Assembly (NCBI GenBank): GCA_903926465.1
Contig: CAIYJE010000050.1
Location: 1 to 64,000, forward strand
Length of the DNA stretch: 64,000 bases
DNA from: an uncultured Planctomycetales bacterium
Lineage (GTDB): Bacteria; Planctomycetota; Planctomycetia; Isosphaerales; Isosphaeraceae
Direction of reading: 5' to 3'
In this document: piece after piece, positions 1 through 64,000 of the stretch
Layout of the letters: each line of letters begins with the position of its first letter
Position numbering within the stretch: the first letter of the stretch is position 1
Notes under the pieces: model-generated
Database searches by the model: none
What the model saw: only the letters and a program-made list of their open reading frames with translations
What the model was told of the DNA's origin: nothing
Translations under genes and position numbers: made by a program

Positions 1-124
1 AAAAACCGGTCGCCATCGATGATGGGAAACGAACATCGTCCTTGATGCATGCGAGTCTCAGCCTCCATGTTGCTTTGCTAGTTGCCAAACACAAAGTAAC
101 ATGTGGCTGGGGCTTGCGTCTAAT

Positions 125-1222
125 TCAACGGTATTGGGCTATAAGCCAGAGCATGGGCAAACAAACCAGGGTCAGGGCCAGTGTGAGCGTGAGTCTGGGT
201 AGCTTCATTGATCCCTCTTGATTCGGGAGCTGAAGTAAGTGACGAACGCGTGGAACGAGGTTTCCTTGGGCGGCTGCCAGCGCGGCCTGAGCGAGTGCTG
301 GGCGGACGGGCGCCAGTTTCAGCAGCAGTTCGGCGTAGTCGCGGGGTTTCCCTGTGCGCTGGACCACGGCGGCATCGCAGCAGAGTTCACGCTCGCGTGA
401 GACCCACCTGGAGACGATCCAGACGACCGGATGAAAGAACAGGGCGGCCGTGATCAGGCGCTGGACGAGTAACGCCAGGTTATTCCAGCGTTTGACGTGC
501 ATCAGTTCATGGAGCAGCACCATTTCCAGTTCGCTGGGTGACCAGCCGGCCAGGGACGCCGCGGGAAGCAGGATGGTGGGCCGGATGATTCCCACCAGCA
601 CGGGCGAAACGAGTTTGTCAGACGTGAGCAGAGCCACCCGACGCGTGATGCCCAGCACGCCTGCCAGGCGGCTGGCTTGCTGTTGAAGTTCAGTATTCAG
701 CGGGATCGATCCGTGCCGCCGTAAGCGTTCGGCACCGGCGTACCCCAGGGCCAGATACGCAAACGTCAACGGCGCACCGATCATCCAGACCAGCGGAAGA
801 TAGCGCGCGGCGCGATCAAGAACCAGTTCGCCGATTTTATGCTGGCTTGTTGATCCTTGAGGCGCCGGGGGCGTTATGCGTAGTTCACGGTTGGGAGTTC
901 GAACCTGATCTGGCCAGGCCGGAACGGTTGCCGCTGAGACGGGCTCGGAAATCAAGACGCGGTCGATGGGAACCGTCGTATCAGGAAGCTCTGTTGTGGT
1001 GATAGGAAAGAGGGTTTGAGTGGCGACCAGAGCGGGAGTGGCCGCCAGCGTCAGCAAGCAGGCGAGACTATACAGGTATTGCAGTTCAATTCGGGCATGC
1101 CGGAGCAGCCATTTGCCCAGGAACGCCAGCACACCCAGGATTGAACCGATCCAGAGAAAATGGAGCATGGTCCAGCCCATGGCCGACCAGACCGGATTGG
1201 CCGCATGATCCAGGAAGCTCAT
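125..1222 (-). CDS. BlaR1/M56-family membrane metallopeptidase, lacking sensor domain
   Basis: This 365-aa integral membrane protein is of the M56 (BlaR1/MecR1) zinc-protease family. Hydrophobic segments lie at about residues 13-40, 48-70, 142-163 and 345-362. The zinc-protease motif HELMH is at 238-242, with the downstream acidic patch ERELCCDA at 277-284. In the known family the protease responds to an outside signal and leads to cleavage of the partner BlaI repressor. BlaR1 proper is about 585-600 aa and ends in an extracellular penicillin-binding sensor domain. Here the protein stops just after a last membrane helix, so a beta-lactam sensing role is not supported and the signal is unknown. 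The ATG overlaps the stop of the upstream BlaI gene (ATGA), so the two are translationally coupled. Confidence 0.88.
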   Translation of the reverse strand: MSFLDHAANPVWSAMGWTMLHFLWIGSILGVLAFLGKWLLRHARIELQYLYSLACLLTLAATPALVATQTLFPITTTELPDTTVPIDRVLISEPVSAATVPAWPDQVRTPNRELRITPPAPQGSTSQHKIGELVLDRAARYLPLVWMIGAPLTFAYLALGYAGAERLRRHGSIPLNTELQQQASRLAGVLGITRRVALLTSDKLVSPVLVGIIRPTILLPAASLAGWSPSELEMVLLHELMHVKRWNNLALLVQRLITAALFFHPVVWIVSRWVSRERELCCDAAVVQRTGKPRDYAELLLKLAPVRPALAQAALAAAQGNLVPRVRHLLQLPNQEGSMKLPRLTLTLALTLVCLPMLWLIAQYR

Positions 1223-1644
1223 GGGCGTTTGCTCCGCTTGCTGGTTCGGGGCGTAGGTTCAGCCCCTGGCGTGGGGGCGTCCAGCATTTGCCGGATCGCT
1301 TGCCGGTCTTGATCGCTAAGCGGTTCTTGATCGACCAGGTGCGAGATCAAGTGCTGGGCCGAGCCCTCGAAAGCAAGGTTAATCAGCCGTTTCAACATGC
1401 CAGACCGCGTGGCATCGAGGCTGAACGCGGCTGACCACTGGTAGCCCCGGGGGCCATCGCTTCGTTCCACCAGCCCTTTTCCATGCATCACCTTCAGCAT
1501 GGTGGCCACGGTGGTGTTGGCCACGGGTTTGGTGGCCTGGAGCGCGGCCCGGATAACCCCCAGTTCGGCCGGCCCAGTTCTCCAGAGTACGTTCAGGATC
1601 TCAAGTTCTCCCTCCGTGGGTTGCGTACTGGGCGGTCTGGCCAT
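1219..1644 (-). CDS. BlaI/MecI/CopY-family transcriptional repressor
   Basis: This 141-aa protein has a winged-helix DNA-binding region (about residues 10-80) typical of Penicillinase_R proteins, including the TEGELEILNVLW start of helix 1 and the NTTVATMLKVMHGKGLVER recognition segment. The C-terminal half (about 85-125) matches the dimerisation part, followed by a basic tail. Family members repress their own operon and are cleaved by the cognate M56 protease. The ATG is preceded by AAGGAG with good spacing. The gene is first in a two-gene operon and overlaps the protease gene by 4 bp. A dyad overlapping the promoter just upstream is the likely operator. The target beyond autoregulation cannot be told from the sequence. 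Confidence 0.9.
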   Translation of the reverse strand: MARPPSTQPTEGELEILNVLWRTGPAELGVIRAALQATKPVANTTVATMLKVMHGKGLVERSDGPRGYQWSAAFSLDATRSGMLKRLINLAFEGSAQHLISHLVDQEPLSDQDRQAIRQMLDAPTPGAEPTPRTSKRSKRP

Positions 1645-1690
1645 GAAGAGGTCTCCTTGATCGAATCCATGATCTTTGACACTGAACGTA

Positions 1691-1708
1691 CTAATTCTAT
1701 AAAATTAG
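1691..1708. promoter_or_regulatory. putative BlaI-type operator dyad
   Basis: An 18-bp near-perfect inverted repeat, CTAATT-c-TATA-a-AATTAG, covers the -10 box of the promoter. A repressor bound here would block RNA polymerase. BlaI/MecI operators are usually A/T-rich dyads with TACA/TGTA cores, so this sequence differs from the staphylococcal site; its role is inferred from position and symmetry. Confidence 0.5.
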
Positions 1709-1724
1709 AATGGTGGCCTGTCAA
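1696..1724 (-). promoter_or_regulatory. sigma70-type promoter of the BlaI/BlaR1-like operon
   Basis: Read on the minus strand, a perfect -35 box TTGACA (1719-1724) is followed by 17 bp and a -10 box TATAGA (1696-1701). It lies about 50 bp upstream of the repressor ATG. This is one of the best consensus promoters in the window. Confidence 0.6.
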
Positions 1725-1874
1725 GATGGGGTGCGTTATTTTTTGACGAATCTTGGGATCGGAATGGATAGGAATCATGGACCATGCCAGGGCAGCGTTT
1801 CTGGGCCCATTCCGTTCATACCGTCCATTCCATCTCTTTGGCCGGCCCGCTGCCTGATATGACCTTATTGGGCT

Positions 1875-4800
1875 CTATCTCGCCATCGGTCGGATGACGT
1901 TTCGGGTCCCTGAGCTGGAGATGCCCCGGGCAACGAGGGCCCTGGGGCCACCCGGGTGACCAAGCACCGACGAACGATCAATCTTCAGGGAGGCGTTCTT
2001 GTTCGATCGGGCCTGTTCGTGGATTCCCTGGTCACCTGGGCTGCTGTTGTGGGTGAAGACGCTGGTGTCGATGACCGTCTTGCCGCCCCGGGCATAGAAC
2101 GCAGCACCTGCGCTTGAGCTGGAGTTCTGATCGAGAACCGATCGGGAGATTTGCACGCTGCCGCCGTCGTTGAAAATGGCTCCGCCTTGCCCGAAACCGG
2201 CCTTGGCCGAAGCCTGCTTGAGAGCCTTCTTGAGTCCGCGCACAGAGATCGTATGAGCCGAATCGCCAAAAAGTGTGTTGGCCAGGTTGGTGAGGAACGC
2301 AGGCGTTTTGCCCTGCGGGCCGCCGTTCGCCGTGTTCTGCAGGAAGCGGCTCCCTTCGAGGACGCTCAGGGAGGCGCCCGGGGCGTTGTAGATGGCTCCG
2401 CCCAGTCCCAAGCCGCCCGCGCCGGCCGTGGCAATCTGTACCGTCGCTGTGTGCAAGGCCGGATCCGCACCAACGGTGTAGGTGAGTGTGACGGGTACCC
2501 CTGCCTGACTGCGGTGGCCGCTTGTCTGTAACGCCCCGTAAACTGGCACGCTCACATCGCCGCCGGGGCTTCCGACCGCGCTATTGCCCATGAGTGTGAC
2601 GCCTTCGAGCTGGGTTCTGCCGCGATTGAGAATGGCTCCGCCCAGCCCCGCCTTGCCGCTGCCGGCCGCAGCCAGGGAACTGCGAGGTTGTTCAGCGCCC
2701 ACCAGATCGGCCCCGCGTGCGGTGAAACCGTTCAGGGTGATTCCCTTGAGCAGGAATTCGACTCCAGGCAAGACATGGAACGCCCGGAAACCTTGCATGG
2801 GATCGCCCGCTGTGCCACCCCCTTCACGCAAGATGATTCCCAGATCCTTTCCGTCCAGAACCAGATCCCCGCTCAGGACGAAAGCGGACGGGCCGTACTG
2901 CGTGGTCAGGGATGCCGGGGGGGTGACGAGCGTCCAATCCTTGGCCCGGCTATTCCAGATGTAATAGGGTTGGGCTTCGGTCTCCGTCGGTAGCTTGATG
3001 TCCAGGGTGGCTCCGCGCAACCGTTCGTCGAACGTGATCACGCTCAGGTAGCCCCAGTTGGACATCTCAACCCGCTCTGCCAGAGATCCCACCCCCGCCG
3101 GATCGGCCCGATTGACCACGCCAATTGCATCCACCCGCAGTGGTGCTTGAGACACGATGGTTGATGCGTCTGCTGACACAGTCAGCCCGACGCGGGTCGG
3201 TTGACCGGATGCCTCGGCGAGCTTACTGTCCAGGAACTGGGCGTTCTCCAGATCCAGTGACAGGGTGTATTTCCCTGGAAGCTCAACCGGCAACTCGTAT
3301 TCTCCCCGGTTGTTGGTGCTACCGCGCAGAACGATTCCGTTGGGTCCGGTGAGCACCACGCCCAGCCCGGAGACCGGTTGTCCCAGCGTGTCGTTATAAC
3401 CATCGACGCGAATATCCCCGGTCACAAAAACCGCGCCCCGGACCAGTGGATAGAGGGGCGATACCGCGAGGCGGGTCTGTGCGGGGCCGCTGGAAAGGTC
3501 GATGGTTTGCCGGGCGGACTGCCCATCCCCTGCCCTGAGGTATTCAGGCAGTGCGTAGACCAGCGTGACCGCCGAGAGCCCGGCCGGCGCGTCGAGCGTG
3601 AAATCTCCATGCTCATTGGTGATCGAGCGAGGCTCACCAGATTGCCATTGGCCATCCAGGTTGATGTCCATGAAAACCGGCATTCCTGAATAGCCGATGG
3701 CCGTATCCACGGCTGTCACAAGCGTGTTTTGAACGAGTGAACCGTGCAGATCGACCCGGCCTTGGATGTCGTGGACCACCTCGAACGGCCCGGCCGATTC
3801 ACCGTAGACAGGTGTCTGGGCCGGACCATCGCTGGCCATGCCATAGAGCCAGAGATTGCCTTCGGGTAGGGACAACGCATCCCACCGGATATCGACCGAC
3901 CAGGTGCCATCGGCGTTGACTGGCACGGGAATCGATTCGGCCGGGCTGTGGAGGTCGGCCAGCGTGGCGACGTACTCCTGATTGCCTTCGAGGTCGGTGG
4001 AATAGAACAGCGAGACAAGAATCTGCTTGAGTCTTGGATCATTGACATGGCCCGTCAGGTGGGTTGTCTGGACACCGGGCCGGATGCTTGAAGCGATGGA
4101 AGGCCGATCGACCACCGAGGGATCGGTGACCCAGTGAATACCCAGGACGGGGCCCCCGCTGGAGGAATCTTGGGGGCTACGCAATCCCACCTTGCTGCGC
4201 AGAACGCCCTGGAATTGCACGCCTGGGTCCAGGAACGATCCATCGGTCTTTGACGTGAGGATCAGGATGCTGCCGACACCTGTTTTTTGGTCGAAGAAAG
4301 GTTGTCGTACCTCGAAGGTAATCCCCTGCACGGGTTCAAGATCCAGGCGTAGCGAGTCGAGCCAGTCGGCCGGCAGCCCATGGCCTGGGTCCGCCACCGG
4401 CTGGAACGAAATGGTAAAGCGACCCTGGCGGACCTGAAGTCCAGGCGGCGGGGGGCCCTGTGTGCCGGAACCGACCACAGGCGTGATGCCTGCGTAGGCA
4501 TGCGCCTGGTTCCAGGTGCTTTCGAGGACCGGCGCTCTGGAACCGCCTGGGCCCGAGAGCCTGACCGGGCTGGTAAGCCTTGCGGTGAGCGACATGCCTT
4601 GTGGTAGGTACTGGCCAGGCAGCGGTACCACCCGCACTCCGATGGTTCCGAGACCGGTCGTGGCATTGAACTGGAAAGCCAGAGGCTCGAACTTCACCCC
4701 CGGAACCGGATCGACGATGAACCGCAGGCGCTTTTGCCACCGCGCGGCGGTTGACCACCGGGCCGGATTCCTGACCTTGAAACGAACCAGATAGATTCCG

Positions 4801-7800
4801 TCGGTGACGTCGGTCTCTGGTACGGGTAACGATCGACCTGAGTACTGTGTGCGGCTGGAGTCCCACGATCTCATGCCGTCAGCCAGGGCGAGCGGTCGTG
4901 ATTTCTGGCTGAGCACCGTGGTTGACACGAGCGCCGGCAAGGCGGTTGCCGTGAATGAGCTGGAGACCGCAAGCGGAGCCACAGAGACTTGCTGGTTTGT
5001 GGATGTGAGGTCGCCTTGGATCTTGTCTCCATTGAGCAGATCGAACCGGTCGGTGTTCACGTCATAGCGAATACCCCGGGTTCCCAGCAGGAAGATCTTG
5101 CCCCATGCCATGGCGAAGAACTCGTTCCTGAGCGGGTTATACACGAACAAGAAGTCCGCAGCGGCGAGCGTGGTGCCACCGATCAGCACGATATCCCGAG
5201 GAACCTGGAGTTTTGCCGTGGACCGCAAGACCAGGCCATCGGCCGCGCTCATCGAAACGCGCCCGCCCACGACGAACACACCGGAAAGGAACGAGAGATT
5301 GAGATCGGCATAGTATGCGCCTTGCGACCAGTCGAGGAAGACGATCCCCGTTCCCTCCGCCAGCAGGCCGTTCCATTGCGGCTGGGTCATTGTGCCGGTG
5401 TTGATCGCGCCGAGGTAGGCGTTGACCTGCATCTTCAGGCTGTTGGGATCGAGCGTGAACGACCCCACGAACTGGGCCAGGACGGCGGTCTGATCTCGGA
5501 CATGCACCGTAGATCCGACACCGATTCCCATACTGCCGGTGAGGGTGATCTGGGACAGGTTGCTGAGGTTACGGATGCTGCCGGAGATGTAATTGATGGC
5601 CAGGGGAGTATTGGGGATCGGAATCCCGGCGGCTGAGGCGAATGTGACCGAGATGAAGTCGACCTTACCATCGACCAAGGCGAACTCGCCACGGGCACCC
5701 ACGCCGCCATTCACGGGCAACACAACCCCACAGGCCGCGTATACGCTCCAGGATTGCGCTGTGCGAGAAATGGTGAGCTTGGCCTCTTCGAGGGTAAAGG
5801 CTCCCAGATCAACGTTTGCCAGGCCGAGTGTCAGGTTGTGGATACTCCAGTCGTTGTTTCGAATGCGCAGACCGGGATTCGAGGGGTCTCCCAGCCCCAC
5901 CGTTGCCGAGAAGATGTTGAGGATGGTGGCCGATCCGAAAATAGCCCAGGAGTCATCGGCGCCATCATAGGTGAAGCCGGTATAGCTCGTCTTGAGCCTG
6001 AGATCGCCCACCTGGAAATCGGTGTTTAGCGCTGCGGAGGCATAGGAGATGACGCCGTTTTGCAGACGCAGGCCTGGGTTGACGAAGCTGGTGCCCAGGG
6101 TGAAACCGATCAGGTTCTCCGCCACCTGAATGCTCACGCCGCCAAAGATGTCTAGCTCGGCGGTGGCCCGCTGGTAGCGGAAGCCGATTGTCCCGGCCGG
6201 CTTGAAGTTCAGGGTCTTCAGGCTGAAGGCGGCGGAAACCGCCAGCGTGAAGTTCTCCACCGCACCGTCCACCAGCTCGATGCCCGGTGCCGAGAGGTCG
6301 ACGGCCACGCTCTCGGTCTCTGGTCCGGAACCGTCAAAGTCCAGTGATCCCTGGCCGCTGACCTGGAGTCGGGAGGGGTTGTTGGGGCTGGCGGCCGCGT
6401 ATGAGAAGCCAGCTCTGGCAAAATTGAGCGACATGCCCGCATCGTACCTGCCGTTGCCGTTGGCGTCGGTGAAGGACTCACCTTTGTTCCACACCAGGTT
6501 GCCATTGGTGTCCGTGAATGACTCTCCGCCGAAGCCGAGATTCAGCGTCAAGAACGCCGAGAAGTTCGACAGCCTGTTCGCAACGATGACGATTCCCGTG
6601 GAGTCGGTCTCGAGCCTACCCACGTTGGCCCCGGCCCGCAGCCCTGCGTTTCCCTTCAGGGTCAAACGAGCCTCGCTGTCTGAGTAGTTGGCAGCCAGTG
6701 TATCGACCAGCAGGCCAATCGCCGTGTTCCCCTGCGTATCTTTCTGGATGGGAAGCTCGCCGGCCAAGCTGAAACGGATGCTATTGAACCGACCGTTCCG
6801 CCACACGATCCCGGGAGCGGGGACAGCGGCATTCAACGTGCCTCCCAGGAGGGAAAGCGTTGTGCTTCCGAAAAGCGAAAAGAGCCCGTTCTCGCGCTGG
6901 TAGGCCAGGCCCAGCGATTGCAACGACATCGAGGCTCCAGCGATGGAGAGCACACCACTGGTGATGCTGGCATCGATACCATCAACCACTCCGGCTACCA
7001 GGGAGATTGCTCCGCTGATTCCCAGCAACCGATCAACCTTGCTGTTTTCCCCCTGGGTCGTTCCGTTGGAAATGAGCGACAGGGTGGCCGCCCCCTCGAT
7101 CCGAATGGTCTGGTTCGGCCTGTCGTACAGGAACAAGGCGTTGTCCAGGCTGAGCTGGGCACCGGCCACGTCGAGCTGGCCGGCCGCTGCCGCCTCCAGG
7201 CTTCGGAATTCGCCCTGGGAGAAACGCAGGTCCATTCTGGCCAGGGCCACGGGGGTTTCCTGAACGATGGCCCGGGCCAATCCGCTGATCCGCAGTGCTT
7301 CCTGGGTGTAATCCAGGTTCAGTCGCTTGAGTTCGAGCACGGTGCCGCCGAGCTCTGTCTCACCCGAGACCAGCCCTTTCACCTCGATACCGGCCGGGCT
7401 CAGCGTGATCCCAGGTGCGGGCAACGAGACGTCCAGCCGGCTGGTTCCAAGCAACAGGGTCGAATTCCCGGTCAAGGCAATCGAGTCGCGGTCGGCCAGG
7501 TAGGCGAAGGTCAGGTTGTCGAGGCTGAAGGAACCGCCCTGGAGATCGAGCGCTCCGGCGACCCTGGCCTGAAGCGTGACCACCCGGCCACCGGCAATGA
7601 CCAGGACCACGTTCTGGAGTCCGAACGTCGCGCCGGCCTCCACTGAGCTGAGCGTCAGGAGCTGGGTGGCCCCTGTGAGCGTGAGGCGGTCGGTCTCGCG
7701 GTTATAGGCGGCTGACAGCGATCCCAGGTCGAGGTCCTGGCCACCCACTTTCAAGACCCCCGCCAGCCGGACGTTCAGGGATTCGATTCCACGATCCGAG

Positions 7801-10139
7801 AGGACCAGGCCGGTACCGGGTAGCGAGGCTGTGACTTTGTTTCCGCCAATCTCCAGGGAGGTCGAACCGGTGAGCTGGAAACTTCCTGGAATGCCCAGTT
7901 CGCGATTTCCGGCGATGTATCTTCCGGTCAGGTTGTCAAGCGTGAGCCGGGCACCGAAGATGTCAAGATTGCCCGAGAGCCTCAGATTGACTTCCTTCAG
8001 AGAGAGTCCGCTTGCCACCAGCCCCCGCGTGCCCACAAACTCGAAATTGAGCGTTTGGCCCGCAAACACGGCCCTTCCCTTGGCGCTTTCAAGCCCTTGC
8101 TCGTTGGGATCGAAAGACAACAGCTTGAATCGGTCGAATGAGAATTCGAACCCGCTTGTCTTGATGGTGATACCGGTATAGGAACCATCCAGGAATAGAT
8201 TCAGATAATTGAGGATATTGACAAAGAAGTTCTCGTTCTGGGCGAACTGGAACGTGTAGTTCGTTTGCACCAGGAAGTCATAATTATCAAAAACTCTTGG
8301 CTTTTCGAAATCGACGTTCGAGATCGAGAGGGTGCCCTTACCAGGCATGGTGCTGGTGATGGCCAGGTTCTTATCAAGCGCGCCGCCCGCAATCGCCAGG
8401 GTCACGGTACCGGCGAAGGAATTGTCCTCCAGCGAGATCGCGTAGTAACCTTCGCTATCGGTGTAACCTACGAAGCTGTTTGAACCACTGGCGTTACTGG
8501 CGATGAGCATGGCCTGGCTCACCCCTTTTTCCCAGGGGTCGGCGATGCCGTTCTGGTTAGAGTCGGCCACCAGGCGGCCGCGGACCACGGGGTACACGGC
8601 ATGCACCAGGAAGTCGGGGACCTGGGTCAACAGGCCGGCCGCATGATTGATCGCGATGGTGCCCGACCCAGATACCGGCGCGCGGTTGCCTGGTAGCACG
8701 AACCCAATCTGGTTCTTGCCCGCGGCCACGCCATAGAAGTAATAGCTGCCATCGGTATTGGTGAGCGTGGTTTCTTCGCTCAGAGTGTCGCGCTGACCGT
8801 TACCGTTGAGGTCGTCGAAGGTTTCACCCGCGTCAAATTGTCCGTTCTGATTGGTATCCTGGAACGGTTCGATGGTATCCAGGGTTCCGTTGCCGTTAGT
8901 GTCAACGTAAACCGTCAGGCCACTGCAAGGGACTGCCCCGCCTTCGCCGGTATCCAGCAGGACCTTGCCGGCGACGTCGGTTGAGGGTTCGAAGCGGAAC
9001 AGATCACTATAAACCGGCTTGTTGATACCGTCATTGATCACTAGATACGCATACTTGGGTGTAGGTGTAAGGCTTTTTTCGAGCCAGGTGATCTGGAGAG
9101 TATTGTTCTGGAGGTATGGGCTGGCCTTCACGCCCAGACTGTCAAAGGTGAAGTAAGAGTCTCCCTGAACAGGCGTTGCCGAGACGGCCGTGACCGGTAC
9201 CGAGAAGCCCGGCGGCATGGTTTTCAGGCCAAGAGCAGCGTTGATGGGATAAGACGAGCTATTCTTTGATGGGGCCACATTGGATGGGAGCGTGGGAAGT
9301 ACCACGGCCTCTCTGGGCAGAGACTCCGGCAGAATGGCCGGCATGACCCCCAGATTGACCCGGTCGATTGGTCGGAACGCCTCGAGCGTAGACAGGCTGC
9401 CGGTTGCGGAGGGGTTCCACCCTCCCTGGCTTTGGGCCGTGAAGACCTGCCATGTGGTGGTGAGAGGCTGTTCCGTGGCGGGTGTCACCAGTTCAACACG
9501 GGTGAGCGGCTTCCAGAGAAGTTTAACCGCGTCACGCCCCACGCGGACCTCGGCTCCGATGGAGGTTTGCAGGATGACCTGAGACTGAGTGGTGGAACTG
9601 ATCCGGCCAATTCCGATCGAACCCGAGGAGTCAAAGTACAGCACGTCGTTGCCGGCCGTGTCGTTTCCGCCGGCATACGGTGTCTCGGCCTTGCGGGCGC
9701 GGATCTCAAACGGGTCAAATTCTTGACGCTCCACCAGAAAACCGCTGGCGGCGTTTATCCCTTGTCCCTTGAGGGTGGTCCAATCCGATTCCTGTTGCAC
9801 GGTCCAGAGCGAGGCGAGCACGTCGCTCGCGTCTACCACCATCAGCGAGACACTCCCCTTGGACAGAGTGTCAGTCGTGAAGCGGCCGTTGTAGCTGAAC
9901 GACGTCTGGTTCGTGTAAGAATTGATCTCATGGGTCACAAACTGGTCGTTCGTGAATCGCGCCCAGGGTTGGAGCACAAAGGCAAAGGCGTTTTGCGTGG
10001 GTGTGATCGGGTAGTCAATGGTGCCGATGGTGATCCGCTTGCTGGAATCCCAGACGGCCTTGGCATACCGGCTGGCTCCCTGCGCGGATACATCAATCCC
10101 CTTGAGGTATTGCTCGGGATTCTCCAGGATCTTTTGCAA
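1875..10139 (-). CDS. C-terminal piece of the giant protein: Cna-B/SdrD-like, tandem beta repeats, beta-helix
   Basis: This 2,754-codon frame nominally starts at a TTG but was probably reached from the upstream frame. From the N-terminus, residues 395-500 and 510-590 are Cna-B/SdrD-like modules containing Ca-binding-type loops (DTNGNGTLD, DTNQNGQFD, DLNGNGQRD). About 640-1600 is a long run of roughly 90-110-residue repeats with recurring LSGxLDxxGAxLxLDNLTxxY and SLPAPGIxL phrases. About 1210-1235 holds two further DxNGN loops. About 1730-2330 has immunoglobulin-like and carboxypeptidase-regulatory-like stretches. About 2400-2740 has GGAI(L/Y/F)N and Fxx(N)xxxxG motifs of a right-handed beta-helix. 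No PEP-CTERM or LPXTG tail is present. It is likely a surface or extracellular structural/adhesive protein. Stop is TAG. Confidence 0.7.
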   Translation of the reverse strand: MQKILENPEQYLKGIDVSAQGASRYAKAVWDSSKRITIGTIDYPITPTQNAFAFVLQPWARFTNDQFVTHEINSYTNQTSFSYNGRFTTDTLSKGSVSLMVVDASDVLASLWTVQQESDWTTLKGQGINAASGFLVERQEFDPFEIRARKAETPYAGGNDTAGNDVLYFDSSGSIGIGRISSTTQSQVILQTSIGAEVRVGRDAVKLLWKPLTRVELVTPATEQPLTTTWQVFTAQSQGGWNPSATGSLSTLEAFRPIDRVNLGVMPAILPESLPREAVVLPTLPSNVAPSKNSSSYPINAALGLKTMPPGFSVPVTAVSATPVQGDSYFTFDSLGVKASPYLQNNTLQITWLEKSLTPTPKYAYLVINDGINKPVYSDLFRFEPSTDVAGKVLLDTGEGGAVPCSGLTVYVDTNGNGTLDTIEPFQDTNQNGQFDAGETFDDLNGNGQRDTLSEETTLTNTDGSYYFYGVAAGKNQIGFVLPGNRAPVSGSGTIAINHAAGLLTQVPDFLVHAVYPVVRGRLVADSNQNGIADPWEKGVSQAMLIASNASGSNSFVGYTDSEGYYAISLEDNSFAGTVTLAIAGGALDKNLAITSTMPGKGTLSISNVDFEKPRVFDNYDFLVQTNYTFQFAQNENFFVNILNYLNLFLDGSYTGITIKTSGFEFSFDRFKLLSFDPNEQGLESAKGRAVFAGQTLNFEFVGTRGLVASGLSLKEVNLRLSGNLDIFGARLTLDNLTGRYIAGNRELGIPGSFQLTGSTSLEIGGNKVTASLPGTGLVLSDRGIESLNVRLAGVLKVGGQDLDLGSLSAAYNRETDRLTLTGATQLLTLSSVEAGATFGLQNVVLVIAGGRVVTLQARVAGALDLQGGSFSLDNLTFAYLADRDSIALTGNSTLLLGTSRLDVSLPAPGITLSPAGIEVKGLVSGETELGGTVLELKRLNLDYTQEALRISGLARAIVQETPVALARMDLRFSQGEFRSLEAAAAGQLDVAGAQLSLDNALFLYDRPNQTIRIEGAATLSLISNGTTQGENSKVDRLLGISGAISLVAGVVDGIDASITSGVLSIAGASMSLQSLGLAYQRENGLFSLFGSTTLSLLGGTLNAAVPAPGIVWRNGRFNSIRFSLAGELPIQKDTQGNTAIGLLVDTLAANYSDSEARLTLKGNAGLRAGANVGRLETDSTGIVIVANRLSNFSAFLTLNLGFGGESFTDTNGNLVWNKGESFTDANGNGRYDAGMSLNFARAGFSYAAASPNNPSRLQVSGQGSLDFDGSGPETESVAVDLSAPGIELVDGAVENFTLAVSAAFSLKTLNFKPAGTIGFRYQRATAELDIFGGVSIQVAENLIGFTLGTSFVNPGLRLQNGVISYASAALNTDFQVGDLRLKTSYTGFTYDGADDSWAIFGSATILNIFSATVGLGDPSNPGLRIRNNDWSIHNLTLGLANVDLGAFTLEEAKLTISRTAQSWSVYAACGVVLPVNGGVGARGEFALVDGKVDFISVTFASAAGIPIPNTPLAINYISGSIRNLSNLSQITLTGSMGIGVGSTVHVRDQTAVLAQFVGSFTLDPNSLKMQVNAYLGAINTGTMTQPQWNGLLAEGTGIVFLDWSQGAYYADLNLSFLSGVFVVGGRVSMSAADGLVLRSTAKLQVPRDIVLIGGTTLAAADFLFVYNPLRNEFFAMAWGKIFLLGTRGIRYDVNTDRFDLLNGDKIQGDLTSTNQQVSVAPLAVSSSFTATALPALVSTTVLSQKSRPLALADGMRSWDSSRTQYSGRSLPVPETDVTDGIYLVRFKVRNPARWSTAARWQKRLRFIVDPVPGVKFEPLAFQFNATTGLGTIGVRVVPLPGQYLPQGMSLTARLTSPVRLSGPGGSRAPVLESTWNQAHAYAGITPVVGSGTQGPPPPGLQVRQGRFTISFQPVADPGHGLPADWLDSLRLDLEPVQGITFEVRQPFFDQKTGVGSILILTSKTDGSFLDPGVQFQGVLRSKVGLRSPQDSSSGGPVLGIHWVTDPSVVDRPSIASSIRPGVQTTHLTGHVNDPRLKQILVSLFYSTDLEGNQEYVATLADLHSPAESIPVPVNADGTWSVDIRWDALSLPEGNLWLYGMASDGPAQTPVYGESAGPFEVVHDIQGRVDLHGSLVQNTLVTAVDTAIGYSGMPVFMDINLDGQWQSGEPRSITNEHGDFTLDAPAGLSAVTLVYALPEYLRAGDGQSARQTIDLSSGPAQTRLAVSPLYPLVRGAVFVTGDIRVDGYNDTLGQPVSGLGVVLTGPNGIVLRGSTNNRGEYELPVELPGKYTLSLDLENAQFLDSKLAEASGQPTRVGLTVSADASTIVSQAPLRVDAIGVVNRADPAGVGSLAERVEMSNWGYLSVITFDERLRGATLDIKLPTETEAQPYYIWNSRAKDWTLVTPPASLTTQYGPSAFVLSGDLVLDGKDLGIILREGGGTAGDPMQGFRAFHVLPGVEFLLKGITLNGFTARGADLVGAEQPRSSLAAAGSGKAGLGGAILNRGRTQLEGVTLMGNSAVGSPGGDVSVPVYGALQTSGHRSQAGVPVTLTYTVGADPALHTATVQIATAGAGGLGLGGAIYNAPGASLSVLEGSRFLQNTANGGPQGKTPAFLTNLANTLFGDSAHTISVRGLKKALKQASAKAGFGQGGAIFNDGGSVQISRSVLDQNSSSSAGAAFYARGGKTVIDTSVFTHNSSPGDQGIHEQARSNKNASLKIDRSSVLGHPGGPRALVARGISSSGTRNVIRPMAR

Positions 10140-12460
10140 CAGCGTTGTGCCCGCCGCCCCTCGACCCCGGCGAACATCGAGTTTTGCTTCAACTTCACCC
10201 GGACATCCAGAATCAGCTTCTGGTTCCCCACCAGGTCCGCGAACGACTTCGTAAGATCGACCGCCTGCTTCAGATTCGGAAAGATGTCAACCACGATCAT
10301 GCCCGAGACAAAGCCATTGGCATCGGCAGGATTCTGGCTAACCGTCCAGGTGTAGGAAGCCCCATCGGGCAGAGTATTGGCCTCGCCGCTGGCGGACCCC
10401 GGAATCTCGATGGCGATATCCCCGTCTTTCAGGACCGAGGCGAATGTCGTTGTGCCAATCTTGATCGTTGCGCTGTTGTAGGGAATGGTGACCCTGAGCC
10501 GAGAAGCTGCGAGTTCGGCAGAATCCTTATCCGCGGTGACGGTGAAGGTCTGGGTAGTCTTGAATTCCGAGCTGGGGTTGAGCGTGGCATCCTTCAGTTG
10601 GAGCAGTTTCTTGCCCCCCTCGGTGCCCCAAGAAAAATCAATCGCATCCAGAAAACTATTGGAAGTTTTTGCCCGGTTGATATCAACGGTCAGGCTTCCC
10701 GCAGCCGTGAACAGCCCCAGATCGACGTCGAACCAGGTTCCAAAGATATGATCCTGGCTGGTTTTCAGATAAAGTGCGGCAACCGAGATATCCAACAGGT
10801 AGACCGGCCACCAATCGAGAATGCCGTACGGGTCGGGCTTGAACCGCGCATCCAGGTAGAGGACAAACGAGTCGTCCTTCCAGTTGTGTTTCAGGATTCC
10901 ATTGAAGCTCAACGCCTGGAAGAACTTCCCGGTGACCGTCACTTCGAAGAATTGTTTGGTCTGGTCATAGACGAATGTGCCCGTGGCCTGGCCGGCCAGC
11001 GGCTTCCAGGGCTCATTCATGGCGGTGTAGTTGGCTTCGTCCCAGTAGCAGGCGAAGAAGGTGTCAACCTGGCCATCCACCCGCTTGAACGACAACCCTC
11101 CGCCCCGCGCCAGGGTAATGGCAACCTGACCACGAAGAATGCAGGTATAAACATTGGTATTCTGAACACCGACCCAGCCTGTTTTGAACACCTCGCCAAC
11201 GATGAACGTGGCGCTGGCCCTGATGATCAGGTTGTCTGGGTCATACAGCCCTTCAATGCCCCCCTCAAGCTGGGCCAGGTAGACCCCCGTCATCACGGGG
11301 ATCCCCTTGAAATTGGAATCGACCTTGTTGGCTCCAAAATCAACGCCAAACTTCACGAGGATCGTATCCACCACCCGTCGGCTGATTCCCGTGCTTTCAT
11401 CCACCTGATCCTTGAACTTCACGGTGCCGCCCACCAGCAAGCCGCTCATACCCAGAGAAAGGGCAACTTTGTCGACCCGGAAACCATCGGTTTCATTGCT
11501 GCTGAACACGAATTCCGCTTCGGCGATACGCAAGGGGCCCAGGTACAGGCCGCTGAGCCGGATTCCCAGGTTGTCTGCCTGGAAGTCGGTGATAAACCTG
11601 TTGAACGCGTCACTCCATTTCCGTTCGATCGTCAGTGCCGGTTGGGCGCGAGTGCCCAGATTAATCCCCAGCGCGCCGCCCTGATCGCCACCTGGCAACG
11701 TCAGGATATTCTCAAGCGCCTGCCCCGTGCCATCCTTGGTGATCTCACTCTTGGGTAGTGAACTCTTCCGGGTGTTGACAGCAATGTTGCCGTAAAGCGC
11801 CAGTTTGCCAAACGCGCCGTCCGTCGCGTTTGCCTGGTAGATGATACCAAGCTCGTTGATCCGCCAGGTCGTACCTCCCAGCGTGAGGATTGGCTTCTGG
11901 TCGCTGTTGGTCGCGCCATCCTTGGTGCTGAGGTTCAGATCCAGCTTCTGGAGCCTGCCATCAACAAAGAGCAGCCCCGGCTGTTCTTCAGAGGTTCCCG
12001 CCACGAATTCCAGATAGTTCGCTGGTTCGCGGTAGCTGGGTTTGGTCGCCCCTGTTTTCTGGAATTCCTTGAAACCATCAATGGCGAAGAAGACGGAACC
12101 GAACCCGCCCACCGTGCTCCCTTGATCTTTCCAGAAGATGGTGAGCCCACGCGCCTCAAAGGTCCAGCGTTTGTCTTTGTCTTTGCTCCCTGGAACATCT
12201 GGGTTCTTCGGTATGAACTCGCCCAGATCGAACCGCCCATCTAGTTGGATCTGGCCATCCTGCAATTCGCCGTCGCGGAAAACCAGGCCGTCTCCAGCCA
12301 GCGTGATGAACAGACTCTTTGAAAACGAATCCATGGGATCCGTTGCCAAGTTGTCATAGATAAAGCCGGCTTGCCCCGTAATGCTCAGGCTCTCTTTGCC
12401 CGTGACGCTATCGAACAAAAGTTTACTGGTCAACTCCAGGCGAGCGTTCAATCCGATCAA
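9935..12460 (-). CDS. middle piece of the giant protein, beta-rich repeats
   Basis: This is an 841-codon frame if begun at a TTG at 12460. The frame is actually open back to the TAG at 12512 and is in phase with the piece upstream, so the TTG is probably not a real start. The sequence is beta-rich, with repeated phrases such as LFITLAGDGLVFRDGELQDG and LxLGGxTWRINELGI that resemble the repeats in the downstream piece. No catalytic motif is seen. Genuine coding sense ends near 10150. The last 70 or so codons (to 9935) are Arg/Ser/Pro-rich out-of-frame translation of the start of the next piece. It is best read as the middle of a disrupted gene. Confidence 0.55.
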   Translation of the reverse strand: MIGLNARLELTSKLLFDSVTGKESLSITGQAGFIYDNLATDPMDSFSKSLFITLAGDGLVFRDGELQDGQIQLDGRFDLGEFIPKNPDVPGSKDKDKRWTFEARGLTIFWKDQGSTVGGFGSVFFAIDGFKEFQKTGATKPSYREPANYLEFVAGTSEEQPGLLFVDGRLQKLDLNLSTKDGATNSDQKPILTLGGTTWRINELGIIYQANATDGAFGKLALYGNIAVNTRKSSLPKSEITKDGTGQALENILTLPGGDQGGALGINLGTRAQPALTIERKWSDAFNRFITDFQADNLGIRLSGLYLGPLRIAEAEFVFSSNETDGFRVDKVALSLGMSGLLVGGTVKFKDQVDESTGISRRVVDTILVKFGVDFGANKVDSNFKGIPVMTGVYLAQLEGGIEGLYDPDNLIIRASATFIVGEVFKTGWVGVQNTNVYTCILRGQVAITLARGGGLSFKRVDGQVDTFFACYWDEANYTAMNEPWKPLAGQATGTFVYDQTKQFFEVTVTGKFFQALSFNGILKHNWKDDSFVLYLDARFKPDPYGILDWWPVYLLDISVAALYLKTSQDHIFGTWFDVDLGLFTAAGSLTVDINRAKTSNSFLDAIDFSWGTEGGKKLLQLKDATLNPSSEFKTTQTFTVTADKDSAELAASRLRVTIPYNSATIKIGTTTFASVLKDGDIAIEIPGSASGEANTLPDGASYTWTVSQNPADANGFVSGMIVVDIFPNLKQAVDLTKSFADLVGNQKLILDVRVKLKQNSMFAGVEGRRAQRCCKRSWRIPSNTSRGLMYPRREPAGMPRPSGIPASGSPSAPLTTRSHPRKTPLPLCSNPGRDSRTTSL

Positions 12461-12511
12461 GGTCAGGGGCGCCGGTACCAGCCGTGCGATCCACCCGGGA
12501 ATCAGATCGAC

Positions 12512-13552
12512 CTAGGCTGATGTGAAGTCGGTCAGGGCGTTATCAACCACGGTGAACGCGAGCTGCGTGTAGGTCAGTTTCGACAGGATCTCTGACGTGC
12601 CGCTTCCCTGGAATGCGAGTGAACTCCGCGAACCTGAGCCACTGGGCATGGTGTACACGATTGTGCCATCAACGGTGCCCGGGTAGCCCGCAATTGTGAA
12701 CGGCCCCTTCAGGCTGGCCTCAAGGCGGGTCAGAGTGCCTCGGGTAATCTCGATCGGCGTGGCATCGCTGATGGTCGCGTCCAGAATGTCGGTGCGGATG
12801 GTCACCGCGGCGTGGCCCAGGATTGTGGTTGTGCTTTGCCAGTTCTCAAGAGTTGAGGCCAGGGTACTGTTCGAGAAGTTCCATTTTGTTCCCGAGGCCC
12901 AGAGATCCCCGGTCGCCAGAGCGCTGGTTTGCCCCGTTCCCTCGGGTGTGATGCTGGCTTTGACTTCGGTCAGTGAGAATGGTGCCCCGGGCTTGGTCCC
13001 GTTGGTGGCATCTCCGAAGCTCAGCCAACCGGAACCGGCCAAGAGGACACGCGTGTCGATTGTGCTGCCGCCGTCTGGGTTATCAAGGCTGAATGTCGTT
13101 GGCTGGATCGCCAGGTCGCCCCAGGCCAAGGGTTGACCCGTCAGGCTCTGACCCTGGCCGACCATGTCTTGAATATCAAACGTGGTCAGCGAACTGGTTC
13201 TGAAGAACTCCACCTGAGCCTGAGCCCCGGAGAATGTGGCTCGACCGCGGAACTGCAGGCTGCCGTTCAGGGAATTGATGATCGAATCGCCGTCCAGGCG
13301 AACAAGCTTGCGAAATGCCTCCCCCTGGGTCGGCTGGAAACCGACATCGACCGGCTTGCCGATGGCTTTCCAGAAGTCACCGTCGGCCACCAGGTCGCCC
13401 CGGAACAGCAGCGGAGAGATCACGAGGTCGGTCGGGTTGATTCGCGTCTCGAGCGCCTCGACACCCAGGGAACATCGACGCGACGAAGTCGGCTTTTTCG
13501 CAGGTCGGCCATTTCGGGTGCTTTTGAGAGGCCGGCCGTCGTTGAACTTCAT
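12512..13552 (-). CDS. N-terminal piece of the giant protein, with LEPR-XLL-like signature
   Basis: This 346-aa piece begins with a basic segment (about residues 1-28) followed by VEALETRINP at 31-40. That arrangement resembles the LEPR-XLL motif found near the start of many giant planctomycete extracellular proteins. The rest is beta-rich and hydrophilic, with no enzyme motif. It ends at a TAG (12512-12514) after FTSA, and the same frame remains open on the other side of the stop. It is therefore more likely the front of a longer protein than a complete one. No clear Shine-Dalgarno sequence precedes the ATG. As annotated it would yield a short secreted-type fragment; its function is unknown. 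Confidence 0.6.
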   Translation of the reverse strand: MKFNDGRPLKSTRNGRPAKKPTSSRRCSLGVEALETRINPTDLVISPLLFRGDLVADGDFWKAIGKPVDVGFQPTQGEAFRKLVRLDGDSIINSLNGSLQFRGRATFSGAQAQVEFFRTSSLTTFDIQDMVGQGQSLTGQPLAWGDLAIQPTTFSLDNPDGGSTIDTRVLLAGSGWLSFGDATNGTKPGAPFSLTEVKASITPEGTGQTSALATGDLWASGTKWNFSNSTLASTLENWQSTTTILGHAAVTIRTDILDATISDATPIEITRGTLTRLEASLKGPFTIAGYPGTVDGTIVYTMPSGSGSRSSLAFQGSGTSEILSKLTYTQLAFTVVDNALTDFTSA

Positions 13553-13909
13553 GGTGGAGATCTTCGCAGCGACCGCGCATCTGGGTGTGAAATCAGGGTT
13601 TTTGAGCCGAAGATTTCAGGCCTGGCTGCTTCATCAGGTCGGCCTGCGACAGCGGAAACGCATGTCCATGAACGGAAGGTTTTGCATGGTTTGCAACTTC
13701 GAACATTTCCGGAACCTCATGATACGAAAGATTGGATGATTGCATGGCGACTATTTCCCGGCGTTGGCCCTGCCTGTCGGCAAGGGGGTTTGGGGGTGGT
13801 CCAGAAATTGGCGGGACTGGAACGAAAACGGCCCGGTTTACCCTGAGGGTGAACCGGGCCAGGAAGCGAACGGTGTGGCACGAACACGAGTGTTCGTGGG
13901 TCTGCTTGA
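13553..13909. other. intergenic region between the oxidoreductase gene and the giant gene
   Basis: There is no gene here. It holds the intrinsic terminator of the Gfo/Idh/MocA gene (13830-13860). The remainder is the presumed leader of the disrupted giant gene, with no promoter close to consensus. Confidence 0.5.
13830..13860 (-). terminator. intrinsic terminator of the Gfo/Idh/MocA gene
   Basis: A perfect 9-bp stem GGCCCGGTT/AACCGGGCC is extended by a T-G wobble and ACCC/GGGT to about 14 bp, with a 3-nt loop. On the minus strand it is followed by GTTTTCGTT. It lies 50 nt past the stop of the oxidoreductase gene. Confidence 0.75.
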
Positions 13910-15235
13910 TCAGGCGGTGACTTCGTAACCCTTGCGCTGAGGGCGGGTCAGCCAGCCGTTGGCCTCGGCGTCGCCGGTGATCTGTTCTTTGTCGGCGTCC
14001 CAGTTGAGGGTGCGGTTACCAAGCCGCAGGGCAATGTTCGCCAGGTGGCAGGTGGTCAGGGCGCGGTGGTGAGTCCAGACGTCGGCCACGGGGGTCGAGC
14101 GATCGCGCACGCACTCGAAGAAGTTGCCCATGTGGCTGTCGAGCCGTTTCCCCTTGCGGAGTTCGACGAGCTTGGACTCGGGCACGGGGTTACTGTACAG
14201 CGAGTCGACTGCGCCGCCGGAGACATCGATCCGGTCTCGGGCGACGAAGATTCGGCCCTTATCCCCTTCAAAGGTCACGCCGTTTTCACCATCGGAGGTG
14301 ATGTGCAGGTCGGTTCCGTTCGGGAACACGCACTTGACGTCGAAGTTGGTGGCGGTGTTGAAGCGGTCATCCGCAGTCGGCCAGCCCTTTTCGTAGGCGA
14401 CGGGGAATTCCCCCTTCACGACTTCGATCTTGGTTGGGCCGGTGTTGTCCATGCCAATGCCCCACTGGCCAATATCCACGTGGTGCGCGCCCCAGTCTGT
14501 CAGCTTGCCGCCCGAGTATTCCAGCCACCAGCGGAAGGTGCTGTGGCAGCGCTCGGCGATGTAGTCCACCTTGGGGGCCTGGCCCAGCCACATATCCCAG
14601 TTCAGTTCGGCCGGTACGGCCGTCTTGGGGAACGGGCCGCCGGTGGGTGCGCCGTTGATGGCGGCGGTGACTTTCTTGATCTTGCCGATCCGGCCCGACT
14701 GCACCAGGGCCACGGCCAGCAGGAACACGCGGTTGTGGTCGGACCGCTGCTGGGTGCCAACCTGCAGGACCCGGCCGGTTTCCTTGACGACCTGGCAGAG
14801 CTTCTTCCCCTCGTCTATGGTGAGGGTCAGCGGCTTCTCGCAGTAAACGTCCTTGCCGGCTTTGAGGGCGTCGATGCTGATCTTGGTGTGCCAGTGGTCG
14901 GGCGTGCCGATGATGACGGCGTCGATATCCTTGCGATCCAGGAGCTTGCGGTAATCTTCGTAAGCGTCGGCCTTGCCTTTGCCGATGTTGCCGTCGTTCT
15001 TGGCCTTTTCGACGTGGGTCTTGTCAACGTCGCATACGGCCAGGAAGTCGCCGTAGTTGTTGGCCCAGCGGGCGTCGCCCGAGCCCTGGCCACCGGCACC
15101 GATCAGTCCGAGGCGGGGCCGGTCGTTCTTGGCCCGGGTCTCGTCGGCCATGGTTCGGGCGGCCAGCGGAAGGATCAGCGGGCTACCTGCCGCAATGCGC
15201 AAGAAGTCTCGGCGCTTGGTGTTCCGGTTGAGCAT
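13910..15235 (-). CDS. Gfo/Idh/MocA-family NAD(P)-dependent oxidoreductase, Tat-exported
   Basis: This 441-aa protein has the two-domain architecture of the family. A twin-arginine signal (KRRDFLRIAAGSPLILPLA, residues 7-25) comes first. Then follows a Rossmann fold with the GAGGQG nucleotide-binding loop at 46-51 and the catalytic-lysine motif EKPL at 123-126. The C-terminal alpha/beta substrate domain contains the WLEYSGGKLTDWGAHHVDIGQW segment typical of planctomycete and verrucomicrobial members. Family enzymes oxidise or reduce sugars and polyols; the substrate is not predictable here. The start was chosen at the internal ATG 15233-15235 because GGAG sits 8 nt upstream and the Tat signal begins there, rather than 19 codons earlier. 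A strong terminator follows. Confidence 0.9.
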   Translation of the reverse strand: MLNRNTKRRDFLRIAAGSPLILPLAARTMADETRAKNDRPRLGLIGAGGQGSGDARWANNYGDFLAVCDVDKTHVEKAKNDGNIGKGKADAYEDYRKLLDRKDIDAVIIGTPDHWHTKISIDALKAGKDVYCEKPLTLTIDEGKKLCQVVKETGRVLQVGTQQRSDHNRVFLLAVALVQSGRIGKIKKVTAAINGAPTGGPFPKTAVPAELNWDMWLGQAPKVDYIAERCHSTFRWWLEYSGGKLTDWGAHHVDIGQWGIGMDNTGPTKIEVVKGEFPVAYEKGWPTADDRFNTATNFDVKCVFPNGTDLHITSDGENGVTFEGDKGRIFVARDRIDVSGGAVDSLYSNPVPESKLVELRKGKRLDSHMGNFFECVRDRSTPVADVWTHHRALTTCHLANIALRLGNRTLNWDADKEQITGDAEANGWLTRPQRKGYEVTA

Positions 15236-15410
15236 GCAAGGGCTCCAGAAGGCGGGAAAAGGGCGGAGTGGCTGGCTGCGTTGGGCTCGCACACCCGGCG
15301 CAGCCGTGGGCTAGTGTTGTAGCCTAAACCCAGTGACAAACCGACGCAAGGACAACCCTGGCGGTTCCGATGGGGGATTCCCGCACGCCACAGACCGCTT
15401 CACACGCCGA

Positions 15411-16754
15411 TCAGCGGTTTTTCTGAGGAACCGTATTCTTGACCACAACGCCCCCTTGGATGACCACGCTCACCGTCTCCAGGGCGGCGACATTGGCAAG
15501 TGGGTCGCCCGCAACGGCGATCAGGTCGGCCAGCAGGCCGGGGCTAATCCGCCCGCGATCCCCGGCCTTGCCGATCAGGTCGGCGGCATCGGAGGTGGCT
15601 GAACGAATGGCCTGGGCGGGGGTCAGGCCGTACTTGACCATATAGGCAAACTGTTTGGCGTTGTCACCGTGGGGATAAACGCCGGCATCGGTGCCAAAGG
15701 CAATCTTGACCCCGGCCTGGGCGGCCTTGGCAAAATTATCGCGCTGGAGCTGGCCCAGGGCCCGCTCCTTGTCGATCGATTCCTGGGGCAGGTTGAATTC
15801 AATGGCCTTGCCCAGCAGGTAATCATCGTTGTAGATGTCGGCCACCAGCCAGGTACCGTGCTGTTTCATGAGTTCGATCCCCTCGTCGTCGATCAGGCTC
15901 CCGTGTTCAATCGAGTCGGCACCGGCTCTGACGGCATTCTTGATCCCCTGCGCTCCGTGGGCGTGCGCGGCCAGCTTGCGGCCCGCGGCGTGGGCCTCTT
16001 CGGCGGCGGCCCTGAGTTCGTCCACGGTGTACTGGGGGGCACCGGGGGCATCCCCTCTGGAGAGCACGCCCCCCGAGGCGTTGATCTTGATAACATCGAC
16101 CCCGTGTTTGAGCTGGGCGCGAACCCGTTTACGGACCTCGTCGGGGCCGTCGGCAATCTTGAAGTCGGCTTCGTCGGGGAAGCTCTGCATCCGAACCTGG
16201 GGGGCGAACCGGTTAAGGTCTCCGTGTCCGCCGGTCATGGAAACGCCCGGTCCACTGGCGATGATTCGGGGGCCTGGAAGTTGCCCCTCGTCAATGGCGT
16301 CGCGCAGGTCGCAGGCCAGGAACGCCGGCGAGCCCACGTCGCGCACGGTCGTGAAACCGGCCTCAAGCGTGGTTCGAGCATTGAGGACGCCGTTGAAGGC
16401 GTTTCGATAGGGCGATTCCTTGAACCTGGCCAGTTCGTCGTACCGGTCTGCCCGTTTGGTGAGGTGGGTGTGGCAATCGATCAGGCCCGGCAGTACCACA
16501 AACTGGGAGAGGTCGATGAGCTCGGCCCCGTCAGGGACGCGGCCGGTGGTCGCCGGCTCCACGGAGATAATTCGGCCCGCTTCAATCTGGATCAGCACAT
16601 CTTTGCGATAGCTATCACCGGTGCCGTCAAACAGCCGACCCGCATGAATGACCGTGATTGCGGGGGGCTTGGGTGGCGTGGTCGCCAGGCCCGGTTCCGT
16701 CTTGATGGGAGTTTGGGTAAGCAGCAAGGTCAGCAATCCAGCGGCCAGAACCAT
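15411..16754 (-). CDS. amidohydrolase-family protein (imidazolonepropionase/prolidase-like), exported
   Basis: This 447-aa protein starts with a hydrophobic signal-like segment (residues 1-14). It then has the metal-dependent amidohydrolase fold: HTH at 95-97 in the LPGLIDCHTHL motif, a probable bridging lysine in IKINASGG, metal-site histidines in AAHAHG and SIEHGSL, and the catalytic aspartate in FGTDAG. The C-terminal PGLLADLIAVAGDPL is the composite beta-sandwich end typical of this group. Family members hydrolyse C-N bonds in cyclic amides or X-Pro dipeptides; the exact substrate is unknown. The start was taken at ATG 16752-16754, with GGGAGA just upstream and the signal segment immediately after, not the 90-codon-longer form that would overlap the divergent GNAT gene leader. 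Confidence 0.87.
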   Translation of the reverse strand: MVLAAGLLTLLLTQTPIKTEPGLATTPPKPPAITVIHAGRLFDGTGDSYRKDVLIQIEAGRIISVEPATTGRVPDGAELIDLSQFVVLPGLIDCHTHLTKRADRYDELARFKESPYRNAFNGVLNARTTLEAGFTTVRDVGSPAFLACDLRDAIDEGQLPGPRIIASGPGVSMTGGHGDLNRFAPQVRMQSFPDEADFKIADGPDEVRKRVRAQLKHGVDVIKINASGGVLSRGDAPGAPQYTVDELRAAAEEAHAAGRKLAAHAHGAQGIKNAVRAGADSIEHGSLIDDEGIELMKQHGTWLVADIYNDDYLLGKAIEFNLPQESIDKERALGQLQRDNFAKAAQAGVKIAFGTDAGVYPHGDNAKQFAYMVKYGLTPAQAIRSATSDAADLIGKAGDRGRISPGLLADLIAVAGDPLANVAALETVSVVIQGGVVVKNTVPQKNR

Positions 16755-16954
16755 GAGTGTCTCCCGGTGCGGAACAAGGTCCGTGGTGGTGGACCGGTGC
16801 CTGTTTTCTAGTATCATCCACAAGAGGCTGGCCGGGATCGAGCCCAGCCTTCCGGAAAGCGGCCGCTGCCGCCGACGCTCGATCAGAACGAACCGGGGTC
16901 GCGTGCAGACGCTTAGCCTTTGAACGGTGTGGACTGGGCCAAGGGGTGGGAACG

Positions 16955-17887
16955 ATGGAAATGGTGCTGCGTCCGATGACCGAAGCCGATCGCGCTGAGG
17001 TGGCCGAGCTGATCTACTGCTCAATCAATACCTGGTACGGCCAGCATGGGTGTCCGCCCATCTTCCGGGGCGGCCCGGCTGTGACTGAGGTATTTTTTGA
17101 TGTTTACAACGACCTGACCCCGGGCTGTAACGTCGTGGCCGAGAGCCTGGCCAACGGGCGTTTGATGGGTTCTTGTTTTTATCATCCCCGGCCCCGGCAC
17201 GTGAGCCTGGGGATCATGACGGTGCACCCGAACTATGCTGGGTGTGGCGTGGGCCGCCGGCTCTTGCAGCACATCATCGATTTCACGGAAACCACTCCGC
17301 ACCGCACGCTCAGGCTAACCCAGAGCGCGATCAATGTCGATTCGTTCTCGCTGTACAATAAAGCGGGATTTGTGCCTCAGTATTCTTATCAAGATATGAT
17401 CATCCAGATGCCAAGCACGGGCTTGCCGGGCGTTGCGCCCGCGCGGGCTGGCGCGGTGCGAGACGCCACCCTGGCCGACGTGGCCACCATGGCGGCGTTG
17501 GAGCTGGAGGTGAGCGGGATCACGCGTGATCTGGATTACCGCTATTGCATCCGGAACGAGCGAGGGTTCTGGCACACGGCGGTGCTGGAAGGGCCTGGTA
17601 GGACGCTTGATGGCTTCATGATCTCATCTGGCCATCCGGCCATGAATTTGCTGGGGCCCTGCCTGGCCCGTACCGAAGAGGCGGCAGCGGCCCTGATTTA
17701 CCGAGAATTCAACCGCTACCCAGGCCGATCACCGGTATGCCTGATACCCATGGATAAGTCTCAGCTTGTGCGAACCATGTATGGCTGGGGAGCCCGCAAT
17801 TGTGAAATGCATTTTTGTCAGGTGCGGGGTGAGTTTCAACCGTTTCAGGGGGTGAATATTCCCACATTTCTACCCGAAACTGGCTGA
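16955..17887 (+). CDS. GNAT-family N-acetyltransferase with a second C-terminal GNAT-like domain
   Basis: This 310-aa protein is probably cytoplasmic. The N-terminal half is a standard GNAT domain: it begins VLRPMTEADRAEVAEL, and the acetyl-CoA-binding motif A is LGIMTVHPNYAGCGVGRRLL at about 86-105. The second half (about residues 165-300) resembles the Acetyltransf_18-type C-terminal domain, with DATLADVATMAALELEVSG at its start and no clear motif A of its own. Substrate is unknown. The start was set at ATG 16955-16957 after an AAGGGGTGGG run; the longer frame from 16757 has a non-coding-like Trp/Cys/Arg-rich leader. The gene is alone on the plus strand, divergent from the amidohydrolase. 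Confidence 0.82.
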   Translation: MEMVLRPMTEADRAEVAELIYCSINTWYGQHGCPPIFRGGPAVTEVFFDVYNDLTPGCNVVAESLANGRLMGSCFYHPRPRHVSLGIMTVHPNYAGCGVGRRLLQHIIDFTETTPHRTLRLTQSAINVDSFSLYNKAGFVPQYSYQDMIIQMPSTGLPGVAPARAGAVRDATLADVATMAALELEVSGITRDLDYRYCIRNERGFWHTAVLEGPGRTLDGFMISSGHPAMNLLGPCLARTEEAAAALIYREFNRYPGRSPVCLIPMDKSQLVRTMYGWGARNCEMHFCQVRGEFQPFQGVNIPTFLPETG

Positions 17888-17934
17888 GCCTTCACGACCC
17901 AGGCCCCGCGTGAGTTATGGGAGGCATCGAACGT

Positions 17935-18486
17935 TCACGGTTTCCCAGTTGGGTTAAGTGGTTCGGGCGACTCCAGCACCGAGGTTTTGAGCTGGTACCC
18001 TGGCCGTTGCTTGGCTGGTAACACCAGCGTTTCGGGCAGTTCGGTGTACTCTCTGCGCACGGCGTCGGCTCCATTGGCCCCATCAATATAGACCCAGGTT
18101 TTACCCTGGTCGCTGGAGAGTCCGATCAGGAACGATTTGAGGGTGATCACCGCCTCGGGTGCGTCGAGCACCAGGGTAGCGGGAATCACGCCGTAAAGCT
18201 GGCCGTCGGCCCCCTGCACCAGCTTTGAAGAGGTCTCGGTCATGAACGACTTGATCTTCAAGCCCTTCTTCTTCATGTCGTCCATGTCGTGGGTAATCAA
18301 CTCGATCAGCCGTGCCCGGTCGACACGTTCGAACACAGCCGGCGGGTAGAGGTTGGTCAGGGTCTTGTAATCCTGGCGAACCACGGCCTCGACGTACCTT
18401 TTCGCGCCCGCCTGCATGGCCTCGAGCGGGCTTTGGGCCTGCCCTTGCCCCAGGCACGTCAAAGCAATCACAAGCAGTTGCAGCAT
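17935..18486 (-). CDS. small exported protein of unknown function
   Basis: This 183-aa protein has a cleavable-looking signal peptide (MLQLLVIALTCLGQGQAQS). The mature part starts with a helical segment (about 20-75: LEAMQAGAKRYVEAVVRQDYKTLTNLYPP) reminiscent of SnoaL/NTF2-like exported proteins, followed by beta-rich sequence with SSDQGKTWVYIDGANG. No catalytic residues are recognised. The start was chosen at ATG 18484-18486, where the signal peptide begins and GAGG lies upstream; a frame extending further would run into the terminator of the giant gene. It sits directly downstream of that terminator and is probably its own transcript. Confidence 0.72.
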   Translation of the reverse strand: MLQLLVIALTCLGQGQAQSPLEAMQAGAKRYVEAVVRQDYKTLTNLYPPAVFERVDRARLIELITHDMDDMKKKGLKIKSFMTETSSKLVQGADGQLYGVIPATLVLDAPEAVITLKSFLIGLSSDQGKTWVYIDGANGADAVRREYTELPETLVLPAKQRPGYQLKTSVLESPEPLNPTGKP

Positions 18487-18602
18487 GGGGGCCTCTGGTG
18501 GGCGGAAAACGGTTGGTTGCGGGCCGGAGGTTCTATCGTCGGCTTGAGGGCGGCACAGGTCAACCTGAGCCTGAAGCCGCGGAGATCTGGGTGGAAAACA
18601 AG

Positions 18603-18641
18603 AAGCGGGCCGCATCGCCGGGAAGGAGATGCGGCCCGCTT
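18603..18641 (-). terminator. intrinsic terminator of the giant peptidase-like gene
   Basis: A perfect 14-bp stem (AAGCGGGCCGCATC / GATGCGGCCCGCTT) with an 11-nt loop is followed on the minus strand by CTTGTTTTCC. It begins about 45 nt after the stop of the 3,604-aa gene. Confidence 0.78.
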
Positions 18642-18685
18642 GGGAATTTGCACGCGTTGGGTTCAGTTTCCTGAGCCCTTGTCGC

Positions 18686-21600
18686 TTAGACCTTGGGGGT
18701 ATGGACCGACTTGGTGAATCGGCTGACAACCACGGGGGTCTTGGGCACCTTGGGGTGAACCGGGTGCTTGGTGGGCTTGGTTACGGTGACTGGCTTGGTG
18801 GGTGCGGCAATCACGTTCGACACGGTGAGTCCCTGGCTGAAGGTAGGTACCAGAGTTCCGTTAGCGTTCTTGAGGGCACCGGGGGCAAAGTCCACCTGAA
18901 GTTGCTGCTTGGTGATCAGCGGGCTTGAGAGGTTGAACCGTGCGGTGTTGCTGTTGATCCAGGTCACGCTGGTGGCCTGGGCCGGGCTATCGGGGTTGAG
19001 CGCGGGCCCGGAGAGCAGCAGGTCTTCAGCCTTGACCGTGGCTCGGTCGGGTGCCGAGGCGAACTGGATGGTGACCGAGGTCGTGGAGGTGCTGAGCACA
19101 CTGATCCCTGAGCCAAACTGCATGCCCAGCGTGTTGATGGTTCCGGTGCCGTAGTTGCCGCCGGTCTGGACGAGGCTGCTAACCTGGGCGTTGGTGCCGT
19201 TGAATTCGTAAGCCCCCACGTCCACCAGGCTGGCGGCGTTGAAGCCGACGTTGGGAATGTTGACCCGGCCTCGGTAGAGGAAGTCGGTGTCCAGTGTCCC
19301 GTCCAGCTTGGTGACAGCCTGGGAGGTGCCGTCGTCAATGGCGGCCGAGTTCGCGGCGATATTGTAGTTCGCGCCCTGGAAGAAGTTCCCCAGGCCCTGA
19401 CCATCGGGTCGGGGGTCGAGTGGAGCCACAAACGCCGGGTCGCCGGTGTAGTTGCCCAGGGCATCGGTCTTGGTAGACAGCAGCAGGGCCGGATTGAATC
19501 CGCCGCCGACGTTGTAGGTGTCATCGGCCGGGCTGGTGAGGCTGGGGCCGTTGGCCGAGAACAGGTTGTTGCGAACTTGCAGCCGGTTGGGGTTGCTGAC
19601 GGTGATCGCCGCCCCGGCCCGGGTTACCGTTCGTTCGGCATTCTGCCAGAAGATGTTGTTGGCGAGATCGGCCAGCACTGGTCCAGCCGCGTCGGTGGCA
19701 ACGGCCACACCGTGGGTGTTCCAGGCAATCGAGTTATTGACGACCTGGATGTTGGTGTGGGTGCCCTTGAAGCCCGAGGTGGTGCCGTCGTCGCCCACCA
19801 AGATGCCGTTGATGTTCCCCACGATCACGTTGCTGTAAAGGCGTGGTGCGTAGGACACATTGGAGGTGGCGATGGCCACGCCCGAGCCCGAGGTGGTGAT
19901 GATGTTGCGGTCTACCAGAATGTCCGAGTTGGAGATCGAGATCCCAATCGAATTCGGCTGGATGGCCCCATAGGCGGTTCCGCCGGTGTAGGAGTTGAGG
20001 ATGTCGAATCCGCTGATCCGGGTGGGGAAGTCTGGCAGGCTGATCAGGTTTTTGGCGACAACCGCAACCTGGGAGGCCGCCGTGAGTGACGGCTTGATGA
20101 CCGTCTTCAGGGCGATACCGGGGACCAGCTTGGTGTCGGTGCTGGTGGGGTCGGCCGAGACCACCTGCACCAGAGACTTGAGGTTGACCGTTTCGGTGTA
20201 GGTCACGTACGAGCCGGTGGAGGAGCCGCCGACCACGGCCACCGTGTCTCCAATGTTGGCCGCGGTGATGGCCGCGCCAATGGTGGTGAAGGCGTTGGTG
20301 CGGTTCCCGGTCGGTTTCGAGTTGCTCTGACCGGCATCCACATACAGGGTGTGGACCAGTTTGGGGTCGAGCACGATGAACTGCAGTTTGTAATCGCCGC
20401 CCGGCTTGCCATCACCCGACGGGAGACCGTTGGGGGTCTCGCCGTCGATCAGGTTACCGGCGATATCGCTGACGCCGGTACCGCTGCCCACCAGGGTGAC
20501 CTGATACAGGTCGTTGGTGGTGATGCCGGTGAGGTTGAAGCGAACGATCGAGGCACCGGCGGGAGTCTTGAGGTACTGCTGCTTGATGCTCGCCGGATCA
20601 ATCGAGACCGTGATATCATTGGTGTTGCCGAAGATCCCGTCTCCACCCGAGCGAACCACCTTGATGGTGGAGGTGGTCAGGCTGAGCGGATCAATGTTCT
20701 CTGGGAAGACCACGGCCACGGAAACGATGCCACCGGTCTGAAGCACGGCTCTGGTGTCTTGAACCGGGTCAGAGGCGGTGACCACTGGGCCCTTGGTATC
20801 GACCACGAAGCTGTACCGGGAGTTGAGATCGGTGAGGCTGGAGACGTTACCGCTGGTGCTGATAATCCTGGCGCGGGCCACGCTGTAGCCAGAGTCATCG
20901 CTGGTACCCAGAATGCCATCCGGGCCCACGTTGTAGTTGGTGTCTGGCACGGCGGTGGTTAATGCAACGGCAAAGTTTCCGGTTGCATCCGTGGTGCCGG
21001 TACCGGCGTTCATCACATCCCACACAATGTTGCCGCTGGCGTCGTATCCCTTGGTGGAGATGTCGATTGCCACGGTGGCGCCAATCAGGGGGTTGGTGGG
21101 CGGTGGCGAGTCGAAAATTGTGCCGGTGAAGGTCGGCTTGTTGTTCTTGGTGATGGGGTCGGTCTTGTAGTTGTCCCCATCGGGGGCCATCGTGAACGTT
21201 CCGGTCACGATCGAGGGGGCCGACGTCTTCACCAGGAAGGTGACGAAGAAGTTCCCGCCGGGGATTCCGTTGCCCGAAGGTAGCGGCTGCTGCACGCCAT
21301 CGGGGCCGGATCCCACGGTGTTTTCGCCATCAAGGGCCAGTCCCTGGGCGTTGGTGAGCACGTTGCTGCCGGAACCTTCAACCGTGATCCGGTACAGGTC
21401 GTCGCTCAGGTTCAGGCCCAGATCACCCAGGTGAATGATGATGGCCGGGTCAATAGCGGGTGTTGTGGCGGTGGCCAGGGTGCCTGGGTCATAACCCACC
21501 TTGCCCGCCAGGCTGATGAACCGATCTTGAGAGTTGTTGGCGTTACCGAAGATGCCATCGCCACCCGAGGCCTGCAGCAACACGGTCAGGTTGTTGATGG

Positions 21601-24600
21601 TGGTCGGGTCAATCTGCTGGTTCAGGTGCACCCGCACATCGGTGGGAGACTGGTTCACACCGCCAATGCCGTTGACCACGTAAATCGAGGTCAGGTTGGG
21701 TGTGGTGGGGCTGACCGGGTTGGTGGCCTGGTTGGGCAGGGTTGCCTGAACGCTGGTGACGGAGGGGCCGATCAACTGACGGTACTCGTAGGCACCGATG
21801 TCGAAGAATGGCCGGCTACCGAACCCGACGTTCCCCTTGTTAGGGTCGTCCACACGCAGGTAACCGCGGCTATCTCGTTCGCCAGAAATCGGCATGTACC
21901 AGAAGATGTCGCCACCAACGCCAGCCTGGCCTGAATAGGCGCCCGGCGTGTTGGGTGCCACGGCAACCCACTGGTCATAGTAGCCGCGTTCGCTGGTCGG
22001 GAAGCCAGGAAGGGTGACGATATCGCCGGGTGCCGAGAAGTCGATCAGGCCACCGTAGGGAATGTTGCGGGCGTCGAACAACCGGACGCCAGTCCCCGAG
22101 TTGGGTGGGTACATGACAATCGGCCTGAGCATGTTCCCCAGGTTCGTCTGCTTGATTTCGCTCAATGACGCGTCGATGGCGTCAGAGAGCGAGGTCAGGG
22201 TGAAGTCGCCCTTGGTGGGGTCGGTGAAGCCGGCGTTCCCCAAAATTGGCTGGGCGTTGAATGGCGAGGCCAGATACTGGGCCGTGGCGATATCCACATT
22301 CGACTTGTTGTTGCTGAACAGGTTGTAAAGCAACTGGCTGCTGTAGGCCTGGCCAGTCACGCGAACCGCCGTGTCGGTGCTGTTGGCGAAGATGTTATCG
22401 AGGGCGTTGAAGTACACGTGCGACAGGGCATTCTTGCCATCATCGGCGGCCGCCGTGGTCTGAATACCCACCGCGTTGCTGTAGAACGTGTTGTTCTGGA
22501 TCACCGCCTGGAACGGCGATGGGCCCTTATCGTTATCTACCGTCTCGCCATTGATCCGCACGCCGGTGGGCATGTTGGCGATGACGTTGTTGTACAAGTA
22601 CAGATCCACGGGCTGGCCGCGGAACGCACCATCGCGATCGAGTGGCACGGTGCCGGCGGGTGGGTCGAGCAGGAGGTGGATCTGGTTCAAACCCGAGGTA
22701 TGAGCGATCACGCCATCCTGGCTGAAGCTGCTCAGGTTGGAGTTGGAGATCGTCATGGCCATGGCGGTCATGTACTGATAAGTCGTCGAGAGACCGAGTT
22801 TGTCCTTGACCCCTGCTCCGTCCTTGCCGTTGAGTGAGTAGGCAAACCCACCGCCTTGGATGTCGATGCGGGTCATGTAGCGGATGTCGGCATTGTCGAT
22901 GACACTGCCGTCGCGGGGGTCCATCAGGTTCGGGTCAGACAGCGACAGGCCACCGATGGCAATCACACCGCCGTCGCCCGCGGTGGGGGCCGAGGTGTTG
23001 CCAGTCATCGCCTGGTTCATGGTCACGCCGCGGACGGTGGTGCCCACCGTATCGTCCTTGAGCGAGGTGATGATGACGGGCACCCGGGTCTGGCCAGTGG
23101 TCTCGTTACCGCCGATACCGGTGATCCGGATCTGGCTCCCGAATCCGGGGTCGATCAGCCGGTCATCGCTCGCGGGATCAATCCCGTTATCCACGCCAAC
23201 CATGAACCCGGCGCCACCTTCAATCGAGTTATTGAGGTTCGCACCTGAGTAGCCGTCGGTGGCATTACCGGCAGGAGCAGAGCCAAGCAATTTGATGATC
23301 AGCGGTTCGCCGGGCTTGGCCACATGGGCACCGTTGGCCAGCAGCACCCCTGGCTGGGTGCTTTGCAGGGTCAAGAGCACGAATGGGGTCAGCGGCGATT
23401 CCAGGCTGGTGGGTGCCGGCAGTGGCGCCTTGCGGCCGGCCAGGCGGATCGTCCCTTCCAGAATGTAGGTCAGGTCGGTGTCATCCCAGACACTGTTGTA
23501 ATGCAGGTTCGGTGTATTGACGCCGGCATTAGGGGCGGTGACATAAAGACCGTTCAGGTCGTTCCGCTGCATGACGTTGCCACGGAAGAACGGATTGCCG
23601 GAGACGAGCGGGCGGGTAGAGTCTGTGGCGAGCAGGCCATCGGGCTCGATCGACATCGGAGCGCCGGCGTTATCGGTGAAGTTGTTGTTGGTGATTGAGA
23701 CGGTGGTCCCTGCCCCGCCGCTGGAACCGTAGAAGGTGAGAACGTTGACGGCCTGGACGGTGCCGGCATCAAAGTTCACGGTCCCGCCGCCATAGCGGAA
23801 GTCGGCATTGTTAATGCTTACCTTGGTACCTGCAGGGATCAGGACGCCGCCCCAGCGGGCTACGGCCGGCACGTTGCCCGGCGAGGGCTGGTTGGCGGAA
23901 CCGCCGTTATCGGAGTCGATCGGGGCGATGATCTGGGTCTTCACCCCGGTGATCGGGTCGGTGTAGTAGGTGGCGGCCGCATCATCAAAGAATGAGGTGA
24001 ACAATGCGAGGGCGTCTGTGCTGCTGTTGGGCTTGAAGCCGGCGTCGGTGGGCGACACGTTATGGCTGAGGTCGTATTCGTTGATGTAGGTTCGGTCGCC
24101 CACGTTCAAGGTGGCGTTTGGATCGGTGATATCGATCGCTGCGCCTCGCTGGAACTTGACCATCATGCCGGGCTGGACATAAAGACGGGGCGCGAATCCA
24201 ATTTCCTGGAGGCCGGAGCTTTCCAGCAGCTTTCTACCCAGAACCAGGCGTGCGGTGAGCACGTAGGGTAGCGGGTCGTCAACCGTGTAGTTCTGCTGGC
24301 CGCCCTGAATGGCCGTATTATCTGTGTAGGCGATGGCATCGGTGGGCTCAATCACGCCGTTGGCGTTGGCACGCAAGTAGATGCCGTTGATGCTGGTGCC
24401 GGTCACGGTGGTGGCCCGGATCAGAGCACCTCGCGCCAGTGGGTCCTCGCGAAGACTGTCCATATCGAGCGAGATGCCGGCCTGGGAACCACTGGATGTG
24501 TTGCCCGTCGCCATGCCGCCGTTGATCTTCAGATTGGTGATCGCTGGCCGCGTGTTGAACAGGGTGATAGCGTCGAAGCGATAGCCCGTGGTGTTGGGAA

Positions 24601-27600
24601 CCGCACCACCGCCGTACCGCATGGTGGCGAAGTTCAGGTACGAGAGGGCCTCATCCGCGCCCGAGAGTCCAAGCTTGGTCTGACCGTAAAGGTTGGGCCG
24701 GCTCGGGTCGTCGGGGCCGGGCACAATTGGAATGCTCCGGCCGCCGTTGGAGGTGTCGTCGAAGTTACGGAGCAGAATCCCGCCGTAGTCGCCGGCGTTC
24801 GCATTGATGCCCACGCCCGCGTTGGCGGTGTTGCCACCGGCCGAGCTGTCATAGTACGAGGTAACGATCACCTGCTGGCTAGAATTGGCCCCACCACGAA
24901 GCTGGATGGCCGAGCCCTGGGTCTGGACGAACAACGAGGCGTTGTACATCTTCAGAATGGAACCAGGCTGCATCACCAGCATCGTGTTGGCGGGAATGCT
25001 GGCGCTACCATCGGGGATGGTGGGCTTGGTGGGATCCTGGGTGGGCTGACGCAGGACGAAGGTGCGGTTGAGCGGGTCGCCAGGGTTGCTGGCCATGGCC
25101 ACGATCACCACTGGGCCGTTCTTGGAGAGCTGAGAGGCCGCGTAGAAGGCCGACAGGTCAAAGTGCCCTGCACCGCTGATGTCGATGTTGGAGTTGAACC
25201 CGGTACCAAAATTTGCCGCGCTGTTCAGGTTGCCGCCGTTGAGCGCATTGGGCAGTGCCTGGGGCGCCAGCACCGGGTAAGGATGCTGGGGGCTGCCGTC
25301 GGCATAGGTGCTGGGCAGGTAGGGATCTTCACTGTAGTCAGCCCGGGCGAAGATCACGTTCCCGTTGGCGGCCACCAGGAATGCGGTCTCAAACGAGCCG
25401 CCGGCCACACCGTCGCCTGAGAGTCCAGGCCGGTTCTGGCCGTTGGGCAGCAGGTCGGTGTAGCTGCCGTTGGCCGTGGGATTCCCCAGGAACTCACCGT
25501 CGAGCTGGTTGCCGTAGAGGTCGGAGATCCGCAGATCCTGACCATTGAGGTTCGTATTCGGAACCACAATGCGGTAGTAGTCGGCCGGCAGCGTGGTGCC
25601 GGGCTTGATATCGACCTGGAGCCGGTTCAGGTAGCCGGGCTGACCGTAGGTGGCCCCGGCAATGGAATTCACCAGTTGGACGGACAGGCCGGTCACCCGG
25701 GTGTAGCCGCTGCCGGAATTGAACAGGGCGTTGGTGCCGAAGTTACCATCGGCCGCTCCGCCCGCGCTATCGGCCGAGCGAACCAGTTGCACGCGGTTGC
25801 TGTAGTCCAGGTTCGGGTTGAGCGGGCCCGAGAAGTCTACATAGAACCGGGTGGGTGGTGCCGGTGCGCGTGGGGTCTGGCCGGCGGCTGGAACTTCGTA
25901 ATAATCCTTGGGACCGGTGATCACGGTCAGGTTACCACTGGCGTCTGGGCTGAGGGCCTGGAGGTTGGTGATATAGCTGGGCGTGGGCTGCAGGTCGAAG
26001 CTCAGGACCAGGTTTTGGGCGCCTGGGGTATTGGGATCGCCGTCAAGCGGGTTCCCCGCAGCGTCCGTGATATCGGTCTGGGTACCATTGGTCCCCAGAG
26101 CGATCAGCTTGTAGTGGCCGGCCGGCAGACCAGGGGCGAACTTGAGATCGACCTTACCCGTGTAGGGATCGGTGGTGCTGGTACGGTTGGTGGTGTCGGT
26201 GTAGGACGCGCTGATGATATAACTGGAATAATCAACCGTGGTGGTTGAGCTGCCGTTGAGCGAGCCCACGTTGAGCAGCCGGTAGTAGCTGACGTTGGTT
26301 GCGGTGGCGGGGTCCAGCGCGGGCACGGCGTAGTAAACTGGGATGCCGATAGGGCTTGGCGTATTGGGCAGCACCGGGTCGGTAACGGCCAAGGACACGC
26401 CGGCATCCAGGTTGTTGAGCATGGAGCCCTGAGCAATCCCGACCGGGCTCACGATGGGGCTTGTCGTATCGACACGAATCGACTTATCAAACTGGGCCGA
26501 AAGGCCGGCCACCCCAGCCTGATCGGCCTGGCCAACCACGATCACCCGGACCGTGAGCAGACCATCGGGGAGATTCGAGGGGGTCTGGAACGAGAAGTGT
26601 CCCTGAGCGTCGGTGGTCGTCTGAACGTCCACACTGCTGCCCACGGTGTATCCACGACCATTGGGGCCCTGGACCAGGTCCAAGGCATTGTTATGCAGGG
26701 CATTGAACTGCACCACCACCTTCAGGCCAGCAATGGCCTGGGGGAACACCGAAGCCACCTGGCCAACAAACTTGGGCTTGGTCTGGTTGGTGTTGGAGTC
26801 ACCAGCGATACCGGTATCGCTGGTGGGGTCCAGGGTGAGCGAGAGGATATAAGGTGCCTGCAGCGTAACCTGACCAAGGTCCTCAAGGAAATTGGAAGGA
26901 TTCCCGCTGATGTCACCGGTGGGGAAGATCCCGTTGTAGACGCCGTTGAGCTCATTGCCCACCAGGTCGGTAGCGGTATCCAGGACTTCAATCGCGTAGT
27001 GATCGGACGGCAGTGCGGTTTGCGGTAGCGTGGTCATGTCGATCACGGCCACGTTGGTGAGCCCGTTGCGCGTGGGGTACCAGGTCACGGTGTAGCCGGG
27101 GAGGAGGCTCAGATCGGTACTCAGGCTCGATCCGCGCAAAACTTTGAAGTTTGCGGGGGTGACCGTGGCCGGGTCCATCGGCTCACTGAACTGGATGGTG
27201 ATGGTGCGGCCCGAGATATCCGTGCCCAGGATGGTGGGCATGATGGTGTCGGCCACCGTGAACTTGGCCGTGTAGGGGGCCTTCAGTGGCTTGCCATCGG
27301 CACCCAGGATGGCCGAGCCCTTGCCACCCACCGTGTACGTGTATGAACCGTTGGCATTGCTGCCCACGGTGTGGGTCAGCTTGACCGTGAACACCGCGGT
27401 GCTACCGGCAGCCTGCACGCTGACAGCGGTGACCGTGACACCGGCCGGCAGGTTGGAGAACACCAGGTCGCTGGCCTTGATGGTGGCCGGATTGACGGCT
27501 TTGTTGAAGTTAACCGTTACGGTCTGGAGCTGGCCCAGCGAGGTCAGCACATCACCATTGGCGGGCGTGGTGGTGGTGATCTGGAGCTGAGAGACATCGG

Positions 27601-29500
27601 CGAACGCCTTGGGGGCCTGAATCAAGCCAGCGCCACCCACGGCATCCCAGTTACCAGTACCGGCCGGCTTGCCATTGATCGAGATCGTCGAATCGATCAT
27701 CGCGGCCAGGATGTCTTTTTGCGGCGTGCCGGGCGAGAGTTGCCGCATCAAAACGGCCAGGGCGGCCGCGTCTGGAGCTGCGCACGAGGTGCCGTAGAAG
27801 CTGGGTAGCTTCTCATTGCCCACAAAGTAGCCCTGGATGAAGAACGTGGTCTGGATACCATCCGGGGCGGAAATCTGGGGCCGTTGCAGAACCATGGCGC
27901 CGCCGGCAATGGCGTTGCCGTTGGCGTCAAACGCCAGAATGCGGGGGCCGGCCGAGCTGAAGTCTTCGCTGGGGATCGGGGTGGTGGTGCTGAACGGTGG
28001 AATGTTGCGAACGTCGATCGCACCCACGCCAATCCCGTCCAGCGGCGCGTTATGACCGGTGCTAGTGGGATAGCTTGTGCCGCCGGCGGAACCGAACTGC
28101 TGGGAGAACTGAATGCTGCCGCCCCACTCGGCCGCGAAGATGTGCGCGGGAGCCGAGCCGCTGACCACCTGTACCGCCATCGTCAGCTTTTGGCCTCCAA
28201 AGGCACCGAGGTTGATCTGCTGTTGAGGTACCTGGGTAGCAATATTATTGGCCGTGCCCGAAGCCACCACCTTGTTGTTGCTATCCAGGAAGTAGACATT
28301 GACCTGCGAACTCACACCACTGGAGGTGTAGAACGGCTGGTCGAACTGGAAATTGACGTACCCCCCCCGGGTGACGGTGACCGGCAACTGGGTGGTCACA
28401 CCGCCGTTGGGGTCGAAGTTCATCCAGGTGCCGGCGGTTCCGCCCACGGTGGCGTTGACCGAGCGGAAGCTCGACATATAACCATCGCTGGCGGAATTGC
28501 GGGCGGACGAGAAATAGACCCGGTTCTGGGTGTTGACCACGGTTGAGACCGCAGCCTCAATGGGGCCCACCTGGAAGGCTGGCTCGCTGAAGTAGGCCAC
28601 GTCATCCACAATAACCTGGGCACCGGCATTGGAGAGATCCTTGATCCCTTGCGCGAAGTTCAGGTCATCAATGAACGCGGTGTGGAAGGCGAAATTCGCG
28701 CCGGGGGCCACATCATAGGCCACTTCCAGCATGGCCCGACCTTCGTCCTCGCTGCCGGCTGGGCCGTCTTGCAGGACATTGATCCGGCTCAGGGCTGGGG
28801 CCGCGCCCGCCGTGACCGAGTCATTCAGGCCGCCGGCGTACTGGTTGATGGAGTCTGAGAGAATCCCCAGGGTAACACCAGAGCCATCAATCCCGGGATA
28901 TTGCTGAAGTGCAGCCGGAATTTGCATGGCCTGGACGGCCTGGGTGCTGGAACCCATGGTTATCGGTTTGAACATGGCCTGAAGGCTGACCACGCCAGCC
29001 GCTTTACCGTTGACAGTGGTCTTGAACTGGGCCAGCTTGAGCAGGTTGGCCGGGCTCACATAGCCATCGATCAGGCCATAATGAGAGTCGCTGGTGGTGA
29101 CGTACATGCCAACGGAGGCGCCAGACAGTGCATTGACCATGCCGGCGGTATCGCCGTACACGCTCACTTCCACACCGACCAAGCCACTCTTGGTCATGAG
29201 CTGGCTGTTGCTGGGCGTGAACAGGTCGATGGGCTTGCCGTTATGAGCAATCTGCCAGTTCTGATAGTCCTGATACACCTGGATCAGTGGCGGCCCGGCG
29301 TTGGCCAGCGGGCCGTTGGTCGCATCGAGGGGGTTTTGACTGGTGGGATGCCAGGCCGGTGCCGCTGCCCCGGCAAACGCCAGGAGCTGCCGTTGCTCCA
29401 GCGATTCCATGCCGAGCAGAGACTGGGCACGCCGAAGGCGTTTGTTCCGCAGCCCACGCTTTGGGTCCCGATCCGGATGATTCTCGTTGAAGCTACCCAT
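18686..29500 (-). CDS. giant LEPR-XLL-type surface protein with subtilisin/sedolisin-like domain
   Basis: This is about 3,604 aa. A basic N-terminus is followed by the LEPR-XLL-like motif MESLEQRQLLAF at about 31-42. Residues about 190-640 form an S8/S53-like peptidase domain: VTLGILSDS (Asp), DEGRAMLEVAYDVAPGA (about 250), VDDVAYFSEP (about 300) and the serine motif YGTSCAAPDAAALAVLM (about 573). The usual subtilisin HGT histidine block is replaced by DEGRAM, leaving Glu/Asp/Ser as in sedolisins (inference). SbsA-type Ig-like modules follow (about 637-860), then more Ig-like and extensive right-handed beta-helix stretches (about 1500-2450 and 3050-3330). A Pro/Lys/Val-rich tail closes it. 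No PEP-CTERM or LPXTG sorting tail is present. The start at ATG 29500 has GGGGAG six bases upstream, preferred to an ATG 18 codons earlier. Confidence 0.85.
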   Translation of the reverse strand: MGSFNENHPDRDPKRGLRNKRLRRAQSLLGMESLEQRQLLAFAGAAAPAWHPTSQNPLDATNGPLANAGPPLIQVYQDYQNWQIAHNGKPIDLFTPSNSQLMTKSGLVGVEVSVYGDTAGMVNALSGASVGMYVTTSDSHYGLIDGYVSPANLLKLAQFKTTVNGKAAGVVSLQAMFKPITMGSSTQAVQAMQIPAALQQYPGIDGSGVTLGILSDSINQYAGGLNDSVTAGAAPALSRINVLQDGPAGSEDEGRAMLEVAYDVAPGANFAFHTAFIDDLNFAQGIKDLSNAGAQVIVDDVAYFSEPAFQVGPIEAAVSTVVNTQNRVYFSSARNSASDGYMSSFRSVNATVGGTAGTWMNFDPNGGVTTQLPVTVTRGGYVNFQFDQPFYTSSGVSSQVNVYFLDSNNKVVASGTANNIATQVPQQQINLGAFGGQKLTMAVQVVSGSAPAHIFAAEWGGSIQFSQQFGSAGGTSYPTSTGHNAPLDGIGVGAIDVRNIPPFSTTTPIPSEDFSSAGPRILAFDANGNAIAGGAMVLQRPQISAPDGIQTTFFIQGYFVGNEKLPSFYGTSCAAPDAAALAVLMRQLSPGTPQKDILAAMIDSTISINGKPAGTGNWDAVGGAGLIQAPKAFADVSQLQITTTTPANGDVLTSLGQLQTVTVNFNKAVNPATIKASDLVFSNLPAGVTVTAVSVQAAGSTAVFTVKLTHTVGSNANGSYTYTVGGKGSAILGADGKPLKAPYTAKFTVADTIMPTILGTDISGRTITIQFSEPMDPATVTPANFKVLRGSSLSTDLSLLPGYTVTWYPTRNGLTNVAVIDMTTLPQTALPSDHYAIEVLDTATDLVGNELNGVYNGIFPTGDISGNPSNFLEDLGQVTLQAPYILSLTLDPTSDTGIAGDSNTNQTKPKFVGQVASVFPQAIAGLKVVVQFNALHNNALDLVQGPNGRGYTVGSSVDVQTTTDAQGHFSFQTPSNLPDGLLTVRVIVVGQADQAGVAGLSAQFDKSIRVDTTSPIVSPVGIAQGSMLNNLDAGVSLAVTDPVLPNTPSPIGIPVYYAVPALDPATATNVSYYRLLNVGSLNGSSTTTVDYSSYIISASYTDTTNRTSTTDPYTGKVDLKFAPGLPAGHYKLIALGTNGTQTDITDAAGNPLDGDPNTPGAQNLVLSFDLQPTPSYITNLQALSPDASGNLTVITGPKDYYEVPAAGQTPRAPAPPTRFYVDFSGPLNPNLDYSNRVQLVRSADSAGGAADGNFGTNALFNSGSGYTRVTGLSVQLVNSIAGATYGQPGYLNRLQVDIKPGTTLPADYYRIVVPNTNLNGQDLRISDLYGNQLDGEFLGNPTANGSYTDLLPNGQNRPGLSGDGVAGGSFETAFLVAANGNVIFARADYSEDPYLPSTYADGSPQHPYPVLAPQALPNALNGGNLNSAANFGTGFNSNIDISGAGHFDLSAFYAASQLSKNGPVVIVAMASNPGDPLNRTFVLRQPTQDPTKPTIPDGSASIPANTMLVMQPGSILKMYNASLFVQTQGSAIQLRGGANSSQQVIVTSYYDSSAGGNTANAGVGINANAGDYGGILLRNFDDTSNGGRSIPIVPGPDDPSRPNLYGQTKLGLSGADEALSYLNFATMRYGGGAVPNTTGYRFDAITLFNTRPAITNLKINGGMATGNTSSGSQAGISLDMDSLREDPLARGALIRATTVTGTSINGIYLRANANGVIEPTDAIAYTDNTAIQGGQQNYTVDDPLPYVLTARLVLGRKLLESSGLQEIGFAPRLYVQPGMMVKFQRGAAIDITDPNATLNVGDRTYINEYDLSHNVSPTDAGFKPNSSTDALALFTSFFDDAAATYYTDPITGVKTQIIAPIDSDNGGSANQPSPGNVPAVARWGGVLIPAGTKVSINNADFRYGGGTVNFDAGTVQAVNVLTFYGSSGGAGTTVSITNNNFTDNAGAPMSIEPDGLLATDSTRPLVSGNPFFRGNVMQRNDLNGLYVTAPNAGVNTPNLHYNSVWDDTDLTYILEGTIRLAGRKAPLPAPTSLESPLTPFVLLTLQSTQPGVLLANGAHVAKPGEPLIIKLLGSAPAGNATDGYSGANLNNSIEGGAGFMVGVDNGIDPASDDRLIDPGFGSQIRITGIGGNETTGQTRVPVIITSLKDDTVGTTVRGVTMNQAMTGNTSAPTAGDGGVIAIGGLSLSDPNLMDPRDGSVIDNADIRYMTRIDIQGGGFAYSLNGKDGAGVKDKLGLSTTYQYMTAMAMTISNSNLSSFSQDGVIAHTSGLNQIHLLLDPPAGTVPLDRDGAFRGQPVDLYLYNNVIANMPTGVRINGETVDNDKGPSPFQAVIQNNTFYSNAVGIQTTAAADDGKNALSHVYFNALDNIFANSTDTAVRVTGQAYSSQLLYNLFSNNKSNVDIATAQYLASPFNAQPILGNAGFTDPTKGDFTLTSLSDAIDASLSEIKQTNLGNMLRPIVMYPPNSGTGVRLFDARNIPYGGLIDFSAPGDIVTLPGFPTSERGYYDQWVAVAPNTPGAYSGQAGVGGDIFWYMPISGERDSRGYLRVDDPNKGNVGFGSRPFFDIGAYEYRQLIGPSVTSVQATLPNQATNPVSPTTPNLTSIYVVNGIGGVNQSPTDVRVHLNQQIDPTTINNLTVLLQASGGDGIFGNANNSQDRFISLAGKVGYDPGTLATATTPAIDPAIIIHLGDLGLNLSDDLYRITVEGSGSNVLTNAQGLALDGENTVGSGPDGVQQPLPSGNGIPGGNFFVTFLVKTSAPSIVTGTFTMAPDGDNYKTDPITKNNKPTFTGTIFDSPPPTNPLIGATVAIDISTKGYDASGNIVWDVMNAGTGTTDATGNFAVALTTAVPDTNYNVGPDGILGTSDDSGYSVARARIISTSGNVSSLTDLNSRYSFVVDTKGPVVTASDPVQDTRAVLQTGGIVSVAVVFPENIDPLSLTTSTIKVVRSGGDGIFGNTNDITVSIDPASIKQQYLKTPAGASIVRFNLTGITTNDLYQVTLVGSGTGVSDIAGNLIDGETPNGLPSGDGKPGGDYKLQFIVLDPKLVHTLYVDAGQSNSKPTGNRTNAFTTIGAAITAANIGDTVAVVGGSSTGSYVTYTETVNLKSLVQVVSADPTSTDTKLVPGIALKTVIKPSLTAASQVAVVAKNLISLPDFPTRISGFDILNSYTGGTAYGAIQPNSIGISISNSDILVDRNIITTSGSGVAIATSNVSYAPRLYSNVIVGNINGILVGDDGTTSGFKGTHTNIQVVNNSIAWNTHGVAVATDAAGPVLADLANNIFWQNAERTVTRAGAAITVSNPNRLQVRNNLFSANGPSLTSPADDTYNVGGGFNPALLLSTKTDALGNYTGDPAFVAPLDPRPDGQGLGNFFQGANYNIAANSAAIDDGTSQAVTKLDGTLDTDFLYRGRVNIPNVGFNAASLVDVGAYEFNGTNAQVSSLVQTGGNYGTGTINTLGMQFGSGISVLSTSTTSVTIQFASAPDRATVKAEDLLLSGPALNPDSPAQATSVTWINSNTARFNLSSPLITKQQLQVDFAPGALKNANGTLVPTFSQGLTVSNVIAAPTKPVTVTKPTKHPVHPKVPKTPVVVSRFTKSVHTPKV

Positions 29501-30041
29501 CGACTGCTCCCCGGTTCTTCCCGTTAGTCTGACCTGTTTCAACCATGACTGCATGAGTGTCAGCAGTCTTTACGATTCACAGGCTCGCTTGGCCCATCCG
29601 CGGTCTCAGAAATTTTCTGCTGATCATTTTTGGCCTCGCCGTGCGACAACATGTTTCCGTCAGATGTTTCGCACGGCTTGAGCGTCTCGCTTCTGTTGAC
29701 CTCACACAGGTCCGAACAGAACTCGGGACGGCCCTCCGCTCTCAGTCCACTCCAGAATTCTCCTGGACTGTCTTCCCTAAACTACGAACCCCTGAAGGAT
29801 CGTGACCTGGTTTGCTTCGTCAATGCATGCACTCAATCATTGAGAGGGTCTCCGATATCGGTCAAGGCGGTGTTTCAAAAAATTTCCGTGGATTCGAGCA
29901 GGTAGACCTGGGGAAATGAGCCAAGTCCATTCGGCGAAAGCTGTGCTATCTAGGTTGAGGCTGCTGTTAGTGTGTCGCGCCCGGTTGGCAAGTCAAATGA
30001 CTGGGGCAAGCTTTTCCGGTTGACTGAAAGCAACACGCGGG
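29501..30041. other. intergenic region upstream of the giant peptidase-like gene
   Basis: This is about 540 bp without a convincing gene. Short frames here lack ribosome sites and coding character. It must hold the promoter of the giant gene, but no box pair near consensus stands out. A/T content is higher than in the flanks, for example GTTTCAAAAAATTTCC near 29870. Confidence 0.4.
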
Positions 30042-30737
30042 TCAGGGGGCTGGGGAGTGGCCCTGCTTGGGGACCACGCCGAGCGCTCGCAGGTCTCTGT
30101 TAAGCTGGGAAATCTCTTGGAAATGGATGGCTTTGAGGCCGACCTGCCGGGCACCGGCCACGTTCTCGGCGATGTCGTCAATAAAGATGCAGGCCTCGGC
30201 CGGACGCTCGGCGTGGGCCACGCAGAATTCGAAGAATCGGTCTGACGGTTTCAGGTGGCCAATTTCGTAGGATAGGACCAGGTGGTGGAACCGTTGCAGA
30301 ACGGGCTGAAACTGGCGCCGGAACTGGCGAGCATGGATGGGGCTGGTGTTGGAGCCTAGCACCAGCCGGTGTCCCTGATCGGCGAGTTGGTGGACCAGGG
30401 TGGCAACCGGTTCATTGAGGCGGAAGATGTTGCCCCAGGCGTTGGTAAGTTCCGGCAGGGGGATGTTTAGGCCGGCACAAGCGTTACAGCCTCGCAGAAA
30501 CTCGGCGTCGTCGATCTCGCCCAGTTCGTACTGCCTGGCCAAGGCCTTGAGGCCCGCGGCATAGGCGCGATTTCGAAGTTCAGAGCCGATTAGCCCCCGG
30601 GCCGCGGCAATCTGGTTCCAGGCCTGCTCTTCGTCGAAGAATGCCAGCACGTTGCCGAAGTCAAAGATGAGGGCGAATTCCGGAGCTTGAGACATGGGCG
30701 TGGGTTCGCTGACTGGGGGAAACGACTCGCGGTACAA
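30042..30737 (-). CDS. HAD-superfamily hydrolase (subfamily IA, YihX-like)
   Basis: This 231-aa cytoplasmic protein has HAD motif I LIFDFGNVLA (about 24-33; the second acidic position is Asn, as in the GNV-type YihX/epoxide-hydrolase-like branch), a helical cap domain, motif II LVLGSNTSP, motif III Lys in IGHLKPSDRFFEF, and motif IV IFIDDIAENVAGARQVGLKAIHF. It is probably a small-molecule phosphatase of unknown substrate; the missing second Asp is usual in this branch and does not by itself mean inactivity. The TTG start at 30737 is supported by AGGAG five bases upstream (CAGGAGCATCG). The later ATG at 30695 has no ribosome site. Confidence 0.85.
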   Translation of the reverse strand: MYRESFPPVSEPTPMSQAPEFALIFDFGNVLAFFDEEQAWNQIAAARGLIGSELRNRAYAAGLKALARQYELGEIDDAEFLRGCNACAGLNIPLPELTNAWGNIFRLNEPVATLVHQLADQGHRLVLGSNTSPIHARQFRRQFQPVLQRFHHLVLSYEIGHLKPSDRFFEFCVAHAERPAEACIFIDDIAENVAGARQVGLKAIHFQEISQLNRDLRALGVVPKQGHSPAP

Positions 30738-31299
30738 CGATGCTCCTGAGGTGAGAAGCGATTTCAGTGCCGGAACTGGCTACTGGTGCGCCGGGGCCCG
30801 CTGCTGCGTTTGAGATACTCTTGGGGGGATTTGCATTTTGGTCTGACCACTCCCAGGCCTTGGAGCCGTATCTGCCACCTGGAAGCTGGCCGATCTGGTA
30901 GGCGGGCAATCCACTTTTCCGATTGAACCGAGCACGCGTTCTGTCCGTTTTGCCAAGTGGCGAGCGAAGTTTCTGGAACCGTGGGACCTGTACTCGCCCG
31001 AACAACGCGCTATATTTGATTGTTGACGAATTGTCTCGCGACTTTGCACCTTAAGAAAAGAAAAAAGTGACAGATCCGGTCAAAGTTCCCGCACAGGGAG
31101 TTGCTGGACTCGTATCACAGAATAGGCCAATACTCGTAGGAGTTATTCTCTACTTACGTTTTCGCAGCAGTTGCCCTGCTCTTAGTGGCACCGTTGATTT
31201 TTTGACTCGCCCCGACCGCCGATCAGCTAAAGCCGGTACGAGTTACAGCCGCAAGTTCCACTCAGCCATTGAGCATTCAGGAAAGATGAGGGTTGGGCC
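30738..31299. other. intergenic region between HAD hydrolase and TPR protein genes
   Basis: About 560 bp separate two divergent genes. No convincing coding frame or RNA gene is seen. It contains an A-rich patch (AAGAAAAGAAAAAAG, around 31053) and must carry both promoters, but I could not fix either. Confidence 0.4.
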
Positions 31300-33624
31300 A
31301 TGAACGGTCACTGGTTTCGGCGCGTTGCAACCTCTGCCGCATTGACGGTAGTTCTGGCGTTCCCCGCATACGGCCAGCATGGTGGTGGCCATGGCGGCGG
31401 TGGCGGTGGCCACATGGGTGGCGGTGGTGGTGGTCATATGGGCGGCGGCGGGATGGGTGGCGGTGGCATGCACATGGGTGGTGGTATGGGCGGCGGCTTC
31501 CGTGGCGGCGGGATGCCAGCCATGGGCGGTGCCGTGCATGCCATGCCTGGCGGTGGGATGGGTGGTGTTCGGGCGATGCCCAACATGGGTGCAACTCATG
31601 CCATGCCCGCTGGTGGCGGGATGGGTGGCGTTCGGGCGATGCCTAACATGGGTGCAACTCATGCCATGCCCGCTGGTGGCGGGATGGGGGCTGCACGGGC
31701 GATGCCCGGTGGAGTTGGCGGTGCCATGGGAGCGGCACCTGGAGCTCAGCATGCCGGCGGTGCCATGGCGGCCATGCCCGCAAATCGAGCGGCCATGCCT
31801 GCAGCGGGAGCGGGGGGAATGAGCCATACGGCGATGCGGCCCCCGATTCATAGCGGATCCATGCCCGGTGGTCAGCCTGGCATGGCTGGACGTCCCGGTG
31901 TGGGTGGTGGAATGCCCGGTATGAATCATGCCGGTGGCGGTGGTCAGCCTGGTATGGCTGGACGTCCCGGTGTGAGTGGTGGAATGCCCGGTATGAATCA
32001 TGCCGGTGGCGGTGGTCAGCCTGGCATGGCTGGACGTCCCGGTGTGGGTGGTGGCAACGCCCTGGGTGGCCATATGGGTGGTCAGCCTGGCATGGGCAAT
32101 CGCCCTGGTGGCGGCGGGATGGGTGGTCAGCCTGGCATGGGCAATCGCCCTGGTGGCGGCGGGATGGGTGGTCAGGCGGGCATGATGGCTCACCATGGCG
32201 GTATGGGGCCCATGGGCGGTGGTGGTGGTGGTTACGGCCACAATGCCTACAACAACTACCACCAAGGTTGGAACCACGGCCAGTGGGGGAATGGCTACTG
32301 GAATGGCTATAGCAACGGCTACCGCAATGGTTACTACAACGGAATGTATTCCGGTTGGGGCTATGGCGGCTGGGGCCTGGGCATGGGGTACGGTGGTTGG
32401 GGCTATGGCGGTTACGGTTATGGCGGCTGGGGGATGATGGGTTGGCCCTTCATGGGTTTTGGCGGCGGCTTTGGCTATGGCCTGGGCTGGGGCCTGGGGC
32501 TTGGCCTTTATGGCTATGGCATGGGCGGGTACGGTGGCTGGGGTTATGGCGGCTATGGCATGGGTGGATACGGCTATGGTTACGGGTCGCCTTGCTATGC
32601 CTGGGGTTACTCGTCGTATGTGAATCCGTACTACGTCAGCTCGGTGATGCAGCCGGTACCCGTGGTTCTGGACTCCGGTGGTGCGCTGGCGTACTCATAT
32701 GACTACTCGATGCCGATCGAGGTCCAGGGTACCCCTGCTGCGCCTGAGGTGGTGAGTCAGGCGATGACTCCGTTCGACCAGGCCCGGGCGGCGTTTGCTC
32801 GCTCTGACTATGGTCAGGCGCTCCTGTTGGTAGACCAGGCGCTGGTGAAGTTGCCGCAGGATGCCAACCTCCACGAGTTCCGAGCCCTGACGCTGTTCGC
32901 CCAGGGGCGATACGAAGACGCTGCGTCGGTCTTGTATGCCGTGCTGTCAGTGGGTCCGGGCTGGAACTGGCCTACGCTGATTGGTCTGTATTCCGACCCC
33001 AACGTGTACACCCAGCAGGTCCGGGCGCTGGAGGCGTTCCGCAATACGCACCTGGAGCAGGCGGCGCCGCGGTTTGTGCTGGCCTACCATTATCTGGCTC
33101 AGGGGCATGAAGATGCCGCAATCGCTGAGTTGAAGTCGGTGGTGAAGAACCAGCCCGACGATACGTTGTCTGTGCAGTTACTCACCCAGCTTGAGAAGAA
33201 GAACGGCCTGCCGCTCACGGTACCGGTTCCAGCGGCTGGTGCCGCTGCCCTGGCCCCGGCGGGTGATGCCCAGGCGGCTGCGGCGGCGCTGAAGCCGGCT
33301 GGTGAGGTGCCCCAGGCGGTTCCCGCCAAGCAGTTCCCGCTCACCGGCAACTGGCAGGCTCAGCCTAACCCTGACACGGCGATCACGCTGACGGTCAAGG
33401 ATGATGGGGCGTTCACCTGGGGCGTGGCCCAGAAGGGGAAACCGAAGACGATCACCGGTTCCTCGACCGTGGGCCAAACCGGCTTGCTCACGCTGGCCGG
33501 CCAGGGGGATGCGGGCGTCTTGGTGGGCCAGGTTACCTGGACCGACGAGACCCACTTCAACTTCAAGCTGGCGGGCGGTCCGGCCGACGACCAGGGCTTG
33601 AACTTCACCAAGCAGCAGCCCTGA
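31300..33624 (+). CDS. exported Gly/Met/His-rich TPR protein
   Basis: This 774-aa protein has a signal peptide (residues 1-26, ending PAYGQ). Residues about 27-310 are extreme low complexity rich in Gly, Met and His (HMGGGG, MGGQPGMGNRPGG) built from tandem units of 21, 24 and 15 residues. About 310-440 is rich in Gly/Tyr/Trp (GYGGWGYGG). About 485-640 holds TPR-like helical repeats (FDQARAAFARSDYGQALLLVDQAL and following). The C-terminal 100 residues form a beta-rich domain (FPLTGNWQAQPNPDTAITLTV). The TPR plus beta end is shared by many planctomycete envelope proteins. Metal binding by the Met/His-rich part is possible but is inference only. The gene is monocistronic, with a terminator after it. 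Confidence 0.85.
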   Translation: MNGHWFRRVATSAALTVVLAFPAYGQHGGGHGGGGGGHMGGGGGGHMGGGGMGGGGMHMGGGMGGGFRGGGMPAMGGAVHAMPGGGMGGVRAMPNMGATHAMPAGGGMGGVRAMPNMGATHAMPAGGGMGAARAMPGGVGGAMGAAPGAQHAGGAMAAMPANRAAMPAAGAGGMSHTAMRPPIHSGSMPGGQPGMAGRPGVGGGMPGMNHAGGGGQPGMAGRPGVSGGMPGMNHAGGGGQPGMAGRPGVGGGNALGGHMGGQPGMGNRPGGGGMGGQPGMGNRPGGGGMGGQAGMMAHHGGMGPMGGGGGGYGHNAYNNYHQGWNHGQWGNGYWNGYSNGYRNGYYNGMYSGWGYGGWGLGMGYGGWGYGGYGYGGWGMMGWPFMGFGGGFGYGLGWGLGLGLYGYGMGGYGGWGYGGYGMGGYGYGYGSPCYAWGYSSYVNPYYVSSVMQPVPVVLDSGGALAYSYDYSMPIEVQGTPAAPEVVSQAMTPFDQARAAFARSDYGQALLLVDQALVKLPQDANLHEFRALTLFAQGRYEDAASVLYAVLSVGPGWNWPTLIGLYSDPNVYTQQVRALEAFRNTHLEQAAPRFVLAYHYLAQGHEDAAIAELKSVVKNQPDDTLSVQLLTQLEKKNGLPLTVPVPAAGAAALAPAGDAQAAAAALKPAGEVPQAVPAKQFPLTGNWQAQPNPDTAITLTVKDDGAFTWGVAQKGKPKTITGSSTVGQTGLLTLAGQGDAGVLVGQVTWTDETHFNFKLAGGPADDQGLNFTKQQP
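31561..31686 (+). repeat. 63-bp tandem repeat, two units, coding
   Basis: Units 31561-31623 and 31624-31686 are nearly identical and encode a 21-residue block with VRAMPNMGATHAMPAGGGM. The period is a multiple of three, so unit number can change without loss of frame. Confidence 0.85.
31870..32058 (+). repeat. 72-bp tandem repeat, two full units and a partial, coding
   Basis: Units start at 31870, 31942 and 32014 and encode a 24-residue block containing GQPGMAGRPGV and MPGMNHAGG. Differences between units are mostly single bases, indicating recent expansion. Confidence 0.85.
32076..32180 (+). repeat. 45-bp tandem repeat, two full units and a partial, coding
   Basis: Units start at 32076, 32121 and 32166 and encode the 15-residue block with GGQPGMGNRPGGGGM. 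The two full units are essentially identical at DNA level. Confidence 0.85.
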
Positions 33625-33651
33625 TCTGGGCTTCTTGTTCATGGTTGAATT

Positions 33652-33682
33652 CAAGGCACACTCGCCTGTGGGGTGTGCCTTG
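33652..33682 (+). terminator. intrinsic terminator of the TPR protein gene
   Basis: A 10-bp perfect stem CAAGGCACAC/GTGTGCCTTG with an 11-nt loop starts 28 nt after the stop codon and is followed by TGTGTTTG. Confidence 0.65.
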
Positions 33683-33847
33683 TGTGTTTGCTGGCCGGGT
33701 TCTGGAGTGTCTTGCCTGGGTCCACGCTTCAGCTCTTTTTCTGCCCGTGAAGCGCAGCGAAAGAGACACGGTTTCCGGTCACGTATGACGTTATGTCGAG
33801 TTGTTGATGCTACCAGAATATGAAGAATCAGCACAGAGACCTGGCTT

Positions 33848-33884
33848 CCGGTCATCCATGCAATAGGCAAATCTGGATGATCGG
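33848..33884 (-). terminator. possible terminator at the end of the nuo operon
   Basis: An 11-bp stem (CCGGTCATCCA / TGGATGATCGG, one G-T pair) with a 15-nt loop lies 12 nt beyond the metallophosphoesterase stop. No T-run follows, so confidence is moderate. Confidence 0.4.
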
Positions 33885-33895
33885 TCCAGCACGCA

Positions 33896-34738
33896 TCATA
33901 ACGCTGAGATGAAGACCGGTTCGGCCGTAGCCGACATCAAGAGCGCGGCCGTGGGGTAGCCAAACCCGCCGCTGGTATCGAGGCGAATGCGGATTGTATT
34001 CACTTCGGGCTTCTCCACGGGCCGGTGCCCCGTGACCTGCACCTTGCCGGGGTACGCCAGCGGCGATTCGGACAACGATTTATCGGCACCAATCCAGACC
34101 GGATAATCATCGACCCATTTCTGGAACGTATTGGTCTCTGGTCTGGGCTTCACCAGCGGCCTCTCCCACCGCTTTGCATGCAGCGCGGCCACCTGCTGCT
34201 CAGCGGTGGCCTCCAGGTCGGGCGACAGGCCGCAATGCAGGAACAGATGGCCTGGGGCCTCTGCAACCCATTTTAGAGTACCCAGGAAATCTCGGTGCGT
34301 GGCCGGCATGGCCGCTTTGAGGGCATCCAGTTCTTCCCGCCAACTCTTTCCATGACTGGGCCGCCGGCCCAGGTAGCTCTTGAACGTGAAGTCGTGGTCG
34401 TAGTTCGTCCGGTACCGCTGGGTCCAGTATTCGGACGGCTCGTCGCCGTCGAGCCCTGCGGCTCGCACCAAGGCCAGGTCATGGTTGCCCATCACAGCGG
34501 TCCCGCCGGCCGGGCGTGCCAGCAGTTGTAGCACCAGTTCCACAGTTTCCTTCACCCCGCGGGTGCGGTCCACGTAGTCACCCAGAAAGACCAGGGCGCA
34601 GTCGTTCCACGCGGGAAGGACTTCCAGTTTGGAAACAAGTCGTTCGAGTTCGCGATGCTGGCCGTGCAGGTCGGCAATCGCGATCAGCGGGTAATTCAAG
34701 GCCGTGGAAGCGGCGGTGGCTCCGCCAGAGGTGTTCAT
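33896..34738 (-). CDS. PPP-type metallophosphoesterase
   Basis: This 280-aa cytoplasmic protein carries the three metal-site motifs of the calcineurin/PPP phosphatase superfamily: ADLHGQ (about 22-27), LGDYVDR (about 52-58) and MGNHDLAL (about 83-90). A later conserved GHRPVE block (about 240) fits the family's C-terminal metal-binding histidine. The overall layout resembles bacterial serine/threonine or diadenosine-tetraphosphate phosphatases. The substrate could be a phosphoprotein or a nucleotide. The ATG lies only 2 nt after the nuoN stop on the same strand, so it is very probably co-transcribed with complex I, which is not a standard nuo partner. Confidence 0.87.
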   Translation of the reverse strand: MNTSGGATAASTALNYPLIAIADLHGQHRELERLVSKLEVLPAWNDCALVFLGDYVDRTRGVKETVELVLQLLARPAGGTAVMGNHDLALVRAAGLDGDEPSEYWTQRYRTNYDHDFTFKSYLGRRPSHGKSWREELDALKAAMPATHRDFLGTLKWVAEAPGHLFLHCGLSPDLEATAEQQVAALHAKRWERPLVKPRPETNTFQKWVDDYPVWIGADKSLSESPLAYPGKVQVTGHRPVEKPEVNTIRIRLDTSGGFGYPTAALLMSATAEPVFISAL

Positions 34739-34740
34739 GG

Positions 34741-36414
34741 TCAGTGAGCCGGAGCGGCGACGGGTACTGTGGTGGCAACCGGAGCCCCCTGCACCACCGT
34801 GGTGGCAGGCGCTGATCGTTTTGCCAGAACCCCTCCACCCGTACGGACTGGCGAGGGAAGCGCAACCACGGCCGCGCCTGAGCGGCTGGAGGCCTCGGAG
34901 ATCAGGCCGGGTAGCAGCCCTAGCACCAGTGACAGGGACGCACAGGCACCGATCGCCAGCGAGGTTGGCCAGCTTCCTCGACAGGAGGGAGCCGGAGCAA
35001 CAGGCTCTTTGAAGGTCATGGTGTAGATTAGTCGCAAGTAGACATATGCACCAATGGCGGCATTGATGGCTCCGGCAATGGTCAGAAACTGGAAGGTGCC
35101 GGCATCCGCGCCATGAGCGGCATCGAGGGCGGCCTGGAAGATCCGAAATTTACCCCAGAAGCCGGCCAGCGGCGGGATTCCAGCCAGGCTGAACAGGCAA
35201 AGCCCCAGCGCCAGGGCGGCCCAGAAGTTGGTCCGGCCCAGGCCGGCCAGATCATCAACCTTCTCTACCGGCCGTTCGCGAGAATCCAGGGCCAGCAGTA
35301 CGCCAAAGGTGCCCAGGGTCATCAGGCCATAGGTGGCCAGGTAGTACATCACACTATCGGCCCCCAGCACGCTCTCAGGTCCGTCCACTCCATTGCGGAA
35401 CGCGGCGGCCACACCAATGAGCATGTAGCCTGCGTGGGCAATTGACGAATAGGCCAGCAATCGCTTGAGATTGTCCTGGGCCAGCGCCACGGTGTTCCCC
35501 AGGGTCATGGTGATCACGGCCAGCACCATCGTGAGCCAGAGAGCTTTGTTGGACCCGGTGGCCAGGTTAGAGACCTCGCCGGGGATATGTTCCCAGCCGA
35601 AGACGGGGGTCAGCAGCCGAAGGATGGCCGCAAAGCCAACCACCTTCGGAATCCAGGAAAGCAAGGCTGCCACAATGGTGGGCGAGCCCTGGTACACGTC
35701 TGGGGCGTAGAAGTGGAACGGTACGGCGGCAATTCGGAAGCCAAGCCCGGCCAGCACAAACACCAGGGCGATGGTGGCGAACTGGGGCTGGGGCAGGTTC
35801 ATGGCCCCAGACTTCCAGTGCGTGACGAAGGCAAGGGCCTTGAGGTTGCTGATCCCGGTCAGGCCATAGAGGTAGGCCATGCCAAAGAGCAACAGGCCAG
35901 ACGCAAACACACTGAGGAAGAAGTATTTGACGGCCGCTTCCTGGGTGACTTCGGTCCGGCGTGAAAGATAGAGCAGCAGGTAGGTGGGAATGCTGACCAG
36001 TTCCAGCCCGGCGAACAGGAAGACCATTTCATTGGCGGTGGCCACCAGCATGGCCCCGGCGTGCACCATCAAAAACGCGCCAAAGAATTCGGGGGCACGG
36101 GCATCATCAACCTGGTCATGGGCCAGGCCCAGCAGAATCAGGCCGCCCAGCAGAATCCCCAGCCGCATGAAGGCCGAGAACGCATCGGCAGCAACCACCG
36201 ATGAGTACAGGTCTGGGTCTGGAACCGGCAAGGCGCTGACGATCACCAAGGCGACCCCAATGACCATTGCGGTCAGGGTGGCCCAGGTCCGGCGCGGCCA
36301 GCGAACGAACGCGCCAGCGGTCATCATGGCGATGGCCGCAAAGATAATCAAACATTCTGGAAGCAGATAGACAAGCGTCTGCTTCTCAACGGTCAAGGCA
36401 TAGATTGAGCTCAT
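34741..36414 (-). CDS. nuoN: NADH-quinone oxidoreductase subunit N
   Basis: This 557-aa polytopic membrane protein is one of the three antiporter-like proton-channel subunits of complex I. Recognisable conserved segments are the LLYLSRRTEVTQEAAVKYFFLSVFASGLLLFG stretch (partial motif at about 150-180), the FRIAAVPFHFYAPDVYQGSP block (about 230-250, with the channel-region lysine/histidine environment) and the DNLKRLLAYSSIAHAGYMLIG block (about 320-340). Length is slightly above the usual 480-500 aa because of a Pro/Ala/Val-rich C-terminal tail. The start ATG overlaps the nuoM stop (ATGA). Confidence 0.95.
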   Translation of the reverse strand: MSSIYALTVEKQTLVYLLPECLIIFAAIAMMTAGAFVRWPRRTWATLTAMVIGVALVIVSALPVPDPDLYSSVVAADAFSAFMRLGILLGGLILLGLAHDQVDDARAPEFFGAFLMVHAGAMLVATANEMVFLFAGLELVSIPTYLLLYLSRRTEVTQEAAVKYFFLSVFASGLLLFGMAYLYGLTGISNLKALAFVTHWKSGAMNLPQPQFATIALVFVLAGLGFRIAAVPFHFYAPDVYQGSPTIVAALLSWIPKVVGFAAILRLLTPVFGWEHIPGEVSNLATGSNKALWLTMVLAVITMTLGNTVALAQDNLKRLLAYSSIAHAGYMLIGVAAAFRNGVDGPESVLGADSVMYYLATYGLMTLGTFGVLLALDSRERPVEKVDDLAGLGRTNFWAALALGLCLFSLAGIPPLAGFWGKFRIFQAALDAAHGADAGTFQFLTIAGAINAAIGAYVYLRLIYTMTFKEPVAPAPSCRGSWPTSLAIGACASLSLVLGLLPGLISEASSRSGAAVVALPSPVRTGGGVLAKRSAPATTVVQGAPVATTVPVAAPAH

Positions 36415-38261
36415 CGCGAGCGTTCCTGCGGCGTAGACGTGTGAGCAGCAAGTCTGGGACGGCCGGTCTCCGGGCTTGGTGTACCGGTGACCGGTGTGGT
36501 GGGGTGTTGTGGATCGGCAGCCGGTCGGGCGTTTGCCGGCGTGTTTGGCTGATAGAATCCTCGGCCAATTTCGCGCAGGGGAGGCCCGATCCGGTCGAGA
36601 ATCGGCTTCGGATAAACTCCGATGCCCACGATCAGGACCATCAGTGGAACAAGCCCGAGCAGTTCGTACCAGTGCAGCCGCTTGGTAGCCGGTTCCGAAG
36701 CCACCGGGTGATGGCCGTGCAGGTGGCCGTGATCCTGGTTGGTGTGTTCGGAGTGGCCGTGCAAGTCGTGGTGATTGCCGACCGAGTGGTGACCCACGTG
36801 GACCGGTTCCTTGAGCCTGCCGAAAAGGACTTTTTCAAGCATGACCAGCAGGTAGTAGGCACCCAGGACCATACCGATGGTGGCGAGCGCGGCGTAGAAC
36901 GGGCTGCGGGCAAACTGACCAAGCAAGATCAGGAACTCGCCCACAAAGCCGTTCAGGAACGGTACAGCGGCAGAGCCAAGCGCGGCCAGAATCAGGAACG
37001 AGGCGAACACTGGCAGCCGTTGCCACAGGCCGCCCATCTCATTCATCTCGCGGGTCTGGTACCGGTCGTGAAGCACTCCCACACAGGCCAAGAGCGCGGC
37101 GGTGGTGATGCCGTGATTAATCATCTGGATGGTGGCACCATCTACGCCCACGGCGGTGAGAGAGAACAGGCCAAGGCAGATGAAGCCCATGTGGCTAAAC
37201 GAGCTGTAGGCCACCATCCGCTTGAGGTCGGTCTGGGCCAGGGCAATGAGTGCGCCGTAGATGATGCCGATGACCGATAGGGTGGCCATGAGCGGCATGA
37301 AATACTGGGATCCCAGCGGCGTCATTCCCAGGTTGAACCGCAAGAAGCCGTAGCTCCCCACCTTGGCCAGCACACCGGCCAGCAAAATGGTGACTGCCGT
37401 GGGAGACTCCACGTAGGTCAGGGGCTGCCAGGTGTGGAACGGGAACAGGGGCAGCTTGATGGCGAAGCCGGCAAACAGCAGCAGGAAGATCAACGCCTGG
37501 GGGCTGAACATTGGCCGATGTCCCAGCACCGTGAAATCATGGGATTGAAACACCGAGGTCAATTCAAGCCAGGGAGCCCATTTCAGGTTGCGGAGCCCTT
37601 CGGTGAGTTCGGCAATCGAAAATGTGAGAACATGTGCTTCGGAGTGCTGGGCATGAATCACGGCCAGGGCGATCACGCCCAGCAGGGTCAGCAGGCTGCC
37701 CACCAGCGTGTACAGGAAGAAGGTGATCGAGGCCCGTTTTCGCTGAGGGCCGCCATACAGCCCCACCAGGAAGAAGAGCGGAATCAGGGTGAACTCAAAG
37801 AACACATAAAACAGAATCACGTCCAGCGACGAGAACAGGCCCAGCAAGCCGGTCTGAAGCACCAGCATCAGGGCGTAGAACTTGGGTCCTCGCTCCTTGA
37901 TGGGCTCCCAGGCCGCGCAGACAGCGGTGATCATGAGCACCGTGGTGAGCAGGAACAGTGACAGGCTGACACCGTCTAGCCCCAGGGCAAACCGGATCCC
38001 GGGTCCGTTCCCAATCTGGATCCACTGGGAACCGTAATGAGGTGCGGCGGTCCCGTACCCTTCAATCTTGGAAAACTGGGCCCCCGGCTGATCCACCTGA
38101 AACGCCGACGCCAGGTAGAAGCTCAGCCCGGCTGTGACCAGGGCGATGAGCAGGGTCGTTGAGCGCGCAAGCTTGTAAGCATGGCTGGGGGCAGCCATGA
38201 GCAAGAGCGCCCCGACCAGCGGGAGAAAGATCGTGATGGTCAGCAACGTCGGCATCGGCAT
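36411..38261 (-). CDS. nuoM: NADH-quinone oxidoreductase subunit M
   Basis: This 616-aa antiporter-like membrane subunit of complex I has the conserved FYVFFEFTLIPLFFLVG (key Glu), KLPLFPFHTWQP (key Lys/His) and TDLKRMVAYSSFSHMGF blocks. Two parts are unusual. A His-rich hydrophilic loop at about 488-520 (VGHHSVGNHHDLHGHSEH and on) sits between the last helices, and the C-terminal tail after the final helix is long, Pro/Thr-rich and non-conserved. The usual length is about 500-510 aa. The ATG at 38261 has an AGAGGA ribosome site. The gene overlaps nuoN by 4 bp. Confidence 0.95.
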   Translation of the reverse strand: MPMPTLLTITIFLPLVGALLLMAAPSHAYKLARSTTLLIALVTAGLSFYLASAFQVDQPGAQFSKIEGYGTAAPHYGSQWIQIGNGPGIRFALGLDGVSLSLFLLTTVLMITAVCAAWEPIKERGPKFYALMLVLQTGLLGLFSSLDVILFYVFFEFTLIPLFFLVGLYGGPQRKRASITFFLYTLVGSLLTLLGVIALAVIHAQHSEAHVLTFSIAELTEGLRNLKWAPWLELTSVFQSHDFTVLGHRPMFSPQALIFLLLFAGFAIKLPLFPFHTWQPLTYVESPTAVTILLAGVLAKVGSYGFLRFNLGMTPLGSQYFMPLMATLSVIGIIYGALIALAQTDLKRMVAYSSFSHMGFICLGLFSLTAVGVDGATIQMINHGITTAALLACVGVLHDRYQTREMNEMGGLWQRLPVFASFLILAALGSAAVPFLNGFVGEFLILLGQFARSPFYAALATIGMVLGAYYLLVMLEKVLFGRLKEPVHVGHHSVGNHHDLHGHSEHTNQDHGHLHGHHPVASEPATKRLHWYELLGLVPLMVLIVGIGVYPKPILDRIGPPLREIGRGFYQPNTPANARPAADPQHPTTPVTGTPSPETGRPRLAAHTSTPQERSR

Positions 38262-38326
38262 CGCCAGGTCCTCTCACCGCCCGGAATCCGGGCGGTGGTC
38301 GCATGTGTCTAACGAGATCTCTCGGG

Positions 38327-40447
38327 TCAGGTCAGCAGTAAAATCAAGAGCAGCAACACCAGCCCAAGCGCGGTGGCCGCAGCGTAGAATTGCACCAGGC
38401 CATTTTGGATCGGCCCAAGCAAGTCTCGCCCCACCAGTCGCGGAATCCAGGCCAGCAGCCGCACCACGCCATCCACCAAGTAAACGTCCACAAACTTGGC
38501 GATCGTGGCAAGAATCCTGGTGGGCTTCACGAGCAGATTCGTGTAAAGCTGATCCACAAAGAACTTACCAAGCGACCAGCGGTAAGGACGACCACCCAGC
38601 AGACTAGCAAACCGGCCGGGCAGCGGGCTTTCCTGGCCGTACATCGACCAGCTTAGCGCCAGGCCTGTCACGGCCGCAATGGTTCCCAGAATGATCGAAA
38701 TCCAGTCGGTATGGTGTGCGTACGCCGTGAACTGTGACCAGGTGGGGGTTCGCCCCAGTCCAGATTCAAACAGTCCGGTGATCGGCCCGAAGAACGCCCC
38801 CACCACCAGGGTGCACGCCGCCAGAATGACCAGCGGAATGGTCATGACGGCGGGCGACTCATGGCCGAAGTGAGGATCATGGGCCGCATCGTGCAAGTGC
38901 TCGTCGGGATCGGCCTCGGGGTCACTCGGGCTGGGCAGTCGCTCGGGACCCCAGAAGGTCTTGAAGTAGGCTCGGCCCGTGTAAAACGCGGTCAAGAACG
39001 AGGTGAACAGGGCCGTCAGGTAGATCAGTGAGTACAGCGTGCTGGTCCCGGGCCGAATCGAGCGGTCGGCTTCGCCGGCTGCCAGGCGAATGGCCGAGAG
39101 AATCTCATCTTTGGACCAGAAACCAGCCAGTGGGAACAGGCCGGCCAGCGCCAGGCTACCCACGGCAAATGTCCAGTGGGTCACGGGCATCCGGTGTCGC
39201 AGACCGCCGAACCGCCGCATGTCAATCACATGGCCCATCGAGTGCATCACGCTGCCTGAGCCCAGGAATAGCAGGGCTTTGAAGAAGGCGTGGGTGAACA
39301 GGTGGAACATGGCCGACATCACGGCCAGCAGGGTCACGTTGCCAATTCCCGTGCCCAGAGCCATGAACATGAACCCAAGCTGGCTGATAGTGGAGTAGGC
39401 CAGCACCCGCTTGAGGTCGTTCTGGGTCAGGGCCATCAGGGCCGCCACCAGTGCGGTGAGGCAACCGATGGCGCAGATGATGGGCGGCACGAAAGGAACC
39501 GCGAAGATCAAGGGGGCCGACCGAGCCAGCAGATAGACCCCGGCGGTGACCATGGTGGCCGCGTGGATCAGGGCCGAGACCGGGGTTGGACCTTCCATCG
39601 CGTCTGGCAACCAGACGTAAAGTGGAATCTGGGCACTCTTGGCCGTGGCCGCCCACAGCAACAGCAGGGCAATCCCCAGCTTGGCATCGGTCGACATGAA
39701 CTCAAGGTTGGCCGCGCTCAGGACGTTGTCGTAGCTCAGGTCGTGGTTGAGCACGCTCGTCCACATCCAGAAAATGGCCAGAGCAAAGCCCACATCGCCA
39801 ATCCGGTTCACCAGAAAGGCCTTCTTGGCCGCGGCCGCGGCGGCCGGCTTCTTGTACCAGAAGCCAATCAACAGGTAGCTACAAACTCCCACGCCTTCCC
39901 AGAACGCGTAGGTGAGAACGAAGTTGTTGGAAAGCACCAGCCCGGTCATGGCGAAGACGAAAAGCCCGACCTCGGCAAAGAAGCGAGGATAGCCAGGATC
40001 GCCGTCCATGTAGCCTGACGAGAAAAAGGCCACCAGCAGGGCCACGAAAGTGACCATGCAGAGCATCATCACGGTCAGGCCATCAACTCGGAACTCAAAC
40101 GGAATCTCAAGCTGGTATCCGCCGTTGACGTTCGAACCCTCGGTGGAACCATCGACTTTGCCGGCCTGGATCCAGTCATAAACAAACTTGGTTCGTGACG
40201 CGACCGGGGCATGGCCATGGTTGCCGGCGGTTGAGCCGCCGGAGACCGATCCACCATCATGGTGCTGGATGGCGGTGGGGCCGGTCTTGGAGATCATCGC
40301 CATCGAGATCAACAGGCTGAGGCCAATCCCCACGATCACGGGCACATGCGCGGCTCGTCCCAGACGGCGTCCGAAAACGGCCGTCAGAATACCGCAGACG
40401 AGCGGGAAGAACGGGATCAGCCAGACGCTTCGAATCGAATCAGTCAC
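38327..40447 (-). CDS. nuoL: NADH-quinone oxidoreductase subunit L
   Basis: This 706-aa antiporter-like membrane subunit of complex I has the lateral helix at its C-terminus. Conserved blocks include FWEGVGVCSYLLIGFWY (key Glu), KSAQIPLYVWLPDAMEGPTPVSALIHAATMV (partial, about 250-275) and NDLKRVLAYSTISQLGFM. Two hydrophilic additions are visible: about residues 58-105 (Gly/Ser/His-rich, then an ordinary beta segment) and about 495-525 (Asp/His-rich: DEHLHDAAHDPHFGHE). The GTG start at 40447 is supported by GGGAGG seven bases upstream, inside the nuoK 3' end (8-bp overlap). Confidence 0.95.
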   Translation of the reverse strand: MTDSIRSVWLIPFFPLVCGILTAVFGRRLGRAAHVPVIVGIGLSLLISMAMISKTGPTAIQHHDGGSVSGGSTAGNHGHAPVASRTKFVYDWIQAGKVDGSTEGSNVNGGYQLEIPFEFRVDGLTVMMLCMVTFVALLVAFFSSGYMDGDPGYPRFFAEVGLFVFAMTGLVLSNNFVLTYAFWEGVGVCSYLLIGFWYKKPAAAAAAKKAFLVNRIGDVGFALAIFWMWTSVLNHDLSYDNVLSAANLEFMSTDAKLGIALLLLWAATAKSAQIPLYVWLPDAMEGPTPVSALIHAATMVTAGVYLLARSAPLIFAVPFVPPIICAIGCLTALVAALMALTQNDLKRVLAYSTISQLGFMFMALGTGIGNVTLLAVMSAMFHLFTHAFFKALLFLGSGSVMHSMGHVIDMRRFGGLRHRMPVTHWTFAVGSLALAGLFPLAGFWSKDEILSAIRLAAGEADRSIRPGTSTLYSLIYLTALFTSFLTAFYTGRAYFKTFWGPERLPSPSDPEADPDEHLHDAAHDPHFGHESPAVMTIPLVILAACTLVVGAFFGPITGLFESGLGRTPTWSQFTAYAHHTDWISIILGTIAAVTGLALSWSMYGQESPLPGRFASLLGGRPYRWSLGKFFVDQLYTNLLVKPTRILATIAKFVDVYLVDGVVRLLAWIPRLVGRDLLGPIQNGLVQFYAAATALGLVLLLLILLLT

Positions 40448-40958
40448 GACGCACCTCCCAGCGCTTGTTCGGGTGCGCCGGTTCGATACCGGCCGGCGAC
40501 AGATGAGGATAGCTTTCCGGGCCTGGCTCGCGAACCATCGATTCCGCCTCGATGTTCGAGGCGATGATCGGCGGCAGGCCGGACTCGCGGAGATCGTGCC
40601 AGAGGGTCACATCCAGCGTTTTTCGACGCTTGAACAGGACCAGGATCAGGGCCAGGGCCAGGGCTGCTTCGCAGGCTGCCACGGTCAGGATCACGATCGT
40701 GAACACGATCCCGGTCCAGTTGCCGTGATACCGGCCGAATCCCACGAGCGTGAGCGCGGTGCCCTGGAGCATCATTTCCGCGGAAAGGAACATGACGATC
40801 AGGTTCCGGCGGCTCAGAAAACCGAGCATGCCGAGCGCCATCAGACCAGCACCGACCAGCAGGTAGTCGGTGAGCAGGTCCATGGTAAACGGTTCGGTGG
40901 CGGCCCACAGCCCAAGGGGCGGCAGCCAGGCAAACGGGGGTGGCAGGGTCGGAATCAT
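40440..40958 (-). CDS. nuoK: NADH-quinone oxidoreductase subunit K
   Basis: This small complex I membrane subunit has three helices. The core (MDLLTDYLLVGAGLMALG, GFLSRRNLIVMFLSAEMMLQG, VILTVAACEAALALALILVLF) carries both conserved membrane glutamates: one in the SAEMML helix and one in AACEAALA. The family is about 100 aa. Here a hydrophilic C-terminal tail of about 55 residues follows, part of which overlaps nuoL. The N-terminus is uncertain: ATG 40958 is used, but ATG 40883 would give a classical-length N-terminus and a TTG at 40982 is also open. None has a strong ribosome site. Confidence 0.9.
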   Translation of the reverse strand: MIPTLPPPFAWLPPLGLWAATEPFTMDLLTDYLLVGAGLMALGMLGFLSRRNLIVMFLSAEMMLQGTALTLVGFGRYHGNWTGIVFTIVILTVAACEAALALALILVLFKRRKTLDVTLWHDLRESGLPPIIASNIEAESMVREPGPESYPHLSPAGIEPAHPNKRWEVRRD

Positions 40959-41016
40959 GGCCAGTCCAAAATCGGTCGGCAAAGGGAAAAGGTTCGGTTA
41001 GACGCCGGCTGAGGAG

Positions 41017-42222
41017 TCAGTGAACGGGGTCAGTGTGTTCGGGGGTTCCGGTTCGGGTGTTGTTGAGCCGGGGTGCTGCAATGGACATGGCGGCTACCAG
41101 GGCCACAAACAGAACTGCACCGGCTACCTCAATGGTCACCAGATGGTCCGTGAACAGGCTGCCGCCCAGGCCCGCGACATGCGGCGGTGGTTCGCCCCGT
41201 CCAGTTTCTTCCGAGGAACCAACGACCAGAGTGTTGGTGCTGGTCAAAACCCGCTCAAAGATCGAAACCAAGTCTTCGCCGCCTGGGCTCGACCCCAGGC
41301 TTCCGAGTGGTTTTCCGGTCATGGGATCAAGGGCCCGGCTCACAAGGTCCGACGTACGAACCAGTCGCTGGTCAAAGTCTGTCGCAGCCAGATCACGTTT
41401 GATCTGAGTCATTTCACGAGGGGCACTCAGGTTGGATCCGCCCGGGCCGGCACCTGGACCTCCGGGACCGGCAGGCGGCGTACCAGGGCCGCCTGGACCT
41501 CCAGCAATGGCTTCACCTGAAGCAGTGGGTCCTGAGCTAGGTGCACCACCAGGTCCTCGACCTGGTCCCCCAGCCATGGCTCCACCACCGGGTCCACCAG
41601 GACCGCGACGGGAACCACTGGGGGGTAGCAGGCCAGCCCCGTTTCGGGGCGCGACCAGACCGGTTGGGGCCTTGGGTACGGTCAGGTCTCGATAGGACGA
41701 GGTCTGGACCCGCCAGATGGCGAAGATCAGGCCCAGTAACAGGCCGAAGGCGGTCAGTGTGGAACGGACGGGCGACCGGGCCATGCGATCATAAGGGGCC
41801 TGGCCTTCTGCCTGGGCCAGCATGATCACGAATAAGAACGTGACGATGATGGCACCCGCGTAAACAATGATGGTGCCAGCGGCAAGGAACTGGGCCCCGA
41901 CCAGCAGGAACAGGCCGGCTGTAGCCAGTAACACCACCGCAAACCAGAGCGCATTATGAACTGGGTCACGGGCGGTCACCGCCAGAATGCCGCCTGCCAG
42001 GGCGAGGGCTGCAAACGCGAATAGGAAGAACCGGGCCAGCCAGTCCATGGGCGGGGTGAGCAGCAGCAAGAACAGGCCAAGCCCGCCGGCCGCCACAATG
42101 GCCCCCATGATGTGGATCTGGCGTGGGGACGACTGCTTGTGCCGGTGTGGCAGCAACAAGCCGGTTCCCAGGCCCAGCAGCAGCACGCTCAAGATGGGAA
42201 GAAGTTCGGTGCCGGTGTTCAT
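41017..42222 (-). CDS. nuoJ: NADH-quinone oxidoreductase subunit J with large Gly/Pro-rich insertion
   Basis: This complex I membrane subunit is 401 aa against the usual 165-200. The canonical core is at 61-135 (ARFFLFAFAALALAGGILAV, DPVHNALWFAVVLLATAGLF, QFLAAGTIIVYAGAIIVTFLF) plus helix 155-171. The final helix (LFTDHLVTIEVAGAVLFVAL, about 357-376) is displaced by a 180-residue insertion at about 171-350: collagen-like GGPGGPG runs (205-262) followed by a soluble charged stretch (268-335). Two extra hydrophobic segments precede the core (8-25 and 38-55). The frame is intact and overlaps nuoI by 4 bp, so this is a real protein and not a misjoined frame. Confidence 0.92.
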   Translation of the reverse strand: MNTGTELLPILSVLLLGLGTGLLLPHRHKQSSPRQIHIMGAIVAAGGLGLFLLLLTPPMDWLARFFLFAFAALALAGGILAVTARDPVHNALWFAVVLLATAGLFLLVGAQFLAAGTIIVYAGAIIVTFLFVIMLAQAEGQAPYDRMARSPVRSTLTAFGLLLGLIFAIWRVQTSSYRDLTVPKAPTGLVAPRNGAGLLPPSGSRRGPGGPGGGAMAGGPGRGPGGAPSSGPTASGEAIAGGPGGPGTPPAGPGGPGAGPGGSNLSAPREMTQIKRDLAATDFDQRLVRTSDLVSRALDPMTGKPLGSLGSSPGGEDLVSIFERVLTSTNTLVVGSSEETGRGEPPPHVAGLGGSLFTDHLVTIEVAGAVLFVALVAAMSIAAPRLNNTRTGTPEHTDPVH

Positions 42223-42827
42223 AGTTGGGTGTGTCCCGGAAACGTCTCGGCGACGGTCTGGTAATCCTGAGCCTTGGCCGAGGGATCGGCGGCAGGTCGT
42301 GCCGAACGCACGGGCTCAGCCTCTCGGGTCACGTCGTAGACGGAAAGCAGCTTGGATTTATCGAAGATCATCTCTTCACGAGTCAGACCTGTCAGATCAT
42401 ACAGGCTCGTGAGTTCGATCGCATTCACAGGACATGCTTCTTCGCACATCCCGCAGTAAATGCAGCGCAGTTCGTCAATCACGAAACTTTCAGGATATTT
42501 CTCACGATCGGCCCAGGCGTCTGGCGCCGTGGCACCCACAATATCAATGCAGTGCGAGGGGCAGGCCGTGGCGCACAGCATGCAGGCCACGCACTTGATC
42601 CGCCCGTTCTCGTCCTTGTTGAGCCGGTGAACCCCGCGGTAAACCGGCGAACGCACGGTCTGTTCCTCGGGATATTGCACGGTCACCGTTTTGCCCCCCA
42701 AGGTTGCCCCCAGGATATGCCGCCCGGTGACGGCCAGCCCCCCCAGCACCTGCGGAAGATAGGTCTTCTCCAGCAGCGTGAGCCGGGGCGGTGTAAGGCG
42801 TTTTAGCCTGGGGTCATCGGCGTGCAT
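42219..42827 (-). CDS. nuoI: NADH-quinone oxidoreductase subunit I
   Basis: This 202-aa peripheral-arm subunit of complex I carries two 4Fe-4S clusters (N6a/N6b). The ferredoxin motifs are CVACMLCATACP and CIYCGMCEEACP. The N-terminal amphipathic segment and YPEEQ...YRGVHRLN block match the family. A C-terminal extension of about 40 residues is hydrophilic and variable. It lies 74 nt downstream of nuoH and is translationally coupled to nuoJ (ATGA overlap). Confidence 0.96.
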   Translation of the reverse strand: MHADDPRLKRLTPPRLTLLEKTYLPQVLGGLAVTGRHILGATLGGKTVTVQYPEEQTVRSPVYRGVHRLNKDENGRIKCVACMLCATACPSHCIDIVGATAPDAWADREKYPESFVIDELRCIYCGMCEEACPVNAIELTSLYDLTGLTREEMIFDKSKLLSVYDVTREAEPVRSARPAADPSAKAQDYQTVAETFPGHTQL

Positions 42828-42901
42828 GTCAAAACGGCTCCGTCAAGAAAGTCAGGGATCCACGTGAAAATTCAGAGTCAGGCGGGTTGGCCCGGGCAGG
42901 C

Positions 42902-43945
42902 TCAACCGCGAACCATTTGCAAAACGCTGGCCGTGGCCACCAGATTGATCAGCGCCAGCGGAATCATCCGCTTCCAGGCCAGATCCATCAGTTGATCATA
43001 ACGGAACCGTGGTAGTGTCCAGCGGATCCACATCATGAAAACGATCATTCCCGAGACTTTCATCAGCAAGACCAGCACCTTGGCAAACGCCGCTGGCCAG
43101 CCCACCTGGTGCATGTCCAGTCCCGGGAAATCCCAGCCGCCAAAGAACAGCAGCACTACCAGGAAACTCACGGTGATCACGTGAATATACTCGCCCAGGA
43201 AGAACATGCCGAACTTCATGGCCGAGTATTCGGTATGAAAGCCACCCACCAGTTCCTGTTCACTCTCGGGCAAGTCAAACGGTAAGCGATTGGTCTCGGC
43301 AAACGCACTAACCAGGAACAGCAGAAAACCCAGCGGTTGCGCCACAACGCCCCAGACGTGCTGATCTTGCCAGTTGACGATGCTGTTCAGGTCCAGTGAG
43401 CCGCAGATGAGCACCATCCCCAGGATCGACATGCCCATCGGGATTTCGTAGCTGATCAACTGAGCGCTGGAGCGGAGCCCGCCCAGAAATGAGTATTTGT
43501 TGTTGGATGCCCAGCCGGCCAAGATCACGGCATAAACCGCCAGGCTGCCGATGGCAAACACGTACAAGATACCAATGTCAATGCCGGGCGAAATCTGGAA
43601 CTGAATATCCCGGTTGCCCAAGAAGTCCACTCCGGTGGCGCCCACCGGGCCAAACGGCACCACGGCAAATGCAATGGTGGCCGCCACAATGGCAATCATC
43701 GGGGCGATGATGTAGAGCGGCTTGGAGACGTAGCCCGGGATCACATCCTCTTTGAGGAACATCTTGACGCCGTCGGCGATCGGCTGCAGCAAACCGCCTG
43801 GACCGGCCCGGTTGGGCCCCACGCGGTCCTGGGCCCAGGCTGCGATTTTTCGCTCGACCAGGATCAGGTACGCAACGGCCCCCTGGGTGATCCCAACCAC
43901 AATCGAGATCTTCAGGAGTAATCCAAGAATGTCAAATATGTGCAT
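42902..43945 (-). CDS. nuoH: NADH-quinone oxidoreductase subunit H
   Basis: This 347-aa membrane subunit helps form the quinone-binding chamber at the base of the peripheral arm. Signature sequences include LVERKIAAWAQDRVGPNR at about 29-46, GLLQPIADGVKMFLKED, the NNKYSFLGGLRSSAQLISYE loop and NRLPFDLPESEQELVGGFHTE (conserved acidic cluster). It has eight predicted helices and normal length. Confidence 0.96.
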   Translation of the reverse strand: MHIFDILGLLLKISIVVGITQGAVAYLILVERKIAAWAQDRVGPNRAGPGGLLQPIADGVKMFLKEDVIPGYVSKPLYIIAPMIAIVAATIAFAVVPFGPVGATGVDFLGNRDIQFQISPGIDIGILYVFAIGSLAVYAVILAGWASNNKYSFLGGLRSSAQLISYEIPMGMSILGMVLICGSLDLNSIVNWQDQHVWGVVAQPLGFLLFLVSAFAETNRLPFDLPESEQELVGGFHTEYSAMKFGMFFLGEYIHVITVSFLVVLLFFGGWDFPGLDMHQVGWPAAFAKVLVLLMKVSGMIVFMMWIRWTLPRFRYDQLMDLAWKRMIPLALINLVATASVLQMVRG

Positions 43946-44028
43946 GACCGCGCCAGCTCCAGCGAACGTCCTGAACTAAACCGTGTACGAGAATGAATGA
44001 TGAATGAATCCACCGCACCGGGCGGCTT

Positions 44029-45825
44029 TTAACCCTGAGAGGGAGCCGGTTCCGGGGGCGGCTCCGCCTTGGTCAGCGGGGTTCGCACCAGCTTGGACGG
44101 GCGACCACGGGGGGAAAGCCAGGCATCCTGGAAGATGACCGCAGGTTCCGCCACCGGTTCGGTCTGGCCCAGGGGTACCCCCAGGGCGGGAACCTGGCCG
44201 TTGGCCGCCACGGCAAAGGCCGGGATGGTCTGTGCCAGCTGCGCCAGGACGGTGGATGAGTTGATGGGTCCTGCCCCCTGGTTTAGCAAGATGGCGAACA
44301 GGTCCAGGTCTGGAAGCGCCCCTTCACGCGGGGGCAATGAGGCCTCGGAGTATTGGAGCCGCTGGTTGGCATTGACGTAACAGCCGGCCTTCTCGGCAAA
44401 CGTCGCACCGGCCAGCACGGCGTCAGCCGCCATGGCCAGTGGCGTCACATGCACGTCTTGCATAATCAGGAATGACACCTGGTTGCGCAAGGCAGGCAGA
44501 TCGGCATCTGAGAACAGCGGCTCAGGCGCATCTCCGGTCAGGTAAACCGCCTGAAACTCTCCGGCGGCCGCCCGCCGAGAGAACTGCTCAAACCCGATTG
44601 TCTCGCCCTGGAAATGCTGAAGAATAGCTTCAACCCCCAGGCGATTGGGGCATTTCTCGGCGTGAATCGTGAACGGGCGGCACTCCACAAAGCTGGTGTC
44701 GCCGCTGCGCTCGTTGCGGGGGGCGGTGTCGAAGGTACGGTCTGTGCCCTCAACCGGCACCGGTCCCAGAGCCAGCACGTTGCTGGGGTTCAGCCCCTTG
44801 ATGTACGAGGCAAATAGGAACGCTTCTTCAACGGTCAGGAACGGTGAGATCACGCCAGCCACCAGCCCGTTCCCAGCCGCAATGGCCTGAAGCCGATCTC
44901 GCACGCCGGCCAAGGCCTGCTCAATCGGGGCCGCGGCCAGCTTGTCGTGGTTGCGCAGGTAGGTGCCCGTGAGCAGGTTGGGGTCGTTGGCCGACTTGTA
45001 GCTGAACCGCCCTTCGTCGCAGATCCAGTAATCATTGACATGTGGGTTGGCCCGAGCCCGGAACCGCCAGAGTTCGCCCCGGTTCTCCTCGGCTACCATC
45101 GAGCAGCCGGTGGAGCAGCGGGTGCAGATGGTATCGTGCTTGTTCAGGAACCAGGATCGCTGCTTGTGCAGAAAATCCTTATCCAGCAAGGCACCGACCG
45201 GGCAAAGGTCAACCACGTTGCCGGCCAGCGGGTTATCCACGGGCTCGCCGGGGAACACGTCGATCTCGGCATGGTGGCCGCGTCTCATGACCTGCAGTTC
45301 CGAGGTCTCGGTGATCTCCCGGGTGAACCGAACGCACCGCGTGCACATGATGCAGCGGTCGGTGTTCAACTGGATCTGATCCGAAACATCTTTGCGCGGG
45401 TTCACGGTTCGATCTTCGACGAACCGGTGTGAAGCCTGGCCGTAATGGTAACTGTAGTCTTGAAGGCCGCATTGCCCGGCTTGGTCGCAGGTTGGGCAGT
45501 CCAGCGGGTGGTTGATCAGCAGATATTCCATGATCATCTGCTGGTGGGCGCGCACCTTATCACTGTTGGTCACTAGTACAGTGCCATCTTTGGCGGGGGT
45601 CTGGCAGGCCGGCACCATCTTGGGGATCATCTTGACCTCGCCGGTCTTGAGATCCTTGCTGCCCACCTCAATCTCGCACATGCGGCAACTGGCCACCACC
45701 GATAGCGACGGGTGCCAGCAGTAGTATGGAATTTCCACCCCTACCCGCAGCGCAGCCTGAATGGCGTTAAGTTTCTCCCCTTCAGGGAGCTGATATTCCT
45801 GGCCGTTGATCAGGATCGTGGCCAT
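44029..45825 (-). CDS. nuoG: NADH-quinone oxidoreductase subunit G
   Basis: This 598-aa iron-sulfur subunit of the NADH-dehydrogenase module begins with a 2Fe-2S ferredoxin domain (cysteines in YYCWHP, ASCRMC and PACQTP). A His-ligated 4Fe-4S site follows (HPLDCPTCDQAGQC), then a 4Fe-4S site CIMCTRC...DLCPVGAL, and a molybdopterin-oxidoreductase-like domain opening with CTRCSTGCSM. The molybdopterin-like part is short compared with the roughly 900-aa E. coli protein, similar to other compact NuoG forms. It is located between nuoF and nuoH as expected. Confidence 0.95.
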   Translation of the reverse strand: MATILINGQEYQLPEGEKLNAIQAALRVGVEIPYYCWHPSLSVVASCRMCEIEVGSKDLKTGEVKMIPKMVPACQTPAKDGTVLVTNSDKVRAHQQMIMEYLLINHPLDCPTCDQAGQCGLQDYSYHYGQASHRFVEDRTVNPRKDVSDQIQLNTDRCIMCTRCVRFTREITETSELQVMRRGHHAEIDVFPGEPVDNPLAGNVVDLCPVGALLDKDFLHKQRSWFLNKHDTICTRCSTGCSMVAEENRGELWRFRARANPHVNDYWICDEGRFSYKSANDPNLLTGTYLRNHDKLAAAPIEQALAGVRDRLQAIAAGNGLVAGVISPFLTVEEAFLFASYIKGLNPSNVLALGPVPVEGTDRTFDTAPRNERSGDTSFVECRPFTIHAEKCPNRLGVEAILQHFQGETIGFEQFSRRAAAGEFQAVYLTGDAPEPLFSDADLPALRNQVSFLIMQDVHVTPLAMAADAVLAGATFAEKAGCYVNANQRLQYSEASLPPREGALPDLDLFAILLNQGAGPINSSTVLAQLAQTIPAFAVAANGQVPALGVPLGQTEPVAEPAVIFQDAWLSPRGRPSKLVRTPLTKAEPPPEPAPSQG

Positions 45826-45898
45826 CGGGTCCTCGGTTGACTATGCCTAGCAAAACGTGCGTGATGTCTTGGTTCTGTTGGTGCCGGCCTGGGCCCGG

Positions 45899-47311
45899 TC
45901 AGGTTTGATCTTCCACGGCCAGGGCCAGCCGCTTTTCCAGCCGGTTGCCAAGCTCGAGTTGATGGACGATCACGGGATCGGCGGGCCGCCCCTGAAAGAT
46001 CGCTTCCTGGAGCGGAGTGGGTCCAGCCCCGGGAGTCTGGTGGGTCCGGATGTAGTTTTCCAGTTCCGGGCGGAACTTGGCCAGGGCGTTCTTGATGGGC
46101 CAGGCTGCGCCATCGGCCAGCCCGCAGATGGTGGTGCCGGGCATGATCCCCATGTTCTTGGACAGGCCGTCCATCACATCCAGATCGTCCAGCCGGCCGC
46201 CCCCTGCCTTGATCCGCTTGATCGTTTTATACAGCCAGTTGGTCCCCTCGCGGCACGGGGTGCACTGGCCGCAACTCTCGTGAGCATAAAACCGTGACGT
46301 GATGTACAGCACGTCCAGGATCTCGGTGTGATCATCGATCACGGTCACCGCCGCAGTCCCCAGCCCCAGGCAGCCGGTGCCGCGAATCGCCTCGAAGTCC
46401 AGCGGCGTATCCAGTTCGGTGGACGACATCAGTCCCATGCTGATTCCGCCCGGCACAACCGCCTTGACCGCCCTGCCCTTCCAGCACCCGCCACCGTGTT
46501 CTTCAATCAGTTGCCGAGCGGTGATTCCCAGCGGCAATTCTACGCAGACTTGGTGGTTGACGTGCCCGGAGATGGTGTACATCTTGGGGCCAAAACTCTT
46601 GGGCGTACCCATGGTCTTGAACCAGTCTGATCCACGTTCGATGATGTGTGGAATGCAGCACATCGTCTCGATATTGTTGACCACGGTCGGCTTGCGAAAG
46701 GCTCCCTCAATGGCCGGGAACGGCGGCTTGATCCGGGGCCAGCCCCGTTTGCCTTCCAGGCTTTCGATCAGACCGGTCTCTTCGCCGCAAACGTAGGCTC
46801 CGGCACCACGGTGGCAGTAGATTTCCAGGTCAAAGCCCGAGCCATGAATGTTCTTTCCCAGGTGACCGGCGGCCCGAGCCTCAGCAATCGCCCGCTCCAA
46901 AATGCGGTACGCATGAATGTATTCAAAACGTAGATACACATAAGCCATCGACGCCCGGGTCGCAAAGCAAGAGAGTAGAATCCCCTCAATCAACTGGTGA
47001 GGATCACGCTCGATCAGGTACCGGTTATTGAAGGTGGCCGGCTCGCTCTCGTCGCCGTTGACGCACATCAGGGTTTCCTTCCGATCCTTCGGAAGGAAAG
47101 TCCATTTCAGGCCGGTGGGAAACCCCGCACCGCCCCGGCCACGCAGCTCACTGTCCTTGACCACCTGGGTAACCGCGTCGGGGGTCATCTGGGTCAGGGC
47201 TTTACGCGCAGCCTGATAGCCGCCGCGAGCCTCATAGACCTTGAGGGTCTGGCTATCGGCAACCGCGAAGTTCCGGCTCAGCACGGGTTCGAACGCGGCC
47301 ACGGCGAACAT
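45899..47311 (-). CDS. nuoF: NADH-quinone oxidoreductase subunit F
   Basis: This is the flavoprotein that oxidises NADH in complex I, about 470 aa. The Gly-rich FMN/NADH site is RGRGGAGFPTGLKWTFLP, the CGEETGLIESLEGKRGWPR block is conserved, and the N3 4Fe-4S cluster motif is ESCGQCTPCREG. The start is ambiguous. ATG 47309-47311 precedes the conserved FEPVLSRNF; a TTG 13 codons earlier (47350) is also open but lacks a ribosome site. Confidence 0.95.
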   Translation of the reverse strand: MFAVAAFEPVLSRNFAVADSQTLKVYEARGGYQAARKALTQMTPDAVTQVVKDSELRGRGGAGFPTGLKWTFLPKDRKETLMCVNGDESEPATFNNRYLIERDPHQLIEGILLSCFATRASMAYVYLRFEYIHAYRILERAIAEARAAGHLGKNIHGSGFDLEIYCHRGAGAYVCGEETGLIESLEGKRGWPRIKPPFPAIEGAFRKPTVVNNIETMCCIPHIIERGSDWFKTMGTPKSFGPKMYTISGHVNHQVCVELPLGITARQLIEEHGGGCWKGRAVKAVVPGGISMGLMSSTELDTPLDFEAIRGTGCLGLGTAAVTVIDDHTEILDVLYITSRFYAHESCGQCTPCREGTNWLYKTIKRIKAGGGRLDDLDVMDGLSKNMGIMPGTTICGLADGAAWPIKNALAKFRPELENYIRTHQTPGAGPTPLQEAIFQGRPADPVIVHQLELGNRLEKRLALAVEDQT

Positions 47312-47480
47312 CTCCTCACCCGGGTCAGAATCCACCGGGAAGACAGGCAAAAGTCAGAGTCAAAGGCCAGAATAACAAATGTCAGGGATTTGTGTGTGAC
47401 TGGGGACGTCCGTCCCATTTTCATTTCGTTCCGTCAGGTCGACCGGCTCCGTTTTGCGGCCTTGGTCCACCTGCCGAAGC

Positions 47481-48023
47481 TCATTTGTGACTCGGCGCAG
47501 AGACCGCCAGCGGATCCGCAACCGGGCCGGCGCGAACCTCGTCGATCATCTGCTTCAGGCTCGCGTCGTCCAATGGACCGAAGATCCGGCCGTCGTCAGC
47601 CAGGGCGGCTGGTGCATGGTCGCAAATCCCCAAACACTCGGCCAGTTCCACGGTCACCTTGCCGTCGGCCGAGGTTCCACCTGGTTCGACCCCGAGTTGT
47701 TGGCAGGCTCGGTCGAGCATTTCGTCGCCGCCCCTCAGGCTGCAGGAGATCGACCGGCAGATCCAAACCCGCACGTCGCCCGCAGGTGCCTGGGTGAAAA
47801 AGCCGTAGAAGCTCATGGTGTCATGAACTTCGGCCGGAGTAATTTCCAGCAGTTCGGCAATCTCCGCCATGGCGCGGTAGGGAACGCAGCGAAAGTGTTC
47901 CTGAACCAGGTGCAACGCCGGCAAGGTCACCGCCCGCTTGCTGGGATAGCGCGGAAACAGGCCGCGGATCTGGTCTCGGATGGTTTCGGTCAGCATCAGT
48001 GGAACCGCAGATTGTGTGGCCAT
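47481..48023 (-). CDS. nuoE: NADH-quinone oxidoreductase subunit E
   Basis: This 180-aa thioredoxin-like 2Fe-2S subunit of the NADH-dehydrogenase module has cluster ligands in CRSISC (C-x4-C) and CLGIC (C-x3-C). The helical N-terminal part contains the EVHDTMSFYGFF motif typical of the family. It lies between nuoD and nuoF, with spacers of 134 nt and about 170 nt that show no gene. Confidence 0.95.
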   Translation of the reverse strand: MATQSAVPLMLTETIRDQIRGLFPRYPSKRAVTLPALHLVQEHFRCVPYRAMAEIAELLEITPAEVHDTMSFYGFFTQAPAGDVRVWICRSISCSLRGGDEMLDRACQQLGVEPGGTSADGKVTVELAECLGICDHAPAALADDGRIFGPLDDASLKQMIDEVRAGPVADPLAVSAPSHK

Positions 48024-48157
48024 GGTTTCGGGGGCCTCAAGACTCTCAAAACGGGAATGGCCAAGGACGCCGGTGATGGGTGGAATGAAAACTGGAACCG
48101 TGGGTCAGGACGATTTTCAATCGCCACCAGACCACCAGGCAGGTTAGTGGGGTTCGA

Positions 48158-49393
48158 TCAGCGATCCAGCTCGGCAGCAATAATGTTCAAGCTGCCAAGC
48201 ACGGCAACCACATCCGAGATCGTGTGCGACCGGATGAGGTGGGGAAACATTTGAAAATGGATGAATGACGGGGGCCGGGTCCGGGTCCGCCAGGCGGTCT
48301 GGCTGCCGCTGGTCACCAGGTAGTAACCCAGTTCGCCGTTGGGGCTTTCCACGGCCGAGTAGATCTCATTGGCTGGCCCTTCCACGCCCCGGTTGGGCAT
48401 GATCAGCTCAAAGTGCTGGATCAGGCCTTCCATGCTGTTGTAGGTGGTGCCTTTGTCTGGCAGAGGGTACTTGTCGGCAATCGGCACATTCACGGGCCCG
48501 CCTGGCAGCTTATCCATGGCCTGTTTGATCATGCTCAAACTTTGCCACATCTCTTCGAGCCGAACCTGGAAGCGGGCGTAACAGTCCCCTTCCACGCAGT
48601 ACGGAACGTCAAAATCCAGCTCAGGATAAGCCAGGTACGGCTCATCCTTGCGCAGGTCGTAAGTTACACCGCTGGCCCGGGCAATGGGGCCGGTGGCACA
48701 GAAGCGGATCGCATCCTCGCGGGAGAGGACACCCACCCCACGCATTCGATCGACGAAGATCTTGTTCCTCAGCAGCAACTTCTGCATGTCCTGCAGTGCC
48801 TTGGGAATCGTCTCCAGGACCCGACGGATCCGATCGAGCACGCGGTCATTGAAGTCATACAGCACCCCGCCCACCCGGGTGTAGCCTGGGTGGAAACGGT
48901 AGCCCGACATCTCTTCATAAACGTCGTAAATCAGTTCACGCTGGTTGAATGCGAACAGGAAGGCGGTGAACCCGCCTAGGTCCAGCGCCGAGGCCCCCGT
49001 GCAAAGCAGGTGGTCTGAAATGCGTGAAAGTTCGCCGATGATAGTGCGGATGTAGCGGCAGCGGGGGGTCAGCTCAATTCCCAGCAGCTTTTCTACCGCC
49101 CCGTGCCAGGCAATCTCGTTATACGGTGGGCTGACGTAGTTCTTGCGATCGACGATCGTCACATACTGGTTGAAGTTGAGGTGTTCCCCCAGCTTTTCAA
49201 AACCAGAGTGGAGGTAGCCGATATAAGGCGTGGCTTGAACGATCCGCTCGCCATCCAGTTCCAGCACCAGGCGCAGCGTGGTGTGGGTCGCCGGATGTTG
49301 GGGCCCGAAGTTGAGGGTCCAGCGGTACTCCTGGGAACGCGTGGTTGCGTCGGAGTCCATCTCGAGTTCGTCGTCGATCAGGTTGGTCGCCAT
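48158..49393 (-). CDS. nuoD: NADH-quinone oxidoreductase subunit D
   Basis: This 49-kDa-type subunit forms the quinone site next to cluster N2, about 411 aa from the chosen start. Conserved blocks include LNFGPQHPATHTTLRLVLELDGE, GYLHSGFEKLGE, YVSPPYNE and the C-terminal VVAVLGSLNIIAAELDR (ending at the stop). Starts at ATG 49393 (no nuoC overlap), ATG 49360 or GTG 49507 (53-bp overlap with nuoC) are possible. The residues before EYRWTLNFG are not conserved, so the exact N-terminus is uncertain. Confidence 0.95.
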   Translation of the reverse strand: MATNLIDDELEMDSDATTRSQEYRWTLNFGPQHPATHTTLRLVLELDGERIVQATPYIGYLHSGFEKLGEHLNFNQYVTIVDRKNYVSPPYNEIAWHGAVEKLLGIELTPRCRYIRTIIGELSRISDHLLCTGASALDLGGFTAFLFAFNQRELIYDVYEEMSGYRFHPGYTRVGGVLYDFNDRVLDRIRRVLETIPKALQDMQKLLLRNKIFVDRMRGVGVLSREDAIRFCATGPIARASGVTYDLRKDEPYLAYPELDFDVPYCVEGDCYARFQVRLEEMWQSLSMIKQAMDKLPGGPVNVPIADKYPLPDKGTTYNSMEGLIQHFELIMPNRGVEGPANEIYSAVESPNGELGYYLVTSGSQTAWRTRTRPPSFIHFQMFPHLIRSHTISDVVAVLGSLNIIAAELDR

Positions 49394-49454
49394 TCTGGCC
49401 GTTCTCGAGTTCAGAGGTCGGGTGAGGGTGAGTTCCGCCGTAACGGTCTCCGGC

Positions 49455-49997
49455 TCACGATTGATCGCGTTTGAGCACTGGGAAGTTGTGTCGTTCGCCA
49501 CGGCCACGCAGTGGGTAATCTTTACGCAGCGGGTGGGCGGAAAACTCTTCAGGCATCAGAATTCGCCGCAAATCAGGGTGGCCGTCGAAGCGGATGCCGT
49601 ACATGTCAAACACCTCGCGTTCCATCCAATCGGCCCCTAGCCAGAGCGTTGTGGTGGTAGGCAGAGTGGGGTCTGGATCATTGACTCCCACTTTCACGAC
49701 CAGTCTGGCAGTCGAATTGCGGTTCAGAAGTGCATAGTGAACTTCGAACCGACATCCGGTCCCGGTGGTGGCTGGGTATTTCAGATAGTCCGTGCAGCCC
49801 AGTTCCACGAGATCGAAACCTGACTGCCTGAGCGCATCCAAGGCAAGGATCAGCCGTTCCCGATTCACGTACACGCGAACATTGTCGCGGAAGGTGGCGG
49901 TGCTGACGGCCGGTTCGCCAAGGACCTCAACGAGGTGGTTGGCGGCTTCAATCTGAGCTAGGCTGGGGGTGAGCTTCGAGGCCCGGGGATCACTCAT
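49455..49997 (-). CDS. nuoC: NADH-quinone oxidoreductase subunit C
   Basis: This 180-aa 30-kDa-type peripheral subunit of complex I is recognised by the signature DWMEREVFDMYGIRFDGH at about 123-140, followed by PDLRRILMPEEF and HPLRKDYPLRG. It is a separate gene, not fused with nuoD as in some proteobacteria. The ATG is 67 nt past nuoB. Confidence 0.95.
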   Translation of the reverse strand: MSDPRASKLTPSLAQIEAANHLVEVLGEPAVSTATFRDNVRVYVNRERLILALDALRQSGFDLVELGCTDYLKYPATTGTGCRFEVHYALLNRNSTARLVVKVGVNDPDPTLPTTTTLWLGADWMEREVFDMYGIRFDGHPDLRRILMPEEFSAHPLRKDYPLRGRGERHNFPVLKRDQS

Positions 49998-50064
49998 CAG
50001 AAGGGCCTCGCGTTATCTAAGGGCCAGTCAAGCGGCCAGGCTTGGTCGGTGGTCGGGAAGTGGA

Positions 50065-50772
50065 TCATTTCTCGTTCGAGCCGAGCAGAGCTTCGCCCCC
50101 CGGCAGTGAATAACCAAACCGGGCTTCGCCGCCCCGCGCGGCCCCCTTGCCCAGCTCCAGCCCTTGGGCCGTGCCACGCACCTGCTCAAGCATCTGTTCC
50201 TTGGCGAGTTGTTCAGGTAAGGCCATGCCCGTTAACCCACCACCCCGCTGGATTTTGGTTTGAAGATCCATCAGGGCTCGAAGAATCTGTTCGGGCCGGG
50301 GTGGGCAGCCGGGAATGTAAACATCCACCGGCATGAACCGATCAATCCCCTGCACCACGGCGTAAGTATCAAAAATTCCGCCTGAACAGGCACAGGCTCC
50401 CATGCTGATGCACCATTTGGGCTCCGGCATCTGAAGCCAGATGCGCTGGAGGACTGGAAGCATCTTCATGACGACCCGGCCGGCCACGATCATGAGATCG
50501 CATTGCCGAGGGCTGAACCGCATGACTTCGGCACCGAAGCGGGCGATATCGAACCGGCTCGCCCCCACGGACATCAGTTCGATGCCGCAGCAGGCGGTGG
50601 CGAATGGCATGGGCCAAAGGCTGTGCTTGCGGCACCAGTTCACAGCCGAATCGAGTGTGGTGATCTGAACGCCCTCTGGCAGTTCATAGCCACCGGCAGC
50701 ACGCCAGAGCTTGGGATCATTGCTGAGAACCGAAGCTGGGCCGGTTCCTGGCCGCACGGGTTCTAACGCCAT
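50065..50772 (-). CDS. nuoB: NADH-quinone oxidoreductase subunit B
   Basis: This 235-aa subunit holds the N2 4Fe-4S cluster that hands electrons to quinone. The ligands are in [10 protein letters not shown] (tandem Cys), MGACACSGG and [13 protein letters not shown]. The region [20 protein letters not shown] is strongly conserved. The C-terminal extension of about 50 residues is variable. Its ATG lies within the nuoA 3' end (10-bp overlap). Confidence 0.96.
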
Positions 50773-51239
50773 TCGAACACCCCCTTGCGCCAGGCATAGG
50801 CGTAGGCAGCTACAAGAACGAACACAAACACCAAAACCTGGCCAAACACCAGATCCCGGAACGCGGGCGGAATTCCCACTGGACCGAACGGGGCGGGACC
50901 CGAACCGGCCTGGGCTAGGTGGTCGGCAGCAGTGAGCGGCAGGTCAGGGGCCGCCACCGCAGCGGGATGGCCGCTATGGCTCCACTGGGCCACCGCCCAC
51001 GGGTACAGGTAGAGCAATTCCACGTCAAACAGCAAAAACGCAATCGCAATCAGGTAGTACCGCACGTCGAAACGCTGGCGGGCATCGCCGATCGGGTCCA
51101 TTCCGGACTCGTAAGGCATTTGTTTGACCGACGTGAACCGGCGTGGGCCCAGAAAATGGCTCAATACCACCATCGCGCTGGCAATCCCGAAGATTGCAAG
51201 CAGGATGAACACGAAGATCGGGGTGAACTCGGTAGACAT
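50763..51239 (-). CDS. nuoA: NADH-quinone oxidoreductase subunit A
   Basis: This first gene of the complex I operon encodes about 158 aa. It has three helices: 5-28, about 59-83 (with the conserved [15 protein letters not shown]) and about 125-150. The loop between helices 2 and 3 is about 40 residues, Pro/Ala/Gly-rich and longer than in enterobacterial NuoA. The first loop keeps the [22 protein letters not shown] motif. The start was placed at ATG 51239, with GGAA six bases upstream; an in-frame start 11 codons earlier reads through the operator-containing leader and is less likely. Confidence 0.94.
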
Positions 51240-51286
51240 GGCGTTCCGGGTACCGTGTGATCGTCCGTTCACAGGGATGTGGACAC

Positions 51287-51306
51287 TTTGTGAAAGTGTT
51301 CACAAA
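51287..51306. promoter_or_regulatory. CRP/FNR-family operator-like dyad upstream of nuoA
   Basis: A perfect 20-bp inverted repeat (8-bp arms, 4-bp centre) contains TGTGA-N6-TCACA, flanked by symmetrical TT and AA. It matches the E. coli CRP consensus half-sites. It is centred about 57 bp upstream of the nuoA ATG. Binding by a CRP/FNR-type regulator is inferred; no such gene is in the window. Confidence 0.55.
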
Positions 51307-51315
51307 GGGGAGTCG

Positions 51316-51341
51316 AAAAAAACCATCGCAGTCTGCGATGG
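51316..51341 (-). terminator. intrinsic terminator of the gene at 51488-52552
   Basis: An 8-bp perfect stem CCATCGCA/TGCGATGG with a 3-nt loop is followed on the minus strand by seven consecutive T residues. It is the textbook form and separates the upstream gene from the nuo operon. Confidence 0.8.
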
Positions 51342-51346
51342 GTTTC

Positions 51347-51360
51347 AATTCACGTGAATT
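51347..51360. other. perfect 14-bp palindrome AATTCACGTGAATT
   Basis: It is self-complementary around CACGTG and overlaps a second palindrome, GTGAATTCAC (51354-51363). It lies just upstream of the terminator hairpin on the minus strand. Its role is unknown; a protein-binding site is possible. Confidence 0.35.
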
Positions 51361-51487
51361 CACATTCTCAAACAAAATAACGAGCGGTCGACCAACCTGG
51401 CAAGGCCATGTCGATCGACTTTCCCTAGTCGCAGGCGGAAGTTCCCAAGGGAACGAGTCGATTTTCGCCTGGGTACTGGGTTGGCAA

Positions 51488-52552
51488 CTAGTTTGAGCCA
51501 TCGCCCGAATCAAACAGGCCACCGGTGGGTTTGGGTGGTGTGGCGTTGTTGCCGGTACGGCTACCGGCCGGCTTGAGGGGCAGACTGGAGGCTGGGGCCA
51601 GGCCGCCGGAACCGGCGGGCCCACCCATGCCGCGTTGCCGCATCGAGCTGTAGCTGGCCGACTCACTCAGTGAGGGGCGTCGTTTCGGCCGTGCGGGTGA
51701 GGCTGGGTCGAAGGTGTTGGCGGAATTGGGCGTGGGGGTCCGGGGTTTCACACTGGGCTCAGCCTCGGTTGCGTCTTCCTCGGTCAGCGGTTTGGTGACC
51801 CGTTCCTGAGGTTTGGTGGCTCGTGATCCCCGGGTGGTGATACCGCTCACCTCTGCATCTTCGTCCAGGAGCAAGCGACCCGGCACAGACTCAGGCCGGC
51901 GTGGCAGGCCCAGAGACGTGCCTCGCGAGGGTGGACCACCGCTGGCAGGGCTACCTGTGGTTGGTGCTGGGGCCGTGGCCAATGCGGTTTCCGTTTGGGC
52001 CCTGGTGCCGGCTCCTGTGGTTCTGGGGGTGGTCCCTGGCTTGACCTGACCGGTCCGACGCCGGGCCCGGCCCAGTTCCTTGTCCAGGGTAGCGTTTACT
52101 TCCTTCAGCTCTTTCTTGATCTTCTCGCGCTTGGCGGGGTCTCGTTCTTGAGACAGCTTGAGGTAAAGCGAGTCACGCTTCGACTGACTTTCCGCAACCC
52201 GTTCATCGGACTGGGCAAAAGACGAACTGGTTCCGTCTATGGGTCGGAATGAGTTGTAGTACGGTACCCCGCGGCCGGACTGGGAAGGCCCCGTGAGATC
52301 GTACGGTTCTTGCCCGTCGGTGATGGATAGCCCTGAAAACTGGTTGGCCCGGTTCATGATCCGGCTCTGATTCGGCAGTGACGGATTGACCACCGTTGGG
52401 TACGAGTAACTGAGGTTCTGCGACGAGTACGGGTTGAACGGCGTTGAAATCGCAAATTGAGCTGGGGCTGCCGCTGATCCTGCCAGGCTGATGCAGCCGG
52501 CACATCCCAGCAGGGCCAGTAGTCGTTGATACCGCGATTTTGTAACAGCCAT
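51488..52552 (-). CDS. exported Pro/Ser/Thr-rich protein with short coiled coil, unknown function
   Basis: This 354-aa protein has a signal peptide (about residues 8-32, hydrophobic with CAGCISLAGSAAA; a lipoprotein-type cysteine is possible). Residues about 110-165 are highly charged and helical (SKRDSLYLKLSQERDPAKRE, then EKIKKELKEVNATLDKELGR), consistent with a short coiled coil. The rest is disordered and rich in Pro, Thr, Ser and Gly. There is no enzyme motif. The ATG at 52552 was chosen over an upstream start because GAGGAG lies 6 nt before it and the signal peptide starts there. The stop is TAG, and a T-run terminator follows. Confidence 0.75.
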   Translation of the reverse strand: MAVTKSRYQRLLALLGCAGCISLAGSAAAPAQFAISTPFNPYSSQNLSYSYPTVVNPSLPNQSRIMNRANQFSGLSITDGQEPYDLTGPSQSGRGVPYYNSFRPIDGTSSSFAQSDERVAESQSKRDSLYLKLSQERDPAKREKIKKELKEVNATLDKELGRARRRTGQVKPGTTPRTTGAGTRAQTETALATAPAPTTGSPASGGPPSRGTSLGLPRRPESVPGRLLLDEDAEVSGITTRGSRATKPQERVTKPLTEEDATEAEPSVKPRTPTPNSANTFDPASPARPKRRPSLSESASYSSMRQRGMGGPAGSGGLAPASSLPLKPAGSRTGNNATPPKPTGGLFDSGDGSN

Positions 52553-52690
52553 GCTGGACTCCTCGGCCGCGCCGTAGCAAGCAGTCATGCCTTGCGTGTT
52601 TGAGCGCAAGGATCATTCTTTAGATTATCAGCCGTCTGACCAAAAAACAGCAGGAAAAATTTTCAGGGTGTGGCGAATGCCTCAAAGCCA

Positions 52691-52731
52691 GGGGCCACGG
52701 CCAATCCCGCATGATCGGTTACCGTGGCCCC
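52691..52731 (-). terminator. probable terminator of the PEP-CTERM gene
   Basis: A 10-bp perfect stem GGGGCCACGG/CCGTGGCCCC with a 21-nt loop lies 34 nt past the stop of the PEP-CTERM gene. There is no strong T-run. Confidence 0.5.
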
Positions 52732-52764
52732 TCAAGTCATCAACTCAAGTTTGAGCTTTAGCCG

Positions 52765-53430
52765 TCAGAATCCCTTCAATCGTCCCTTGAAGATCGTCCG
52801 GCGCCCGGCCACCATTCCCGCCAGACCCAGCCCGAGCAGAACCACCGCACTTGGCTCCGGAACGGCCGATACCCCACCCGCCACATAATCCAAGGCATTG
52901 CTCGCAGTTGCGACCGCAACGCCATAATCAATCTGGCCGGTGCCACTCTCGCCATTGCTCCAGAAATTGACCACCCGACCGCCACCGATCGTGAACATCA
53001 GACCGTAGATGTCCAGGAATCCACCGTGGGCGGGGTAGTCCGAAGCCGTTTGGATTGAGCCGTTCGGCCAAAGCAAATTATCGTAGCTCAGAACGCCGTT
53101 GTTCACGGCAGGCAAGCCCGCTGCCACCACGAACCGGCTGAAATCGTTGGGGGCCAGCAAATTACCTGGCTCCGGCGTGTCGTGGGTGATGGCCACAAGC
53201 GAGCCGATCGTTGCATTGACAATGTTCAAGCCGTTGTTCGTGTCTGTGAAGGTCCCGGTGATCCCCGTGATCTCAAAAGCCTCGGGGTATTTGGAATCGG
53301 TGGCCGGTCCGTAAGTCAACTGGATATCGCCACTGACCCCAGGTCCGGAGAACGAGAACGCGAAATCGGCACGAACCTGGGTCGGGACCAGGCTGACAAG
53401 CAACAACGCGCAGGTGAGAAACCGCTTCAT
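52765..53430 (-). CDS. PEP-CTERM-sorted exported protein
   Basis: This 221-aa protein starts with a signal peptide (MKRFLTCALLLVSLVPTQVRA) and ends with the PEP-CTERM tripartite tail: VPEPSAVVLLGLGLAGMVAG followed by a basic RRTIFKGRLK end. Such tails are recognised by exosortase and mark envelope or extracellular-matrix proteins. The body is beta-rich without known enzymatic motifs and resembles other planctomycete and verrucomicrobial proteins in which the region following the signal reads FSFSGPGVSGDIQLTYG. The start was chosen at ATG 53430, where the signal peptide begins. No exosortase gene is in the window. Confidence 0.83.
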   Translation of the reverse strand: MKRFLTCALLLVSLVPTQVRADFAFSFSGPGVSGDIQLTYGPATDSKYPEAFEITGITGTFTDTNNGLNIVNATIGSLVAITHDTPEPGNLLAPNDFSRFVVAAGLPAVNNGVLSYDNLLWPNGSIQTASDYPAHGGFLDIYGLMFTIGGGRVVNFWSNGESGTGQIDYGVAVATASNALDYVAGGVSAVPEPSAVVLLGLGLAGMVAGRRTIFKGRLKGF

Positions 53431-53622
53431 GGTGTGTGATTCTTTCCTGGGGAAAATCCCGCAGTGCGGTGAGCTAGCAAGCATCTCAGCCGGCCTTTCA
53501 TTGGGGAGAGCCTTCAGGTTGTAGCAGAAAAGCAACAGCCGAACTATTGGCCTGGTGCGCTGAGCCAAGCAGGTTGTCTTGCGCCACAAGTTATGGAATC
53601 CAAATATTCGTTTTCGCCCCGC

Positions 53623-54348
53623 TCAGGCGGCGGCGTTGCATCCGCCATCGACGACGATGGCCTGTCCCGTGATCGACGCCGCCCCGGCCCCGGCCAGAAA
53701 GGCGACCAGGGCCCCCACTTCTTCGGGGGTGGTCATTCGGCCAAGCGGGATACTGGCCGCAGCCTGGCTCGGGCTCAGGCCCAGATCCTCAAACCGCTGC
53801 AGGGCCATGTCGGTGAGGACCCAACCCGGGCAGATGGCGTTGACGGTAATTCCCCGGGGGGCTGCGTACAGGGCCAGCGACCGCGTGAGCCCGATCAGGC
53901 CGTGCTTGGCTGCGCAGTAGGCCGGTTGATCGGGTACGCCGCGGAGTCCCAGAACCGACGAGATATTGATAATCCGGCCGGTATGGTCGGGCAGTCGCTG
54001 CAGTGCCGCGCTGCTGCAATACCAGGCGGCATTGAGGTTGGTGGCCATGATCCGGTCCCACAGCGCCAGGTCTGGTTGTTCCGGTGAGATCGCGCCCACC
54101 AGCCCGGCGTTATTCACCAGCACGTCTAACCGAGGCAGACTTTCCAGGCACCGCTTGACGGCGTCTGGATCGGTGACATCCAAGGGCGTGAAGGTCACCC
54201 CATCGGGCAGAGTGGAGGCCGTCCGTGCCGCCGCCAGCACCTGGTATCCTTGCGCCACCAGGGCCCGGGCAATCGCCAGCCCAATGCCACGGGTGCCGCC
54301 CGTCACCAGGGCCACGGGTGTGGCTTGGTCCAAGCTGTGTGCGTTCAT
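53623..54348 (-). CDS. short-chain dehydrogenase/reductase (FabG-like)
   Basis: This 241-aa classical SDR has the nucleotide-binding motif TGGTRGIG near residue 16, the NNAG motif at about 84, catalytic Ser in ISSVLG, the catalytic YCAAK motif (Tyr/Lys) at about 147, and the C-terminal ITGQAIVVDGG. It is likely a cytoplasmic NAD(P)H-dependent 3-oxoacyl or sugar reductase; the exact substrate is not determined. The start was set at ATG 54348, preceded by GAGGG. Confidence 0.88.
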   Translation of the reverse strand: MNAHSLDQATPVALVTGGTRGIGLAIARALVAQGYQVLAAARTASTLPDGVTFTPLDVTDPDAVKRCLESLPRLDVLVNNAGLVGAISPEQPDLALWDRIMATNLNAAWYCSSAALQRLPDHTGRIINISSVLGLRGVPDQPAYCAAKHGLIGLTRSLALYAAPRGITVNAICPGWVLTDMALQRFEDLGLSPSQAAASIPLGRMTTPEEVGALVAFLAGAGAASITGQAIVVDGGCNAAA

Positions 54349-54573
54349 TGCGAAACCCTCGCGTAATGGTGTGAAAAGCCAGATCAGGCCCAAGACCGGA
54401 GATAGGAAGTTGCACGTTTGGAGCCAGGAACTGCTCGAAAATCCGTGGACGCTGCAGGCTACATCGCCCGACGCGTCAGCGAGAAATTCCGATGGCTGAT
54501 GTGGATTTCATCTGTTTTGGCCAACGCAACTTCCAACCGCTTGGAGCCGTATTTGAACCGTTCCCGACCTTGG

Positions 54574-55020
54574 TCACCACCTGAGGATTAGGGCCACTCC
54601 GGCCAGGAGCAGAACGGCGCCCAGCAGCCGTAGCCCATTCATGGGATGGGAGGTGAAGCCGACCAGGCCGTAATGATCCAGCACTACCGAGGCGATGAGC
54701 TGGCCGGTGATTGTCAGGCCCAGCCAGGCCCCTGCCCCCAGCTTGCGGCCAAACGCCGCCGAGCACCCCACATAAAGGGCCCCCACAATGCCGCCCATCC
54801 AGATCCACCAGGGGCCTCGGACCATTTCGGCCAGGGGTGCCATGCTGGGGCGTGTGGTCAGGGTATACACGCCCAGCACCGTGGTACCAATCAGGAATGA
54901 GATGAGCGCGGCTGGGATTGCGTGCCCGGCCCGTTCTCGGAGGCCACTGTTGAAACCGACCTGGACTGCCAGCCCCACGCCAGAAAGTAAGGCGATGATT
55001 GCGAGAATGGTTTTGCTCAT
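54574..55020 (-). CDS. DMT-superfamily membrane protein (YdcZ/DUF606-like)
   Basis: This 148-aa protein has about five hydrophobic helices, typical of the small DUF606/YdcZ family of the drug/metabolite transporter superfamily (SGVGLAVQVGFNSGLRERAG and SFLIGT...GGIVGALYVGCSAAFGRKLGAG are recognisable). Transported substrate is unknown. The ATG is at 55020; the in-frame extension upstream is Ser/Arg-rich and not coding-like. Confidence 0.83.
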   Translation of the reverse strand: MSKTILAIIALLSGVGLAVQVGFNSGLRERAGHAIPAALISFLIGTTVLGVYTLTTRPSMAPLAEMVRGPWWIWMGGIVGALYVGCSAAFGRKLGAGAWLGLTITGQLIASVVLDHYGLVGFTSHPMNGLRLLGAVLLLAGVALILRW

Positions 55021-55493
55021 GACCTGGATGTCTCGTGACTCGACCCTCGTTCGCCCACAACCGGTGCTGAGGGGCAGATCCGGCCCAGCCCCAAACCTGG
55101 TTGTAACCCATCCTGAGGATCTTGAACAGGAACCCGACTCCCGTGATTCATGGCATTCACTGGCTTGCTTGCTCGCAACCCACATCGGCTGATGACCCAC
55201 GTTGGGCTGCCTGGGCTGTTGATTTGCCTGGAGCCGCCTTTGCAACAATGGTGCTGGGGATGAAAACCTTGGCAAATGGGACTAGCCCCGCAGGGTCAGA
55301 TGCTGGGTGGCCGGGTTACGGTATTGCATCACGGTCACGCCGTCGAGCGAAAATGGGAGCGGCCCGCACTCGCGGGCCGCAATTCAAACCCAGCTGCACC
55401 CCATGCCAGCGAGAAGCGAAATCCGTGGCTGTACGGTTTTGCTCAGGTTGCACTCGTCTGGCAGCTCACAGGGGAAGGCTCTCATCGCCCGGC
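55021..55493. other. intergenic region with cupin-gene terminator
   Basis: There is no supported gene. It holds the hairpin at 55359-55380. Short frames in both strands lack ribosome sites. Confidence 0.45.
55359..55380 (-). terminator. probable intrinsic terminator of the cupin gene
   Basis: A 9-bp perfect stem GCGGCCCGC/GCGGGCCGC with a 4-nt loop is followed on the minus strand by TCCCATTTTCG. It lies 114 nt past the cupin-protein stop. Confidence 0.5.
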
Positions 55494-56273
55494 TCAACCG
55501 AAGCGGCGGTTGGCTTCGTCGTGGTTGATCTTGGGGGCGCGAATCAGGCCACCCGCCACCGGTTCACCCAGCGGGTCCACGTAGACTCGCGTGGGTACCC
55601 GGTCGCTTTCGAGGTTGTAGCCCATGACGTGGATATTGAACAGGAACGCCGTGTCGGTTTCGGCCGTGAACCAGTGTACATTGTCTTTATGATCGCTGAC
55701 CGTGGAAACCGATCCCGGCTTGAAGGTGCCATCAACCGTGGGCCGGATCAGGTAATGGTCATCCTGATCCTCGACCCGGTCCCAGTGTCGGCCCCGGAAC
55801 GATCCCTGGAGCACCAGGAAACCGGTGGCCATGTTGTCATGTCCGTGCGGGACCACGGAGCGGCCCTTCTTCATGGCGAAGATCTGGCGACCGAAGATCA
55901 GGTCACGCGGCACGCCGGCAATCTCGGTCAAGCCGGGGGCCAGACTCTCGGCACCCACTTCGGGGAACTTCACGGACCGGGCCAGGCGGTCGAAATCGAG
56001 CGCTTTCAGGAGCGTCGGCAAATCCACCTGCCGGTACAGATCTTCCAGCGATTTCTGGAACGCCACGTCTCTCAGTTTCTGGTCCTTGAGGTCGCGGCCC
56101 AGCGCATCGAGTTGTTTCACCCAGGCGGCCACCACCGGAGCCACGTCCTGGGCAAACAGCCGTCGCCCCATCACGCATTCCAGCAGGCTCACCGCCGTCA
56201 GGGTTTCCAGCGCATGCCGGCCGAAGTCGCGGCGGTTCATGCGGGTTTCGGAACCAGCGGTCAGAGAATTCAT
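55494..56273 (-). CDS. Tat-exported cupin-fold protein, unknown function
   Basis: This 259-aa protein has a twin-arginine-like N-terminus (MNRRDFGRHALETLTAVSLL from about residue 12). A helical domain (about 45-120) precedes a beta-barrel segment with histidine-containing cupin motifs: VVPHGHDNMATGFLVLQGSF at about 140-160, and SVSTVSDHKDNVHWF further on. The PHGH motif could bind a metal. It may be an oxygenase-type or sensor cupin; this is not determined. The ATG at 56273 has GGAGG seven bases upstream. Confidence 0.74.
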   Translation of the reverse strand: MNSLTAGSETRMNRRDFGRHALETLTAVSLLECVMGRRLFAQDVAPVVAAWVKQLDALGRDLKDQKLRDVAFQKSLEDLYRQVDLPTLLKALDFDRLARSVKFPEVGAESLAPGLTEIAGVPRDLIFGRQIFAMKKGRSVVPHGHDNMATGFLVLQGSFRGRHWDRVEDQDDHYLIRPTVDGTFKPGSVSTVSDHKDNVHWFTAETDTAFLFNIHVMGYNLESDRVPTRVYVDPLGEPVAGGLIRAPKINHDEANRRFG

Positions 56274-56686
56274 GGGAGAGCCTCCAGAGCAAGGAGTGCC
56301 AGCGTGGGCCAGCCACACCGCGTGGCCGGCGGCCAATCACACAACGTGACACTATCCGGATTGGTGCCGGCCAGCAATGGCCACGGAAGATCACGCGTAC
56401 GGCAGGTTTCGGGCCCCTGGTACCCGTGCCAGGGCGTACGGCGACAGGCTTCATCTTGTCGGAAGCCGGGTAATGGGCTAAGTTTCGGGGTTGAGTTGAA
56501 CGCACGACTCAGGCGCTGAGGGAACCCGTTTTTCTGCGGCAACCGTCCCATTGGGTCAGGGTGCTGGAAGATTGACGTCGGTTCGCCAGTCATTTTTCTG
56601 TTCTGTCGATGATGAACTCGATTCCGAACACGTTTCGACGTGTGAGCGCCATCGAGGACACCGGGCAACGGAGGAGACCGCTTGCC
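56274..56686. other. divergent intergenic region, cupin and thioredoxin-CcdA genes
   Basis: About 410 bp with no supported gene. It must contain the start signals for both divergent genes. An ATG pair at 56609-56614 in frame with the plus gene lacks a ribosome site. Confidence 0.4.
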
Positions 56687-58501
56687 ATGAGAAGCCACCT
56701 GGACTCTCGGACCCATTCCCCCGGGGAATACGTGCTTGAACATTGCCGCAGCCCAGGCCGGACCGGCCGGCTGCTGCTGGGCGTTGCCGGCTGGCTCTGT
56801 GCCCTGGCTGTCATGCCAGCCGTGCCTGAAAACGCTTTCGCGCAAGAGATCATTCTGGGGCCCGGTCAGCAGCTAGCGGCCCCGGCCCCGGTTACCACCG
56901 ATCTCAAGCTCGAACTTTACATCCGGCCAGACTCCGAACAGTGCAAGAAGGCGCAGTCGTTCTTGGCCGATCTTCAGCGCAGGCGGCCGGGGATCCGTGT
57001 GGATGTTTATGACGTCTCTCAGGATGCTGCCGCCTTGGCACGGGTAAAGGCCCTTTCGGCCCAGTTTGGCCGTTCGGCGGCCTTGCCTACGGTTTACGGC
57101 GCCAACCAACTGGTGGTGGGGTTTCGCGATGCCGCCACCACCGGCAACCAGATTGAAAACCTGTTCACCATGGAGGTGTTCATTCGCAATGGTTGCCCCA
57201 GGTGTGCGGCCGCTACCCCCTACCTTGCCGGTCTCAGGCAGCGGTATCCCGGCCTTAACGTGGTGTTTTATGAGGTGACCAACGATCCAGGCGCTCAGGC
57301 CCGGCTTGCCCAGCTCAACCAGACCTATGGTGTTCCCTCGGGAATTCCCACGGTTCACTTTGGTGGCCGGCTGAATGTGGGCTGGTCGGGGATTGAGATC
57401 ACCGGCAGCCAGATCGAGGGGCTGCTCCAGAGTGCTTCGGCACCGCCCAGGGTTCAGCAGGCGGCCCCTGCCGCTGCCCCCGTGGTGGTGCCGGGCACGT
57501 CGGCGGTCCCGGCTTCACGGGCGGGCCAGGCCTGGTTCGCCCTGCTGGCGGTGGCAATGGTTCAACCGCCAACGCCCGATCAGGCGTTGGTTCCGGCTCC
57601 AGGCCCGCAAGAGGCCCGGAGTTCGGAACCTGGCCAGGCCGTGCCGCTGGCGCTGGATGGTTTGCCCGCTGAGGCCGAACTGCCCGAGGAAGCGGACGGT
57701 GGTGAGGCCACCGAGGTCCTTCGGCCGACTCATGTCGCCCCGCCAGAGTCAATCAAGCTCCCCTTTTTCGGCCGGCTCGATCCTCGGAGTGTTGGCATGC
57801 CCGCCTTCACGCTGGCGCTGGGCCTGATTGATGGTTTCAACCCGTGCGCCATGTGGGTGTTGATCTTTCTGCTTTCCGTGCTGGTGACCCTGAATGATCG
57901 CCGCAAGATGGTGGCGATCGCGGGGACGTTTGTGGTGGTGAGCGGCCTGGCCTATTTCTTGTTCATGGCCGCCTGGTTGAATGCGTTTCACTGGATCAGT
58001 GTGCTGGACCCCAGCCTGGTTCCCAAAATTCAGGCCGTGCTGGGTGTGATTGCGGTGGTAGTGGGCGTGATCCACGTCAAAGACTTCTTTGCATTCAAGA
58101 AGGGGATCACCCTGTCGATCCCTGAGAGTGCCAAGCCCACGATTTACGGCCGGGTGCGGCAAATTGTCTCGGCCAAGAGTCTGGTCCCGGCCCTGACCGG
58201 CGCTGTGATTCTGGCGGTGCTCGTGAACCTGGTCGAACTGCTGTGCACAGCTGGAATTCCCGCAATTTACACTCATATTCTCTCAGCGCGAAACTATCCG
58301 TCTTGGGTCAACTATAGTTACATTGGGCTCTACATTCTGGCGTATATGTTTGATGACTCTGTGCTGCTGATTGTGGTGGTGGCCACGCTTTCCAGACGCC
58401 GGTTGCAAGAGAAAGAAGGACGCTGGTTGAAACTGGTGAGTGGAGCCGTCATTCTGGGACTTGGCGTGGTAATGTTGATCAAGCCGGAGTGGCTTCACTG
58501 A
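56687..58501 (+). CDS. double thioredoxin/glutaredoxin-fold protein fused to CcdA-like membrane domain
   Basis: This 604-aa protein has a hydrophobic signal/anchor at about 26-52. Domain 1 (about 74-158) is thioredoxin-like, but its active site reads DSEQC, with only one cysteine. Domain 2 (about 161-250) is a second thioredoxin fold with an intact CPRC at 170-173. A Pro/Ala/Glu-rich linker (252-360) leads to a six-helix-like membrane domain (about 372-602) with the conserved LGLIDGFNPCAMWVLIF and a second cysteine in LVELLCTAGIPAIYTH, as in CcdA/DsbD electron carriers. It probably moves reducing equivalents across the membrane. ATG 56687 was chosen because GGAGGAG lies upstream; the longer frame from 56609 lacks one. 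Confidence 0.83.
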   Translation: MRSHLDSRTHSPGEYVLEHCRSPGRTGRLLLGVAGWLCALAVMPAVPENAFAQEIILGPGQQLAAPAPVTTDLKLELYIRPDSEQCKKAQSFLADLQRRRPGIRVDVYDVSQDAAALARVKALSAQFGRSAALPTVYGANQLVVGFRDAATTGNQIENLFTMEVFIRNGCPRCAAATPYLAGLRQRYPGLNVVFYEVTNDPGAQARLAQLNQTYGVPSGIPTVHFGGRLNVGWSGIEITGSQIEGLLQSASAPPRVQQAAPAAAPVVVPGTSAVPASRAGQAWFALLAVAMVQPPTPDQALVPAPGPQEARSSEPGQAVPLALDGLPAEAELPEEADGGEATEVLRPTHVAPPESIKLPFFGRLDPRSVGMPAFTLALGLIDGFNPCAMWVLIFLLSVLVTLNDRRKMVAIAGTFVVVSGLAYFLFMAAWLNAFHWISVLDPSLVPKIQAVLGVIAVVVGVIHVKDFFAFKKGITLSIPESAKPTIYGRVRQIVSAKSLVPALTGAVILAVLVNLVELLCTAGIPAIYTHILSARNYPSWVNYSYIGLYILAYMFDDSVLLIVVVATLSRRRLQEKEGRWLKLVSGAVILGLGVVMLIKPEWLH

Positions 58502-58528
58502 GCAGCGAGAAGCGGTTTTCAACCGGGA

Positions 58529-58553
58529 CGGTCTGCACGATTGTGCAGTGCCG
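58529..58553 (+). terminator. weak terminator after the thioredoxin-CcdA gene
   Basis: The stem CTGCAC-gatt-GTGCAG extends across a small bulge to CGG/CCG and is followed by GTCTTT. It may terminate or attenuate before the LssY_C gene. Confidence 0.4.
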
Positions 58554-58615
58554 GTCTTTAGAGGTGTGAAATGATCTCCATGGTAAGCCACCACCCGCTG
58601 GAGAATTGAACTTCC

Positions 58616-59392
58616 ATGTCACACCGGCGCCCCCAGATTGATGACGATTCCCTGCTGGCTCCCCGCGCGATGCACGGTTGGAAACGCCGGGTTGCCACGG
58701 CTCTGATTGGCTTGCTATGTGCGTACCTCGCCCTGGCGTATTTGTTGCTGCCGTTGTACTGGTCCAGTTTTGCGCGCCGCCATCCGGGGCTGATCAATCT
58801 GCCTAACGTCACGCATACCAAGAACGGACTGGCCGGCGATCCGCTCAACGTGGGCCTGGTGGGGTCTGAGGAACAGGTTTTGCGCGGCATGCGTGCGGCC
58901 GGCTGGTATCCGGCCGATCCGATCACACTCAGAAGTTCCGTACGCATTGTGGCCGACACCCTGGAGCGACGCCCTTATGTGGCCGCGCCGGTGAGTTCAC
59001 TCTATCTGTGGGGGCGAATTCAGGATTTGGCCTTCGAGCAGCCAATTGGCCATGACCCCAGTAAGCGGCACCATGTTCGCTTCTGGCGTTCAAGCCGGAC
59101 CGATGCTGAGGGCCAGCCGCTCTGGGTGGGTGCGGCCACGCTGGATACGCGGGTCGGTCTCAGCCACGAGACCGAGCAGATCACTCACCATATTGGCCCC
59201 GATGTCGATGCCGAGCGTGACAAGATTCTGGCCGAACTCAAGGGGGCCGGTTGGCTGGAAACGGCCGAATGGATTGATAACTTCCACGCCCGGCATACCG
59301 GCAATAACGGGGGCGGCGACCCTTACACTACCGATGGCCGACTCGGGATGGGCTGGCTCAAGGGCTCTGAAACCGGGGTAAGTTCGAAGTAG
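58616..59392 (+). CDS. LssY_C-domain membrane-anchored protein
   Basis: This 258-aa protein has one N-terminal transmembrane helix (about 25-48) followed by an LssY_C-type domain, recognised by GDPLNVGLVGSEEQVLRGMR, AAGWYPADPITLRSS, SLYLWGRIQDLAFEQP and RHHVRFWR. The biochemical role of the family is not established; it is often found with LssY/PAP2 phosphatases. The last 19 codons plus 12 bp beyond the stop are duplicated 820 bp downstream, after the toxin-antitoxin pair. The stop is TAG. The ATG has GGAG about 12 bases upstream. Confidence 0.85.
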   Translation: MSHRRPQIDDDSLLAPRAMHGWKRRVATALIGLLCAYLALAYLLLPLYWSSFARRHPGLINLPNVTHTKNGLAGDPLNVGLVGSEEQVLRGMRAAGWYPADPITLRSSVRIVADTLERRPYVAAPVSSLYLWGRIQDLAFEQPIGHDPSKRHHVRFWRSSRTDAEGQPLWVGAATLDTRVGLSHETEQITHHIGPDVDAERDKILAELKGAGWLETAEWIDNFHARHTGNNGGGDPYTTDGRLGMGWLKGSETGVSSK

Positions 59393-59404
59393 CCCGCCCG
59401 TTGA
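59335..59404 (+). repeat. direct repeat copy 1 (3' end of LssY_C gene)
   Basis: This 70-bp block beginning TGGCCGACTCGGG and ending CCCGCCCGTTGA matches 60155-60224 at 69 of 70 positions (T59384 against G60204). It includes the LssY_C stop codon. Confidence 0.95.
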
Positions 59405-59463
59405 GACGTGGCCGAGGAGGGCCACTGAGATGGGGCTCAGGCCGAGCCTTTTCCTGACTCTTG

Positions 59464-59498
59464 TTGTGATTGTCCAGTTGCTTATAGACAATGCACAA
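59464..59498 (+). promoter_or_regulatory. TA-operon promoter with overlapping inverted repeat
   Basis: An 11-of-12 inverted repeat, TTGTGATTGTC (59464-59474) and GACAATGCACAA (59487-59498), has a one-base bulge. It spans a possible promoter, TTGTTG (59461-59466), 16 bp, TATAGA (59483-59488). The layout fits autorepression by the antitoxin-toxin complex, as in many type II TA operons (inference). Confidence 0.45.
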
Positions 59499-59558
59499 TA
59501 ACCGCATGTGTTCAAGTCCGGACTTCGGAACTTGCTCATGGAAGTTGAGGGCTAGACC

Positions 59559-59777
59559 ATGTCCACGAATCTTCCGCTCGATCAAATGACCGTGGCCGAA
59601 AAGCTCGAAGCGATGGAGGCAATCTGGTCGAGTTTGTGCCGGAACCCCCCTGACGTGAATTCGCCTGAATGGCACAAGGAAATCTTGGCCGAGCGACGGC
59701 GGCGGCTTGCGTCCGGGGAAACCACGCTTTCTGATTGGAGTGAAGCCAAGAACCGCCTCCAAGGCTTAGGTCGATGA
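59559..59777 (+). CDS. addiction-module antitoxin (TIGR02574-like)
   Basis: This 72-aa acidic/helical protein has the features of the putative addiction-module component family: a MTVAEKLEAMEAIWSSL N-terminal helix, a central P-x-W-HKE, and a C-terminal SDWSEAKNRL segment that in the family contacts the toxin. GAGGG lies eight bases before the ATG. The stop overlaps the toxin ATG (ATGA), so toxin translation depends on antitoxin translation. It is likely type II: protein antitoxin, DNA-binding autorepressor. Confidence 0.85.
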   Translation: MSTNLPLDQMTVAEKLEAMEAIWSSLCRNPPDVNSPEWHKEILAERRRRLASGETTLSDWSEAKNRLQGLGR

Positions 59778-60064
59778 TCGTCAAGATTTCAGGCGATGCC
59801 GAGGCTGATATCGCGGAAGGCTACTGGTTCTACGAAAGACAGGAAAGTGGTCTGGGTGACTACTTTCGCGCCTGTATCATTGCCGATATTGATACTCTGG
59901 AAAAACTTGGCGGTATTCACGAGCCAGCATACGGCTACCAGCGGATGCTAACGAAACGGTTTCCATTTATTGTCTATTATGAAGTCTTAGGTGACACCGT
60001 GATTGTCGTTGCGGTTCTGGACGCGAGACGTGATCCTTCCTGGGTGAGACGTCGTCTTTTATAA
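59774..60064 (+). CDS. RelE/ParE-family toxin
   Basis: This 96-aa protein of the RelE/ParE fold has an N-terminal helix pair DAEADIAEGYWFYERQESGLG, the central RMLTKRFPFIVYYEVLGDTVIVVAVLDARRDPSWVRRRL block with the (R/K)-x-F-P(F/Y)-x-(V/I)-x-Y-x signature, and a basic C-terminus. Members are either ribosome-dependent mRNA interferases or gyrase poisons; the sequence does not separate these. It is coupled to the antitoxin by a 4-bp overlap. Confidence 0.86.
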   Translation: MIVKISGDAEADIAEGYWFYERQESGLGDYFRACIIADIDTLEKLGGIHEPAYGYQRMLTKRFPFIVYYEVLGDTVIVVAVLDARRDPSWVRRRLL

Positions 60065-60154
60065 TCTCAATCGACTCCGCATGACTTGAAAAAACGATGT
60101 CTGGGCTGTTGTTGTGTTTGAGAACGCAAGGCCTGTCCTCCGTCGACAAGATCT

Positions 60155-60224
60155 TGGCCGACTCGGGATGGGCTGGCTCAAGGGCTCTGAAACCGGGGTA
60201 AGTGCGAAGTAGCCCGCCCGTTGA
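60155..60224 (+). repeat. direct repeat copy 2 (remnant of LssY_C 3' end)
   Basis: It is near-identical to 59335-59404 and exactly 820 bp downstream. Its left side (60145-60161, GACAAGATCTTGGCCGA) also resembles an earlier part of the LssY_C gene (59219-59235) at 15 of 17 positions. It is therefore a shortened gene copy joined at the shared TGGCCGA. Confidence 0.9.
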
Positions 60225-60255
60225 ACGGTATGCGGTATTTACGGAAGCGTGGGTG

Positions 60256-60294
60256 CTGGTGGCACGGCTGACCTTTGAACCTCCGTGCCACCAG
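60256..60294. terminator. hairpin between convergent transcripts
   Basis: A 12-bp perfect stem CTGGTGGCACGG/CCGTGCCACCAG with a 15-nt loop lies between the plus-strand TA region and the minus-strand fusion gene. It has no T-run on either side. It may act as a bidirectional transcript end. Confidence 0.45.
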
Positions 60295-60363
60295 TCAAGA
60301 CGAAGAACGCCAGCAAAAAGCCAGCGTTTCCGGTCACCAATGACCGCTGATTATTCAGGCTGC

Positions 60364-63258
60364 TCAACGGGCCCCGGCCCCTGCTCGGCGGTTGCGATGG
60401 AGCGAGCGATCCACCACGGTGGCCATTTTCTGGGTATCCAGGGTTTCACCGGCGAAGCGGTTGATCAGGTCGGCCGCGGCGGCCGGATTGCGCAGGATCT
60501 CGGAATGGCGAACCGCCAGCAGCGTCATATCCGGGCGTTTGGTCAGAACCTCCCGGGCCTGGCTGATGATCCTGGCAAACTCCTTGCGCAGGCGATCCCG
60601 GCGCTCGGGAGAGTCTTCAATCGTCTCACCGCGTCGTTCGATCATCTTGGCCTGAGATTCCAGGATCTCATCGAAGTCGCGTTCGATCAGCAGCACCCGA
60701 TACTTACAGCCGGGCGGCAGTGAGCACACCAAGGGAGCGACCACCTTGAGGGCTTTCCCCTGGGCGTCGCCCAGCCATCCTTGCTCGCGAAACAGCTTCT
60801 TGACCGCTTCCAGCTCGAAGTATCCCTTGGGGTTATCTTCGTCGGCCTCGCGCTGCTGGTCGGTCAGGATCGGCATGCCGCCCGCCTCCAGCATTTGCAT
60901 CAGCATGGATGTGCCCGAGCGCGGCAGTCCGCTCACCACAAAGACATCGTCACCCAGGGGTGGCAGCGACGCATCGAGTTGCGTGGGCAGTTCCACCGCC
61001 ACGGCGGCGGTCTGTTCCTGGATCGCCTCGCTGGCCCGCAGGGGCCGGCGCTGGCGCATTTCCCGGTACCACTGAAAATGCTCGGCCGCGGATTCGGGAT
61101 CGTTAAGCCTGAACTTCAAGAGCCGCGCCAGCCGCAGATGGGCCTGCGGGAAGTGCGGGTTTTGAGAGAGGGCGGTGCGGAATGAGTCGGCGGCCTTTTC
61201 GTAATCCTTCAGGCCCACCAAGGCGACCCCCTGGAAGAAGTGGGTCATGGGTGAGAAGTAGAGCCGGCCCAGTGATTCACCGGCGGCGTTGGCCGCGCGC
61301 TGGTACTGGTGCTGGCGGAGCGCCACCCGGCAGAGCCCCTGGTAGGCCTGGGTGTTGTCGGGGTCAATCTTGAGCGCCTTCTCATAGGCAATCTCGGCCT
61401 CGGGCAGCCGACCGAGCCGCCGCAACAGGTCGGCGCTCTGGAGCACGATGCCGGTTCCTGTGGCCTGCGACCGCTCCAGCCGTTGCAACACCGCCAGCGC
61501 CGGCAGGAACCGCTTCTCGGCGGTCAGCGTCTGGGCCTGGAGCAGGTCGGTGATGGCTGGCGTGTACCGCTTGCGGCGCTGGGTGAGTTCCAGTTCCTTG
61601 CGTTCCTCGGGTGTGAGCAAGAATGCACGAGGCGCGTCGGGCTTGGCGTGCGGGTTCAGCTCATACGCCAGTTCCCTATCGCATTCATCCTTGTCGGGTT
61701 CTTCGCCAGCCGCCTTCTTCTTGTCTTCGTACCGCTGCTTGGTGAGGTCGGCAAGCTCTTTCATTTTCTCAAGCGCAGCCCGGAACACCTCGCGCCGGCG
61801 TCCGTCCATATCATCCACAATTGCACGCATCTCTGCGGTGTACCCCAGCGCCTGACAGGCCAGGAATCGCTTGAGGGCGTACCGCTGGTCATCGGGCTCA
61901 CGCCCGCAGAGGTCGCGGGCAATCTCCAGCGCCTCGGCGTGGCGGTTGCCGTCTTGATACGCTTCCAGCAGGTTGAACCGCAGCTCGCAGACCGTCGATT
62001 CGACATATTCTTCGACATTATCGCCGGGCTTTTCCACGTACCCCAGTGCCACGAGCTGTTCCATGGCTTCGGTGGCGGCCATGGGGTCAAGCCGGGTGTG
62101 TGGTGGGTGCCGGCCATCGTTACCTGGAACCTCGTCCCAGCTCGGGATGGTTTTGACCTCTGGGGGGTGCTCAAATGCCCCGAGCACCGGTTCGCCGTCC
62201 ATGTCTTCGCCAACCGGCAGGTCATAAAGCGTGAGCACGGTGGGCGTGAGGTCGAGCACGCTCACTCCAAACAGCGGTTCGTCCTTCTTGATCCCTGGTC
62301 CGGCCATTACAAAGATGCCGTAATGGCTATGCTCCACGGCCGGTCCGGCCGGGAAGTCGGGAATGGACCGGGGCCGCAAATGGTCAGGGTGGAACCCGTG
62401 GTCCGACATCAGGATGACGGTGGTATTTTCACCGGCCTTCTGCAGCAGCGTGCCCAGCATCTGGTCATGCAGGTGGTACGCCGTGGAGATCACGTTCGAG
62501 TACAGTTCGAAGTCTTCCTCGCTGATCCACTCCTGACGCGGCGGGTGATACTTCATGAAGCCGTGGCAGAAATGGTCAATGGCGTCGTAGTAGACGGCAA
62601 AGAAGTCCCAGGGCTGATTGTCCAGCAGGTAGGTGGCCGCCGAGTGAATGCTGACGCACTCGGTGATCGTCTTGCCCAGCATCGAGAACCGGCGATCCTT
62701 ATCCTGGTCAATCTTTTCCATATGGGGGAGGAACGGCTCCATCATCGGAGCCAGCAGTTCCTGGGGGTGCATGCGGTACTCGGCCAGCACCTCTTGCAGT
62801 TCGGGCGGATGGACGGTGTTGGCCATCATCGGCCAGCCCTTGTCCAGATCCCGGTGCGCTTTGTGGTAATGGTCAGAGACCATGATGCCGTTGATCGGCT
62901 CGGCCGGGTGGCTGGGCCACCAGCCAATGACCGTGCTGCGGTAGTCGTTCTGGTTCAGAATGTTCCAGATCGTCTTGGTGGTGCGTGACAGGTTTGTGAT
63001 CGGGCGCACGCCGCGGCCGTCGGGCGTGGGCTCAGAGAACCCATGAATGCCGTGCTTGAACGGCCGCTTGCCCGTGGCAATTGAGGTCCAGAGCATGGGT
63101 GACAGGGGCGGGTGCAGCGTGGCGCACCTGCCCATAGCTCCCCGTTCCACCAGCTTCTGCAAATTCGGCATCTTGCCGGCGTCCATCAGGGGATGGATGG
63201 CTTTCCAGTCGGCGGCGTCCCAGCCAATGACGAGGACTTTTTTCTTGGGTTCGGCCAT
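60364..63258 (-). CDS. phosphodiesterase/nucleotide pyrophosphatase-TPR-sulfotransferase fusion
   Basis: This 964-aa protein has three parts. Residues about 1-400 are an alkaline-phosphatase-superfamily (type I phosphodiesterase/NPP) domain: metal Asp in VLVIGWDAADW, nucleophile region LSPMLWTSIATGKRPFKHGI, YYDAIDHFCHGF, and MSDHGFHPDH. Residues about 420-730 are helical TPR repeats (AEIAYEKALKIDPDNTQAYQ and others). Residues about 770-955 are a sulfotransferase domain opening with the PAPS-loop-like VVSGLPRSGTSMLMQML. It could hydrolyse and/or transfer a sulfate or phosphate group; the pairing is seen, the joint function is inferred. The ATG at 63258 precedes conserved sequence; the ribosome site is weak. 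Confidence 0.88.
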   Translation of the reverse strand: MAEPKKKVLVIGWDAADWKAIHPLMDAGKMPNLQKLVERGAMGRCATLHPPLSPMLWTSIATGKRPFKHGIHGFSEPTPDGRGVRPITNLSRTTKTIWNILNQNDYRSTVIGWWPSHPAEPINGIMVSDHYHKAHRDLDKGWPMMANTVHPPELQEVLAEYRMHPQELLAPMMEPFLPHMEKIDQDKDRRFSMLGKTITECVSIHSAATYLLDNQPWDFFAVYYDAIDHFCHGFMKYHPPRQEWISEEDFELYSNVISTAYHLHDQMLGTLLQKAGENTTVILMSDHGFHPDHLRPRSIPDFPAGPAVEHSHYGIFVMAGPGIKKDEPLFGVSVLDLTPTVLTLYDLPVGEDMDGEPVLGAFEHPPEVKTIPSWDEVPGNDGRHPPHTRLDPMAATEAMEQLVALGYVEKPGDNVEEYVESTVCELRFNLLEAYQDGNRHAEALEIARDLCGREPDDQRYALKRFLACQALGYTAEMRAIVDDMDGRRREVFRAALEKMKELADLTKQRYEDKKKAAGEEPDKDECDRELAYELNPHAKPDAPRAFLLTPEERKELELTQRRKRYTPAITDLLQAQTLTAEKRFLPALAVLQRLERSQATGTGIVLQSADLLRRLGRLPEAEIAYEKALKIDPDNTQAYQGLCRVALRQHQYQRAANAAGESLGRLYFSPMTHFFQGVALVGLKDYEKAADSFRTALSQNPHFPQAHLRLARLLKFRLNDPESAAEHFQWYREMRQRRPLRASEAIQEQTAAVAVELPTQLDASLPPLGDDVFVVSGLPRSGTSMLMQMLEAGGMPILTDQQREADEDNPKGYFELEAVKKLFREQGWLGDAQGKALKVVAPLVCSLPPGCKYRVLLIERDFDEILESQAKMIERRGETIEDSPERRDRLRKEFARIISQAREVLTKRPDMTLLAVRHSEILRNPAAAADLINRFAGETLDTQKMATVVDRSLHRNRRAGAGAR

Positions 63259-63566
63259 GGGGGTATTACCGGGGCAGGGAGAAGTGGTCCGCAGCATCGC
63301 GGAAATTGTCTATGGACTCATTCTACCGATAGTCGATCGCTTTGAAATCGGGCAGACCAGGGAATTGGATGTCAGGCCCCGGCCGACTGCGGGGCGGGCA
63401 TTGTACGTTCTGCCCTTGTGACATGGATGACACAAGCAAAAGAGCCGTGCACGCTTCGTCACAATCACAGAGTGGCTTCGAGTCGGCTTCACACATGGAA
63501 ACGGCCGGTCCAGCGTGGGGCTGGACCGGCCGCGATGGTCGTTCGTTCGTTGCTCGGCAATCTGGT
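63259..63566. other. intergenic region between the fusion gene and PEP-CTERM gene
   Basis: It contains the terminator at 63502-63532 and, presumably, the promoter of the fusion gene. No gene is seen. Confidence 0.45.
63502..63532 (-). terminator. terminator of the second PEP-CTERM gene
   Basis: A 13-bp perfect stem (CGGCCGGTCCAGC / GCTGGACCGGCCG) with a 5-nt loop lies 34 nt past the PEP-CTERM stop and is followed on the minus strand by TTTCC. Confidence 0.65.
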
Positions 63567-64000
63567 TCAGGCGGTAACGGCCCTCAGCTTGCGCCGGCGC
63601 AGAGCGGCGATGCCACCGATGCCGCTGGCCAGGCTGGCCAGCAGCATGGTGCCCGGCTCGGGGACAGCCACGGATGGGGTGAAGGTTGCCTGGTCGATGA
63701 ATGCGGCCGTTGCTCCCCCCACATCATGCAGCACCATGTAGGCGGTATGCTGGCCGGCGGCCAGGAAGCCCGTTCCCTTGAAGTTCCCCAGATATTCAAA
63801 ATCATTGTAGTAAGTCGATCCGTCCGCGGTGTTGTGCAAGACCTGTCCGCCGATGATTGTCGGGTGCGCGGCATCGCTCCAGTAGCCGTTCACCGCGGCG
63901 GCCGCTGCATCCTGCTGAGCGTAGCTCACGGTGCCGTCGATGAAGAACTGCACAGCGTTATCGCCCGACGCTTTGAAGGTGAAGTCGTAATTGAAATCTT
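63567..64000 (-). CDS. PEP-CTERM protein, 5' end beyond the window
   Basis: The frame is open from the stop at 63567 to the end of the window, about 143 codons. The visible part is beta-rich (FFIDGTVSYAQQDAAAAAVN, ATAAFIDQATFTPSVA) and ends in a PEP-CTERM tail: VPEPGTMLLASLASGIGGIAA with a basic LRRRKLRA end. The upstream end reads NYDFTFKASGDNAVQF, resembling a carbohydrate-binding or jelly-roll-like strand, but the fold is not settled. The start codon and signal peptide are outside the window, so it is partial. Confidence 0.8.
   Translation of the reverse strand, partial: DFNYDFTFKASGDNAVQFFIDGTVSYAQQDAAAAAVNGYWSDAAHPTIIGGQVLHNTADGSTYYNDFEYLGNFKGTGFLAAGQHTAYMVLHDVGGATAAFIDQATFTPSVAVPEPGTMLLASLASGIGGIAALRRRKLRAVTA

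Follow-up and report, generated by a model that had tools for sequence, protein, structure and literature searches.

The window, a stretch of 64,000 nucleotides from an uncultured Planctomycetales bacterium, carries on its minus strand, from 13552 down to 1875, a single coding region that the ORF listing and a codon scan divide into three pieces, here called A, B and C. These pieces are one ancestral gene with two interruptions in the reported sequence, an in-frame TAG and a frame change. This conclusion is based on the continuity of the codon signal, on a repeat common to the pieces and on the single frames in which homologues and paralogues are found. The product was probably a giant beta-repeat protein of the cell surface or secreted from the cell, judging from its features and from the known giant proteins of planctomycetes. 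Recent inactivation of this single gene is, in our view, the best explanation of the interruptions, with a probability of about 0.6 that is a judgement and was not computed. A single nonsense substitution and a single frame change would have disabled an ancestral gene for a giant surface or secreted protein, and the product now possible from its start codon would be a truncated protein of only 346 residues.

The first reading frame runs from an ATG at 13552 to the TAG at 12514–12512, and the same frame stays open down to 9938. The second is open from 10286 to 1878, where a further TAG closes it. When the gene is read through with the first TAG counted as X, it has 3,891 positions. A codon log-odds model trained on other genes of the window scored the first frame as coding between 13552 and ~10160, across the TAG, and beyond that point only the second frame. 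The coding signal swaps frame exactly once over the gene, and the non-coding frames score strongly negative almost everywhere. The read-through, the ORFs and the codon scan thus agree on what the initial annotation had described, a giant surface-type gene of ~3,890 codons with one TAG and one frame change. Beyond these two lesions, we detected no further stop in ~3,890 codons, and the codon bias is undiminished. The coordinates of the gene and its features are collected in Table 1.

Table 1 Features of the interrupted gene, in window coordinates
Feature	Position	Strand	Basis or remark
Piece A, 346 codons, gene start	12515..13552	-	Matches homologue L022, 27-28% identity, residues 14-329
N-terminal EALETR motif, Planc_extracel/LEPR-like by eye	13439..13471	-	Aligned to E.LEDR of homologues
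Repeat unit in piece A, residues 268-301	12650..12751	-	Repeat profile
In-frame TAG, first lesion	12512..12514	-	Coding signal unbroken on either side
Piece B, 784 codons, frame of A; earliest possible start TTG at 12460	10160..12511	-	ORF and codon scan
Repeat unit in piece B, read-through residues 526-589	11786..11977	-	Repeat profile
Stretch of piece B matching the conserved domain of piece C, E 8e-4	10925..11587	-	Sequence match, weak
Frame change, 95% interval, mode 10159 at GAGGGGCGGCGGGC	10143..10191	-	Change-point estimate from codon scores
Piece C, ~2,760 codons to gene end	1878..10157	-	ORF and codon scan
SdrD_B-like domain	8433..8567	-	Pfam PF17210, E 9e-9
~52-residue repeat array, seven strong units, piece C	5922..8024	-	Repeat profile
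Repeats and conserved domain common to homologues (alignment A1)	5016..7040	-	Alignment; AlphaFold
CarboxypepD_reg-like stretch, under Pfam cut-off	3249..3392	-	Pfam
Terminal stop TAG, coding signal stops here	1875..1877	-	Codon scan

The frame had been read as open straight across the first TAG, and the codon-usage signal bears this out, with no drop at that point: the preceding 20 codons score +8.3, and three successive bins of 20 codons, the first beginning at the TAG, score +3.7, +2.8 and +6.3. Open frames on both sides of each joint would also be expected if read-through of the TAG and a programmed frameshift together yielded the full protein. We consider such recoding extremely improbable. 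TAG is the stop of 38 of the 461 ORFs with 400 codons or more, and of the interrupted gene itself, which speaks against a genome-wide reassignment of TAG, already doubted in the initial annotation. RNA structure downstream of the two sites is not unusually stable (z 0.36 and -0.81), no slippery heptamer was seen by eye, and the intact homologues and paralogues require neither event. The AlphaFold model of the TAG-spanning part had a pLDDT of 29.5, too low for use.

The frame change had been placed near 10150 within a G/C run. Its position agrees with the change-point estimate (10191–10143, mode 10159), although the estimate does not single out one run. The stretch is G/C-rich with short runs, the longest G run being GGGG, and neither a long homopolymer nor a short tandem repeat of a hypermutable kind was found at the frame change. 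Surface-protein genes of other bacteria use phase variation by slippage, and a frame change within a G-rich stretch could in principle reflect a frame toggled in this manner. This reading is very improbable, because slippage needs a long run and the candidate is just GGGG, while 26 runs of 5–7 identical bases within the gene are all in frame. Moreover, slippage leaves the TAG unexplained, and no homologue aligns well enough at the site to reveal a conserved tract.

The kinship of the three pieces was examined with a profile of the ~52-residue repeat that drew solely on homologues and piece C and left out pieces A and B. This profile detected repeats in A (E 5e-6) and in B (E 4e-6), both E values referring to a small database, and many in C. 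Since A and B did not contribute to the profile, their detection excludes chance as the source of the resemblance. The conserved domain of piece C that has a weak counterpart in piece B is non-repeat sequence. In a homologue from another genome (G020), a frame of 2,428 codons without interruption holds both an A-like N-terminus and a C-like domain. When A-X-B was compared with this intact homologue by BLASTP, one alignment spanned the TAG (residues 14–588, E 7e-13), with a small gain in score past the TAG, from 62.0 to 65.5 bits. Piece B has no close homologue among 59 relatives or in the genome-contig collection searched. If the pieces were instead three separate genes in a row, B and C could start at TTG codons (12460 and 10139, respectively). 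This arrangement is scarcely credible: no ATG or GTG start was found near either joint, the coding signal continues directly from the stop into the next piece, and the homologue just described joins its A-type and C-type parts in one frame. The initial annotation had named homologues in the form of three separate genes as evidence that would refute its reading; those that we inspected are single genes.

The N-terminus of piece A carries a basic stretch and an SLGVEALETR motif and thereby resembles the corresponding end of homologous giant proteins from planctomycetes. Neither Pfam nor NCBIfam gave a match there (PF07595, LEPR-XLL), and homologues with an obvious LEDR-like motif give none either. 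Piece C holds two SdrD_B-like stretches by Pfam, and the PF17210 score of the whole protein passes the gathering cut-off (35.9 vs 29.7 bits); the only other Pfam result, apart from the sub-threshold stretch in Table 1, was one weak lectin match. The protein therefore resembles known SdrD_B-like domain proteins in these two stretches but differs from them in that its bulk is beta repeat, for which no sequence match was found in Pfam, NCBIfam or the PDB. The ~52-residue repeat has the consensus GLVISNGSLTSLDATVNSSFSVAGLTFTANNLTFTYSASTNTFTITGSASLS, is common to giant proteins of several Planctomycetia families, including homologues L022–L029, and matched no Pfam or NCBIfam model. AlphaFold rendered segment 5001–7007 as all-beta, with pLDDT mostly 70–90 over residues 270–640, so that the conserved domain is predicted to be all-beta, a prediction that is fairly confident for the second half of the domain. 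The best fold matches of this domain, LptD-type barrels, reached a TM of only ~0.17 with an rmsd >25 Å and were rejected, and we make no fold claim.

The conserved domain is present in 35 of 397 Planctomycetia genomes, nearly always within one long open frame. A scan of genome contigs with a narrower alignment (A2) returned three named loci, and the nearest named homologue contig belongs to an uncultured Isosphaeraceae bacterium whose genome falls in the same family group as that of the window. Judged from this contig, the host is an Isosphaeraceae-type planctomycete. A search of a plasmid collection and one pattern scan of viral contigs gave no match. Planctomycetota are noted for an abundance of huge proteins (>5,000 residues), which have been reported from four Isosphaeraceae genomes (PMC11573180). 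The protein described here is like the giant extracellular proteins of this phylum, Isosphaeraceae included, in size, repeat make-up and occurrence as several per genome, but the present copy differs in being interrupted twice. Six paralogues in the same genome, with 24,052 open codons in total, contain no stop within their matches; for those on contigs C169, C180, C85 and C154, integrity was judged from the open-frame lengths given by the search. On C169 a paralogue of this repeat family, at 51686–63166 on the minus strand, lies within a 9,150-codon open frame, and the paralogue on C180 has an open frame of 5,723 codons.

Double lesions also occur in homologues from two further genera, one with a TAG and a TAA near each other (L174, G370:C108) and the other with a frame change and a TAG (L195, G278:C1172). 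Together with the present gene, these could indicate that giant surface proteins in Planctomycetia undergo on/off turnover again and again, with broken copies retained and open to repair through recombination with the genome's several paralogues. We regard such turnover as very improbable.

The assembly is a draft of 207 contigs with an estimated contamination of 2.95%, which would be compatible with a gene that is intact in the organism, at least one of its two breaks being an error of assembly or consensus that arose from miscalled bases or strain mixture. The G/C-rich stretch with short runs at the frame change and the undisturbed frame and codon bias on either side of the breaks would fit such an origin. 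Against it, every longer run in the gene keeps the frame, and a substitution that creates a TAG is a rarer kind of error than an indel. A frame-change scan with a home-made codon model, which misses lesions that lie close to a contig end or within a short gene, covered 1.77 Mb of the genome. It gave two strong cases, the interrupted gene and a glycosyltransferase-like gene that probably contains a frameshift (L071, 16340, minus strand, contig C39), as well as two weaker ones (L035:1172 and L040:12393). The three candidates other than the present gene shift the frame in a single direction, as deletion-biased errors would, and one of the three lies at an AAAAA run; this one-way shift of isolated frame changes fits biology equally. 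A control scan of another genome of the family yielded weak candidates only.

A scan for stops with in-frame coding directly after them, from which antisense shadows and neighbouring genes starting at once were removed, left two cases, the TAG of this gene and one in contig C5 (L037). The latter contains, at 16600–20070 on the minus strand, what is left of a surface-protein gene rich in repeats; its frame changes number at least two, and three stops interrupt its frame (18079 TAG, 17848 TAA and 16819 TAG). Sister repeats within that gene are open and have ordinary amino acids at the positions equivalent to the stops. This locus is unmistakably a real multi-lesion pseudogene of the same genome, indicating that surface-protein genes do decay here.

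Lesions in the 1.77 Mb are rare and clustered in surface-protein genes, which argues against assembly error. From the three isolated frameshift candidates outside multi-lesion genes, ~0.02 lesions would be expected for the interrupted gene. The probability of two lesions in one 11.7-kb gene by chance is 0.0002–0.002 for a named gene and 0.03–0.27 per scan of this size for some 11.7-kb tile, depending on the isolated-lesion rate assumed. Chance clustering of errors as the source of both lesions is unlikely but not negligible.

As in a pseudogene, homologues keep a single open frame and disabling lesions are present in the reported sequence. We infer that both lesions exist in the organism itself, arose recently and abolish function. 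They are deemed real because of their rarity in the assembly, the unbroken paralogues, the C5 pseudogene and the double lesions in two other genera, and recent because no other stop has accumulated and the codon bias has not been lost. Of the three causes initially offered, recent decay is favoured, assembly or consensus error is a less probable but substantial alternative, and phase variation is disfavoured by the shortness of its candidate run. In combining nonsense and frameshift lesions in a long gene, the locus resembles the ordinary pseudogenes that large surface proteins leave in bacteria, but it differs in having only two lesions, suggesting an early stage or possibly an artefact.

The interrupted gene matters mostly for annotation hygiene, as a gene finder would give three proteins for one gene, and two of these would begin at a false TTG. 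Both true inactivation and assembly error find a large target in a giant gene, and in draft genomes reads are needed to separate the two. The gene with two breaks is itself ordinary; its least ordinary part is the ~52-residue repeat family, which is undescribed, occurs in several Planctomycetia families while missing from Pfam, and merits a curated family.

The statement that all other genes in the window are intact holds as far as it was tested. A second giant gene, of 3,622 codons with Big_5 Ig-like domains, lies intact at 18686–29554, and its Planc_extracel match is below threshold (E 0.017). The one other frameshift signal, at 41619–41652 in nuoJ, proved a false alarm, in which a Gly/Pro-rich linker mimics a frameshift in codon statistics. 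The NuoJ-like protein encoded at 41017–42222 has 401 residues and carries this long linker ahead of its last membrane segment.
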